From Phallus indusiatus (lineage: Eukaryota > Basidiomycota > Agaricomycetes > Phallales > Phallaceae), in NCBI GenBank assembly GCA_027605045.1, contig JAQFWX010000009.1:1116001-1180000 (forward strand): DNA of 64,000 bases, read 5' to 3'. A model generated the notes under the pieces. The model was not told the origin of the DNA. It searched no databases and worked only from the letters and a program-made list of their open reading frames with translations. Made by a program: the position numbers and the translations under genes. Shown here piece after piece: positions 1 to 64,000 of this stretch. Each line of letters opens with the position of its first letter. The stretch's first letter is position 1.

Positions 1-974
1 TGAAGGTGTAAATGGCGACGTCGGTGTCAGCGTTGAGCTAGGTACCTGGCTTGCTGGTACTCCATTGAGATTGGCGCGTAATAACTGAACTGCTTCAAAC
101 AGTAGGGATGCAGAAACTTGAGTATTATCTTTCTGCAGACTTTGTGATGCTTGTGAGATAAATGTTGTTATAACGCCAGAGAAGAGACCAGCCTGATATA
201 TCAAAATAAGCTTTAATAATATGATTACGGATAGATGTTCTGCGTACAAAGACGAGAAGTACATCCACTGTGTCTTTCCACCTCTCTGCCCTCTCATGAT
301 CAAACGATTCGGCTTCGTCGAGGTATGTCAACCAAATGCGAGAATTTTCGGCAACCTCCTCCCCAGGTCGATCTCGTGGATACTTTTGTTCGTAATCATA
401 TTTATTTGTATTTGCTAATGTGTCAAGTCAGGCCGCGTACTGAGATAAACAGGATTAAAATCGTTACACTTACAGTCTGTTTCTTGAGAGAAACCTTTGT
501 TTAGTCCGAAAAGCTTTTTGCGCCATTCTTTGTTTTGTTGCTCAATATTATGAGAAGGGCCGGAAACTCCTTTGTTAGGTGTCTCTAAAATGTAAATAAC
601 GTGAGCAACGTTCATATACTGTTATCATGCAACAGAGACTTACCAAGAAAATCGCGGAAAAGGCTTACCAAATTCTCTATTGTTTCATCGGACTGTCGGG
701 CTGTCGCTGGCACGGCAGCAGGTTGTTGGTCTGTCGCTAGCACGGGAGCAGATTGTTGGCCTGTCGCTGGCACGGGAGTAGGTTGTTTGCCTTCTTCGTT
801 AGAAGGAGTCTGAACAGGGTTACAGTCCGCGGACGGAGACCTGGCACTCTCAGTAGTCGGCATAGCGTGTCCACCATTGGGTCCTTCAGAGTCATTTCTG
901 CTGGAGGTTTCGCCGCCTTCGTTTCGCGCTTCGATTTGCATTGTTGTTTCGTTCAAACCAGATTTGTTAGACAT
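1..974 (-). CDS. DUF6535 domain membrane protein, N-terminal part (cut by window edge)
   Basis: This is the first of two paralogues; the other lies at 7197-10648. Four exons join in frame on the minus strand: 974-644, 584-474, 414-248 and 192-1, all with GT-AG borders at the same places as in the paralogue. The first 110 residues are polar and low-complexity, with three copies of a VPATGQQ-like repeat. The DUF6535 core follows (WLTYLDEAESFDHERAERWK, then DTVDVLLVF and GLFSGVITTFISQASQSLQ). DUF6535 is a family I know from agaricomycetes with membrane helices after this motif; its function is unknown. No stop or frameshift is seen up to the window edge, so this copy may be functional. The start is the first ATG of the exon, matching the paralogue's MSE start. 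Confidence 0.8.
699..792 (-). repeat. Three 30-bp minisatellite units in the DUF6535 N-terminus
   Basis: Three imperfect copies of a 30-bp unit (ctgtcgctggcacggcagca plus ten more bases) run in tandem in exon 1 and encode VPATGQQ, VLATDQQ and VPATARQ. The paralogue at 10425-10455 has a single unit, so the number varies between copies. The unit is a multiple of three, so changes in number keep the frame. Confidence 0.7.
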
Positions 975-1639
975 TTGTATTTAACTGGTGGGGGGTGATT
1001 GAGATAGACGATTATATGCGTGAAGGGTGTGTTGAAAAGAACCTTCGTAAAACGCGGTTTTTAAGTCGTTTTTCGAAACACTCGACAACTCATTGTGTCT
1101 TTTAACCTCACTGTGAACACAAACATTTATAAAATCGCACGGCAAAAATGTGCTTCGCCACATTAAATTAATAAAGCAGCACGAATAGTGAAGACTAGAC
1201 ACACCAATAAAGTTCCAACTTTGAGTGGTATCTTCTTCGCAAAAAAATGTCAGGGTAATATCTGGTGCTCGGAAAATTTGCTGCTTCTACTTGTCTTCTG
1301 GTTTGAAGCAATCACTAGGTTCGTTGTGGAGTGCATTGTTTCACATGGTTAGCGCACCTTGCCTGACATATACCTTGTTCGTCATGCGGCTGTTTCTTTT
1401 AAAAATGATGATCCTGTGATATCATGTTAGTTTTTCGAAGTAAAGTCCTGTTTCTTTCGCAAGGTAGGATGTAATTAAGGGGTTCTAAATGAAAAAAACG
1501 CCCGATCTAAAACACTTTCACAAAGGTAGTCCGCTGTGCATAAAAAAACGACCTACTGTTACACACACACACACACGCATCTCCAGTGCATTGACATGGC
1601 AGCAACGTTCACCTCTTACATCATGGAGATTTAGGACCT
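975..1639. other. No gene seen; 5' flank of the DUF6535 copy
   Basis: No ORF here looks coding. It contains a short (CA)n run near 1561-1578. Compared with the sister segment at 10650 onward, this stretch looks like extra sequence inserted upstream of the gene. Confidence 0.5.
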
Positions 1640-1790
1640 TCAACTTCAGTAACCGGGGCAGGTCCTTCACGTTGGTCATCAAGCCTTCCCTGGGTCATTT
1701 TAAACTTTCGCCACCTTCATCAAGGGGCCTCGACGCTGGGCTGTTTTTTTTTTCGTCCAAGTTAAGTGCTTCCGATATGAAGATTCTATG
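1640..1790 (-). pseudogene. Relic of a DUF6535-gene first exon
   Basis: Bases 1640-1790 resemble the 5' part of exon 1 of the intact paralogue (about 10548-10650): shared blocks include a gggccttcc-type stretch, a cgtcgacg/ctcgacg block and the segment around the start codon (aagtgcttccgatatg against aagtgtttccgacatg). The copy is diverged and has a poly-T insertion. It would be a third, decayed N-terminal exon upstream of the 1-974 gene. Alignment was by eye. Confidence 0.4.
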
Positions 1791-3593
1791 GTAATTGCGT
1801 GAAATACATACAATGAGATTCCGTGAAGAGATATGGCACCGTGAAATGCGACCAAATTATTGATCAAGATGTCACTGTTAGTAACCCAGTACTCGCTTTT
1901 ACTTCGTGCATAAGGAGGACTCTATACGTAGCATTATGTGAAGATGACTATTCATTGAACGCAATAGCATGAGAGTCTGTCGAAAGGTCTCGAGACCCAT
2001 AAGATTTCGGAACCCTGGGGCCCTATTGACAGATATGTATAGATCAATGGTTACGTCGCCAATTGCGTGCCTGAGTTTGCCACGGCACGCTGCACAACAG
2101 AAAACCTCACCTCTTCTCTTCTCAACTTCCATTTTGGCAATGTCATTGAATCGCCTGCACCGTCTGCCACATAAGATTTTATTTAGCAAACACGAGCTTC
2201 GTGCGAAGATATAAGATATTTAATTGAGTTGGACTATACAGTTACTTACACCTTCAGATGAAGCACCACAACTAGGCTCTATGCCGAGTCTCACCTTTCA
2301 CATAGGTATTTCATTTGTAAAGTTCCGATACCGCCGCTTGAATAGACATGACTCAAATCGGGTGAAATATCAGCTTTTTGGCAGCTCTGACGATACAGCT
2401 TGAAAACAGCTTGAATTGATTATTACACTACAGTAACGGAGTTCATAACAATACCTAAAAATTCAGTTCAATCAAAACTCAGTTCAATCAAGTCAGCTAG
2501 TCATATACATACGATGTTTGTACGACGACGTCACATTTCTAATGACCTGTCTCGGACAGCAAGTTGTGACAAGTGATTCTCAATTCAATATGCAAACTTC
2601 TGATGACTGATAACAAGAAGAATTGAACTGGATCTTACAACGGCGTTTTTTCGATAAACCATAAAGTTTGGATCTACTACGATATTCAGCGAGTGTATCG
2701 TGGTGCCTTCACAAAAGAGCGGCGGGAATTCAGAGCCACGGAACTTACGAATAGGATTTCTGTTTGTGCTTTTTGTAGTCAGGACACGTTGAAGCCCAGC
2801 GGTCCCGCAAATTGCATTTGCGCACGCATCATCAACGATCATTCCACGTTCAAGTTCAGTAGCTGAGTCTGGAACGATTTTAAAAGGCGTAGGGAAAGGC
2901 GAACGAAATATGATGTACCACATGCGAATGATATCTTTTAAAAAGAAACGAAGATGCACAATAGCACCGTTAGATCGCGAGCCACCAGTCTGGGTCGTAC
3001 TCCGCCACGTAAAACAGTCTTTCGTCTCCCAGAGGGGCTGGTGCGTTTTCAGTGTATAATTTCGTCTGTAGAACATTGGATTAGACTTTTTAGGCCTGAA
3101 GAAAAAGATATCCCCTGACGTGGAGATAAGGTCGTGCAACGGCCCGGGGGCTCGGAGAATTGCGTGATATTGCAAAAGTGCAGCGTTCTAGACTCTACCA
3201 CTTACGAAGTAGGTCTAGGTATATAAAAGTTGCAAAGTTACGTATATCTCAGTTATTTGGTCATTGAGTATTGAGTGATTGGATTTTATCACAAATGATA
3301 CATTAATGATGATCTCTGTAAGGTTCACGTCACGGTCAAGTAAACGCCATCGATAAAAAAGAGATGCATACTTCCACAATCATCATAACGGTCAACCAGA
3401 AACCATTGCTTGGGTACTGAGCTTGGCGACGAAGAGACTACTAGTATGGAAAACGATGATGAAAGTAAAAGTGTAGTGATGACGCGTGAGTCAGTGTGAC
3501 TCACAGTCATGCCGTGTTTTCTTCCGCGTTTGAAACAGTTTGAAATTAATTCTATCCGTCCTAGCGTAATAAATGAATAGTATTAAGTAGAGT
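1791..3593. other. Duplicated block with a short Cys-rich coding-like stretch, no clear gene
   Basis: This is part of the segmental duplication. On the plus strand about 2755-2865 reads ISVCAFCSQDTLKPSGPANC followed by ICARIINDH, a CxxC...CxC pattern that is repeated with few changes at 11625-11750 in the partner. Here it ends in a TGA soon after; in the partner the frame runs on. A 196-codon minus-strand ORF (2585-3175) covers the same bases but has no coding signature and is broken in the partner. I cannot decide whether this is a small gene, a UTR or a relic. Confidence 0.3.
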
Positions 3594-6290
3594 TCAAGGA
3601 AGCAAGGAAGGTGCTAGGTTCGGCCAAGCCCCTTTCACACTCCGACTCGAGCTCCATGCAGCAACTTGGCTTTCTTCTTCTTCAAATCGCTTGAGCTTGT
3701 GGTTGTGTTCCACATCAGGATCCCGTAGCATAATGTTGGATTCAACGATATGGTCACTCTAGATTAGATAGTAAAATTACACAACGGACTGTACAGCAGA
3801 ACCTGAAGCGTCGGTTAGAAGACTACGGACGTTCTTCAGACCAACACATAAAGGGCTCTTCAGCTACCATCGTCAAAGTCAGTGAGGAACGCACTTTCAG
3901 AAGATCCTGAGAATATGTACCAACTACCCTTTTCTCCTTCGCACACGTCACGAGCCAATCTTTACCAAGAACGTATGGTGCTTGTGGCAGAGCGCATAAG
4001 AACTTTTCAGTTCGCGCCATCCCGCTAGCAATCAGATGCGTGCATTCCCCGGGTTTCGTAATAAACTTCGCGCCCAATTTAGTTATTGTCTTAAAAGACT
4101 TTTTAGATCATTTACAATCTAATGCACTGCATACATCACATACCTGCTCGACGTCGTCGGGGATGTCGATTTTCGTCGTCAGGATGCGAATCCTTTTGGG
4201 CTCCATCGTCGACGACCCAAGAGACCTGACGGAGAAGCGTCATCAGTCAACAACCCTCTCACAAAGTTAGAAAAGAATGGAATGGAATGAACATACTCCT
4301 TATCATTAACAACAGCCCCATTCCGCGGCTTTGACAAACTCCGTCTTTTCTGCCCGCTACCCTCATTCCCATCCATCACAGTCTTTCTCGAGCTCTTCAC
4401 ATGTGTCACCAATCGAGCACGCCCGTCGTCAGATTCTTCTTCAGCCGCAGCCGAAGTGCGTGCTTTCTTTACAACTCTGACGCTAACATCACTATCTTCG
4501 ATATCGCCGGCATTGATGCTCAGCGCCGTCTCTAAAGAACTCTTGCGACATCGCGTCGAAGCAGCCGTCTTCTTGCGCTCGTTTTCATAATTGATGATGT
4601 CCGGCATGACCTGAGTGCGTAACCTTTCAGTCGCAGCTGCAGCGGTGTACCGGCGAGAGGTCAATGTATTGTTCAGAATGGAGACGACTGAGACTGAGTG
4701 ATCGGATAACAACGGTGAAGCATCCTTGGACGACGTTGATGGTTTTGCTGGGTGCTTTTTTCTCCGGACGATGAACCTTGGACACTTTTCGATAGGCCAA
4801 TCTTCTTCGAAGGCAAGGGTAACTCTTGGATTGAATTATCGCTGTCGATTTGTTCCGACTCCGTCAAAGATTTCAACATACGCTTCGACTTTAACGGCGT
4901 CATTTCCTTAACGGGAAGACGTTTCTTCTTCGGCTTTTCCTCCTCTTCCTCCTCCTCCACCACTTCTTCTTCTTCCTCTTCTTCTCGCTCAACGGCTACT
5001 GCAGTTTTCTTCGCCTTGGGCTTAGAAGGCTTCGACGGACCTACCGCAGGGTTAGAGGTCGGCAAGGGCTTCGTTGCTAACTTTTTCAGAAGGGATGGAG
5101 TAGAGCGTGGTGGTCCAATCTTGATAGGTCCCTTTGGAACAGGCTCGACGCTCAAAACTTCCTTCATTTCCTCCACCTCCAACGCATCCCGAAAACTGTT
5201 AGTCACAGAGGCTAATTTGCCAACATCGGTTGCAGACGGCTGAAGCTTTTTTAGAGACTTCGATGGTGATATGGGTGTAGTTGAAGTCTTGACAACAACG
5301 GCCGCTTCTGGATTTTGATTCTGTACTTGTGCGGTATCCTCATCTTGTTGTGCCAGACCAGTGTGCCCAACACCTCGATGTCCCAATAGAGCGCCGCAAT
5401 TGAACCCAGGTGTGAAATCGACGTACTTCTTCAGCGCAGGCGCGAGGTTACGCCATTCGACAAAGCAATCTTCAAGCCACTTGTGATGGACAACCGGCAC
5501 CGACCACTCTTCAGCCTTGCTCGCCTTGGTGCCTCTTTTACTGAGATTATCCTGAACGTGAGAACAAAAGCTAATTTAGAATAAGAGTGACGTACTACGC
5601 TGCAATGACAAGCATGTTTTCCCGGACATCAGTTACAGAAGTGCATGGCGACTTTGTATTTCTCAGAGTTCGTATTTGTAACGATTAGATGCGTTACATC
5701 CCGCGTAAGTCCTTCTCTCCACGAACCCCCGCGACTTTCTATCCCAGTGGAGATGACATCTCTGTCACCTTGTGGGAGCTAACCGATATCAGAGAGATAT
5801 GGGAGAACGACGAAAGCAGCGCTACATACATCTGCACATGTAGCCACTACCCCTGAGAAGAATTGGCCCTTGTCTGCGGAAAAATACTGAGGGCTGAAAA
5901 AAAAAACAGTATAAAGAATATTGAATTAGAAGAAAACAAGTTCACTAACTCTTGTAGGCTTCCCAACTCCATGCTTCGTTCAACCCAGTAAGGCTAAAAG
6001 GTAAGATCTTTAGTAATTGTGCGCGATAAAGGTAAGAAGAGTACTAACAGTTACGCAAACAACGTTTCGGGCCAAAGTATCGCATCCTTCGAATTCGATA
6101 GTGTTGCTGATAATGTGAGTGGCGTCCCTCAGGCTCGTTTCCACGGCTCCATTGAATTGCAGTATGCGACTGATTTCGGCTCGGGTGTCTTCTGAAAGAG
6201 ATTGAGAGACATGATATCAGATATTTTCAAAAAATGGTATGAATGTGATTGTGAGAAGTGCAGTCACTTGGCACCAGACGGCCTGCAATC
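3594..6290 (-). CDS. Multi-BRCT protein, Brc1/Rtt107-like, with apparent frameshifts
   Basis: Minus-strand exons spell several BRCT repeats: DTRAEISRILQFNGAVETSL...CVTPYWVERSMELGSLQ; then PQYFSADKGQFFSGVVA and LPQGDRDVISTGIESRGGSW...DVTHLIVT; then VPVVHHKWLEDCF; a long Ser/Glu/Lys-rich linker; and a C-terminal pair with LGAKFITKPGECTHLIASG and LRDPDVEHNHKL. This is the layout of scaffold proteins of the Brc1/Rtt107 type, which bind phospho-H2A and act in replication-fork repair. Two joins fail by one base: after the AMHFC motif (about 5630; the next frame reads DVRENMLVIAA), and at an A6/T6 run at 4756-4761, where one more base would join GEK to HPAKPSTSSKD. This is either a decaying gene or sequencing error. 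The start is not resolved; the end is the TGA at 3594-3596. Confidence 0.65.
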
Positions 6291-7196
6291 TCGTAGAGGC
6301 GGCGCTGCTGGAAGGAAGCTTAGGGCGGAGTTTCCACGATATGTCACGCGGTTGCCGGGCCCAAAATGTTTGATGCGGTGTGCATGCATGCATGCACACT
6401 TTATTATTGAATATTGAACGTGTTCACACCTTCGTATGCATCAACCAGCAGAAACATTAACACCTTATATTGGATTTTTTCTGCGAGCGTTTGGCAAAGT
6501 GTTTGGAAATTTAAAATTGGCAAGTGCGGAGCTTTCGTGGAAGCAACAAAAAATTGCAAACTTTAATCCTATCTCCTGCATGTCTAATCATTACCATCAA
6601 GCAATTAGATAAAGCAGCCTAATGATACGACCATGGGAATACTTTTTGAGCCGGTGTTGGGGGACGACGAGCAGCTACCCGTTGGAAGAACGCGATCGAA
6701 TAGATGTCAGACCTTCGCATTAAAAGCAATGTTCAATTTACAATTTTTTATTGTAAGCGTGAACGTCGAGAGTGTTGAGTCAAAGTGCTGTAATCCTCCG
6801 GGCCCTGAGCTTATGGATCGCACGCACGTCTTCAGTGGATCATCGGAATTCCACTACCGGTCCAGGACGAATATTTTTTTAAGTTCCCTGGCTGTTCTCA
6901 ATTATTTTCCCTTTTCAATCTTAAGTACTGATGATAGACTGTACGCATCAGACAATGGTATATACGGTCTTAATGTTGATGACGACACAAGGAAGAATAG
7001 TTTGGTTACGAGTCGACTAGCATTACAACAAGATGTAAGTGCATGCCCTGGGCGAATACTCTGTTGCTTGTTACACAACGACACATTTGATGCAATTATA
7101 TTATATTTACAGAGATCTATACATCCCTACTTTGATCTGTTGTTTTTACAGATGTCTTTGGCCGACTTAACTTGAACACTTTTTTCGTCCAATTGG
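6291..7196. other. Intergenic; one uncertain 180-codon ORF (6633-7175, +)
   Basis: A plus-strand ORF at 6633-7175 begins at an ATG, but its translation shows no domain, signal peptide or repeat I recognise. It lies between the 5' end of the BRCT gene and the 3' end of the DUF6535 gene. It could be a small gene or chance; I would not rely on it. Confidence 0.2.
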
Positions 7197-10100
7197 TTAC
7201 GGAGTGAGGGGTTTTATGCTTGATGAATATCTTAGTAAAAGGGCTCTGAAGAATGTGAGATTTGTGAAACAACGTACGTCAGTCGCATGAGTACGATCTT
7301 CAGTATCATTGACCTTGTCTGACCCCACATTTTCAGCAATGAGTTGCCCGAACTCAGGCACGGTTCTCTTTAATGCAGAAAGAGCTCTGTTTGCGAGATC
7401 TTCAGGGGACCAAAGTCTGCGAGGTAAGTGTACCAAGTCGTCAGATTGCGCTATTCCATTCATAAGGCCAAATAACTCGTCCAACGTATGCCTGTCAACC
7501 TTTGATTCTACAAGCAGGAAATACCTTTTCGTATCCCAATTGGAAAACACGATCAGTTTCCATAGTGACTCAAGCACGGAGGGGCTGTAAAGAATGGTGA
7601 ACAACCGGGGATTCCTCGGACTCACAGACTTGAGGAGATTCATTAAGACTTCATATACTCTCACTTCCTTATAGATGCATTCAAAATTCGTCAAGTTATA
7701 GAGACATCTTGAGATGTGCGATACTGCATCCGGATCATCCAAGAGGATTGTGGATAGATAGTTGCGGTTCTGGGGCACAAGCAGTAGCCCGAACAGGGGG
7801 GGTGTGACACGTGAGAGGCTTGGATCGAGATCTCGTGAATACCATTGATATATGAGAGAGAGGTCGTGACGGTCCGCGAAATTCAAGTGGTTATCTAATG
7901 GAATGTTCATCCAAGAATATACTTCGAACAGACACTTCATTGCGCTCTCTCTGGTGTCATCCGTCATGAACTCGCACCAAAATGAGCCTACGCAGCAGAT
8001 CTCTTTGAAGTAAGTGAAGCAGTACTCGGCATTCTCCGATGTGTGAGGTCGTTCCGAGGAATTAACGAACCACGAAAAGAATGAAAACATAATAAAGAAG
8101 GAGTCTTGTCTATGAGTTTTGTCGGTGATGAGTGGATGACTGGAGGTGAGGTTGCGATAAATGGTAACAAGAAGGAGATAGCGCGTTTCATAAGTTTTGG
8201 CTTCCGATGAATAGTCTGGGTTGCCCAGTTTAAAGTACCGGAACAGGCATTCAAACTTCCACCATCCCAGTTCTTCACTATTAAACCGTACTAACCCCGC
8301 GTTACGTATAGGTTGATGAGTGGGATTGAATTTCCAATTGAATATACCCCGAGGTCCACAGGCGAGTATATCCTTAGCGTCGGTATCATCAAATAACGAT
8401 GACGCCTTTTCGAAGAGAAAACACCACATGGACAGTGGAAGTCTAAGATCGTTAATAATGGCCTTAATGAGAGTGATTGGCTCCTCGTTGTTCCGAACCC
8501 CGATGGCCTGAATCTGAAGATAGCTCTGATACTCTCGTTCCTCCAGCTGACTTTGTAACACATCGGGAATGTACTGGAGTAGGTTCCAGCATGTTGTATT
8601 ACGAGCTACGAGATCCAGACACAAGCCATAACGGAAGTCTATGACATCGGTTTCACTGATTTTTAAAATATTACGAAGATTCACGAGATCATTCGTATCA
8701 AATCGTCCGCTGATGAATGGATGCACAGCTACTGATCGTGCAATAACTCGATGAACACTTTGGTCCGAGGAAGTCGCATGGAGCCAACAGACCGCATCGA
8801 CGTCAAGGAATGCTGCATTTTTGACAACTTTTTTAATGTTCTCTTCTCTCCACTTTGTGAGTTTTGGCAAGTTGGATCGGAGTCTCTGAAAACCATGGCG
8901 TATCACATCAGCTAACTTTGCAATGAAAATGAATCCATGTTGGACGAGGTCTCGGGGGTAGTGAATGAGATGCCTAGCAGTACGTCCAGATTCAAATTGT
9001 ATTTTTCTAGAAAGAGTTTGAAACTCCCTTTTAGGATTGTGATGATATTTTGAGAGACTTGTCGCAAACACACCTGAGAAACCCGGTGTACTTTGTGAGT
9101 TTCGGCAAGTTTCCAGAAAATATATTGGATCGGAGTTTCTGAAAACCATGGCGCACAGGACCAGCTAACTTTGCAATGAACATGAATCCACGTTGGACGA
9201 AGCCCCGGAGGTAATGAATAAGACCCCCGATAGTATGCCGAGCTTTAAAACGTATTTTTCTCGAAAGAGCTTGAAAGCCCCAATTTAGGATCGTGATGAT
9301 ATTTCGAGAAACTTGTCGAAGAACAAGGTAGAGAAATCCGGCGTACATCGTCAACGAGCTTGTATACGGGCACTCCGCGTACCAAATAGGTAGCATCACC
9401 GAAATGAAATATAACGTATAAGCGATGCTGGTGATAATGAGAATCGTCCAAGCAACACGGACGTCCAATGGAAACAGTAGTATAATGTTTCCCGTAAGAA
9501 ATAAGCCCACAGCAAGGTGGAGTAGGATGGGGAGAATGTCGATGATCACTGGAACCTTCCACGATTCGAAGCCATTGAGCCGCAATTGTCTCGCTCGAAC
9601 CCTTTCATTCACCGATCCAGGAATAGAAGATAGGTAATAATGAAGCCACTGCTTCGCGATGCTAGCAAATAACGCCGTAGTCAATGTAATCGCCAAACTA
9701 GCGAACCATAGACCATTCACCAAAAGCGTGGTTGTTGACGGTGTAAATGGCGACGTCGGTGTCAGCGTTGAACTAGGTACCTGGCTTGCCGGTACTCCAG
9801 TGAAATTAGCCCGTAATAACTGAACTGCTTCAGATAGAAGAGATGCAGAAACTTGAGTATTATCTTGCTGCAGACTTTGTGAGGCTTGTGAGATGAATGT
9901 TGTTATAACGCCAGAAAAGAGACCAGCCTGATAGATCAATATAAGCTTGAATAGCATGGTTACGGATAATGTTCTGCGTACAAAAACGAGAAGTACATCC
10001 ACTGTGTCTTTCCACCTTTCTGCTCTCTCATGATCAAACGATTCAGCTTCGTCGAGGTATGTCAACCAAATGCGAGAATTTTCGGCAACCTCCTCCCCAG

Positions 10101-10648
10101 GTCGATCTCGTGGATACTTTTGTTCGTAATCATATTTATTTGTGTTTGCTAATGTTTCAAGTTAGACTGAGCACTGAGGATCAAAATCGCCACACTTACG
10201 GCCAGTTTCTTGAGAAAAACCTTTGTTTAGTCCGAAAAGCTTTTTGCGCCATTCTTTGTTTTGCTGCTCATTGCTATGAGCAGAACCTGAAACTCCTTTG
10301 TTAGGCGTCTCTAAAATGTACCTAGGTGAGCAATTTTCATATAATGTTTTTGTGGAACAGAGACTTACGAAGGAAATCGCGGAAAAGGCTCACCAAATTC
10401 TCTATTGTTTCATCAGCTTGTGGACCTGTCGCTGGCACGGCACCAGGGAGTTTGCTTTCTCTGTGTGAAGAAGCAGGGAGTTCGCTTTCTATGTCTGAAG
10501 GGCTCGAGGCTGGCACGCTTATGGATGGATACTCGAGATTTTCTCTTTGGTTATCAGGGCCTTCCCGGGACATTCCAGAACGTTCGCTACCTTCTTTACG
10601 AGTCTCGACGTGTGCTGCTTGTTCATTCAAACTAAGTGTTTCCGACAT
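7197..10648 (-). CDS. DUF6535 domain membrane protein (full length, 5 exons)
   Basis: Exons 10648-10369, 10310-10200, 10148-9982, 9927-9074 and 9027-7197 join in frame to 1080 residues. Residues 1-125 are polar. The DUF6535 core follows (YLDEAESFDHERAERWKDTV, GLFSGVITTFISQ), then hydrophobic helices (NGLWFASLAITLTTALFAS, VIIDILPILLHLAVGLFLTG, TILIITSIAYTLYFISVMLP), then a soluble C-terminal region of about 600 residues with no motif I know. DUF6535 proteins are common multicopy agaricomycete proteins of unknown function. The last junction uses a 46-nt intron (9073-9028) lying inside an internal duplication; without it a stop follows within 15 codons. The first four exons match the copy at 1-974 exactly in length pattern. 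Confidence 0.85.
8865..9330 (-). repeat. Internal tandem duplication inside the DUF6535 gene
   Basis: About 9085-9330 and 8865-9084 encode the same block twice: FQALSRKIRF...LIHYLRGFVQRGFMFIAKL...VRHGFQKLRSN, then FQTLSRKIQF...LIHYPRDLVQHGFIFIAKL...IRHGFQRLRSN. At the join the second unit has two one-base deletions relative to the first, which would shift the frame. The predicted 46-nt intron at 9073-9028 removes exactly this damaged stretch. Confidence 0.7.
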
Positions 10649-11501
10649 GGTGTGTCTCTGGTGGTTGTGTGCGATAAAAGGTTCGGTGAAGGTGAAGAGA
10701 TAAGGGAGGTTCGGTGAAGTGCGCCCAAGACGTCTCTACTCAAAAGTTATCAAAACATTAATAACCCAGTGCGCCCTCGCTTTTACTTCGTGGGTAATAT
10801 CAGGGATCAATACATAGCGTTGAATAGGGCATGACAGATAAGTCCAGAGATTAATAGGACTTTCGGAGTCTAATTGAACCTTATTGGCAGATAAACGACC
10901 ATTGGCCAACCGCCAATACTGTGCCTAAAATCTGTGACATGGCGCAGCAGAAGGTCTCCTCTCTTCTCTTCTCAGCTTTGAGTTTGGCACGGTCATTGTA
11001 TTGCCTGTCTGCCAAAGCGACCTAAAAGTTTCTATTTAGCAAACACGAGCTTCGTGATAATTGTGTTGAATTATATAGTTACTTACAGATGGAGCACACG
11101 ACCAGGCTTCTTGTTGAATATCACTGTTCACACAGGTATTGCACTTGTGAAGTTTCAATTCCACCGCTTGAACGGACATGAGTTGAATCCGGTGATATAG
11201 CCTATTAGCTCCAAGTTGGCAGTTCTGACAATACGACTTGAACACAACTTGAATTCCTTTTGCTTATTACACTACAGCGGAGAAGCTCACAACAATACAG
11301 TTCAGTCAAGTCAGCCAGTCATACGTATAGGAAATTTGAACGACGCGTACACATTCTAATCACCAATGACACTAAGTTGCGATAAGTGATTCTCGTCCAT
11401 ATCCAAGCACATTTTGATGATTGATAACAAGAAGAACTAAATCAGACCTTACAGCGGCGTTCTAGTTTATAGCAAAAAGACTTCTTCGATAACCATAAAT
11501 T
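10649..11501. other. 5' flank of the DUF6535 gene; no gene seen
   Basis: This stretch matches about 1880-2560 in the sister segment. Short ORFs here are not conserved in frame between the two copies, which argues against coding. No RNA gene was recognised. Confidence 0.5.
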
Positions 11502-11753
11502 TTGGCGCTCAAATCTACCACGATATTCAGCGTGTGTCGTTGTGCCCTCACAAGACAGCGGCGGGGATTTAAAACCACGGAACTCACGAGAATAGAGCAT
11601 AACAGTATTGGAAAGATTTCTGGTTCTGTTTGTGCTTTCTGTAGCCAGGACACGTTGAAGCCCAGCGGTCCCGCTAATTGCCTTTGCATCATCAACGATC
11701 ATCCCACGTTCAGCAGCCCGGACTCTGAGTCTGGAACGATACAAAAGGTGTAA
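11502..11753 (+). CDS. Possible small Cys-motif protein or exon (uncertain)
   Basis: An 83-codon plus-strand ORF includes GSVCAFCSQDTLKPSGPANC then LCIINDHPTFSSPDSESG. The Cys spacing (CxxC, then CxC) and the conservation of this part in the sister segment (about 2755-2865) suggest it is or was coding. A donor-like gtgtaag follows, so it could be an internal exon, but no neighbouring exon could be joined. No family is recognised. The sister copy stops early. Confidence 0.3.
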   Translation: MALKSTTIFSVCRCALTRQRRGFKTTELTRIEHNSIGKISGSVCAFCSQDTLKPSGPANCLCIINDHPTFSSPDSESGTIQKV

Positions 11754-12453
11754 GAAGAAGGCGAGCGGGGTATAATGTAATGTACCACATGCGAACGATA
11801 TTTTTGAAAAAAAAACAAGATGCGGAATAGCACCGTTAGATCGCGAACCGCCACTTCATGATTGAGCTTACACGACGGCAGGTTCACTGACACAGAAGTC
11901 TGGGTCGTACTCCGCCACGTAAAACAGTCTTTCGTCTCCGCTAGGGGCTGGTGCGCGTTTTCAGTGTATAATTTCGTCTGTAGAACATTGGATTAAGCTT
12001 TTTAGGCCTGAAGAAAAAGATATCCCCTGACGTGGAGATAAGGTCGTGCAACGGTGGCTCGGAGAGTTGTGTCACGTGTGATATTCCAAAAAGTGCAGCG
12101 TTCTAGACTCCAGTCACTCCACCTAGTCGCAAAAGTCCGTGCATCCCAGATATTTGGTCATTGAGTATTGAGTATTGAGTATATTGAATATTGAGTGATT
12201 GAATTTCATCACGAATGACGCATTAATGATGATCTCTGTACTTAAGGTTCACGTCACGGTCAAGTAAAATGCCAGCGAAAAAAAAGAGACGCATACTTTG
12301 ACAATCATAACGGTCAACCAGAAATCATTGCTTGGGTACTGAGGTTGGCGATGAAGAGACTACTAGTATTGAAACCAATGATGAAAGAAAAAAAGGAAAA
12401 ATGCGAGGTGCTATCATGATAGTAACGACGCGTGACTCACAAACTCATGCGGT
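11754..12453. other. Duplicated noncoding block
   Basis: This matches about 2880-3500 in the sister segment. It holds a short (ttgagtat)n-like repeat at about 12160-12190 and no coding signal. Confidence 0.4.
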
Positions 12454-12462
12454 CGTCGGCCC

Positions 12463-12545
12463 TAGACTCGAACCCAGCCCCTACTTTCCCCGGACGTAGG
12501 CTCGCTCTGCCAGCCGTGGGAAAGTAGGGGCTGGGTTCGAGTCTA
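12463..12545. mobile_element. 83-bp foldback MITE with 9-bp target duplication (MULE-like)
   Basis: Two perfect 28-bp inverted repeats (12463-12490 and 12518-12545, starting tagactcgaacccagcccc) enclose a 27-bp loop. A perfect 9-bp direct repeat, cgtcggccc, lies immediately outside each arm (12454-12462 and 12546-12554). A 9-bp target duplication is typical of Mutator-like DNA transposons, and the size fits a non-autonomous MITE. The sister segment near 3500 lacks the element. The arms also contain a ggttcgagtct string like a tRNA B box, but the flanks do not fold as a tRNA. Confidence 0.75.
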
Positions 12546-12554
12546 CGTCGGCCC

Positions 12555-13491
12555 GTGCACGGTATACCGTATTTTCTTTCATCTTCATCGGCGTTTGAAA
12601 GTCATTCTATCCGTACTAAATGGTTAGCACAGAGTAGAGCTCAAAGGAGGTGCATAGGTTTATACCAATATCAGTCTTGAATAACATCTGGTGAATCGTG
12701 ATTGTCAACGTTCAAGACCTCAAGCTTCTCAAGCGACTCAAGCGCAAATTTCATTACATTACGCTGTCACCTGTTCAACTCAACGTAGACGACTATTAAT
12801 CCAAAAAAGTAGTTCGTTCTGAATAACAATCGCATCAAAAATCGAATTAAGTCACGTCCTCAACTCGACTAGCGTATCCTATACTGTGCTATACAGAATA
12901 TAGCTATATATTCTCGCAAAACTGCCATGCACTATGGTTAGTTTCTGCGTTTTGTTTCTCATTAACATGATTAGTATAGACCAAGCCACAAAAAATTGCA
13001 AGCTTTGGTTCTACATATCTCATGTATGTCGAATAGTTGCATGGAGACTCGAGAGGGAGACAGGCTCAGGCTCTTTTTTTTTTGGCTCTGCCAAATGCTA
13101 CATATGTTTCGTCATCTTTCACACAACGTTTAACACTAACCGTGATTGTACAATCCTGTCATTGTGAATTGACTAAGAATAGAGTTGAAGCAATTCTACG
13201 TTCGAGATTAATTGAAGACGCCGGCAAAACCCATTGACATGTTGGGAAACAAAATCAATACAAGATGAGCCGGGATGGCGTTGCAGCACAATATATCTGA
13301 TTAAAATTGGCTGTGGTACGTATGAAATTCACAATCACAGCTTTCCGTCGAGCCTAGCAAGTCAGTGGTCTGAATTTTGAACTTCGGCGAGTCATCTGGA
13401 GCTGCAATTAAGATTTATTTATCAGTGACTTCAGAAGCCTTTGGACTTGATTTGACTGCAAAGGTAAGCATCAAATGACAACCCCCATCCC
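12555..13491. other. No gene seen
   Basis: AT-rich intergenic sequence. A small plus-strand ORF at 12934-13167 includes a poly-T run and has no coding features. Confidence 0.4.
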
Positions 13492-14689
13492 TTAAGATGC
13501 ATTAAATACATCGCTCTTATTATCAGCAAAAACGACGAACCAAGCATTTTCCGTTATTATGGAGCGGAATGATCTCAAGTTGGTCTCTGGCATTTCCCCC
13601 TCAATAGGAAGATCTGAAGTCTCTACGAGGTATGTGTTTGAAAAAGCCGAAATGTACTTTTCCGCATTCTTCTTTCCTCTAAGAGAAAGTAACATTTCTA
13701 AACGTACGGAGGCGTCGTCATTTTCGAAATCAATTTGAGAAGGTTTCAACACGCATAGTTTGAATACCCATTTTCCAATTTCACCGCTTGGAGCTTGGAG
13801 GTACATGCCCCAGACTCGACCTGCGGGAGGAATTACTGTCAGTGAGATCTCCGGACTGAGCAATGCATGAATTTAAACAGATACCTAAGACCACAAACTC
13901 AGTCCCAACCGCAAGACCGGATCGCAATCTGTGTGACATGTCGGGGACAAACCATTCCAACTCAAACCCAGTTGGCTTTAAAATCGGAACCACCGTTACA
14001 GTTTCCACAAGACCAGGAGGCAACATCAGGCCACGTGCTATCTCCGCTAACGTTGTATACATTGTAGGACGAGATTGAAACTTTTTCAGGCTGGCCATTC
14101 GAACACGAGCGAAGAAGTTTTGGGAACCCGTCGCGGCGCACGCCAAATACAAGTCATCTCGGATGGTTGGAGTGAAAGGAAGCTCATCCAGAAATAATTG
14201 AAGTAAACAGTGTCGCGCGTTGACTTCAGACGGGTCATCTGATAGTGAATGGAGAATTATCCAGGAAGCCAGACACTTGTCTTCCAATCGAAAGTCGTAG
14301 AACTGAGTGAGCGGATCATCAGAGAGATCTGTGTGTTTACGAGCATGACTAATGCAGTCACGGACTGCTTCTATTATGCATGATGTTATCCTTTGTGCGT
14401 ACGAAGCAAGCCAAATATGCAATATCTGCCGCAAGAACAAGTCAGTTTGTATCATCACTAAAAAAAGGATACCGACTAAAGCAGTTATTTCCGTCTTGAA
14501 GTTCTCCGCTGACTTGACATCTCCAAGCCGTGTTTTGAATTGATGGGAAACGAGTTCAAATTCATTGCCTGCGCATGCACAGGATGTAGAAGAACCGATC
14601 TTGATGTTGTCTTTTCTCTCAGTTAACGACGTTGAGACATAGGGTTTCCATTGGACTGATATTGAATTGATGAGTTTCATGGGGTTCAT
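13492..14689 (-). CDS. Orphan protein, 382 aa, one intron
   Basis: Exons 14689-13885 and 13835-13492 join in frame (GVVL across a 49-nt intron gtatctg...gacag) to give 382 residues. One strongly hydrophobic stretch, ITALVGILFLVMIQTDLFLR, near residue 75 may be a membrane helix. The rest is mixed and looks globular, with regions such as DDPLTQFYDFRLEDKCLASW and PPAGRVWGMYLQAPSGEIGK. I do not recognise a family. The start is the ATG of MNPMKL. It is divergent from the small ORF at 14819 and precedes the transporter gene at 15334. Confidence 0.65.
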
Positions 14690-14818
14690 GGTGCTCCTGA
14701 GGTTCAGCTTCAGCCCGGGTCTTGGTTTATTCTTCAATGGAGAATCGTTGAGAATGTATTATAAGGATGAACATGAGATGAAGTAATCTAAAAAGGAGGT
14801 GGATAAACCAATATTCCT

Positions 14819-15059
14819 CATGAGTACTGACTGTAAAGGCAAAAAGTTGTGTAACGGATGTAACAAACCTATGGTCTTACGGATGGGCGAAAACCATTAC
14901 AAGTACACTAGCTTGAACCGAATTTTAAGCCAAAGAAAAGAAAGCATGGTGACTCGGCTAGAGAGCAACTATAAAGGGGATACAAGCACCTGGGCGCTTG
15001 AGTATGACGCCCATGATGGTCATGATGGTCATGTTTTCCTCAATGCGATGCCTACTTAA
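14819..15059 (+). CDS. Possible small Cys-containing protein (uncertain)
   Basis: A 79-codon ORF from an ATG contains CKGKKLCNGCNKPMVL (CxxC-type spacing) and ends in a DAHDGHDGH repeat. It may be a small gene, or a relic between the orphan gene at 14689 and the transporter. No family match; weak evidence. Confidence 0.2.
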
Positions 15060-15333
15060 TGCCGTGGAAACGAAACGAAAATCAATTTAGGTTTCGGTGA
15101 GACTGACAGGAAATGACTTTGATTCATGTTCTAACTCGGATCGCCCGGGTGGTCGCTTCAAGCTAGGGCACGGGGTGGAGCCCGATTGATGTACACTCGA
15201 GAGGACGGCCTATTCACGCCATACTAAAGAAACCTCAAACAAAAACACAACCGAGGTCGATTCAAGGTTGAAGTAACCTCTTAATTGCTTCACAGAATAC
15301 CCTTCCTTTCTTTCACTCAGTCTCGGGTGTGGG

Positions 15334-17494
15334 ATGCAACAACACCCCAGAGTCCAGACTCCATCGCTCAACGACAAAGAACCTGACCTTGGAAGACTTG
15401 ATCACCTGCGTCAACTATGCTATGACCCTAACAAAAAGAGAGATAGTGATCTTTCAGGAGTTATTATCTTAGGCATTGTGGAGTCAAATCCGAACATCTC
15501 ACAAACTGTTGACGATCTCGCGGTACTTCCACAAACCCAACTTACATTCCCCGATGGAGGCTGGGTCGCATGGTTGAACGTGTTGGGAAGGTTCGTTCCA
15601 CACTCCTTTTCTTCTTATTCTAAACAAATGGGATCAAGCATCTGATAAGTCTTATATGATTTGCACAGCGTGCTGATCTGCTTCATGACCGTCGGTGCTA
15701 CTCAGTCATTTGGCGTTTTTCAAGACTTTTATACGGTAGGCTCTGTCCTTTCATCCCATTTTACCTTGATTTTTCATCGTGTTCAGAGGTCCTTTTTGAC
15801 CGAGCGGACCCCATCTGAGATCAGTTGGATAGGGTCGACACAGATTTTCCTTATGTTTCTACTCAGTCCAATTTCTGGGAAATTGTTCGATGAGGGATAT
15901 TTTAGAATACTACTTTTCGCATCCTCTCTTTTATATTTACTCTGGTGCGCTTTCATTTTATCAAGATTTATCGTAAGACTTGGACGTTGACTCGGACATC
16001 ATCTAACTTAGTATCTTCATGCTTTCAATAGCTCAGTCCCATCATTTTTACGAGATCTTTCTTTCTCAAGGAATCGGCCTCGGTCTAGCATCAGGATTTA
16101 TGTTCCTTCCCTCAATTTCCATCATAACACATTACTTTTCCGTTCGACGCTCTTTCATTATGGGCGTAGTCGTTGCAGGTTCGTACGGTTGTCTTTCATT
16201 GTTATGGATTCAACACTGACATAACCCCTATCATACGATCTTGAATTATCACCAATAAAGGATCTTCTGTTGCAGGAATCCTCATCCCTATCATGCTGAA
16301 TCATCTATTCAATGACTCTCGAGTTGGTTTCGCCTGGAGCGTCCGGTATGCATTAGACACTTCTCTAACGAAACTGATAAGTCATTCAATCTAGTTATCT
16401 TGGGTTCATTTTCCTCGGGTTACTGTTGATTGCAAATCTAACAATGAAACCGCGCTTCCGTGGTCGCAAAAGCTTTTCTAGAAAAGAATCGCTCCAGTTG
16501 CTCAAAAAACTCTTCACGGATGTCCCTTACCTGCTGACGGTGTCCGGGTATGTTGTATTTGTCTACTATTTTGTATATAACAAAACGAAGCTAATTGAAC
16601 GAATCGTAGTTTAACTGTAATTTATTTGGGCTTATACTTTCCATGTCAGTCGGGCATGATATATCCCGCCAGTGAATGATGTACCGTTGACACGAGTCTT
16701 TACAGTATTCTATTTACAACTGTTTGCCGTTCTGCACGGAATAGACATGCGCTTTGCGTTTTACTCTGTAAGTCGTACACTATTTTCCCAGATAACATAA
16801 TAACTCAACGGGAAAGATCACTATTTTAAACGCTTCATCATTTGTGGGTCGGATTATCCCGAATTTTCTTGCTGATTCCTACGGACCCCTAAACAGTACG
16901 TGTTCTCTTTGATATCGAACAATCTTCGTATATCTAATTAATTCGCATAGTTGTGGCTCCCATTGGAATATGCTGCGGCTTAACAATTTTCCTAATGTTC
17001 GCCGCCAAATCTATAGGAGCCTTAATTATCTTCGCAGTCCTATATGGATTCCTCTCAGGCACGAGTAAGTTAGATAATCATGCTTTGCCTTCATTTTTCT
17101 CATACAGACGAGTTTGTAGTTTTAGGTTTGGCTATGGTAACTGTTTCAACGTTTGCTGATGATATCAGCGAAGTCGGGTGCAGACATTCCTATCCCGTTT
17201 TCTTTTCAAATAAATTTACTAATCCAGTCAATAATCTAGTTTTCGTTGCGGAGTCGCTATGTTTTTCCAAAGTTTTACACTGTTAACGGGAACTCCAGTA
17301 ATGGGTGCTCTTCTTGCCGCGCCGCGCTATACTTGGCACCGTCCCATCATATTTAGTGGGGTGAGTGGTATGAAATTGAGACGGTGGAAATATGTAAACA
17401 TAATCGTATGAAGGTTACCGTCTTGGTTGGTTCCGTTTCTTTGCTGATCTCGCGAATGCAATTGGCCAAACGGAGAGGAAAGTGGCGTGTTTAG
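15334..17494 (+). CDS. MFS transporter, monocarboxylate-porter (MCT) type, 13 exons
   Basis: Thirteen exons join in frame from the ATG at 15334 to TAG at 17492-17494 (ending KRRGKWRV). About 80 polar residues are followed by the MCT family signature in helix 1 (FPDGGWVAW), then [38 protein letters not shown], the GLASGFMFLPSISI and YFSVRRSFIMG region, a central basic loop (MKPRFRGRKSFSRKE), then ITILNASSFVGRIIPN, DDISEVG and GTPVMGALLAAPRYTW. Fungal members of this family are plasma-membrane or vacuolar proton-coupled transporters of small organic acids and related compounds; the substrate cannot be read from sequence. No frameshift remains once the short introns are removed. It is paralogous to 34339-36601. 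Confidence 0.88.
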
Positions 17495-19583
17495 GATTTG
17501 TAGCTTATTTTGAAAGACATTTACACTTTCATTGGACATAAACTATATCTTATTTACCTCAAAAGCGAAAAAGTGAGTTCTCACAATAGACAGGATCAAT
17601 CTCATTCAATTTTAGGTCTTATATAAGCTCTTAAAGTAATAGCAACTTCGCTCACATAGATTCAGGGAAATATATTGCGTCATAACTTAACAGAGTCTTG
17701 AAGATTTATCTCAAATGCTTACTCTTCTTATTACATAAAAGTATCACAAGCCCTCTTCGCAGTCGGGTGGAAAGATTTCTTCATTCAAAACTGCTCTTCA
17801 TTCAGCTCAGAATATAAAAGATGAACTTGGGGCGTGCGACGGAGGAGAAATTACCGGTCTGGCGAGTGGCCATTGCATACCTTAGGTCGTATTTGATAAG
17901 ACTATACGCGTCATGTGTTACCTTGACTGAACTTGAGGCATGCTTTTGGGATTAATGGCACTGTATCTCGACGTGGAAGTAAATCTTCCAAGCATAATTA
18001 TTTCAACAGGGGCCTGCAACCTTTTCAGCCCTTAATTCCGAGCTTGACAAATCCATACGCAATCTGCGAGTCCAATAGTAGTACAAGTGCATATGAATTT
18101 CACGGCTCACGCGGCAGCATCCTCATTGACAGATTATTGATTGAGTGACGTTCAAAAAAACTCCATAAAGACAAGAAATACTACGCAAAATTTCCCATTA
18201 TTTGCTTACTTGAACATTGTTAGAATATCATGGTTGTCAATCGTTGGCTAAAAATTTATTTCCTTTAATTAAACTGTGGTAATGCGACCTATAATTTTGT
18301 GCTCATTACTCTTTTTGCAGAAAATACTGCCATACGTACTTTTTCCGTGGGCGTGTACTGTGGGTAACCCGGCTAAGTTAGTCAATAGATCAGACTTTCC
18401 ACCGCTGCTCCCGCACTAACCCATTTGTATAGCGACATTGTGAGCGCGCTTTGAAGTCTTTTCTAGCTTCTTTAGTCGCTTGTGCAGAGAAAAGGTTGAC
18501 CAAATCCCTCATCACTACCATAAAAAATGCTGAAGCTCTAAACAGATGTTCATTTATTCTGAGTTCGAGACGTTTTAGTCGATTTTCATGTGCTCATATG
18601 GTAGGAAAGATATATACTTCAAATTCTACAATGAGAGGAAATTGATTGGTACTTCCAAGCCTTTGGAGAAATCTCAATGGTGAGTCTTGTTATTAACTTA
18701 TTAGGCGCAGGGCTCTTCATCGCTAGCACTTCTGAACGTTTCTCTGAAGTCTCTGGGCGGATTAGAACACCGCAAATTATCGGATGTAAACAGGAGGTAT
18801 TAAGTATATTCTTGGTATTCAAATAACACGCTTATCTATAGCACATGTGTATATGTAGGGATGTGCGCGAACTGGCATCAAAAGGAAATCTGCGACGGAA
18901 AAATATTATTTGTCGGTTGCCACATCCTTTCCCTTGACTGAAGACAAAAGAGAAGGGGATTTCGGATCGCGCACTTCATATCATAAACAACACTAATGGT
19001 TGAAAGGAGAATGTGCTCGAACATAGCACCCTACGCAAATTTGTGGTAAGAACGTCGCTGAACGGTTAATGGTTATAGTATCGCACTCCGGACCAGTTGT
19101 CGCGTCTATAGCAACTCTGCCCCTTGAACCTAGAATCATAAAACCACCATGCAGGCTTGATCTCTTCAGGTTGGTTTATTGTTGATGCAACCCGAATTGA
19201 CACTAAACAGAAAAACAAAACTTAAGGAATAACCAGACTATATACACCCACATCACACCCATTACCTAACACACATCTCTTTCTCTCTCTCCCCTCGAGT
19301 CCACCACGAATCATCCATTAACCATGTATTGAGCATGTCCAAAATCAGATGTGGAATGGTAGGTGTAAAGAATAATAAATCTCAGAAGGTTTAACGGAAT
19401 ATCTTGAAGGCATGTTACATAAGGTTTGTTGTGAAAACGCACTAAATTGCCTCAAGGTATGCATATCTATTGAATACTATCCAAGCGCTGACATAAAATA
19501 GGCTCCAGAGATAGCTTCTCCGTTCGCTCCGCCTTCTTTAGAAGAAGATCACAGTGACCCCCAAGTTTGCAAATTTCAGTATC
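17495..19583. other. Long intergenic stretch, no gene seen
   Basis: About 2.1 kb without coding signal. Short ORFs (for example 17933-18148 and 18451-18645) have no domain or exon structure. A pyrimidine-rich run at 19268-19296 could belong to a promoter of the downstream F-box gene. No tRNA or repeat array was found. Confidence 0.45.
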
Positions 19584-21077
19584 ATGCCTGCACCCACTCC
19601 AGCTATTGGGACCTCCCAGCTATCTGTTACCGATTTTATCGACAATCCACGAGACCTGTATCAGCTCTCTTTAACGTTCAAATTGCTCCATTGTTTCGTC
19701 ATCTCCGATAACCTCCATTTTCTTCCATACGATGTGAACTATTCCAGGTGCACATTTGGACATTGTTCCAGACGAACCTATCCATCGCTTCTCGGATCCG
19801 AACATTGGAGTTAATTCCGCACTTGGGCTACAAGAAACCTTTGATGCCTTCGTCTTGTCGTGTCCGCATGATTGAAAAGCCAGTCGTGGGTGAAGAAGAT
19901 CCTGTCGTTCTTTTGAAGAAAGCTATAGCAAACATGATCAACCTCGACCATTTATCGACGAATTGGGTCGGTGTCTAGAATGCATATCTTGTTGCGAGAG
20001 CGCCGAGGAACTGCGCTCTCACGTTGAACTCTGCGCTAAACCGATATCGATATCATCCGGTACGTCTTGCCCTTGTCCTTTATTTCATAATAAACTAAAG
20101 GACTCACAAATTTGAAGATGACTGACATGAAGGATTTGACGCGAATTGATGTTTCATTGGGTTTTTATGATTGGAGTATGCAATATAATACCCCCAACGG
20201 CGACAAGTTTCTCGACATGATTATTAGTCAATGTCCCAAGCTGGAAGAGCTCCGCATGAGCTTCGTAAATAGCCTGTTTTTCGCGCCATGCATTTTTGTC
20301 GACGGTCATTGGCCCAAATTGCGTCGACTGACATTGAACGGATGTATCACATGTTTTCCTACAACCGCTGACGTAACTGAAAAATCGGCTATTCTGAATG
20401 CGTTTTGGAGCTGGCACCCGAATATCGAACATCTCTTCCTAGGGCTGAACGAGTATTACAAACCTGATTTTCAGTCAGGCTCTCTGCCACGGTTGAAATC
20501 CCTGTCCGCCAATTTGACTCCGAGGTTTTCAGCCATTGCCGTGGACGTTCTTTCCCATATTGAACATTTGTATGACATGACCAAAGCTCTTTCAACACCT
20601 CGCTTCCCGATTTCTTTCCTCAAACATGCAACTTTACTGAAAAGTCTAGTCGTTTCAACGCTCGGTGGAGAATGGGAACAGCTTGTGGCCGTCTATCCGA
20701 ATATCAGCCGATTTGCTTGTCTGCGCTTGTGCTTGACGTATTCTGACACTTCCTCAAATTATGCAGTACGACAATTTCTTGGTCTCGTTCTATATTATTT
20801 AAATTGACCCTCCGTTTAGAATACTAGAATCCAGTCAATGTTCAAGACGCTATCCGGGCTACCAGGTCTTACTCATCTATACGCCTACAAGATGAATTTC
20901 CACAATGTGACCGAAGGCCAGTCTATTTTGTCGCAATTTCCCAGCTTCAAATATGTAGTGGGGCTGAATGGCCATAATATATGGTGCGTTTTGGAGAGAG
21001 ATGTCGAAGGAAGGGTTACAGGGTGGTATACAGCAGATACGCATCCGCAACAGGCTCTGTGTGATGGCTGGGGATGA
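19584..21077 (+). pseudogene. F-box/LRR-like protein gene, probably broken
   Basis: The start region carries an F-box-like pattern (FIDNPRDLYQLSLTFKLLHC then ISDNLHF), followed after a one-base frame slip near 19727 by IRCELFQVHIWTLF...SRIRTLELIP. An in-frame TAG (19976-19978) interrupts the next part. A 700-nt exon (20118-20765) then gives leucine-rich text such as CPKLEELRMSF and WPKLRRLTLNGC. A last exon joins at 20820 (QSMFKTLSGLPGLTHLYAYK) and ends GWG at 21077. Such proteins are very numerous in agaricomycetes and act as substrate adaptors of SCF ubiquitin ligases. One shift and one stop suggest a pseudogene; sequencing error cannot be excluded. Confidence 0.6.
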
Positions 21078-22583
21078 GATTTCAGAATGCATACTTTTAT
21101 CAAAGATTAACGGACATTGAAACTTGTATTCCTAGGTGTAATTTTACGCAACGAGAACTTGATTGTCCCAAAAGGGCGGTATTAAAAGGATCGCTTCCTG
21201 ATATGAAGTTTCATTCACCTAGGCTGTGTTACGAATTTGAAAACTGCTTGCCGGTGAATATGGATCCCGCGTGGACAAAATAGTAGACCCCCGGAGTATT
21301 TCTTTAGCCAGTCATTTTGTTCCGTAAATCTAATCCGAGTTGTTGAGGTTTGAAACAAAAAACGTTGTCCTGAAAAGAACCCCTCAAGTGAGACTATGCC
21401 TAAATCCTGTGCAAGGGTCTACACCATTTGCATACATAAATATATTACTAATAATCATGTGTAGCACAGCCAAACTAAAGATCGTAGTTTCGACTTTTCA
21501 AATTTGGTATCTACATTGCCACGTGTATGCAGGTTACATAAATACATACAGAACCAATCTATGACTTGTTCAATTAAGCATTTGCGGTACCGGCTATCTT
21601 CTGAATTGCCAACCCAGAGATAAGGTACGTCATGTGTAGGATCGGGAGGCTTATGCCCCGGAAGCTTGAATTGGATCAATCACAAAAACAAACACAGTGG
21701 CGCAAAACCGAAAACCAGACACATTCAAATTGACTATAGCAACTTGTTTTTCCACACTGTCAAGAAATGTGAACCAATAATTTGAAGATGACTGCGATCG
21801 CAAGATGGAAGCATTCCAAAACTGACAACAAAATCTGAAAACAATTGAGTGTTACTAGTGCCAGCTTCTTTAAACGACCTACGAGGTTATCCCGAATCTC
21901 CCCTAGGCGGGCCCAGGCGCCGTCCCCCGTCCAGGCTATTTAATCTACGCCAAGTTACCTATTTCCGAATCGGTTCTGGTGCCCACGAATGTTGCCCACC
22001 TGGAGAGCTTCACGCATGTGTACGTCTGTCAAGGAACAAAGCTTCACTTTAAGACTAAAAATGTCAAGTCTTTTACACGCGGTTTACTCTTCGGCCGACT
22101 CGGTTCACCGCATTTCTTTAAGGTAACTTGACAAGGATTTGAACATCCTTTAAATTAAACACAGGGGAGTAGAATCGGGCTGGTTAGTGGCTATACCGCT
22201 GATATATGCTTTACAGGGTCCATCATCCGATTTGGTCGTGACTCAATAAAGTGTCCCCATTGATGTGCCAATTTATGTTATTCCCTGATTTCATATGATC
22301 AAAAAGACCAAAAAACTAGTGGCATCAATGTTATGTTCCGAGCATTTGTACAATTGTGAAAGCGATATTAGACTCTGACACCGCGTTTAACGGATCTAAC
22401 GGGGAATGGTATAGGAGGATAGCTTTGTGCACATACGTTGTTGATGATGGGACAATATGAATATCAAAACCTTTTGTGTTTCACCAGTTGGCAACAGCAC
22501 GAGCCCGGGGTTCCTTTTTTGAAAAGTTGATTTGGGCTGCGTCATAACTTAGTAATAGTTAAAATGTCTTCAACAATCAAAGA
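21078..22583. other. Intergenic, no gene seen
   Basis: No domain or exon chain was found. A CG-rich patch at 21890-21940 stands out against the AT-rich background but has no reading frame of interest. Confidence 0.4.
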
Positions 22584-22590
22584 GTATAAA
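22584..22590 (+). promoter_or_regulatory. TATA box of the terpene synthase gene
   Basis: agagtataaatg lies 61-67 bp upstream of the ATG at 22651 and is followed by a CT-rich leader (cacttcaccttctcttg), as is common in fungal promoters. Confidence 0.45.
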
Positions 22591-22650
22591 TGAGGGAACA
22601 CTCAGCCAAATTTCTCAATAAGCATCTTCACACTTCACCTTCTCTTGAAA

Positions 22651-23804
22651 ATGCCGTCTTCTTTCATAATTCCGGACTTCATCTCCAACTGTCCATACAA
22701 GCTACAAATCCATCCTCGCGGTGACCGTCTCGCAGCATTATCAGAGAATTGGTATCGAAATGCCTTCCCAAATTTCAGTCTCAAACAAGAAAAAAAACTC
22801 AAGATGCTTATGGCTGGAAAGGTTTGCGCATTTGTGTACATCGACACAGACGACGAAAGTTTTCAACGAAGTTGCGACCTCATGCACTTGATCATATATT
22901 ACGGAGACGTTACGGACGATCTGGATTTACAGGCCAACAAAGCAATGGCAGACCTTATGATGAATGCGTTTGCGTTACCAAAAGAACCGAAGGGTTCGGT
23001 TGAACTTCCGTTGCACAAATTGACGCGACAGTACGTTGATTTACTTTGCGTGACCGGGCGGACAAACTGGACAGCATCCTAACGCCGTGTTCATTTATGA
23101 TAGATTCTGGAACCAGTGCCTTCCTAATGCCTCCCTCGGTTTTCTGACTCGATTCATTGAAAACATGGGATTGTTTCTAGAAGCAAGATATACCCAAGCC
23201 ATTCACCGACAGGATAATATAATACCAGACATCGAGGAATACATCGAAATAAGAAGAGATAGCAGCGCCTTCAAACCGCTATTTGATTTCCTGGAGTATA
23301 CCCTTCATGCTGACTTTCCAAACGAAGTCATGGAACATCCCATAGTACAATCCTTGAAGGAATGCGCCAACGACTTTTGCACTTGGGGCAACGTATGTAA
23401 ACATTTTATCTGTTTGGACAGGAGGAATATGACTTACGAATGCTTAGGACGTTTATTCCTATAACAAGGAACAAGCCCGCGAAGATACCTACAATCTTGT
23501 CGTCCTTTTCATGAGACAATATAACATGGGGCTTCAAGAGGCTATCAACGCGGTGGGAGACAAGTGTTTCGACACTTTAGACAAATTCGAGATGCAGAAG
23601 AAGCAATTGCCGTCATGGGGAAGTCAAATTGACAGGGACCTTAGACGATATATTAAAGGCTTAGAAAACTATATGATCGCATGTTTGGAGTGGGGATACA
23701 TGTCGAGTCGATACTTTGGAGAAGAGGGTTTGAAGATTAGAAAGACGCGCGTGGTCAAGCTGTTGCCTCAACGGAAGGAAAACACCAAAACTTCGTGTTA
23801 TTGA
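22651..23804 (+). CDS. Terpene synthase (class I, sesquiterpene-cyclase type)
   Basis: Three exons (22651-23030, 23104-23392, 23448-23804) give 341 residues, the usual length of basidiomycete sesquiterpene synthases. The metal-binding NSE motif NDVYSYNKE is complete and is split by the second intron exactly between N and D; AREDTYNL follows, as in the family. The first acidic motif is unusual: CDLMHLIIYYGDVTDDLD, where relatives typically have D(E/N)xxD, so the first Asp may be Gly. RRDSSAFKPLFDFLEYTL and the C-terminal SSRYF region also fit. These enzymes ionise and cyclise farnesyl diphosphate using Mg2+. No P450 or other clear pathway gene lies beside it; the nearest genes are the F-box relic and a transposon-like element. 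Confidence 0.88.
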
Positions 23805-23910
23805 TAACCAAAGGACCTTATACTATTGTTTTGTATTAGACATAAAAATTAACTTATAATTATTTTCATACCCGATACGCACCTTAATACTACTGTACTA
23901 AAAAAAAATT

Positions 23911-24231
23911 GTCACAAAAACCCGGAGGGGTTTATAAACCAACCCGAGTTTATAAACCTTTATAAACTCAATGCAATGTTAATTTGTATTTATATTTCAA
24001 TTTCACAATGCATTTTATTCCCTGTGCAATTTATTTTCGGGTCCTTTCTCCAATAAATGTCCTGCAGCTTCGCCTAAGCTATGATCGGGTAAAACTCATT
24101 CATCGGCTAATCGCTAATCGTTTCCGTAGCATGAAAAAAGAGGATGGTCTGTGCGCAAGATCAAGTTTTATATAAACTCGGGACTTGGTTAAATTTTCAA
24201 GTCGCCCTTGTTGCCTCGATTAGTAGTCTTC

Positions 24232-24266
<35 letters not shown>

Positions 24267-24613
24267 TTACTGGTATCAGTATTATTATTATTATTATTAG
24301 TTGTAGTAGCACTAATAGCAGTAGTAATAGTAGTAGTTTAATAGGTAGTGTACTACTTGTATCGGACTATGTACATCTGTATCTCAATAATATAATATTT
24401 TTATAACTACTTTAACATGTGATTCGAGATTAAAGAAAGTCAAGTTCCAAAAAAAACATAATCAAGGCGACGTTGTATTGAAAAACTTGTTGATCTAGTT
24501 TATATAGCTTTATAAAAGCTTTGAATTTTTTTCTAATGGTTTATAAACTTCCTCGACGTTTACGTTTTTTTTGGGTTTATAAAGGTTTATAAACCTCTCC
24601 AGGTTTTTGTGAC
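23911..24613. mobile_element. 703-bp element with 30-bp terminal inverted repeats
   Basis: Left end 23911-23940 (gtcacaaaaacccggagggg plus tttataaacc) and right end 24584-24613 are reverse complements at 28 of 30 positions. Sub-terminal tttataaa motifs occur several times on both sides. The inside has no transposase, only a trinucleotide repeat, so this is a MITE-like non-autonomous element or a deleted DNA transposon. No clear target duplication could be read (flanks aatt and taat). Confidence 0.7.
24228..24345 (+). repeat. Degenerate (GTA)n/(TTA)n trinucleotide repeat
   Basis: A run of gta/tag units, first pure and then mixed with tta, sits inside the TIR element. The plus-strand poly-valine ORF over it is an artefact of the repeat. 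Confidence 0.85.
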
Positions 24614-25263
24614 TAATACTGGATACATGATTGCTCCTATTCACCACCTGTATCTGAGAATGGTTCGGAAGTTGATAAATGTATCAGAACCCAAGTTTCT
24701 CATCACCCATTCTCGACATAGCTCGCTTCATTAATGGCGCTGCTAAACACCGCCAGATTCCAATCATGGCGCCCAGAATTCTTCGGCACCAGCGAATCCC
24801 CTAAATGCCACGGCATTCAATTTCTGAAGTTCGGCTGCCAGTTGGATTTTAAACTTTGAATTTACATAATTCCCTTAAAAATTTCTCGTCATTTAAGGCA
24901 TTTGAGGCTGACCAAATTTCAATAAAAAAATAATATGTGAAATCGTATAAATTATTACCTTTCCCTCTGCAGTACCATCCTGAAGCTAAAATCTGGAGAT
25001 GAAACTGAGTTTGAAGATACGTAGATAATTCGGTATAAAATAATATTCCATGAGTTTAATTCAGTGAAACAAATATCATAGTTTACGTATGTAGCGATTT
25101 TTGTACTTCGTCTATATAATAATAACGGTGAAATTTATCGAACAAATATCGATCAAGACCGGAGTTCAAAACCGAAAAATCGTGTTCCAAGGTAACAGGC
25201 TCCAAAGATGTACTGCTCGTTCATAATCAGCTGGTAGGCGAACTAGAGCCGTCATCGATTCAT
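24614..25263. other. No clear gene
   Basis: AT-rich sequence between the TIR element and the micro-exon gene. A 43-codon ORF at about 24735-24866 (MALLNTARFQSWRPEFFGTS) reads protein-like but has no support. Confidence 0.3.
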
Positions 25264-26039
25264 CTACCTATCCACAGGACTTATAATAAGGTACATATAT
25301 GCTTGTCCAATGACACTCAAGTTTCGGGGTATAAGAAAACCTGGAACCAAGTAACTCGACGAGACAAGTCCAGGAGTATTAACAGTGACGAGTGCTCACT
25401 GAACGCGCTTGTCATTAGGTCGTCTGACATGAATACGAGGCGAGCACTTACAAAAATTAAATCTTACAAATAGAATGAGATCAGTAGCCAGAATCGGTGG
25501 ACGAAACCCGACACTCACTAGTGACTGGTATATAAGAGTTAAATTTAGTACAAAAGTCTGAAATTGGAGCCACGCATTTAATCAATGGCTTTACTTACCG
25601 AATTCCTCAACTAGATGGGAATATGATTAGATTAACATAATGGTTATTACAGGAATCTTAGACTTACGACCTGAAGCTAGAGAAACGCCATCGGGAGCTA
25701 AGTGCTTTTTAGAAAGTAGCTCCTTTATTTTTCACGATACTCACTTCGTTCGGAAACTAAAACATATCATGAGAAATAGAGGCAGTCACCAAAACAAGAG
25801 AAAATACCATGTGATGAAAGGTCTTGTAATAGGATATGAGTCATGAACGAACGTTGAACACTAAGCACGATCAGCCTCAATTACTCACCATTGTGAGGAA
25901 CTAGGAAATTGGATGATAGATTCATCAAGAAGGTATTACAAAATCAGAACGGGGAAAAATTACCTGGGTAAGCGGTAACAGAGACCGACATCATGAAGAG
26001 AAAAGTAGCGAGAAAGGAAATCTTAGTAGTGAATTGCAT
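25264..26039 (-). CDS. Secreted protein gene made of micro-exons (novel, 9 exons)
   Basis: The ATG at 26039 opens a clear signal peptide (MQFTTKISFLATFLFMMSVS, then VTAYP). The rest is cut into tiny exons: 25900-25889 (12 nt), 25822-25808 (15), 25756-25745 (12), 25697-25668 (30), 25610-25599 (12), 25557-25519 (39), 25423-25400 (24), and a last exon 25340-25264 ending TAG. All internal exons are multiples of three and every junction is phase 1; the product is about 98 residues with one Cys. Six GTRAGT donors fall in 440 bases on this strand, where about 0.2 are expected by chance. One donor (gtattt, 25807) and the last exons are weaker. No known family. A CT-rich leader and a tatttaat motif lie upstream. 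Phase-1 modular exons could allow peptide variants by skipping. Confidence 0.55.
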
Positions 26040-28614
26040 TTTTGTCGAGATTACGGGAATTTAATGTTTGAGAAAATGGGATAATAGAACTGGATGGTGA
26101 AGATGAGAGCTGAAGTGGATTATTGGATGTAGATTAAATACCTTTTGGTTGCATAACTTGAATGTACGTCCGAGTACTCGCGGAAATTGGCACCGCCCCT
26201 CAGCCTGGTTCGAGTGTCATGAGAACATAGAACTTCACAACACTCGCGCTTTGTGATGTTCCTCAGAAAAAAAAAGCCCTGAGCCAGACAATGAAGTAGG
26301 GATTCAATAGGTAACATCAGTCCCCTGGTTCTACCAACTATGGGAACTATGTCTATTTCCAGTTCAGTTATAGAGCGATGGCCCAGATACCCCTTCTGTT
26401 ATTTCGCACGGAACTGTCATCATCCCAGGCAGCTGGAGCAAATACGTGATCCATGCAAACAAGGAAATAAGCAGGGTGCAATATCCATATTTTGGAGGGA
26501 CACCAGCGCCGAAAAGATGCCGTGTGATTGACTTGAGAACGGACCTGTGTAGGACAGGGAGGCGCTCTCTCAGGATGCAGATTGACTGCTTGGTACCTGC
26601 TTATAATTATCTAACTTCCTTTATGTAAGTATACAATAGTTCATACTTACGACAAAAATTTCGAATTATTATGTGCTTTGGGCGGAGAGATGACTAGTGG
26701 GATCGCGGGAAGTTGTGCTAATCCGTTAAGGACCGGGCTGAAGGCCCATCAATAGGAACTTCTGAAGGGAACGGCGCATTGCGCGGCAGTGTGGGGTATC
26801 ATAAATTGTTGGGGTCTATATTTAGGTGTGGAAGACGGGGTTGAGACAAGCTTGAAAGGTTTTTTACATTATGCATGTGGAAAAAAGGAGTCAAGTTAGG
26901 AAAAAAAGGTTGGACGAATCTAGCCTTACCAGAAGCCCTTCGCCATTTCACGCGGCACTTGATCGGTAGTAAGGCTGTAGGAGTACGCCATCCTTACGCC
27001 CACTTTCACCCCAAGTCAAGAATTTAAAAATTAATGTCTCCCAGATATCACTGAGATATACCACGGGGCGATGTTTTGAGTCTTTGTCAAGGCAGTAATA
27101 AAAATTCTATCATTAGTCACAAACCATGAAAACTGTTGGATAGGGATGAATTTTCATTACAAATTTTGAGATGTTATCTAAAAACACCAACTTCTGCGTG
27201 ATGCGTCGTATTTCGCTGTCCTATCCAAGCTGAAGATCAAAAACAATATCAGTACCTATCATTCTAAGTATGAGCTTCATCGAATAGAGACCTAACCCTT
27301 ACTATTGACTGGTGCCAGCGCTGGGTGATGCTCGGTGCATCGCCCAGCCCCGGCACCGTAAATTGTCGCTACCGCCCACACGGACAGTATCAGGTCGCAA
27401 CAAGCCATGCCATCTTCGGTACCGAGATATCAGCCACAATACCTTTGCTTTGTCAAGTAGATCACACCAAATGTGGCAACTACAATGGAGTATTATGCTA
27501 AGCTGTCCACGTTCTATGTTTTAACAACAATACGGCGACATCGATGACCCACCAATTGTCGAATAATTTTAACGATCGGGACTAAGGAATTTTGGACTGC
27601 TAGCAATCCCATGACGTTTATGTTTACTCATTCATTTATAACCTAAACCTTTAATTGTAAGATTACCTGGGGTTGCCTAATTAATCGCCCTGAATTATTT
27701 TTTCAGGAATTGTGTACCGACTCGAAGTTTTGACATGACAACTCTACAATTCAAAACCCTTTTTTGAAACATAGGCAGCAACTTTTTTAGATAAGAGCTC
27801 GGGACTTGGAAAACCCTGTCAGCTAATAGGAAATTGTACGGCTATCGAGTTCTATCACATAATTTCAATCCACTATTCCCAAGAATTGTTATTAAGATGA
27901 AGTTCTGTAGTATGTCATCTCGGCTGTATCCATCGCAGTAATGAGTCGATACTAATCAAGTTGTCCATTTTATAGCAGAAAAGGCCTTTGGTCGCCCAAA
28001 ATCTCTTTGTAAAAAGAAGACGAACCGCCTTCAGTAGTTTGCCTAATAGATATTCTTCCTTTGTATATTTTACCCACGATAACATCCACAATACACAACC
28101 GATTTGAGAGATTATAAACAACCTCAAAACATACCAGGCAATGTGACCGAGAATAAACGGCTATCCGAGGGGTTTTATCTCAAAGTAGCCGAGGAGCCGA
28201 GCGGACTTAACCTGACGGCAATTACCGACCACACCGTCACTTTTTTCACAACGTTGCTCCAGAAAAAAAAACAAAGAACAACCCTCAGCACGAATAGTGT
28301 CGTGTCGTTTTTCCATCCATTTGAAAATGCGTAAGTTCATAAATTCACCACCAACATGCTTTTCTGATTCAACTCGATATGTATTGCGATGTCCCCTTTT
28401 TCTAGCCTCGGAGATAGCACTTTTTTAGGACAACGAAAAATGCAGGTTTCCCCATGGAGGCTAATAGGACTCTTCTTCGGATGGGGCAAAGTCTATAATA
28501 TAAAAACCCGGACCCGCATGGCCGTTTCGCTCTGGTTTCACCGTGTCAATCGACCACAGTACTTGCTTTTATATTGACCAACAGCTACCATTAGCCAGTC
28601 TTCTCTTCAAAGCC
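26040..28614. other. Long stretch with one uncertain ORF
   Basis: No recognised gene. On the plus strand about 26374-26628, after a possible acceptor (gttatag), reads SDGPDTPSVISHGTVIIPGS then WSKYVIHANKEISRVQYPYF, which looks protein-like but could not be joined to other exons. A hairpin lies at 27311-27357. A possible TATA (tataatataaaa, about 28493-28504) sits about 110 bp before the Sulfotransfer_4 gene. Confidence 0.3.
27311..27357. repeat. Imperfect 21-bp inverted repeat (hairpin)
   Basis: Arms ggtgccagcgctgggtgatgc-like and its complement pair at 18 of 21 positions around a 5-nt loop; several mismatches would be G-U in RNA. GC-rich in an AT-rich background. No flanking direct repeat was found. 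Confidence 0.6.
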
Positions 28615-29582
28615 ATGTCCATCAAGCCCAAAGTTATTTGTCTCGGGTTGGGTCGTACAGGGGTACGTTTGGCGCCGTTTTGTTTCATTCCATCTGTTTT
28701 TTTTCTTTTTTGACTGATTTCTGCGAATAAAGACCATAAGTATGTTGACTGCTCTGGAACAATTAGGGTTTGGGCCGTGTTATCATATGAGGGTCATCGT
28801 TAATAGAAGAGATGTAAATGAGATCAAGATGTGGTACGATCTTGGTCAAGGTACTTGGTTTTATTTCGGGCTCGCATATGATATTAATATATGATGTTGT
28901 TCAGGCTCAGCTTCACTTGACGATCTACGGGAGGTGTTGAAAGATTTCAACTCTTTCCTGGATTTTCCTGTAGCCCTTAATTGTGATAAGATGTACGAAG
29001 CATATCCCGACGCGAAGTTCATTCTGGTACGTTTTATTATTATTGTTAAACAAGATAATAGAAGCATTGACTGTCATTTCAAAGTCGACTAGGGATCCCG
29101 CCAAATGGGCGAAAAGCATGGAAGATACGCTAGTACCAGTAGTCACCGGCCATAGGGACATGCCCAATCCCACACCTTTTTTAAGTATGTTAAATAAGTT
29201 CTATGCCGTCGAAATAGAAGGTGAGCATTATCTGCCTATCCATCAACAAGTATGCTTTTGACTAAGGAGATCTCCATCTTCCGCGTTCAAATAAATAGGC
29301 AAATTATTCGGCGATTTACAAGGAGCAATGATAGCGCACAATCAACGCGTAAGAGAGCTTATTCCGGCCGATAAACTACTCGAATACGACGTCAGCCAAG
29401 GATGGGATCCATTAGTTCGCTTTCTCGGAGTGTATGCTTTCACTTCGGTTTCTTCATTCCGGGGACATAAAGAGCTGACTCGCGAGAACAGGGAAAAACC
29501 AGATACCCCGTTTCCTCACCTGAATACGACGGAGATGTTTCACGAGGAAGTGAAGAGATTTGTGGACACTCAGCCACACTGA
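28615..29582 (+). CDS. Sulfotransfer_4 P-loop protein, copy 1
   Basis: Six exons join in frame from the ATG at 28615 to TGA at 29580-29582. The N-terminal P-loop reads KPKVICLGLGRTGT, split by the first intron at the same place as in the copy at 44571. Family hallmarks follow: TALEQLGFGPCYHM, YEAYPDAKFIL, STRDPAKWAKSM, LLEYDVSQGWDPLVRFLGV and EKPDTPFPHLN. This is the PAPS-binding-like sulfotransferase family common in basidiomycetes; the substrate is unknown, and members are often annotated only as P-loop proteins. The cofactor loop (GRTGT) and RDPxKW motif are intact. Two decayed relatives lie downstream on the same strand (29910-30250 and 31495-31655). Confidence 0.85.
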
Positions 29583-29909
29583 GTGCACGGTATACTGTAT
29601 GGCCATTTGTAAATATGGTCCTATACAACGGTTGAGTTCTATAGATCTCGTATTTAGCATTTAAATAACGTAACCCGTTCCGTTACACTGTTCATTGAAG
29701 CTGATTGATATTCAATTGTCTAGCGAATATTCATCTAGTCATTCAGGCAAAGAAAGGAGACTCATAAAGATAAAGAAAAGATGGAGTCAGAGTGTGTGGA
29801 CGCGCCAGGCAACGTTAGCAAGTATAGAGTTATCCGGGTCAGCCGCGCTTGATCTGGGTCGTCCACGGCGCGTACGTCTTTCAAGACAACCTTCACAAAT
29901 TTTTTACCG

Positions 29910-30250
29910 CCGTATATCGTCATCTATGCCGTCGAACTAGAAAATGAACTCATCATTCCCCGCTTGTCTTAAAAACCTTTTTGCGTCCCAAACGAAAGTT
30001 ATTCGGCGATTTACCAGGAGCTATTCTGGCTCAAATCAGCGCGCGAGGGAGCTTATCCCGGCCGAAAAGCTACTTGAGTCAGTTTAGTTCGTTTTATTGG
30101 AGCATGTATGTTTTTAGTCGGGTTCCTATATTTCATAGCACATAGGGGCTGATTCCTGACATCAGGCAAAAATTCGACATATCAAATCCTCATTTGAATG
30201 ACCATGGGATAGCCGATATAAATACGCCAGTCGGATTGAGAGCTTGGAAG
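29910..30250 (+). pseudogene. Relic of a Sulfotransfer_4 gene
   Basis: Bases match the second half of the gene just upstream: ctatgccgtcgaact, then ttattcggcgatttaccagg, then gagcttatcccggccgaaaa. In the intact gene these encode FYAVEIE, KLFGDLQGA and ELIPADKLLEYD. Stops and deletions break the frame, and the P-loop half is missing. Confidence 0.7.
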
Positions 30251-31494
30251 ACATCGATAATAGCATTAATCAAATGAGATAAAGCGGTAACGCTCATCTA
30301 TTTTCATTATAACACCGACCCCGCCATCAAACAAATTGGAATTTCAATAATATCCGATTTTGACCTTCCGGATCTCAGATTTTCAGGAGAACGAAGAACC
30401 TCACCTGCTCAATCGTGTGTGAAGTACATAAAGAGATTCTAAACCATATACATACCGGAAGCAGCTGCGTATCGGAACGACTGATCGTTGCCAAGTCAGT
30501 TTTTAATTATTGTCATAGTCCTTAGTACTACGGGGGAGACATGTGATTCATGTACATATATACATATGTATATGTACTATTTCAAAACGCTGCTGTATCT
30601 TCTAACGTGATGTCTGAAACGTTCAGGGTTCACGTTGACGGAATGAGTTATTCTATCCGTCCACCGCGGGAGTTGTGTCAGGTCGTGTCATCCATGCATG
30701 TCAGGTCAGGTCTCTTTTAGGAGTTAGAACAAGGCGCCCGCTATTTTTTTTTCCAAATTATGCATATATTTACTGAATATGTCGTTCTGTTTATCTGATA
30801 AAGCACAAGAGAAAAAGAACACGGAAATCAGAAAAAATGAACATGGTGATATCTTATATCAAATGACGTGCTCTATTTTGCTTTCCATTTTTGCTGATGG
30901 TGAGCTTCAAATGAAAGCGTCGTTTACTTTGTATATCACCAAGCGAATGAATGAAGAAAATGACAGAGACAGACTGTGTCCGAGGACCGAGCCCGAGCCG
31001 GATTCTCCGGTCCGTTATGCAGCGTTATGCTTATTCCACAACGCTTATAAAAAGAAACAATTATGTACATTGTAAATCCAATTGTAGTATTCGCGTCTAG
31101 ACGACTCAAGTTCTGACAAATAATTGAGTATTCCTGGTCTTCCGTGTGTACATATAACTTAATAATTAACACCCGGGGACTACTTGCACCGTGACGTTGG
31201 GTTTAAGATATGTACATCTTGCTATCGCACGCACTGTTATAATATGAATCTCACAATCCCTTCAATTTCAATGTTCATCCTCCAAGCCCAGAGAATATGT
31301 TTCGTGTCAATCTTTGGGAGCACGCGTGTTTTATCTGAATGATTCAGACTTAAGTTATCATCTTGCCATAATCAGAGTCATAATGAAATCAAACCTTGAA
31401 ATGGTTTGAGCCGAGGTACTGACGTACTATTGATAGCGACGACCACAGGATAATCGTTGCATTGCATACATAATGTTGATGTCATGTCATGATC
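30251..31494. other. No gene seen
   Basis: Intergenic between two sulfotransferase relics. A palindromic tacatatatacatatgtatatgta run lies at about 30552-30575. The ORF at 30779-31075 has no support. Confidence 0.4.
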
Positions 31495-31655
31495 AGGCTC
31501 GGCTAGACTTGAAGCTTGACTAGTTTGACTACTCGATCTGGCCCCTTATCTTGAGGCCAAGTTCATACCGGAAGGTGTGAGATGTGTATTAATGACAAGA
31601 AAGTCTACGCGAGATCCTGACAAGTGGGCGAAGAGCATGGAAATCATATGATTCA
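31495..31655 (+). pseudogene. Second relic of a Sulfotransfer_4 gene
   Basis: The segment gccaagttcatacc, an intron-like stretch, then tcta-cgcgagatcctgacaa and gtgggcgaagagcatggaaa corresponds to AKFI(L), RDPxKWAKSM of the intact copy. Frame is lost on both sides. Confidence 0.6.
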
Positions 31656-32351
31656 TGTCCTCTGGACAAGCTCGAAGGGTTTCCAGATCCTCTCGAGTCG
31701 AATGAACAAATGACACGCCGTTGAGTTATGTAGCTGCTGCCAGCATTAAGCCGGCCGTGCCTCTGAGGAACTTTCTTTCAGTCATGAAAATAGACCCTGA
31801 AATTGGTTGGGTTCCAGGCCCATTACTACCGCACAAACCAGATTTTCGGAATGTTTCCATGATGTGGTACACGCGGTTTCCTGACGCCAACACGGCGGAA
31901 GGGAAGTCAACAATATTTGTGAAGGGTCGGTGGACTAGTCAAATGTCAGTTGTGTCATCTCGGAATGGCGTACTAATTAACCCAACCCAATTTTGTCCGA
32001 GAGTCGGAGTCTCATCGGAGGACTGGATGAGACCACTGGCAGCACTGACGATTGGCCAGCTCAATTCCTAACTAAGGCACACCAAGTAAGGATTATTATG
32101 ACACACGTCTAGATGGTGATTTTCCAGCTTCCTTTTGTTTATTATTTCCATGGTGGTATATTGACACGGTGTTTTTTACGGAATATCCGTTTTGATCGCG
32201 CTTAGTGATATGAGAAAAGTCACGGTCGCATGGCCTGGCATGTCATCCCATTTATGTAAACTCCATTTCATTCCACTCCATCCATTGGTCAACTGGACTT
32301 ACGGCAAAAACTAGTCCAGCGGGAATTCACTATGCCTTTTCCCTCCTTCAT
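31656..32351. other. Intergenic with one open frame of unknown value
   Basis: A 116-codon plus-strand open frame (31721-32071) has no ATG at its start and no recognised domain. It may be chance or a gene fragment. Confidence 0.25.
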
Positions 32352-32360
32352 TATATAAAA
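32352..32360 (+). promoter_or_regulatory. TATA box of the DHA1 transporter gene
   Basis: tatataaaa lies about 50 bp before the ATG at 32408, followed by a CT-rich leader (tttctttctctcttctcttt). Confidence 0.6.
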
Positions 32361-32407
32361 GGGGTTACGTTCCCCACCCAATTTCTTTCTCTCTTCTCTT
32401 TCGCACA

Positions 32408-34263
32408 ATGGAACCCACTGTTCCCAGCGTCGATGCCAGTAACACCGCCGTCCCGATGATCAACAACAGCGAAAATGTCTCTGGATCCATTGTTGACCAA
32501 ACAGAAACAGTCACCGACACGAAACCTTATTTCACCAACAAGGACGAACTACGACAATCACGGCCCGACGACCAGAACAACTCCGATGACGACAATGACT
32601 GGTTATCCTCCGATGCCAACCCTTTGCTATGGACAACAACCCGAAAATGGAAGAGCCTTTTAGCAGCGAGCCTATACACATTCGTAAGGTAAGAACTCCA
32701 ACTCATTATAACTTTCCTCGATGGTGGCTAACCAAGTACTAATAGCCCCTTGGCGTCGAGTATGATGGCTCCAGCCCTTCCTGAAATCGCAGCCCACTAC
32801 CACATCACCAATCCAACCATCATCGCCCTCACACTCAGCATCTACCTCCTCGCCTACTCCCTCGGCCCACTCGTCATCTCCCCACTCTCAGAAATATACG
32901 GCCGCGTATGGGTCCTCCACATCTCCAACATCATTTTTCTCCTCTTTTGCATTGGTTGCATATTCGCTCCAAACACGGCTGCATTGATTGTCTTTCGTTT
33001 TTTAGCTGGAATAGGGGGATCGACACCGGTGGCTATAGGTGGAAGTGTTATCGGCGACGTCTTTGTCGGAGAACAGCGTGGGACTGCTATGTCAATCTAC
33101 AGTATTGGTCCGCTCGTCGGTCCGGGTCTAGGCCCAGTCATAGGTACGCGTTGTCTCCCCCATTTTCAATATTTTTTTCCATAATACCTAACCTTCCAGA
33201 ATTCATATTACTTTAAGGTGGCTTCATCGTACAAACCATCGGCTTTAAATGGATTTTTATTCTCCTCACTCTTCTCGGCGCGGCAGCTTCCGTTATCGGT
33301 ATACTCCTTTTAGAAGAAACCTACCATCCAATCTTGAAAGCTCGATATATCGAGTCAAAAAGAAGAAGAAGCGCAGAAGACATCGAAAACTCGGGATCCG
33401 AAAAGACATCCGTGGTAACGAAACCTGAACCCCAACAACAAAAATCAGCTTCTGAAACGCTTTTCACCAACTTATCCCGTCCCTTCGTTCTTTTGACGCG
33501 TAGCTTGATTTGCTTCATGTTATCCCTATACATGGCCTTGTACGTGTGACTACTATTTATCGCATGTATGCATTTCTGAAAAAAATCCTACATGATAGGA
33601 TTTACGGATACCTCTATCTCATGTTCACAACTTTCCCGGATCTATTCAGTTCAATATACGGCTGGAGCCCCGGAATATCAGGTCTAGCATACTTAGGCAC
33701 AGCAGTCGGATTCATCATTGCCACTCTCACCGGCGCAAAAATGCTATCCAAAACATATCTAACAGTAAGTACATACAATACATTACATCCGAAAACAAAC
33801 AATTCAATTCAACCCAACTCAATTCAATTCTTAGTTGACGGAACGAAACAACGGCATCCCCAAACCCGAATTCCGAATCCCAGTCATGTTCATAGGCTCA
33901 CTCCTAGTCCCCATAGGTCTATTCTGGTACGGCTGGTCCGCCGAAGCAAAACTAACCTGGATCATGCCCATCATCGGTACTGCCATATTCGGAGCCGGTC
34001 AAATGTTCGTTTTTATCCCTCTCCAACTCTACCTCGTCGACTCGTTCTCCTATTCCGCTTCCGCACTAGGAGCGGCAGCCGTTCTTCGTTCTCTTTTTGG
34101 ATTCGGTTTTCCACTTTTTGGAGAGCAGATGTTTCAGAAACTTGGGTTTGGTGGTGGAAATTCGTTGTTGGCCGGTTTGGCTATTCTGACCGGTATACCA
34201 TTTCCTGTGTTTTTATGGTATAGAGGGGAGCAAGTCAGATTGAGAAATCCTCTAAATCGATGA
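32408..34263 (+). CDS. MFS drug:proton antiporter, DHA1 type
   Basis: Five exons (32408-32688, 32746-33143, 33218-33539, 33599-33764, 33835-34263) give 531 residues. A polar, acidic N-terminus of about 85 residues precedes 12 helices. Family marks include PLASSMMAPALPEIAAHY, the LSIYLLAYSLGPLVISPLSE then IYGR loop (MFS motif A), RFLAGIGGSTPVAIGG, and the antiporter motif C region YSIGPLVGPGLGPVIGG. A basic central loop follows LLLEETYHP. It is related to fungal polyamine and multidrug exporters; the substrate is not determinable. All splice junctions close in frame. It is convergent with the second MCT-type transporter (gene ends 76 bp apart). Confidence 0.9.
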
Positions 34264-34338
34264 TTTTCGGGTGCTTTATTTCTTTTTAGGACTTTTTATA
34301 GTTTATTTTGCATGAGTAATACAACAGTAGTAGAGCAT

Positions 34339-36601
34339 TTACACACGCCACCTCCCTCTCTTCTTCGCCAACAACATACGTGACGCCGTCAAAAGAGCAG
34401 CACCAGCCAAGACCATAACCTGAGTTTTATTTCAGCAATGGTTTTTTTTTGGCACCGAAAAACTACCTACCGAGCTGAATATAATAGCACGATACCAGGT
34501 ATACCTAGGAGCGTCCAAAAGAGCGCCCATAATAGGATTTCCAATTAACAGTGCGAAACTGAGGAAGAACATGGCCACTCCGGAACGTAACCTGAAAAAT
34601 AAAAATAAAAGAAGTCACATGTTATGCATTAAATGTCGCAAATGATTCGCAGAGAATTTAAAAGAAATATACATACCCGACTTCACTGATGTTATCGACA
34701 AAAGCCGTAATAGTCGGAAAAGTCAAACTCAAGACTAAATAAACAATTAAAAAAAAATAAGTTCAAGTGACAAGTATACGACGCAAGGGCGAGCCTGAGG
34801 TGGGAAGAAAAAAAAAAGAAAATCGAGACTTTACCGGCTCCAGATGTAAACCCATACAAAATCGCAAACATGACCAACCCGGCTACCGTTTTAGCGGCAA
34901 ACATGAGGTAGAAGAGCATACCGCAGCATATCGAAAAAGGAATCACGGCTGTTCAACGGGGGGGAAAAAAAATTATGTAAGAGGGGAATATTTAATCCCT
35001 TTTTTTTGTTACTTACTGTTTAAAGGTCCATAGGAATCTGCGAATATGTTCGGTACGATTCGGCCCACGAGAGATGCTGCGTTCAAAATCGTTATCTTTT
35101 TTTTTTAAAAAAAAGTTCAGACAAGCTGATGAATGGGAAGAAATGAAAAAGATACTTGCAGAGTAGAATGCCAGTTGTGTGTTTATACCATGCAAAACAG
35201 CAAACAGCTGTAAATAAAAAACTATAAAATGAAAAAAGGCTCTCTTCTCAGCCTATTTCTCAGAATCATCGAGAGACAGTGGGAACTGACATGGGTAGAA
35301 CAATCCCCAATATACAAGAGTTAATCCAGCAACGGCCAACAAATATGGAACGTCCGTAAACAATGTTTTAAGCAACTTGGCAATGTCTTTTTTAGATGGG
35401 GATTTACGTCCCGGGAAACGAGGTTTCATGATTAGATTCACGATGATCAAAAGGCCTAGAAAGATGAACCCAACAGAACTAAGTAAAAAACTCAAATGTG
35501 TATGTATCAAAATGAGAGAGAGGGAATTAAAAGTACCGAACTGTCCATCCGAATCCGACGCCAGACTTATGAAACAGTTGATTGAGCTGGATGGGAAGGA
35601 CAATTCCTCCGAGAGATGGTCCTTATTAATAAATAAGAAATTAGAGAAAGAAACAAAGTAGTAAATTGATGTACAATACCTGAGATAACAATACCCATAA
35701 CGAGAGACCTCCTAACGGAGAAATAATGCGCGGTCATGGAAAGAGAGGGGAGAAACATCATTCCAGCAGCAATCCCGAGACCTATACCCTGCGCAAGAAA
35801 AACTTCATAAAATTGGTGGGGTTTTGTTATTGAAAGCATAAAATGGCTTCAAAAAAATAAAAGTACGGAGATTTGGTTGAATTCATCAGACTTCGAAGAA
35901 GCAGATGAACATACCAAAACAAATATAAAACGGATGCGGACGCGAGTAAAGGTCTAAAATACCCTTCGTCGAATAGTTTGCCGGATATGGGACCGAGAAA
36001 GAACATAAAGAATAGTTGTGTTGAGCCTATCCAGCTGATCTCAGAGGGTGTTCGATCCGATAGAAATACTCTCTGAAGGCACAATAATAGTACGCAACTG
36101 ATACTATCACCGATGCTAGTTAATAATGAAAACGTACAGTGTAGTAATCCTGATATGCACCGAACGACTGAGTCGAACCGAGCGTTATAAAACAAACTAT
36201 TGTACTGTTATTAATTGAAACAATCCACACATCAATATTGATTTCATATGTAAAAGGTTGTTGTTTTCTTACCTTCCTACCACGTTCAACCACGCAACCC
36301 ATCCCCCGTTCGGGAACGTAACTTGGGGTACCGGTTGAGCGGAACTTTCTGCCTTTACTACAGCACCACCATCGCCTTCGCTGCCGTCTTCTTGAACTAG
36401 AGTATCGAGCTCGGTATTGTTCTCCGCCTGTTCATGACGTTCATAAACGTTGTTCTTCAAGTTCGTATCTGTGCGATCAGGATTATGGTTGACACCACTG
36501 TCGCCGTTCTCTTTATTCGTCGTGGCATTCATCTGTCGCCCATCATTAACAAGCTCAGTGAAGCGTTCTTGAGTCTCCGAAATCTCCAAGTCGTGGTTCA
36601 T
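34339..36601 (-). CDS. MFS transporter, monocarboxylate-porter (MCT) type, copy 2
   Basis: Same layout as 15334-17494: about 100 polar residues ([20 protein letters not shown]), then [69 protein letters not shown], the loop [56 protein letters not shown] and an end KKRGRWRV with TAA at 34339-34341. About 12 short introns fall at the same positions as in copy 1; one donor appears to be GC (tctgcaagtat). No breaks were found. As an MCT-family member it likely moves a small organic acid or similar solute with protons; the substrate is unknown. Confidence 0.87.
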
Positions 36602-37100
36602 TGTCCCCGGCAGCCTTAGGTTGAGCTCACGTCCAGTTCGAGTGAGAAAAGTGAAGGAAAAGAGCAGTCAGACAGTATCATAACGAGATTACAATATCAA
36701 TGGCCGAATAAGGCCGGGACAAAGACTCCATGACAGTTTGTTGAGTGTTCTGTGAAACCCTCCGGTTCGGTCATACCGGCGTAAGATCAATCAGGAGGTT
36801 TGACGGATTTGGGACGTCGACCCCGGTGACCCCCGGTGTTCGCCGGCCATGGTCGACAGAAAACTTAGAATAGATTTTGATTGAAAAGGTGTTCACTGGC
36901 CGTGTGTTCGCCGGAAAAGCTTTAAAAATAAAATTTGTAAATCTCAATATTAAATTAAATGATACTAAAATGGAAATTAGAGTGAAAGAAGCGGGTCAAC
37001 GAGTGATGAAGTTAAAGTAACAAAAGAGTAAAGAGTGTGAACAGCCTAAAGGCAATACCAGAGAGTATCTAAGCAAAGAGAAGAAAGAGAAGGAACAATA
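36602..37100. other. Intergenic, no gene seen
   Basis: This is the 5' flank of the transporter. A short direct repeat (ggtgacccccggtgttcgccgg and gtgttcactggccgtgtgttcgccgg) lies at about 36825-36915. Confidence 0.4.
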
Positions 37101-38110
37101 TTAGAATATAAGAAGGCGATCAAGGAATTTTTTAAGAGAAATTAAAAATGAATTGAGGAGGTATCCGCTGGCAATATGTACTATGCGCTGGCGCTGGTGA
37201 ATGAGGCTGGAGTTTTCCCCAATTTCAACCTTCACCAAAGGAATCCACACACACTCTCGTGCTCGAAGAGATTCAGCACATCCATTCCTACAGAACAGTA
37301 GCAACAAAACTTGAAGATAAGATCTGGAGCCAGAGGGTCCAGCACTAGAGGAGGCAATAGGCGAAGAAAGAGCGTCTGTAAATGGTGAGCTTTCGCGTTT
37401 TACCTTTCCTTTTTGTCCAGAGGTATAAGGCTTAGCTGATCTGGGAGATGGGTCGGCGGAAACTGGTGAGCTTTCCCTTTTTATCTCCTTTTTCGTGTCA
37501 GGCTTATAGTTGTTTAAGCCGAATTCCTTGGGAAGTTCCCAATCAGTGATGGGGCTACTAGCGCTTGAGGTGCGATTAAAGAGTAGATCAGCAGCGTCTC
37601 GACGTTTGTATCCAGTGTGCGCTATATTAAAAACAATAATAAATCAGAACGATTTTGACTAGTATGCTAAAACTTACGTGGAGCAGAAAGCCTTCGATAA
37701 GATCGTGGTATTTCCCGAAATTTCCCATTAGGTATCACAACTTTTCCAGGAGATAGAGTTGCTGGCTGAATCTCTAAACGAAAAATAAGTCAGATTCAAT
37801 GAAAAAATATGTCTCACCGCCATCAGGATCCTCGAATGTATAAGTAGCGACGAAATCAGCCGTTGTATATGCTATCTCCAAGCACACTATGCTTGCAGGT
37901 AAGCATTGAATCTGTTAAACCAAAAAAATTACTCACCATACAGGTTGCATTTATCGCAACGGATGACCTGGCCATGGAATTCTTGACGGACGTCAACAAA
38001 TTGAGGACCATCTTTTTGCAGAGCACAGAAACACTCAAAACGAAGTCTTCTGTTGTCAAAGTGCCGCTTGAAGCCACTGGGTACAATGCGCGTGCATTAG
38101 TACAACGGGC
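37101..38110 (-). CDS. Orphan protein with a CDKC motif (start uncertain)
   Basis: Four minus-strand exons join in frame: about 38090-37939 (SGFKRHFDNRRLRFECFCAL, then GQVIRCDKCNLY), about 37892-37823 (VCLEIAYTTADFVATYTFED), about 37777-37680 (IQPATLSPGKVVIPNGKFRE then IPRSYRRLSAP) and 37622-37101 (HTGYKRRDAADLLFNRTSSA). The last exon is Ser/Lys-rich with KRESSP twice and ends in a hydrophobic tail. CxC and CxxC pairs suggest a metal site. I know no family. The first exon cannot be placed: the frame meets a stop just upstream unless an acceptor at about 38091 is used. Confidence 0.45.
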
Positions 38111-38154
38111 TTAGAACCAAGTAAGCGCAAGATCTAAACAATTTAACATTCAAG

Positions 38155-38385
38155 CAATACACTTTACGCTGGCACAAATACTCAATTTCAAAATCCAGTT
38201 CACTTCAACCATACGTCGTATAATGCGTCACATCATATTCCACATTTCCCGCACCCGCACCCATGCCTTTAGGTAGCATAGGACAAATGGGACTGCCGGC
38301 TCGTGCTTATTCGCTCAATGCTCCCTCAGGACAGCCCAACTACCATCATGGTGGATATACTTACCAGCCAGGTTCTTCAGTTTAA
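38155..38385 (+). pseudogene. C-terminal remnant of an unknown plus-strand gene
   Basis: After an acceptor-like ttcaag the plus strand reads NTLYAGTNTQFQNPVHFNHT then SYNASHHIPHFPHPHP. One base out of frame it continues MPLGSIGQMGLPARAYSLNA, then PSGQPNYHHGGYTYQPGSSV and TAA. The two parts look like one His/Gln/Pro-rich tail split by a one-base change. The rest of the gene would overlap the orphan on the other strand, so this is probably a fragment. Confidence 0.35.
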
Positions 38386-38609
38386 ATTAACCACAAGACC
38401 CTCCCTCTATTTTTTTTTCCTTTAACTAAATATGTAAACCGAACATGCCAGGTTCTTTGGTGGGCTTCGGATGAGGTAGTCTTATCTCTGACTGAATAAA
38501 TCTATATACATTTACAAAAAAAATTTAATATCTTGAAAAAGCTCGTTGTTCTATTGTTAGTGTGCATAATTCAATATAAAGGGGCACAAATTTCAACCTG
38601 ATCGCAAAC

Positions 38610-38700
38610 ACATGGGCGGGAATCAAACCAATGGCCTTCCAAAGGACACTAACGCTACGAAGTTGAGCTCTCCGTGATGCCACTGCTCTATCGCAGCTCA
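38610..38700 (-). other. tRNA-like sequence, possible SINE
   Basis: Minus strand reads gtagcgttagtgtcc (A-box-like), then about 25 nt later ggtttgattcc (B-box-like). The spacing is shorter than in a tRNA and no full cloverleaf forms. An AT-rich tail with a poly-T run follows at about 38515-38535. This fits a degenerate tRNA-derived SINE better than a tRNA gene. Confidence 0.3.
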
Positions 38701-39039
38701 CACTTACTCTACTCAGCTCAAGTAAATATAAAACTTCTATCCAAATCTTGTATTAAATAAGAGAGGTCGAAACCCTACGAACGCCAGCAATGAAGGAAGT
38801 GAGTCAACCTGTCGAAGTTTTTCGGGCAATTTAAGAGTGTCCTACAAAGACTGCATTGAAGCGGGGAGAATAAACATTATTTGTTTGAATAATTTCTTGT
38901 TATGTACATGATACTCCCGGTAGAGTTTGAACGAAGTACCGCGCGCTCAATATTTAAAAGAACACGGGCGATATATTTATAATTAGACATATTCTTGTTA
39001 TTTTAGGCTTTTATTCTACTACTTTACATGGACGGTCTC
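38701..39039. other. No gene seen
   Basis: Intergenic between the SINE-like sequence and the transporter relic. Confidence 0.4.
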
Positions 39040-39465
39040 TGGTGTCCTCTGTACTACGCGAGTCGGGCCAACAATTTGATGCCAGATCTTGTTGTACGAT
39101 CGGCATATTTCACCATGAACTCCAGTTTGTTTGCTGACCGGTGTTCCTCCGGTGGTACCAGACATTGCCAGACCTGCAAGATCCGCGGCGGTGAATCTGT
39201 AACTGAAATAGCTCGCTTGCCTTTAACCATGCAACCCGCCCCCCACTAAGAAACATGACTTGAGAGAACGAATTTGAAACTGAAGATATCGATGGCGATA
39301 TCAAACCATCAGTTTTTACAATTTCGATATTAACTTCGTCCCCATCGTCAAGCTTTTCGTTTGAGGCCAGCCTCTTCGCCAATGGAAACGTTGGAGCTCC
39401 TGAATGATGTAATTCAATTCTGTTTTTGCCTGGTGAACAGTGCTCGGCACACCGGCGGGTCATGA
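39040..39465 (-). pseudogene. Relic of an MCT-type transporter N-terminus
   Basis: The minus strand reads a polar stretch then SQVMFLSGGRVAWLKA, which lines up with [18 protein letters not shown] of the copy at 34339-36601. After this point the frame decays. No transmembrane exons could be traced further. Confidence 0.5.
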
Positions 39466-40800
39466 ATCAAAAAATGACCCTGATTGGAGCTAAAGACCCC
39501 GGTAACCTCCGGGGGCTCCCAATCACTGTAAATACAAAATTAAATATGCCGTCAACCTGGGTGTTCTCCGCAGTGACGTTAGAACTCTCAAATGAAAGGA
39601 AAGGGAGTAAAGGACGGGGGTAGTACAACTTAACCAGGGTCAAGATGCGGTGCGAGAGTAACTGCCTTTCTTTTAAAAAAGATATGTTGCTTGAAAAATC
39701 AGTAAGCATCAAATTAGAAGTAGAAGACCCTTCATCCCCACACTTTTCCAGTATACGTGGGCTTACGCCCGCAGCACTCATATGTATTTCCTACTGAATT
39801 AAACATACCAATCAGCGGTACTTTTAGACACATCCTTTGGATCATCATCTGCATTACGCCCAGGGTAAAAGCATGAACGTAGCGAAGATGTATGTCAAGC
39901 AAGGTACATAATGCAATAATCTGCCTGCTTCAAGCAGTGCGGCGTGCTTCATAACCAACGTCATGCGGCTTATGCCGACGCCCATCCACACAAGCAAGGC
40001 TCGAGGGGAACACCTTTGTCCAGCAGAGTAATAGAATCGTTCATTAGCGATAGAAAAGAAGAATATCTGCTATTTATTGCAGCATCTGAAAGTAAGGGTG
40101 GGCCTGGTATGGAATGATGAAGGTTGGCAGAAACGGAAAGCGGACTTGGAAAACGGCCATCAATTGACAATACGGCATGACAAAACAGCTCTGATTTGAG
40201 AATCAGATTGCCTGGGGACAGTCTTACAGCCTTTTCATCATTATGCTTGGTATTATGATTGGTGGGTACAGAATGCATCTCGAATTTTGAACATTGATAT
40301 ACTAAACATTTATTTTCAAAAGAGTTTACCCACAGATCCGTGGGCCCACGTTCGTGTTTTGTCACTTCAAGAACTTTGGCTAAGCAGACAGCCCTTGGGA
40401 GCTACTTTTAGTCTTTCGTAGTATTTGTTTTTTCTCGAAGATAACTCCGAGGTTTCAATTTATGTTTCCAAGCTGCTCGAATAGTCCCCAACGCGTTTTA
40501 TTGCGGAGTTTAATCATGCTGGGGCGATGGACATCTTGTGCAAAATTGGGGCAGGCGGCGTTCTTTTGCTTCTCTAGGCTTGGGTGATGATAAACCAATA
40601 AAATAATTACCTTTTAACCAGGAAATAACACACATCTGACTATATTCCACAGATGCAATTTTAGTTTTGTCCCATTGTCTCCAACCTTGTCCGAGTTCGT
40701 GTCCAACCGGAATTACCCGTCAATTTATAATGAGCTAGCTGTTTCTCTCATTTCCTCCTTTTCACCTTCTTCTACCTACTCGACTCTTATCACATCAAGT
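39466..40800. other. Intergenic with one uncertain minus ORF (39970-40365)
   Basis: A 131-codon minus-strand ORF from an ATG (MTKHERGPTDLWVNSFENKC) shows no domain. It may be a small orphan gene; there is no supporting evidence such as introns or a related copy. Confidence 0.2.
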
Positions 40801-41649
40801 ATGGTTCCCGGTCAAACGAATCCTACTGCATCAACGCAGCGTCCCTCTCAGTCTCAGAGTGCTCAACGACCCTGGACTGTCGTTCCCATGCGGTATTCCA
40901 TACATATGGGCATTCCATTCTTCGTCAGACCCATCCCGTTTCCGCTCTCGCAAGCTATTCCTTTGCCTAGGCAACCTCCACAATCTATATTCTCTGCGCA
41001 GGTCCCCTCTTCGCTGCAGCATTTCGCTTTTGGCCTTCAGGAAGCTTATGATCCACGACCCACTTCATCGCAGCAATCAGCTACCACTCATCATGGCCCA
41101 CCCGTTAACCAGACCCCTCTTTCTCAACAACGGCAGCGGCAGCAGCAGCAACAGAGTTCCGGGCCGCGTCAGTCTGCTCTCGGTCCTTCTAATCCTATTG
41201 AAAAGAGGAAACTGAGAGCACTCCTGAAACGCGACCCGAAGCTTTCTCGTTATCCATTACGCACCATAAACCTCTCTGATGTAAATTGGGGTCAATTCTC
41301 ACACCGCTGTCCATACTTACATCCTGTCACCGGCGCACCTTGTCCCGTGAGTTGCCCACAACTCGTCCAATGGAAAGTGACCAGACACGCGGCCATGCAC
41401 GTTTTCGACGAAATTCGAGCCATGCGCGAGGGGAAATTAGGTTACTGTCAAGGCACTATCATCAACTCTTCATCATCGTACGAGAAATTTCGAGACTGTT
41501 GGTTCTTTTGCGACAAATGCTCTCTTGTTAAGGATAAGCACGCTCGTGCTGCCAGTATAAAGCTATCATTGGATCCCGGTACGTTTATGTGCCAGAGTTG
41601 CGAGGACTCATATTTTGCTTCTCTTAAGCATTTCTATCGACCACGATAA
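40801..41649 (+). CDS. Orphan Cys/His-rich, probably zinc-binding protein, copy 1
   Basis: A single exon of 282 codons from ATG 40801 (the frame is open further upstream, but without an ATG). Residues 1-150 are rich in Pro, Gln and Ser with a QQRQRQQQQQ run. The C-terminal half holds two candidate metal sites: HRCPYLHPVTGAPCPVSCPQ then RHAAMHVFDEIRAM; and CWFFCDKCSLVKDKHAR followed about 20 residues later by CQSCEDSYF. The same order (CPYL, a helical basic part, WF-C-x2-C, C-x2-C) occurs in the gene at 43442-43960, 1.8 kb downstream. This suggests a small local family; a nucleic-acid or protein-binding role is only a guess. Confidence 0.6.
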   Translation: MVPGQTNPTASTQRPSQSQSAQRPWTVVPMRYSIHMGIPFFVRPIPFPLSQAIPLPRQPPQSIFSAQVPSSLQHFAFGLQEAYDPRPTSSQQSATTHHGPPVNQTPLSQQRQRQQQQQSSGPRQSALGPSNPIEKRKLRALLKRDPKLSRYPLRTINLSDVNWGQFSHRCPYLHPVTGAPCPVSCPQLVQWKVTRHAAMHVFDEIRAMREGKLGYCQGTIINSSSSYEKFRDCWFFCDKCSLVKDKHARAASIKLSLDPGTFMCQSCEDSYFASLKHFYRPR

Positions 41650-42560
41650 TGGTAAGCTGGGATTCAACTGCTTTAGTTTGGCTCTGACCGAAACTTTTTT
41701 TTTCAAGTTTATGGGTCATATATTTATATTTCTCGTGTCGCGCCGCCCATTTATAGATTATAAATGCCTCTTTTTTTTATCTGCCTTGTCATCTTCGTTC
41801 TCAATCCCTCTGACAAGGCTAAACAACCCATACGCTTTTCGCTTCTGACTTGTTTACTTCTATGTCTTTTTCCTTGGTTGCTGACCTTGCGAGGAAATTT
41901 ATTTCCTCAATGGAAATGATACGCAGTCAACAGTTTCAGTTTGATGAAGAGGATCCTCAAAGTAGATATTCGGGAACCCTCTTGAATGATCCGATGTTCT
42001 TCAACTTCAACCTCCATTATTGCCTTCTTATAACTTCGTTCTTCTTACTTCATGACCTTTCCAAGTTTTCTTCTTTCGTCGCGTCTAACCCTCCGATTAG
42101 CCATCCTTTTTTAATCATCTCTCCCCTTATTATAATCGATGCATTTCTGGAAATTACGCCACGTGCGTTTTGATTTATCGTCTGTATTATGTATGGATTT
42201 GCTACGGCTGGGTACAGGTTCGTTTATCCTAAAATGGAATCTCTACGTAGCACTCTAGAGCTTGAACCCGGCTTTCATAGGTCATTAAGGTCTCGGTTGG
42301 TCAAGACCTCTTATTAATACAAATTGTATACTATTTAATAATCCGGGTAGTGGTCTCAATATCCGGAGACTCGTTTTATGTTCTAAATATCGTGAAATAA
42401 ATCTTTTATCACATTATAAGGAGCCGGACATAGTACGGACAAGTAAAGTCATCCAGTCCTTCTCGGACCTGCATTTCTTGCGATAACCGGTCACGCGCAC
42501 GGTGTCTTGAATTTTGGTACGCCAGTGAACCGCTAAAATTTACCTAAATTATTTCTTCAA
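41650..42560. other. Intergenic, no gene seen
   Basis: The ORF at 41850-42173 is hydrophobic by composition but lacks start context, introns or family; probably chance in T-rich DNA. Confidence 0.35.
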
Positions 42561-42596
42561 GATTGTGAATCCCGTATACATACGGGATTCACAATC
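42561..42596. repeat. Perfect 17-bp inverted repeat with 2-nt spacer
   Basis: gattgtgaatcccgtat, then ac, then its exact complement. This is a 36-nt perfect palindrome, unlikely by chance, in an otherwise unremarkable intergenic stretch. It could be a foldback element core or a cruciform site. No clear target duplication was seen. Confidence 0.8.
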
Positions 42597-43441
42597 TACC
42601 ACGTATGATGGTCAAAAACCGTTATGACTAATAGCAAGCAATCATTCAATTCAATATGAAGCCGCGGCCTTGAGAGTGACAAATAAGGAGGTCCAGGGGA
42701 AAGCATGCTCGCCCGAGGCTGAAATTCCTTAAGATGATTTAGAGGGAAAATCATTGTAATCATTGTAATAGTCACCTTATTGGAGGTTTACAACATAAAT
42801 AACGTAACGGTGATTGCTTCATAATTGCATGGGATGATCTGGGTCAAAGTTCGGTTTAAACATGCAAGCTCGGGATTCTTGTATCGATGGCCGGATCGTG
42901 TATAAGACTTTCCTCGTGCTCGTCCCTAGTTTACTGATCGCATTATATACGTTCAGTATTAACCAATGGCTTCGAAACCTGAGCTTTAATGCCTCAACTA
43001 AGCTGACTTCAGAAATTGATGTATGCTTCCTCAAGCACTGATCTCAAGGTAAGTGTATTTTAAATTCTAATGTTAACATCAACATTAAAACTAAATTCGA
43101 TACCTGATGCGGGTCGCAATCATGGTATGAGTGGACGTGATGCGCCTTCCAACCGGACCTAAAACTGATAATACTAAATGTCAAATTATTGCTGAAGGAC
43201 AATCATATAAATAACTTGACTATTTCCGAATTACGGAGTTCCGTGTCCAAACATCAGCCTCCACTGGACAGTCTCCGACTCCAAGACAATCCGAACGTCC
43301 ATGGCAAACCCGGCCCAGGCAAATATAAAAACCGTGCTCGACAACCTCAACCACCACAACTAAACGCAAATTCATTATCATCTACTGCGCCGCAATCCCT
43401 TCACTTCAATTTCCATCCCATTTTCTGATTGCGACCGCACT
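42597..43441. other. Intergenic / 5' region of the second orphan zinc gene
   Basis: A 79-codon ORF (43189-43428) ends 14 bp before the next gene's ATG. It is Pro/Gln/Asn-rich (KYKNRARQPQPPQLNANSLS), like the N-terminus of the first copy, so it could be an upstream exon or a relic of the missing N-terminal part. Confidence 0.3.
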
Positions 43442-43960
43442 ATGCAGCACCACAACACAGGCTACACGAGCAAAACTTCTCATGCCACTCCCGATTATGA
43501 TATATCCCAAATTCCCGCTTATCGGAAACCCATTCAAAACAGCCGTTTTGAAAACCATAATATTCTGGAGGCAGATTACGAGGCACCGAATAGCAACCGA
43601 TCAAATGGCTGCCCATATCTCTCAATGCATCCACATTTACGCAAAAAACTTCCCAAACCCCATCCAAACCAAGAAGCAACATTTCTGAGGAATAGTAAAC
43701 GAATTGTAGGCAATTTCCTTCGGAAATTCAAAGCGATGAGGCGACCGAAAGCTAACGACATTAAAACTCTCCATCCTGAATATGACCCGAGGATTCCCGA
43801 TGTGGGACCAAGGAGAAAACATATTTGGTTTGTCTGCAGAGTCTGTCGTCAGACTACGCGCCAGACCGCTTGGAAAGAGGGAAACTTGGAACCGTTTTCA
43901 GATGGACGTTTGTGCGATGGATGTGCAGGGGAGTTGTTGGCTGAGCGTGAACTTTGTTAG
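43442..43960 (+). CDS. Orphan Cys-rich, probably zinc-binding protein, copy 2
   Basis: A single exon of 172 codons from ATG 43442. It lacks the long Pro/Gln region of copy 1 but keeps the core order: NGCPYLSMHPHLRKK, a basic helical part (RNSKRIVGNFLRKFKAMRRP), then WFVCRVCRQTTRQTAWKEGN and LCDGCAGELLAERELC. The two CxxC pairs 27 residues apart resemble a four-Cys zinc finger. The sequence is diverged from copy 1, so the duplication is old or the genes evolve fast. Function is unknown. Confidence 0.55.
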   Translation: MQHHNTGYTSKTSHATPDYDISQIPAYRKPIQNSRFENHNILEADYEAPNSNRSNGCPYLSMHPHLRKKLPKPHPNQEATFLRNSKRIVGNFLRKFKAMRRPKANDIKTLHPEYDPRIPDVGPRRKHIWFVCRVCRQTTRQTAWKEGNLEPFSDGRLCDGCAGELLAERELC

Positions 43961-44570
43961 TCGGAGTTGAATGCACTGTATCGGAGATGGGACTCGGAGA
44001 AAAGTTACTCTTTGTCAAATTGTCACTTCCAACAACCTTTTAAATAATGATTTCTCTTGTGTATTTATCTCGAATTGATCCTTACCAAATTTATTTTTCT
44101 TTCGCATCAATCTCAGAAGTTTCGGCACAATATTATAGGTGATATTGAACTCAACAGGTGTCGCTCAATTTACAATGATTATAGTTGTCCCGGCGGTATA
44201 GATGCGGAACTTGTCAAACTATTCTGAGACCATAACGCGAGACAGTTGAGAAATCTATACATGGCTGTAATGATCTTCGGGGACAGGCATTTTGGTGACA
44301 CGGAAAATGAAGCAAGCGGCAGTTGGCCAAACGCGAGGTGCGATTAATAGTCCTCACTGCTCAGTCATGTCGATAAACACCATTTCAGAGAATATGATGA
44401 CAAATACCAAATCACTTGAATACGTTCAAAACCACAGCCTTTAGTAATGATACTATTAGCCGAAATAATATAAATTCAAATTCAAACTCAAACTCAGACA
44501 GGCCTTCAAATCAAGTTTCTTTGACCCTTTACCGCTTCCTTCAAAACAGTTCAAACTCTTCAAAGTCTTC
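43961..44570. other. Intergenic, promoter side of the second Sulfotransfer_4 gene
   Basis: A tataa-like aataatataaattc lies at about 44465-44480, about 100 bp before the ATG, followed by short caaactc repeats. No gene. Confidence 0.4.
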
Positions 44571-45553
44571 ATGGATACCGGATCGCGCTTAAAACCAAAG
44601 GTCGTATGCCTCGGACTGGGTCGTACGGGGGTATGTCGGATGTCCTCTGCTCATATTCATTGTCACTTGCTCACATTGATTGCTAATTTCTATGTGCTTA
44701 GACAACGAGTTTGATGGCTGCTTTGGACCAAATCGGATTTGGACCTTGCTATCATATGGTTGAAATCCTTAAACATCAGGACGCAAATGAGATCAATACG
44801 TGGTATAATCTGGGACAAGGTGACTGCCATTCATCATTTGTATCCTTTTCTTTTGAATCGATGAATGATTACAAAACAAACAGGGTTAGCTACAATTGAC
44901 GACATGCGAGCTATCTTGAAAGACTACAATTCCGTGCTGGATTTGCCTGCTGCTATGTTTTATGACAAACTATACGAAGCCTATCCCGACTCAAAATTTA
45001 TCCTGGTGAGAAACCGATCAAATATTCCTTAAGTCGACAGCATACATGGACAATTTTTATCACCAATAGACAATCCGAGATCCCGCTAAATGGGAAGCTA
45101 GCATGAGAGCCACCATTCTCGGCTCTAACGAGTCCAATAGTTTCAATCCTCCTGCAGACACGGATTCATTCATAGGCGCGTTGCATAGATGGAGCATTGT
45201 CGAGATGCATGGTTCGTCCTTCTCCTAATGCTCTATAAACTAAACAAAATAAACAAATTTACTCATGAATATAGGCCGTTATCATCAAGACAGACTGCGT
45301 ACAGACACGCAAGCTGAAGTCATTCCCGCCGATAAACTGCTTATTTATGAAATCAGTCAAGGTTGGGAACCATTAGTTGAGTTTCTTGGGGTGTATGTCT
45401 ATCTTTGAATTTTCATGAGACTGAAACTAACTCCTTTGATGATATAGGGAGAAACCAGACACGCCTTTCCCGCATCTGAACGACTCTGCAGGGTTTAAGA
45501 AGCGTGTTGAAGAGTATATAATCAAGCCTCAATCATTGACTTTGCAACATTAA
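44571..45553 (+). CDS. Sulfotransfer_4 P-loop protein, copy 2
   Basis: Exons join in frame from MDTGSRLKPKVVCLGLGRTG (first intron inside the P-loop, GRTG|TTS) through LMAALDQIGFGPCYHMVEIL, LDLPAAMFYDKLYEAYPDSK, TIRDPAKWEASM, LLIYEISQGWEPLVEFLGV and EKPDTPFPHLND to TAA at 45551-45553. Intron positions match copy 1 at 28615-29582. The P-loop and RDPxKW motifs are canonical. It is likely a PAPS-dependent sulfotransferase-like enzyme; the substrate is unknown. It stands alone between the orphan zinc gene and a gene-poor stretch. Confidence 0.86.
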
Positions 45554-46145
45554 CCACAAACGTTCTGATGATGAGCTGTAATTTGACTCGGAAGAAAATG
45601 AGCATTTATTTCGTGTAAAATGATTAGAATAGACTGGATATTAGTATCCTCAATCGAGCGCTTGACGAAGGGAGCCTAGCCGCCCTAGCCGAGAGTTTAC
45701 ACACTCCATCTGAAAACAAAATACAATAAGACTCATGACTTTGAAGATATTATACGCCACAAGATTGGTTGGTAGTTTTGATAGAAGTTAATCTCGACCC
45801 ATCAAGTCAAAGACATGCAGCTAGCGGCGCAACCGTCATCGAGCCCACGTGCGCGCTCTACGCAAAGCGAGAAACTTGAACGACAAAGCGCATTAACCCA
45901 TCTCATCTTTACCAGTAACAAGTTTAAGTTTGTCGAATCCAATGTACCCGGCAGCTCCCGAACGCCGACGGCCTCATCATGCCACCCCGACGCAGTTCGG
46001 AACTGAGAGAGGTTTTAATTTCAAGCTGTGCTCCGTCCACAACCACGAGTACCTCACAGTACTCTTCATGGGCACCAAAGGGGGCCAAGAACAACTATTT
46101 ACCCATCATCAGAGACGTGGTGGCGCAGATAAAAAAATATTACAC

Positions 46146-46177
46146 GACGGCTGTCAAGTTGTAACTTGACAGTCGTC
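46146..46177. repeat. 15-bp inverted repeat (hairpin)
   Basis: gacggctgtcaagtt, spacer gt, then aacttgacagtcgtc: 14 of 15 positions pair. Followed by an A-rich run. Confidence 0.65.
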
Positions 46178-47810
46178 TCACAGAAAAAAAAAACAATTAA
46201 CTTCAGTGGCACGCCGCATGTTTTTTTATCTTTTCCAGGCATTCGTTGGTGCCCAACTCCTGCGACTATCAACTTGGCATTTTGGTGGCCAGCATAAGAG
46301 TTAGGTTGGAAAAAAAAATAGCTCACTTGGATAAATACCTCGACGCCGGACTTGGAATCCGACCAAATGAAGGTATGTATTGATGATATCATCGAACCGA
46401 TTGAGAGAAACAGCGCCCGGAGAAGAAAAGATGGGGAAAAAGACAGTCTAGACAGCCTGGTGGCACCGCATATAAAGATGCTACGTTTTCATCATCAATG
46501 CGTTACCTGTCGACATAACCGATTCGGGCGGCTCGAGAACCTTATAAGCTATAAAACGCTCAATCTTCCACTTCGACTTCGGTCTATGACAGAGCATCTC
46601 AAATTTTCCCAGGAATTGAGTTTGAAAGTTTTTGGCGGGGGGACTTCGGGGATTGGAAAGGCCGGACTGAGCTGCTGAGGCTGATTGTGAACTGCGGCTG
46701 CTACTAGTATCAGCCCCCCCCCCCCATTTCCGAGTATGTATATGGTCTTTCATTTGTAAAAATAAAATAAAATAGATTGAGTCTTTGCACTGCCACAGCA
46801 GTGATGAAGACAGGCTGTGCTGACAGAACGTTCAATTTGGTTTTGGTACTACATAGATTATGTAGACAGCATTTCTATCTTTAGGTCGAGCTGAGCACAC
46901 TATCACTTTAAATATAAATTAGAAAAACCCGTTAAAGGATAAATGAACTCTACTGAGATGAGATGGTTTTGAAACTCTTTGTCGTTATCGATAACTAGGA
47001 CAGCCGCGTCGCGTGCCCAACTTTTTGTACTTTCTGTAAAAGGTATGCATGGAAACGATTAATTATATTTGAGAGTGGAGCGCAAGAAGTGTATACATAC
47101 AAAGAATACAGGCTGTTTTATAATTCTTCGAGAGGTGAACCAGTCAGTCTCAACTCGAATCTGAGCTCAGCTCAGCTTCGACGTGAGCTTCGAATTCGAG
47201 CGCCGTTGATTCAGATGATTGATGTATGTAAATAAGGAGCGAAAACAGCGGGGGAGAGTTGGATGTAGGAGTGAATTTCCCTGTATGCGCAGGTGAGATC
47301 TAGGGCCTGGGTATTAATGATAAAGATGAAAGATATCGATATCTTGCAACTGCGGACGCATGCGCGATTGTTGATGATGCTGTTCGAGTAGAGAGTCGAA
47401 TAAGGAACATAACCAACGACAAATGAAAATTCAATATTATGTAGATTTTGTCTGTAAGGACCGTGTGTGTATTGAGATATAGGCAATGAGTATGTAACAC
47501 GTTATAGTCCGTAATAGTGAGATGATAATAATGATGATACACAAAGGGTTTAGTTAGATAGCAACTAACTCACTTTTGTAACAGTGAAGGACGGACGAAC
47601 AGAGGGATGATGGCGAGGTGAGGAGGTGACAGGGGAGAGAGAAGGGGGAGATTAGATGAAGAAAAAGCTTGATTTAGGCCCAAGCTCGAGTACTATATAT
47701 GATGCATAGATTAAAGTCTTTGATCTAGTTCACAGGGCGGATAGGGGTGGGGTTGGTTAGAGAAGTAAAAACTAGATACCGAATGAGTTCTCGTTACAAT
47801 GCACACACCG

Positions 47811-47885
47811 GAGAGGGAAAAAGAAAAAAGAGAAAAGAGAAGAAAGAAAGAAAAACGAGGAAAAACAGGAAAGACGAAAGGAATA
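47811..47885. repeat. Polypurine tract, about 75 bp
   Basis: Nearly pure A/G on the plus strand (gagagggaaaaagaaaaaag onward), just beyond the 3' end of the minus-strand membrane protein gene, so it would be polypyrimidine in that gene's downstream RNA. Confidence 0.7.
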
Positions 47886-48021
47886 TGGAAAAGGAAACCC
47901 AAAAAATAAATAGGGCTAGAAAACAATGAACATAAAAAACTTTTGTACACCGCCGATAGCCCCAATAATGTTCTTCAGTTTCCATTTTTCTTTGTTTGTT
48001 ATGTGTGCTTTTTTTTTTCAC

Positions 48022-49524
48022 TTAGATCCGCCGCTGCTTTTCCATCGGGAACCCATTTGGACCAGTTGGTATAGGCGGCAAAGGTGGCATGGTCTGCATT
48101 TGCTGCTGCTCCCTCCATGTAGGAATATAAGCAGCATACGGAGGTGGTCCAGTTCTTGTGCTCCCTACGTCATCATCCATCGTTCTACGCGAGCTCGACG
48201 GCGTCTGCACTTGCGCCTCCGAATCAACTTGTGATTGGGTATCAATAGTTTGCTCAGACCTCATACTCGAGGCTGGCAAGGGTGGTAAAGGCATCGGTGG
48301 CGGGGGTGACGTCGGTGGCAAGTTCTGAATGTGAAGTTGCTGTTTGCCGCTAGACGATGCCGACGGTGACGGTAGAAGAGGACTAGCTACAGATGTGGCG
48401 GTAGATATACCGGATATAGATTGAGCAGGGTGGATGGATGAGTTGCGAGGGGTTGTGTAGGCGTGTGAATGCGCAGACCGGGAGATGGAAGGCATGGGCG
48501 TATGGTTGGTGGTATTGACGTGATGGGTATATGTATTGTGGCTTTGTGTGCTATACACACTCTTCTCATACCCACCAGGTGTGCTATTGATAGTTTCCAT
48601 GGACATGCGCGGACCAACAGAAACCGAGTGTGGTACGCTAGGTACTCCTCGTGGGGACGGCAAAGGCGGGAACCTGTGGGTACTAGGTGTTGCAAGTGGC
48701 GTTGCAAACGGCGATATGCTGCTTATTTCTGAGCGTGCATCCGATCGTGAGTTTGAATCCGCTTCTGTGAAGGCCCAGGACCCATCAGGGCGGCGATGGG
48801 CTATACGGAGGAGACCGGCCGTACTGCTCATGGCCGCTGTTTGTTTGGCGAAGAAAAAAGAAAAGACGAAGGCGTAAGTTTGCAACTTTGAGATTTGGAA
48901 TAAGCATTCAACGCACATGAGTTAGAACTAAGCGAATGTGACGTCGCAATGTGTTCTAAATGTCTAAAGTCCATTGGAGTAGACGGAAGAGGGATTTGAC
49001 CCTGGGGATATTGGTGATGTAGGTGATAATTTGGATGGTACAAGCCCTGGGCCTTGTTGCGAAGCTCTTGGTTCTTGTGATACATCCTGAATAGGATGAG
49101 TACGAATCCTTGAATGAAAAGCGTCCCAAAAATGCCCAACACAACGCCTATCAAAAGGGGTTGTGGGACGGTGGAGTCGCATGTGTCAGCTCGAGAAACG
49201 AGTAGAGAGCGTTTTCTGTTGCTCGCTGAGTATTTTGATCGCCCAATGCGTATTCTTTGAAGACTTACCTTCCAGCAACTTGAGGTGTTGGGCGCACACG
49301 CACGCGATCCATCTCCCACTCGCTGAAAATCATTGAAACATTCGTCAACACTTGGAACGAGAAAAATGCTTGTGGAAAAGGAGCTCTTACAATTGGGAAG
49401 CTGGGAAACGTCGGTTATTTGTCGATGGCAATTCGGGATGTGGGTGTTGCAGAGTTAATGAGAATACGTCCATGGTAAGCCAACTCAGAACTAAAACCAA
49501 AGGCAACGCCTGAGGAAACTTCAT
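48022..49524 (-). CDS. Single-pass membrane protein with Pro/Ser-rich cytoplasmic tail
   Basis: Exons 49524-49391, 49322-49269, 49215-48917 and 48836-48022 join in frame to 433 residues. A signal peptide (MKFPQALPLVLVLSWLTMDV) opens it. A short outer part of about 65 residues follows (FEWEMDRVRVRPTPQVAGRK, then DTCDSTVPQ), then one membrane helix (LLIGVVLGIFGTLFIQGFVL). The tail is long and rich in Ser, Pro, His and Thr, ending PPLPPIPTGPNGFPMEKQ; polyproline runs could bind SH3 or WW domains. The layout resembles fungal wall-sensor or adaptor-like membrane proteins, but no named family is recognised. Part of its 5' half is copied at 53955-54170 beside a repeat gene. Confidence 0.7.
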
Positions 49525-51173
49525 TGTCGTAAAGGAATGTGGAGATATAACGAGAGGCAAGACGAGAAAGAGAACGGTTCGGAAGAGGAAGAGGAATAAG
49601 GGGGAAGGGGGAGGACGAGGGGGATCAAGGAGGACGAGGGAAAGATGAGATGAAGACGTGGAGGGAGATGCCCGGGCTGGAAGACAGACAGACGCCTTTG
49701 CCCCTTGCACGCTTAGGGTTTGATTAGCTAATGAACACAAGTGTGACAACGTTGATGTCACACCTGGACTCTGCAGGGCCGCCGAAAGTTGCGCCGAGGC
49801 CTTGTTTATTTTATTGGGAGAACTTGGGATCAGACTCAAAGACTGACATGTGAAGAATTCTCTGCGTACTTTACGTGAAACATTACAAGCTGAGGTTCTT
49901 AAAAAAATTGGTTCTTTTCCGAAGCCTTTGCACATTCAAATTTCGATGCACCCTCAAACTTCTCCAGTTCTAGTTTTTCTTACTGTTGATGATGATGATG
50001 ATGGATATGACGATATTTATATATATACCTATAGACGCTTGACCCAGAAAATATATGGCACTTGAACCCTTTTGAACAAAGTCTCCTTGCCGACGCCCAC
50101 TGTTTTTAATTCGTCCGATTGGATAGACGAGTGACACCTTCTATTTTTTTTCCCATTTCAACTGCTTAACGCCTCAGTCGTGAATTTCAATTTCGTTGAA
50201 TTCATTGCGCTCAAATCCCGAGACGGGGGAGCTAGTGCATCGACTCCAAAAAAGAATCAATCGCTTGTAATGATTTGAATCTAAGCGAACCTCTGAAATA
50301 ATTCATCAACATTCCTTTTTTGGCCTATTGTCCGAGTGCCTTCAAAAAAAAATACAAGCACGAAGTAACGCCGGAACATCCAATACTCCTCTACGCGCTT
50401 TTTCACGCTTTGTGTTTGTCCTTTCCTTTCAATGATGCCAAATATACTTCGATGAAACGGAGTTCACGGATGAGCGACGAGGCAAACATTGATATGGCCT
50501 CGCGTCTCCGAGGGTTGTTAGCTAGATCTTGGCGATCGCAGCGCGCGCCGAGCCCTTGAACCAGCTGCAGCTGCTGCGCTTGTAATGATCAAATTATTCA
50601 AGAGAGCTACAAGCGCGAAGCCTTCATCGCAATCCGCCTCGAATGAAAAACCAATTACTTACGTGGTTGCAAGTGCTACCTGCAGCCTGACATGGGCAAC
50701 GTTATAAAGCCATAAAGCCCACCCCTTGATTGGAATCTCTAGCGGCTGTGGGTTATTCTATCGTAATTATTCAATTGGTCAACTGATTCAACTTCCCCGA
50801 ATCTAAAGGCTACTAGGCAAGAATCAATATACTGATGAAATACGCCTGAACAGTAACTGAAGTATACTCAGGCTTTTGAGAATTTGCTCAAAAATCTTCC
50901 AGGCTGCGACTTGCGCTCGAAACTTGTCCTAACTTCCACTCCGACCTTTGGGTTGTATATTGAGTTTTGCCCCTTTTTTCCGGCCTCCCATACCTTCAAT
51001 CTAGACAAAAAAGCAACCCGCGGGCTTTAGCAGACTCTGGCTGTATTAGTAGGGGTCCTGACGCCAGTAGTCACACTGTGACCTGCTGATGCCGGGGACG
51101 CGAATATGACCGAACAAAAAGTTCCTCTTTTTTTTTTTTTTAATCACCACCATCACCGTTGACAATTTCTGCC
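49525..51173. other. Intergenic between the membrane protein gene and gene A1
   Basis: This includes the membrane gene's promoter. A (gat)n run lies at 49987-50002. Parts of this stretch are repeated at 54170-55117 (with gaps) and at 62630-62760, so it belongs to the duplicated unit. The ORF at 50320-50559 is not kept in the copy and is probably not coding. Confidence 0.5.
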
Positions 51174-51591
51174 ATGGTATGTCGTTCTATTTGGTTACAC
51201 GTTCAATTTATTTTTATATGATTCAGGCTTATGTCAAAGGATACGTTTGTGACTATGCAAAGATACAGCGTCACCTTAAGATCGCGGACGACGACAAGGA
51301 TCTAAACGGAAAGATAGATGACTGTGTTACGAAAATATTGGAATTCATCGACCGAGACACCAATCCGACCTGCTTGGGGATACCTCTTGGTACAGATGGG
51401 AGGAAGGTCGTTATAGTGACAGCCGAAGGAGATGATCCAGCATCGGCAGATTCGTGGAAGGAGACAGAGCCCTCGTATCTAAGGAAGCTAGCTGAACACG
51501 TGCTTTCCGGTCCACACATTCTGAAGAGGGGTATGTTTATTGACATTTATTAAATCCAGTCTCATTGATCTTGGTATTTCCAGCGGACTGA
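51174..51591 (+). CDS. Gene A1: 104-aa protein of unknown family
   Basis: Exon 1 contributes only the start codon (51174-51176, directly followed by gtatgt). Exon 2 is 51227-51530 and exon 3 (51584-51591) adds only Ala-Asp-stop. The product begins MAYVKGYVCDYAKIQ and includes KIDDCVTKILEFIDRDTNPT, CLGIPLGTDGRKVVIVTAEG and ETEPSYLRKLAEHVLSGPHI. It is acidic with no signal peptide or helix for a membrane. No family known to me. The same three-exon structure is kept in copies at 53531, 55118 and 60271. It is followed by gene B1. Confidence 0.7.
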
Positions 51592-52339
51592 AGCCTTCCG
51601 ATACTGGCATTCTGCTCAGAGAGTGTTTTTGGTATTCAAGCCTTACAGGTTGAAACAGTAGTGATACGAAGGGGGAATGCTTCTGAAATACGCGTGTGGT
51701 AGTATATAAGCGTTGTGCTACTCGGAGTCGTCTAATGCATATCTGTTAGAGTCCACATCTTTTCTTGTCCTCATTGTTTCAATTTGTTTGTCCTCACCCA
51801 TTTGTCCTCATTCTATGCCCCTAGCTTGATGATGATGATGATGATTAATTAAGTTCATTTTCTATATGGTTGTCCCCGTTGCCCCCGGTCTGATAATGTA
51901 CAGTATAATCTAAGTGGATCCATATACATAACATAACCCATATACATAACATAACGACTGTACATACTAAAACATCTGTTCCCTTTTCCGGGAGGCCGCC
52001 AGTCTGTCGGAAAGGTGCTACAGTAATGGGGATTTGAAAATGAATGATGAGGCTGGTGTCCAGTGTCTTGTTCTTACTCATTTGTTCTTCGTGACTCTCC
52101 GGGTGTATGCGGTGTTTCAGGTTGCAAGCTTCATCGATGGGTTTCTTGAAGTTTCTATATCAGTCTGTATCTCTAGGTATCTCTCTGTGCAAGGGAATAT
52201 CCCTGGCTTACATTATTGTCCCTGCATATTTTGTATTTAATCCTCACCTCTCGTTCGAACTCATATGTAAGCATCTTTTTCCAACTCAGAAATAGTATAT
52301 ATTGAGCGGTGTACTCATTGTCCTTAACTCCCATACCTC
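51592..52339. other. Spacer between genes A1 and B1
   Basis: The same spacer sequence follows A3 and A4 (blocks such as gatacgaagggggaatgctt and catactaaaacatctgttcc). It holds a (gat)n run at 51829-51845. No gene. Confidence 0.55.
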
Positions 52340-53057
52340 ATGTCATATTCACTGGTACGTCGTTCGTCCCCTTTGACACCTCCTTCATCGCTTGATCGAC
52401 CTTGAACGTAGGACCAGAATGCGTTCATGCATCTAAACAATCTTGCTTTAGCCTCAGTACAGAAGGGGACGGATGAAAGTGATTGTTACGCTGTCTTCAC
52501 AGAGATGCTCATCGAACACAGAGTCACTCATAACCGCCTCTTTATCTTATTTCCGCAGCTCCGCCTTTCCTGGAAACCTGACATGGGCATAGGACGCCTC
52601 ATCCACGGTAGCAAACGTCTCCAGGGTGGGGTCGAGCAGAAGGCTGCGATCGAAATCATGCAAAACTTGCCAAGTCCTGCCACCATCATTGATCACCTCT
52701 ACGTGCGCGAGGCTTTTCAAAGTATTGTGATTCAAAGTGAAAGCTGCAATTAAGAACGGTGCACTACCATGTGACACTTCTACCAAGTGGATACTAGCAG
52801 TGGGACCATACTTCACTTTTCGGAAGTTTGGTCCATTCAACGAAGTACACCTTGCTACTAGAGGTCATCGACCAAATGACAGCGGGGACGCGGCTGTAGC
52901 GGATTTTGTAGAAGGCTTAGAGGCCACGACTCGTACCAGACCAATCCCCGGACCATTATATCGCATTGGAACTCCAGATGTTGCCTCCGCTATGCATGCA
53001 TATCTCTTTTCCCCTGAGGCCATGAAATTATACACCTCCACAAATCGTATTATGTAA
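52340..53057 (+). pseudogene. Gene B1: broken copy of an unknown 235-240 aa protein
   Basis: Exon 1 is five codons (MSYSL, 52340-52354); a 55-nt intron leads to DQNAFMHLNNLALASVQKGT. The frame matches B2 (61820-62584) until about 52735, where a net 8-base deletion after FQSIVIQ puts the rest (VKAAIKNGALPCDTSTKWIL onward, to 53057) in another frame. It also lacks 33 bases present in B2. The second half is still open and similar, so the break may be recent. Confidence 0.7.
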
Positions 53058-53530
53058 ATGACTTGATGTTGATAGAAATGTTTTTTATCTTCTACTTCCG
53101 TTGATCACTCGCTATGTTTTCTTTTTATTGGTTGATCACTTAGACATACATATATGACTGCTACTCTGTATAAGCTCCTGCTTAGTGTGTAACATTGAAG
53201 CCATTTTACTGCGCTGCTACATAGTGCACACAGGCCCCCCTGTTAAGCCTATAATTGTAAGCTAAAGCCAAATTCTGGCCTTGCGGATCAACATAGAGGT
53301 AACCGGAATAAAGCCTAGTATTTGTTGATGACAAGGTTGTATAGGGAAGATCATAATCAAATTACTGTCCGGTACTCACTACTCAGTCCGAGTCATTTGT
53401 GGCTTGCTCGCCGGGAGAGTGGGAGTCTGTGACGCTAACAAGTCACAGTTTGGCGTATAGTTCTCTTTATTAAATCACCAGCACACTTTCGCCATTCTAA
53501 TGCTAATACTAGTGAAAGACAACTGGTGCG
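53058..53530. other. No gene seen
   Basis: Spacer between B1 and A2 with no coding signal. Confidence 0.45.
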
Positions 53531-53954
53531 ATGGTATGTTATTCTACTTGATTTACATGAATTTCTTCTTATATGACTCAGTCTTATGTTAAAGGATACA
53601 TTTTTGATCATGCAAAGATTCAGCATTTGCTTCAGATTATCAGATAGCGGACGATGATAAAGAAAAAAACGGCAAAATCGATGATTGTGTTACGAAAACT
53701 TTGCATTTCATTGACCGGGACACTAATCCGATCTGCTTGGGAATACCACTTGGTACGAATGACAGGAGAGTCGTTATCATAACAGCCGAGGGTGATGATC
53801 CAGCGTCGGCAGGGTCGTGGAAGGAGACAGAGCCCTCGTATCTGAAGAAACTAGCTGAACACCTGTTTTCCGGCCCACATATCCTAGAGAGGGGTATGTT
53901 TATTGACATTTAATGAACTCAGCCTCATTGATCTTCGTATTTCCAGCCGATTGA
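53531..53954 (+). pseudogene. Gene A2: copy of gene A broken by an 8-base insertion
   Basis: ATG at 53531-53533, intron, then SYVKGYIFDHAKIQHLLQ. An extra attatcag at about 53632-53641 shifts the frame into a stop. Downstream the frame is intact (IADDDKEKNGKIDDCVTKTL to ERG) with the usual last exon CCGATTGA at 53947-53954. It is closest to A4 (shared KEKNGKIDDC). A foreign segment joins a few bases after the stop codon. Confidence 0.75.
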
Positions 53955-54170
53955 ATACTGGGACAGTCGAGTCGCATGTATCGGTTCGAGAAACGAGTAG
54001 AAAGCGTTTGCTGTTACTCACTGAGTATTTTGATCGTCGAAAGTGTGTTCTTTTTGAAGATTGACCTTCCAGCGACTTGAGGTGTTGGGCACACATGCAC
54101 GCGATCTATCTTCCACTCGCTGAAAATTATTGGAACATTCGTCAGTGGGATGACAAATGCTGTGAAAAGA
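53955..54170 (-). pseudogene. Fragment of the membrane protein gene (48022-49524)
   Basis: This matches about 49165-49380 of the intact gene, including the exon 2 text SEWKIDRVHVCPTPQVAGR (parent EWEMDRVRVRPTPQVAGR) and its flanking introns, with substitutions and small indels. It has no promoter, signal peptide or tail. It was carried here as part of the segmental duplication and is fused a few bases past gene A2's stop. Confidence 0.75.
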
Positions 54171-55117
54171 AAGTGGGAAGTTAGGAAACACCGGTGATTT
54201 GCTTCACGCTTTGTGCTTGTTCTCCCTTTCATATTCATATTCAAATGATACCAAAAATATTTTCTCCATAGATTAGACGGATTCCACTGATGAGCGAGGT
54301 GAATAAACATATATAATCATACGGTCTTGTCACTCTGAGGGCTATTAGCTAAGTCACGGTAGATCTTCGCAATCGCAATGCTGAGCCCTTCTAACCAATG
54401 CGCTTGTAATGACCTGTTCAAGAGAAATACAAGCGCTAAGTTCTCATCGCAAAATACCATCCCTGCTCGAAATTTAGTTGAAGCATTTTGAAGGTTACCG
54501 GTTACGCGTTACGGTGGTTACAGTGTCCCAGCGCGCCGCATTGCGAGCAACGCCATGAACCAGCATGGACCCGTCCCCTGATTGAGAATCTCTGGCGACC
54601 GCAGGTAGTCTATCATTAATTATTCCACTCGATCAATGTACTGATGAAGTACACATGAACTATATAAACTGAAGTATATCCTGCGGCGTAACGGGTTGTT
54701 ATTTGAGAATCCCTACAGAGGCCGGATTTTTTCCTTTTTTTGAGTCAAACTTTGTCCAATTGTACTCAGTCCGGCGTTAAGCTAGGGGGATGAGTTTGCC
54801 CATTTTCTCGACCTCCTATACCTCGAATTTTAACCGGACGCGCTAGGAGAGTAAATGAAATGCACATACAGTTTGTGCGACACCTATACATAATGTATCC
54901 GAACGGCGAACCCAAACTCTTCGTTAGCTACAAGTCCAACATTACTCTTTCTCCACAGACCCAGGATCTCGACAGTAAAAACCACAACATCCGGGCTCTA
55001 CCAGCTTTCCCTTACTTGTGGTTGTGTGACCTGCTGATACAGTCACGCTAGCGTAAAGTTCCTCTTTCCTGCACCTCCACCACCATTGCTTATTGCTGTT
55101 GTTTTGATACAAGTGCC
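54171..55117. other. Duplicated spacer, no gene
   Basis: A diverged copy of 49525-51173. A segment at 54835-54985 reappears at 62745-62870. Confidence 0.5.
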
Positions 55118-55535
55118 ACGGTATGTCGTTCTATTTAGTTTTGCGTTCAATTTATCTTTATATGACCCAGGCTTATGTCAAAGGATACGTTTGTGACTAT
55201 GCAAAAATTCAGCGTTTCCTTGAGATCGCAGACGACGACAAGGATATAGTCGGCAAGATAGATGATTGTGTTACGAAAATCTTGGAATTCATCGACCGAG
55301 ACACCAATCCGACCTGCTTGGGGATACCTCTTGGTACGGATGACAGGAAGGTCGTTATAGTGACAGCCGAAGGTGATGATCCAGCATCGGCAGGGTCGCG
55401 GAAGGGGACAGAGCCCTCGTATCTGAAGAAGCTAGCTGAAAACGTACTTTCCGGTCCATACATCTTGAAGAGGGGTATGTTCATTGACATTTAATAAACC
55501 CAACCTCATTGATCTTCGTATTTCCAGCCGACTGA
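55118..55535 (+). CDS. Gene A3: copy of gene A with ACG in place of the start ATG
   Basis: Exons 55171-55474 and 55528-55535 are intact and end in Ala-Asp-stop. The codon joined to exon 2 is ACG (55118-55120), directly before gtatgt, where A1, A2 and A4 have ATG. The exon 2 frame is fully open (AYVKGYVCDYAKIQRFLEIA). It may be silent, use the near-cognate ACG, or use another start upstream. It is closest to A1. Confidence 0.6.
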
Positions 55536-55984
55536 AGCCTTCCGATACTGGCATTCTGCTCAGCCAGAATTTGTGGTTTTCAAACCTTAGGGTTGAAACA
55601 GTAGTGATACGAAGGGGGAATGCTTCTGAAATACGCGTGTGGTAGTATGGGAACTAGCTCTACTCGAAGCCGTCTAATGCGTGCCTGTCAGAGTCCACGT
55701 CCTTTCTTATTGTGTTTTCATCTTTGTTTACCCGGACATTGTCCTTACTCGTTTGTCCTCATTCTATGCCCTTAGCTTGATGATGATGGTTAATGAAGTT
55801 CATTTTCCATACGGTTGACTCCGTTGCCCCCGGCCAGATAATGTAAATACAGTATAATCTAAGTGGGATTATATACGTAACATAACGGTACATACTAAAA
55901 CATCTGTTCCCTTTGCCGGGACGCCGTCAGTCCGTCAGAAAAGTGCTAATAAGGGTTTGGAAGCGAATGGTGAAATTGGTGTCT
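55536..55984. other. A-gene downstream spacer
   Basis: The same spacer as after A1 and A4, cut at about 55985 by the LINE fragment. Confidence 0.5.
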
Positions 55985-56545
55985 AGCAACTCGGCATTTG
56001 TAGAAGTTCCAAGGAACAACGCGAACGAACTCGGGACCGGCTTTGCCGACGATGTCGCCTTCCTTACAGCAGCCAAAACCTTCCATGCGGCGAATAAGAA
56101 ACTGAAATGAATGTTCGACGGACCACAGGGGGCTCAAGAATGGGCAGACACACACAGCTCCACTTTCGAATTGACGAAGCTCAAACTAGTAGGTTTCACA
56201 AGCAGTCCATACGACGACCAAAGCTCACCCTGCGGAACCAGGAGGTGTACGCAACAACAACAGTCAAGTACCTAGGCATCATACTCGATCAGGAACTCAG
56301 ATTCAAGGAACACCAAGCCCACGCTTACTTGAAAAGTTTGGATTGGGCCAAGCAACTACGACGAATAACACGAGTTAAATATGGCACAGCCCCAACATAC
56401 TTCAAAAGACTCTACAAAGCTGTTGTCATCCCTAGGGTCCTCTATGCGGCCAGCGTATGGTGTCAACCAGTGCACAGAAAACCCAACGCCAAGCGACTTA
56501 CGGGTTCAGTTGGTTTCGCCAGGAAACTAGAGCGTATGTATAACA
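55985..56545 (+). mobile_element. 5'-truncated, decayed non-LTR retrotransposon (reverse transcriptase part)
   Basis: The frame reads NELGTGFADDVAFLTAAKTF (the FADD catalytic box of LINE reverse transcriptases). After frame shifts it reads GPQGAQEWADTHSSTFELTK, then TVKYLGIILDQELRFKEHQA, YFKRLYKAVVIPRVLYAASV and GSVGFARKLERM. This is the order seen in fungal LINEs. Several stops and shifts show it is dead. It interrupts the spacer downstream of gene A3. Confidence 0.75.
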
Positions 56546-58481
56546 ATCACGCATTTTTACCACTAAATCACACACAGAATGAACCATTTTCTCGCGTTTT
56601 CTGTTTATTTCACGTACATATCTGCCTCGCGTGGATCCTGACGTTGATATGGTCGCTACAGCGCCACCATCGCAAAAAAAATGAGCTGACAGTATTGAAT
56701 CGTCCCGTCGTGAAGATGCCAGAGATCATGAAAGTAAGTCTTGGCGAGAAAAATTATTCGAATTTCTAAAACCCTGATTCATTTCTCCCAGCTTGCCTCT
56801 CACATGGCAGATTACGACTTCTCTCACAAACTCAACAGGGAACGAGAAACACTCGATTACGTTACAGGACGACGCACGACATCAGGGAACAGGTGGTGTG
56901 CTACGTCGCGCTACGTAGGCTACATAGCGCGTGTAGCCGCGTAGGACATTTCGATGCTTCATAATTCGACGTAGTTGGCCCAGCCAAATTCGTAGAGCTA
57001 TGTAGTTCTACGAAATCCGTTTCCTGCGCTGTAGTCGCAACCTTTATCCGTCACTGCCGTTGTTCTTCTGTAGTTATTCTTTAAAATGTAGAATCCGTAG
57101 AAATATTGTTATTTTAATTATATTCACTCTTTTTCCCTTTACGTGTTTGATTTTTGTGAACTTCAAATATATTAAAAATAGTAAGTAATACAATGGATTT
57201 ACAATTCTAACTTTAACGTTCAAGTAATCGTTGCTGCTAAATAACTTTGGTACTTAAAAAACTGAACTGAGCCTCAGTAAGTAATAGTTAAGAAGGGAAA
57301 GCAGTTGGACGCAGAAGCAGGACGACGGACTCTTATATAGACAATCTGGTTAACAGGCGCTCGTGGAGCTGTGGAGCAGCAACGCACCAATCATCGTGCT
57401 CAGTTTCTCCGCCTCAGGCGTCATAATAAACATCAGTGTGGAGCGACAGCAAGAAAGTAGTGAGGAAAACGTGGGGACGGCAATGAAGACGGGGACGAGA
57501 ATATTGGCGAAGAAGAGAACGATCATAGGGAAACACAGAATCTGCTCTTACCTTACCTTTGGTCAAGTTCCGCCAAGACCCTCGCGACTATCCAGATCTG
57601 TGGCCGAAAGCATTGAGGACAAGTTGTGCTGCCATTGAGGTTCGAGAATCTTATAGATGGCGGATGGCGTTGACCGTGACTAAGGTGTGAATTTAGCACT
57701 ATGTAGATAACAAAAAAATACCCAAAATTTTGTACTCACCTTGAAAACACGAAGTTCTACATATTTCATGGTGAACTACATCTTGCTACATTGCCTGACG
57801 GTTTTACTGTGGAGCGTTACATGATCCTGGGTGAAATTACGTCGGCTTCATAGACGTTCGTATCAAGCGCTGGTTTTGTAGGCGTGTGTAATTTCGCTCC
57901 AATTACAAGTGCCGGAACCGGTTCCCTGATGGATGCTACTGCTTTTTGAGAAGCTTCCTCTGGTCGTGGAAAGAGGGCCAACAGTTCGTAATATCATGAC
58001 CGAAAGTTGCTCCAGCTTGTCGGGTTTATACACCATGTTTCAAGGCATGGCTTGTAATCGTAGCTTGTTCTTTCTTGCTCAGTTTGAATTCGGTAAAAAG
58101 GACTGGTGCATTTGTCTGTAACACTAGTTCCCTTGCATCCAGCAAGGGCTCACCGTCCCGTTTAATTTGCTTCCATCTGCATGTTGTTTGTGCGTATTTG
58201 TACGTGGTGGTGATAGTTGACAAGCTCACTCTATTTTTGAGTACAGAGCTGATGCAAGGGGATCTGCGACCCCAGGCGCATCTAGTTTCTACATATTGCT
58301 GCTTTATCATGCGTGCCCTTACAACGTTGATGAACATGCAAAGCGCTCGGGCCCCTTGATCAAATGCATCTCCTCGGACTCCCTGGAAGCCGAAAAAACT
58401 CCTTTCGTGCCATATCGTTTTTTAAAGCCAGTACATAAGTACTTATACTGCCGATGTCCGTCATTTCCACCCCGTTTTGCA
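56546..58481. other. Region of gene fragments, no intact gene
   Basis: It holds an exon-like piece reading LASHMADYDFSHKLNRERET (about 56785-56870) that is repeated at 63080-63170, and a stretch at about 57930-58480 that is repeated at 63165-63627 upstream of the second hydrolase. The ORF at 57363-57638 has no support. These pieces look like 5' flanks of the hydrolase unit plus a relic of an unknown gene. Confidence 0.4.
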
Positions 58482-59645
58482 ATGGTTGACTTCAAGAAGC
58501 TGGTCGTCGATGATGCTGGTACTGAAATAGCATACACCGACAGTGGTGCTCCTGCCCAAACACCATATCTTACCATCGTGGCTCTCCATGGTATCTGCTT
58601 CACAGCTCGTTAGTCCTCAGCGCTCAGCACCAATCCTTTTTATACCAACTGATATAAATGTTGATATGCAGCTATTTTCAAACAAGTACAGGTTAACGCT
58701 GCAGCTAAGGGTATCCGATTTGTAGCCATCAATCGTCGCAACTACCCGGGATCTACACCATACTCACCGGCCGAAATCGAAATTCTTGACAAAGGAACAG
58801 AAGAAGAGAAGAACGTTTGGCTAGACACTCGTGGGCACGAAATAGCCTGCTTTATTGTCTCTTTTATTAAGAAAGAACAAATATCACCCGTTGCAGGTCG
58901 ACAGGGTGGTGTGATCCTTCTTGGTTGGTCAGTTGGAGTTGGAGAGGCCAATGGAACCATCGCTGGGCTGATACGCTACCCGTGGATATTCGTAGAACGT
59001 TCACGAGCTATATTAGGGGGCTCATTCTGCATGGTATGTACATATATAGATTACTCTGACATGTTTACTTTCTTATTAAATTTAGAGGCTGGCTCAATCA
59101 TGATGGGACTACCTATGCCAGAAAAGAACCTCCCCATGTTCATTCAGTGGGTAACAGGCTACTTCAAACACGGTGACTTGAGCACCCGAGACCTTAACGC
59201 CATATCTTACGTTGTACCAAGTACGCACCGTGTTCCGACCATCTTCAATATCCCAGAAACCGATCGAAAAGAAATAATTTTCGATGATGCGAAAGTTTTT
59301 GTGGAATACAAGATTATGCTCGGTCTTCCCGCTCAGCTTCATAAAGCGTACCGCAAGGCTTTGTTCAGTCCGGATATACGAAAACTCTTCCCCAGTTTGA
59401 AGATAGGATACCTGGCGGGAACAGAAACTGCTTCATTCGGTATTGACAATTTCTGGAAAGTTCAGCACGACGCAGAGGAAGCCGGGACTGATTCTATATT
59501 GTTCAAACTACAACCTAATATTAATCATTTTGTGAGCTATTAGTCTTTCCAATATCCTCTATTCATTTATTTTTCTCTCGTGTAGGTTATTTGGGATGAA
59601 CCGTCTAAGGCCATAGATCTCTACATAGAATGCGCAGGTCTTTGA
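58482..59645 (+). CDS. Alpha/beta-hydrolase fold protein, copy 1
   Basis: Exons 58482-58608, 58672-59033, 59088-59537 (about) and 59587-59645 join in frame. The N-terminus MVDFKKLVVDDAGTEIAYTD leads to the oxyanion-hole strand IVALHGICFTAP, then IRFVAINRRNYPGSTPYSPA and the nucleophile elbow GVILLGWSVGVGEANG (GxSxG). The probable catalytic His is in NHFVIWDEPSKAI near the C-terminus. About 330 residues, no signal peptide. This is a typical fungal alpha/beta-hydrolase of unknown substrate. The intron 59034-59087 is in frame and could be retained. It sits upstream of gene A4 in the same direction; a near-identical gene starts at 63628. Confidence 0.8.
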
Positions 59646-60270
59646 ATGTATCATCTCTGTTTCCGAGTGGGGCGCTCACTACTGGGACCTTTTAACTGAA
59701 GGACAAACAATATTATACCATTTCCAGTAGTCAATTTTGGGTGAAAGATGTCTTCCAGGTTAATATTTGCGAGACTGATAATGAATCATGATCGGGATCG
59801 GTGCCTGCCCAGTGCTGCAAAAGATATTTTTAATGACAACACTGGTCACCAACTCGTTCTAAATAAACTTGAATTAAACCTATTCATAAGGCTGATTTAT
59901 AGATAAACCTGTCAAATGGGGTATTTCAGCAGGAACTTAACCAATTAGTGACCCGACGGGCTCAAAGTTGTTATGGACATTGAATTATTAGACAGTAAAT
60001 TCTGCTAATGGATTGAACTCAACTCTGTTCAAGTTCAGATTTAGAAACGAATGTATCAAGTACTTCATTGACATCAGTACCAAAGAAAATAGTACACCGC
60101 TATGTGAGCTGGAGAGCTTTCGCAAGCTTTTCGTAAACACACGGTTAGGGCGTCTATTACTCTCCGAAGGTCCTGCGGAGCTCGAGTCGGAGTATGAAGG
60201 GGCTTGGCCGAACCTACCTCTTTCCATCATATTGTCGCCGTTCTGATACCAGCGAAAAACAACTTGTGCC
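59646..60270. other. Spacer with an open frame of unknown value
   Basis: A 77-codon ORF at 60013-60246 ends just before gene A4; part of it (GPAELESEYEGAWPNL) is shared at DNA level with the 3' end of the BRCT gene (3607-3655, opposite strand). Confidence 0.35.
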
Positions 60271-60687
60271 ATGGTATGTTGTTCTACTTAATTTACGCGA
60301 ATTTTTTCTTTATATGTTCCAGTCTTATGTCAAAGGATACATTTTTGACCATGCAAAAATTCAGCGTCTCCTTAAGATCGCGGACGATGACAAAGAAAAA
60401 AACGGCAAGATCGATGATTGTGTTATAAAAACCTTGGATTTCATTGACCGAGACACTAATCCGATCTGCTTGGGGATACCACTTGGTACGAATGACAGGA
60501 GAGTCGTTATCATAACAGCCGAAGGTGATGATCCAGCGTCGGCAGGGTCGTGGAAGGAGACAGAGCCCTCGTATCTGAAAAAGCTAGCTGAACACCTGTT
60601 TTCTGGTCCACACATTTTAGAGAGGGGTAAGTTCATTGACATTTAATAAACTCAGCTTCATTGCTCTTCGTATTTCCAGCCGATTGA
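60271..60687 (+). CDS. Gene A4: intact copy of gene A (104 aa)
   Basis: Start codon exon 60271-60273, intron, exon 60323-60626, intron, exon 60680-60687 (Ala-Asp-stop). Product M-SYVKGYIFDHAKIQRLLK then IADDDKEKNGKIDDC, LGIPLGTNDRRVVIITAEGD and ETEPSYLKKLAEHLFSGPHI. All splice signals are standard. It lies between hydrolase 1 and gene B2 on the same strand. The family is unknown; the acidic, soluble character is shared by all copies. The frame is conserved across copies that differ by many substitutions, which supports coding. Confidence 0.75.
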
Positions 60688-61148
60688 AACCTTCCGATAC
60701 TGGCTTCTCCTCAGAGTTTGTGGTCTCCACATTTTAAGGTTGGAACAGCAGTGATAAGGAAGAGGGAATATTTTTGAAATAGGCGTATTGGCGGTAGGAG
60801 CGCAGACCCGAAGCCGTCTAGCACCGCGAGAGTCCACATTCTTTTTGTCCACGTTTTTCTTGTTCTCATTATTTGTCCATACGGACATTCTCCGTACTTA
60901 TGTCCCTAGCTTGAGCTTGATAATCATTAATCAAGTTTATTGTCTGAAGGGTTACCGCGGCCAGACGATGTACAGTAAAAGTGATCTAAGTCTGACCATA
61001 TATACAACATAATGGTACTAAAACATCTATACAGCCGTGTGGGTGATGGTTTGGCAATGAATGGTGAGGTTGGTGCCTGGCATCTTGTTCTGGTTCGCTT
61101 GTTCTTCGTGGTTCTCCTGACATGTGTAGGGTTTCCGGTTGCACGCGC
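60688..61148. other. A-gene downstream spacer
   Basis: Matches 51592-52120 downstream of A1. Confidence 0.5.
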
Positions 61149-61480
61149 ACCGAATTGTTCTGTGCTGTCAAGAAAGATCCAGATGGCGCTGAGGCTTCTC
61201 TCGTTCTTGAGCAAGCCAAGCAGGTCGAATAGTATGTGAGGGCGTTCTGCATGATGTCTTTAGCTGCTCGATGTGCCGGACAGTGCAAAAGAAAGTATAT
61301 GACTATTTCATTTCTCTCCGCGCACTTTACTTTGGACAGGTGCGTGTTGGGGTGCATGGCCTTGCATGACCGGTACCTAGTCGAATTAGCCTGGCGCATC
61401 TTCTTGAGAGATCGCGTGACACCTTCCAGAAGTATCGTAGACTCGTAATTATTGATGGTGCTGTTCCAAATTTTCATGTT
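61149..61480 (-). mobile_element. LINE 3'-end fragment inserted between A4 and B2
   Basis: The minus strand reads SKVKCAERNEIVIYFLLHCP then AHRAAKDIMQ, and in another frame LLKNERSLSAIWIFLDSTEQ F, the usual C-terminal text of fungal LINE polyproteins. Compared with the A1-B1 spacer, this stretch is an insertion: similarity to the A1 side stops at about 61148 and resumes at about 61470. Confidence 0.6.
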
Positions 61481-61644
61481 TTCATCGATGGCTTTCAAGC
61501 GTCTGTATTTTTTTGTGCGACGGAACATCCCTAGCTTATGTTATTATCCCTGCACATATGCATCTTGTTTAATCCTCACTTCTCGTTCAAATTTTAAAGC
61601 ATCTTTTTCTATCTCAGAGATAGCATATTGCGGCGGTGTGCTCC

Positions 61645-61797
61645 TTATGCCGCAAAAATCGAAGTGCCTTAATAAATGAGTGAAGGCTCTGATTTCATAT
61701 TTTATCAGTTAATAAAACTCTATAAATCGATAAAATGTGAAGTTAGCGCCTTGACTCAATTATTAATATAAGGTACTTTCGATTTTTTGCGACACAA
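61645..61797. mobile_element. 153-bp MITE with imperfect terminal inverted repeats
   Basis: The left end ttatgccgcaaaaatcgaag and the reverse complement of the right end (ttgtgtcgcaaaaaatcgaa) align over about 30 bp with few differences. The direct repeat ctcc lies on both sides (61641-61644 and 61798-61801). The A1-B1 spacer lacks the insert at the matching place (about 52318), so this is a filled site against an empty site. Confidence 0.65.
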
Positions 61798-61819
61798 CTC
61801 CTCATAACTCCCACATCTC

Positions 61820-62584
61820 ATGATGGCACATCCACTGGTACGTCGTTCGTCTCTTTTGACACCTTCATCGTTTGAGCCACCTTGAACACAGGACCAGAAT
61901 GCGTTGGCGCATCTAAAAAGTCTTGCTTTAGCCTCAGTACAGGAGGGGGCGGACGAAAGTGATTGCTACGCTGTTCTCGTAGAGATGCTCATCGAACACA
62001 GAGTCACTCATATTCGCCCATTTATAATATTCCCCCAACTCCGCTTTTCCTGGAACCCTCAGATTCCCTCAGACCGACGGTCCACTATTCCTGACATCGG
62101 CATAGGTCGCCTCATCAATGGTAGCGAGCGCCTCCAAGGTGGCGCTGAGCAGAAAGCTGCCCTCGTAGAAATGAAAAACTTTCCAAATCCTGCCGATATC
62201 ATCGATTACCTCAACGTGCGCGACGCTTTTCACCGTGCCTTGGTGCAGGCGTCAGATCAAGTGAAAGCCGCGATAAAGAACGGTGCACTCCCATATAACA
62301 TTTCGGTTAAGTGGATTCTGGCAGTGGGTCCATACTTCACCATTCAACATCTTGGTCCATTCAACGAAGCTCACCTTATCACTCGAGGTCATAGACCAAA
62401 TGACAGCGGTGACGCAGCTGCAGCGGATTTTATCAAAGCCCTAACAGACACGAGCCGTACCAGACTAATTAATGGACCATTATATCGCATTGGAGATCCA
62501 GATGCCGCTTCTGCTATGCATGCGTATCTCTTCTCCCCTGAGGCCATGAGTTTATACACCTCCACAGCTCGTATGAGCCTGTAA
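61820..62584 (+). CDS. Gene B2: intact protein of unknown family, about 235 aa
   Basis: Exon 1 is MMAHPL (61820-61837). A 54-nt intron leads to DQNALAHLKSLALASVQEGA and an open frame to TAA at 62582-62584. Other conserved parts are DESDCYAVLVEMLIEHRVTH, IGIGRLINGSERLQGGAEQK, VKAAIKNGALPYNISVKWIL, AVGPYFTIQHLGPFNEAHLI and RIGDPDAASAMHAYLFSPEA. There is no signal peptide and no clear membrane helix; a mixed alpha/beta soluble protein is likely. No family known to me. It lies 1.1 kb after gene A4, as B1 lies after A1, with transposon debris in the spacer. Confidence 0.75.
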
Positions 62585-62939
62585 CTAACTCAATGTTCAT
62601 AGAAATACTTTGATAATCCCCTCAGTTAGTTGTGTATTTCAATTTCGTTGAATTTATTGCGCACAAAATCCGAGACGGGGGAACTGTTAGTGCATCCTCC
62701 AAAAAAGAATCAATCACTTCAATGAGTTGAATCTAACATGCCTTGACTTTTGACCGGACGGGCTACGAGAGTACCGAACGGTGAACCCAAACACTTCGTT
62801 AACTACAAGTCCGACATTACTCCCCAGTGCCCACATTGTCTCCACAGACCCAGAATCTTTACAGTAAAAACCAGCCCCATGACCCGAACTATGAAGGATG
62901 TCCAAGATAACCAGTATTAGGTTCAAAATTCTCTAATTT
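62585..62939. other. Patchwork of duplicated spacer pieces
   Basis: 62640-62740 matches 50178-50285, and 62745-62870 matches 54835-54985. No gene. Confidence 0.5.
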
Positions 62940-63030
62940 CATGTCCAAACACAACATCACCTGTATGTTCATTGACGTTTAAACTCAGCCTCTTTTGTTC
63001 TTCATATTTTTCCAGTCGACTGAAACCTTC
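62940..63030 (+). pseudogene. Gene A5: relic of the 3' end of gene A
   Basis: tgtatgttcattgacgttta, then a copy of the last intron and exon (tttccagtcgactgaaacct), matches the end of the A genes. Exon 2 is missing. Confidence 0.6.
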
Positions 63031-63627
63031 CGAAAGTGAGTCTAGGTGAAAAAAAAATTGTTCGATTTTCTAAAATCCTGGTTCATTTCGCTTCTCACAC
63101 GGCAGATTATGACCTCTCTCACAAACTCAGCAGGAAACGAGAAACACTCGGTTACGTTAAAGGAGGCCGATGCTACTGCTTTTTTTTTGAAAAGCTTCCT
63201 CTGCGTTGAATGCGGCTGCGACTTATTGAATTGTAGACATGATTGGCCTGTCTTCCCTCAAAATAAAAATAAAAAACTGCAGGACACACCTTGGCGAAAA
63301 GAGGGCCGACGGCTTGTCGCCGGTCGGGTCTATACACCATATTTCAAGGCATACTTACATATAATCGTAGCTTGTTCTTTCTTTCTTAGTTTGAATTTAA
63401 AAATGACTGCCAGTGTAATTGTGTGTAACACTAGTTTCTAAATATTAGTCGCTGCTTTACGACGCGTGCCCTTATAACGTGATGAACGCGCAAAGCGCTC
63501 GGGGTTTTGATCAAATGCATCTCCTCGGACTCCCTGGAAGCCGAAAAAACACCTTCCGTACCATATCGTTTTTTAAGCCAGCAAGTACCTATGCTGCAGA
63601 TGTTTGTCATTCCCACCCCGTTTTGCA
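63031..63627. other. Repeated exon-like piece and 5' flank of hydrolase 2
   Basis: 63080-63170 repeats the ADY/FSHKLNRERETL-type piece of 56785-56870 in decayed form. 63165-63627 repeats the flank of hydrolase 1 (57930-58481). A poly-T run lies at about 63180. Confidence 0.5.
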
Positions 63628-64000
63628 ATGGTTGACTTCAAGAAGCTGGTCGTCAATGATGCTGGTATTGAAATAGCATACACCGACAGTGGTGCTCCTG
63701 CCCAAACATCATATCTTACCATCGTGGCTCTCCATGGTATCTGCTTCACAGCTCGTTAGTCCTCAGCACCAGTCCTTTTCATACCAACTGATATAAATCT
63801 TGATATGCAGCTATTTTCAAACAAGTACAGGCTAACGCTGCAGCCAAGGGTATCCGATTTGTAGCCATCAATCGTCGCAACTACCCCGAATCTACACCAT
63901 ACTCACCGGCCGAAATCGAAATTCTTGACAAAGGAACAGAAGAACAGAAGAACGTTTGGCTAGACACTCGTGGGCACGAAATAGCCTGCTTTATTGTTTC
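63628..64000 (+). CDS. Alpha/beta-hydrolase fold protein, copy 2 (cut by window end)
   Basis: ATG at 63628 with the same exon 1 (MVDFKKLVVNDAGIEIAYTD) and exon 2 (IFKQVQANAAAKGIRFVAIN, NYPESTPYSPAEIEIL) as copy 1, to the window end in LDTRGHEIACFIVS. Differences from copy 1 are few, so the duplication is recent. The nucleophile Ser and catalytic His lie beyond the window. It follows B2 and the A5 relic on the same strand. Confidence 0.75.

Follow-up and report, generated by a model that had tools for sequence, protein, structure and literature searches.

Micro-exon genes (MEGs) of schistosomes are said to have been set out by DeMarco et al. in 2010. As described in two papers, these genes encode secreted proteins, consist mostly of very small symmetrical exons and have fast-evolving mature parts, in the sense that the dN/dS of the mature part lies above that of the signal peptide (PMC4350168, PMC10526429); the second also records that automatic annotation had trouble with them. 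In basidiomycetes, small exons coding for fewer than 10 residues are presented as frequent and as an annotation problem in the Laccaria annotation report (PMC2897884), and in Trichoderma the gene of the transcription factor Xlr2 carries a microexon, functional microexons being stated as undescribed earlier in filamentous fungi (PMC11121469). In this study, we have explored a locus of the mushroom Phallus indusiatus within a window of 64,000 nucleotides (the whole stretch of DNA analysed, C195:1116001-1180000), in which an earlier note had proposed a putative secreted-peptide gene of symmetric phase-1 micro-exons. Four copies in the genome and several controls give this core claim good support. 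Our best explanation, which we hold to be highly probable, is a nuclear gene of the ordinary kind that occurs at three loci and encodes a putative secreted peptide precursor assembled from phase-1 micro-exons in a chain. In agreement with the earlier remark that none was known, the literature searched, which had most subscription journals outside it, yielded no description of a micro-exon secreted gene family in mushrooms.

The genome searched comprises 67.2 Mb in 206 contigs, and a DNA search of it returned three further copies beside the window's own: L002, on the same contig (C195:1081357), on the opposite strand and about 60 kb away (84% in the DNA search), L003 (C140:3190977; 79%) and L004 (C166:146220; 79%). 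Protein searches with exon 1 led to the same four places, and family counts from the genome search are lower bounds (at least four copies). The segments around L003 and L004 are 96% alike over 15 kb; these two copies are probably alleles, so that we count three loci and not four. Together with the mirrored matches of a second contig pair, C78/C138, the C140/C166 pair suggests that the assembly contains both haplotypes of some regions; for the peptide locus of the window, the genome DNA search gave no such second haplotype. The gene belongs to a duplicated block (25322..27738, minus strand) that also takes in about 1.7 kb upstream, is common to C195:1081357 and has a shorter version in C140 and C166; blastn aligns it with the C195 copy at 77% in 2543 columns and with that of C140 at 74% in 2122, and homology between the copies covers the same 1.7 kb or so upstream and about 718 nt counted from the ATG. 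All four copies carry, 81-107 nt before the ATG, the identical 27-nt TATA-like element (26120..26146, minus strand), which occurs at no other place of the genome at up to 3 mismatches. At C111:2434851-2435677 (L025, L032, L033) the upstream block is present without a detectable gene body, and is followed there, some 0.7 kb on, by a reading frame that looks by eye like NmrA or an epimerase.

The surroundings of the copies differ. Open frames of a terpene synthase (Terpene_syn_C_2; 22645-23804, plus strand) adjoin the peptide locus of the window, with fragments of a sulfotransferase (Sulfotransfer_4; 28983-29582, plus strand) and an MFS transporter (32408-34263, plus strand) further on, which could possibly represent a terpenoid gene cluster; the terpene synthase has 95% alike copies on C138 and C78, with further 71% copies there, and none beside the peptide copies. 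In open frames scanned near L002 and near the C140 copy, the Pfam domains are a helicase and AA9 (L002) and Suf (C140). As the neighbour domains differ between these three copies, no cluster function is inferred for the peptide gene. Several other features of the window were recorded. A stretch of about 90 nt at 23909-24000 has 12 further occurrences at 74-100% identity, each on another contig, and is probably a repeat element, and similar 'tttataaacc' motifs lie near 24530-24600. Among the matches listed, 49164-62606 holds several internally repeated segments of 0.2-0.9 kb that are 70-91% alike, and 1-722 is 89% alike to 9736-10447; these could be either duplicated genes or repeats.

All features of the gene model lie on the minus strand. 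The coding part of exon 1 (25964..26039) starts with the ATG at 26039 and runs for 25 codons and one base, ending in phase 1, and it is present in all four copies; it reads as a signal-peptide-like leader where the earlier note had placed a signal peptide, is hydrophobic in all copies and clears a hydropathy filter, the sole signal-peptide criterion applied. It is followed by exon 2 (12 nt, 25889..25900), exon 3 (15 nt, 25808..25822; 21 nt in C140/C166) and exon 4 (12 nt, 25745..25756; 24 nt in C140/C166), each with AG and GT aligned in all four copies despite length differences of 6 nt in exon 3 and 12 nt in exon 4; the splice sites of exon 3 are weak (acceptor CAAG, donor GTATTT). Exon 5 (30 nt, 25668..25697; 24 nt in C140/C166) has aligned acceptors and also a second conserved acceptor in the same phase, giving a 9-nt alternative (25676-25668): a chain search on single copies chose the 30-nt form for the window's copy and the 9-nt form for L002, L003 and L004, and a joint search likewise chose the 9-nt form. 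Exon 6 (12 nt, 25599..25610) is fast-evolving, 7 of its 12 sites differing from L002 and likewise from L003, and exon 7 (at least 6 nt, 25519..25524) has a TACCAG acceptor and, after these 6 nt, a GTGAGT (25518), both aligned in all four copies. Throughout introns 1-6, GT and AG stand in aligned positions and the frame is open in the four copies, every one of these introns is in phase 1 and exons 2-6 are symmetric, as is exon 7 in the same phase if it has 6 nt. Micro-exon sizes in the supported chain go from 6 to 30 nt, and the introns of the window's copy measure 47-74 nt and have mostly strong donors.

The lengths of these exons keep the frame. Where exons differ in length between the window's copy, L002 and L003, the difference is a multiple of three in all 8 pairwise cases, as against 2 of 16 for introns, the pairs being non-independent in both counts. 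Underlying the exon count are four differences, of 3, 6, 12 and 6 nt, one of which falls in an intron if exon 5 is taken in its 9-nt form; codons have been gained or lost among copies in exons 1, 3 and 4, and perhaps 5. Retention of intron 2, 3 or 6 brings a stop within the intron in all four copies, and that of intron 5 an early stop in all four (in L002 just beyond the intron); for intron 1 the stop is found in three of the four copies and for intron 4 in two. Exon 4 ends on a Lys-Arg pair in L003 and L004 and on Glu-Arg in both C195 copies, so that a processing site at this point is not common to all copies.

Seven internal exons had been listed in the earlier note; those of 12, 15, 12, 30 (or 9) and 12 nt stand in phase 1 in all four copies, and its exons of 39 and 24 nt and its last exon are unsupported across copies. 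For the 39-nt exon (25557-25519), the nearest equivalents in the other three copies have 31, 32 and 32 nt. The 24-nt exon (25423-25400) has 24 nt in both C195 copies and 20 nt in C140/C166, with C166 lacking its acceptor, and the last exon (stop at 25264) exits the aligned region at about 25322. The TACCAG acceptor of exon 7 lies 33 nt past the start of the 39-nt exon and occupies one column in every copy; with it the exon shrinks to 6 nt (25524-25519). Two main tails remain from this point. In the first, the GTGAGT at 25518 is not used as a donor and exon 7 continues to a TGA at 25483-25481, reading VTSECRVSSTDSGY in the window's copy, GSGECRVSSTDSGY in L002, ATCECQVSSTDTGY in L003 and ATCECRVSSTDTGY in L004. 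In the second, this GTGAGT is the donor of a 6-nt exon 7, a short exon follows up to the GTRAGT at 25451, and the next exon starts with a stop. The possible exon 8 would have 11 nt (25452..25462; 11 or 5 nt in L002, 5 nt in C140/C166), with a conserved donor and an acceptor whose column varies between copies, and the possible exon 9 would open on a stop at 25396..25398 (TGA, TGA, TAA and TAA in the four copies under the spliced model). The first tail amounts to the second with intron 7 retained. By chance, a 200-nt tail would hold at least two GTRAGT with a probability of about 0.005, and the part of exon 7 that varies stops at the 25518 donor; conservation does not separate the two tails, and the chain searches (single-copy, joint and scan) pick differing tails, some of them other than these two. 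On balance we slightly favour the second, with its extra 11-nt exon and stop at 25398, over the stop at 25481. The tail returned by the joint search (exon 25446-25415, TAA) would be a minor option only, since its acceptor, the AG within a GTAAGT, overlaps a conserved donor.

A chance or non-coding pattern, without a spliced coding gene, could be imagined from the failure of protein searches to find a database relative and from introns that are no less conserved than the exons. The introns are in fact as conserved as exon 1, so that overall conservation fails to mark coding exons. Six GTRAGT on the minus strand (25888, 25744, 25667, 25598, 25518 and 25451) lie within 438 nt, which bears out the clustering of donors that had been pointed out earlier: the 64 kb hold 39 such hexamers on this strand (an expectation of 0.27 per 440 nt) and 26 on the plus strand, no other 440-nt stretch of the minus strand starts a cluster of four or more, and the maximum on the plus strand is two. 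Taking the remaining minus strand as Poisson background, one arrives at a probability of about 1.6e-7 for a single such stretch and about 5e-5 over the window. Donor conservation had been named as a check, and within the organism's own genome it holds, with GT at all six sites in every copy and GTRAGT kept at five of the six (25667 is GTCAGT in L002).

The chain itself can be recovered by searches that use our own approximate splice scores, untrained on this genome. Given only the end of exon 1 and these generic scores, the single-copy search returned exons of 12, 15, 12, 30, 12, 6 and 11 nt in the window's copy, with a score of 38.0, a value that 200 dinucleotide shuffles did not approach beyond 23.7; for L003 the score was 34.6, and the shuffles reached 20.2 at most. 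A joint search, constrained to the same alignment columns in three copies, gave 12, 15/15/21, 12/12/24, 9, 12 and 6 nt plus a last exon and scored 29.5. The best of 300 column shuffles (which do not preserve dinucleotides) scored 3.5, and any chain at all was found in 48 of them. Real controls from five stretches of the same aligned block, namely the opposite strand of the gene and, on either strand, two stretches upstream that overlap each other, reached at most 6.2 with one intron, and the gene strand 31.6 with seven. Finally, a structural scan from signal-like ATG exons through the window and 70 kb of other DNA (134 kb, about 0.2% of the genome) placed the window's locus first of 87 anchors with 31.1, followed by the tail of the L002 copy (26.7), the best unrelated anchor (12.2) and a maximum of 10.2 in shuffled DNA; the other gene copies were split between pieces and were not scored whole. 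Shuffles, column shuffles and real control stretches thus yield no such chain, the exon lengths keep the frame, and Rfam over 24500-28500 gave only two matches, both below the gathering score and both upstream of the ATG. All this makes a chance or non-coding origin very improbable. As to the origin of the introns, 2 of 21 intron pairs tested for an introner-like or tandem-copy relation (1-2 and 1-5) exceeded z 2.5 without correction for the 21 tests, and DNA searches of the genome with the locus returned no intron-only places elsewhere.

The copies do not diverge evenly along the gene. Between the window's copy and L002, differing sites number 0 of 39 in exons 2-4, 20 of 42 in exons 5 and 6 and 35 of 331 in introns 1-6 (exons 5 and 6 versus introns, p 4e-8; exons 2-6 together, 20/81, p 0.002). 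Intron 5, which separates the fast exons 5 and 6, shows differences at only 6 of 57 sites. When L003 is compared with the window's copy, the respective counts are 4/39, 18/36 and 53/351 (p 5e-6; exons 2-6 together, 22/75, p 0.007). No exon excess is seen between L002 and L003 (exons 5 and 6, 8/36, versus introns, 49/331, p 0.23; exons 2-6, 12/75, p 0.86), so that the acceleration belongs mainly to the lineage of the window's copy. In the last 9 nt of exon 5 together with exons 6 and 7, replacement and silent changes stand at 14.2:1.8, 11.3:3.7 and 7.0:3.0 in the three comparisons, with silent fractions of 0.29, 0.56 and 0.51 on only about 6 silent sites; the decision to count only those 9 nt of exon 5 came after inspection of the data, and whole-exon figures are given as well for that reason.

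Such a pattern could also arise if the window's copy, or all copies, were decaying or untranslated duplicates, their fast exons being the product of relaxed constraint or of one complex mutation. The confinement of the excess to comparisons with the window's copy, the C111 place that retains upstream sequence with its gene body undetectable and the silent differences of exons 5-7, which are high too (pS 0.29-0.56 on the same few sites), would all fit. Nevertheless, relaxation predicts exons that change at the intron rate (35/331) and not above it (20/42), the intron between the fast exons has changed little, and the frames and splice sites of introns 1-6 are intact in all four copies. We regard decay as unlikely. 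Our best reading of fast exons 5 and 6 is that they may reflect diversifying selection, with a single complex event in one lineage as the alternative.

Because each micro-exon is symmetric, the earlier note had suggested that one locus could secrete many variants by exon skipping. Deliberate skipping of this kind, as proposed for schistosome MEGs, would agree with the phase-1 symmetry of exons 2-6 (and of exon 7 if 6 nt long) in all four copies and with the in-frame tandem acceptors of exon 5. It runs contrary to mushroom data: in Schizophyllum commune, exon skipping makes up 1% of coding-region splicing events and intron retention is the commonest splicing event (PMC5034255), and comparatively low levels of exon skipping in fungi are stated in another paper (PMC6142364). 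Short introns would also favour splicing intron by intron. We thus consider it distinctly unlikely that one gene yields many secreted variants by skipping. The in-frame alternatives visible in the sequence, the tandem acceptors of exon 5 and the retention of intron 7, are both modest, and most of the variety appears to distinguish one gene copy from another, not one splice form from another.

The preferred gene model would work as follows. Exon 1 would supply the signal peptide of a precursor of about 50-70 residues, nearly all of which, after exon 1, would be encoded by the phase-1 micro-exons. The short introns would be recognised singly, by intron definition, in which case exon size would not be limiting and all micro-exons would normally be included. 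With symmetric exons in a single phase, whole codons could be gained or lost, and the last exons could change fast, with the frame intact; exon symmetry may thereby serve the evolution of the peptide more than the mixing of isoforms. The peptide is presumed to be expressed and secreted, and may have an outward-facing role, for example as a signal or effector-like peptide. A bolder and tentative possibility, to which we give about one chance in three, would be that mushrooms have independently evolved a micro-exon secreted family that is largely invisible to annotation, with micro-exons as units of diversification between near-constant introns, last exons under diversifying selection and possibly an in-frame choice of acceptors. 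The trouble of annotation with MEGs (PMC10526429) and with the small exons of basidiomycetes (PMC2897884) suggests that protein databases may lack other fungal peptides of this kind. If expressed, the gene would also offer a clear test case for whether symmetric micro-exons are there for alternative splicing or for peptide evolvability.

Searches for relatives of the peptide have to be read in this light. The four-copy alignment with the first tail gave 283 candidates in protein searches, none at E <= 1 for these short sequences, and the absence of relatives is weak evidence, as gene predictors would miss such a gene. An open reading frame near the gene carries DUF6535, and a control search with this neighbouring protein found mushroom proteins (Armillaria, Desarmillaria, Pterulicium, Lentinula and Mycena), a sign that such proteins are represented in the database. 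The Pfam search with the peptide turned up TRIC alone (E 0.21 and 0.11), which falls short of the cut-off, and no solved structure matched the peptide at E <= 1.

Among known systems, conotoxin-type precursors have a similar stable leader and variable mature part, a likeness by resemblance only. Their cysteine framework is absent here. To our knowledge, conotoxins have no micro-exon chain. Within fungi, the Laccaria and Trichoderma cases resemble the present one in that exons of a few codons are spliced (PMC2897884, PMC11121469), but Xlr2 has one microexon, whereas here a one-phase chain would encode nearly the whole peptide after the leader (PMC11121469). Such a layout is known best from aphids and blood flukes. 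The bicycle genes of aphids share putative secreted products, many small internal exons in one phase and rapid divergence; they differ in their phase 2 and their average of about 17 exons, against phase 1 and 7-9 exons in the mushroom gene, and their CYC motif is absent from the mushroom translations with either tail (PMC9168663). The likeness to schistosome MEGs lies in a signal peptide (here a signal-peptide-like leader), a coding region mostly of very small symmetrical exons, few residues conserved beyond the signal peptide and a fast mature part (here a mature part that may be fast) (PMC4350168, PMC10526429). In architecture, though not by descent, exons 2-6 of 12, 15, 12, 30 and 12 nt, symmetric in phase 1 in all four copies, correspond to the MEG pattern; as to the speed of the mature part, exons 5 and 6 change faster than the introns in both comparisons that involve the window's copy and not between L002 and L003, with some 6 silent sites to count. 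MEG introns of 100 to almost 5000 bp (PMC4350168, PMC10526429) contrast with 47-74 nt here, and the MEGs belong to a fluke, whereas this is a mushroom with only three loci. No sequence relation to MEG proteins was seen at E <= 1, a weak test for sequences this short. In conclusion, our best reading is of a small, lineage-specific family of putative secreted peptides whose micro-exon architecture would be analogous to that of schistosome MEGs and unrelated to them by sequence. If expressed, this fungal secreted-peptide gene, made almost wholly of one-phase micro-exons, would take its place, with no detectable relation to either, alongside the schistosome and aphid cases.
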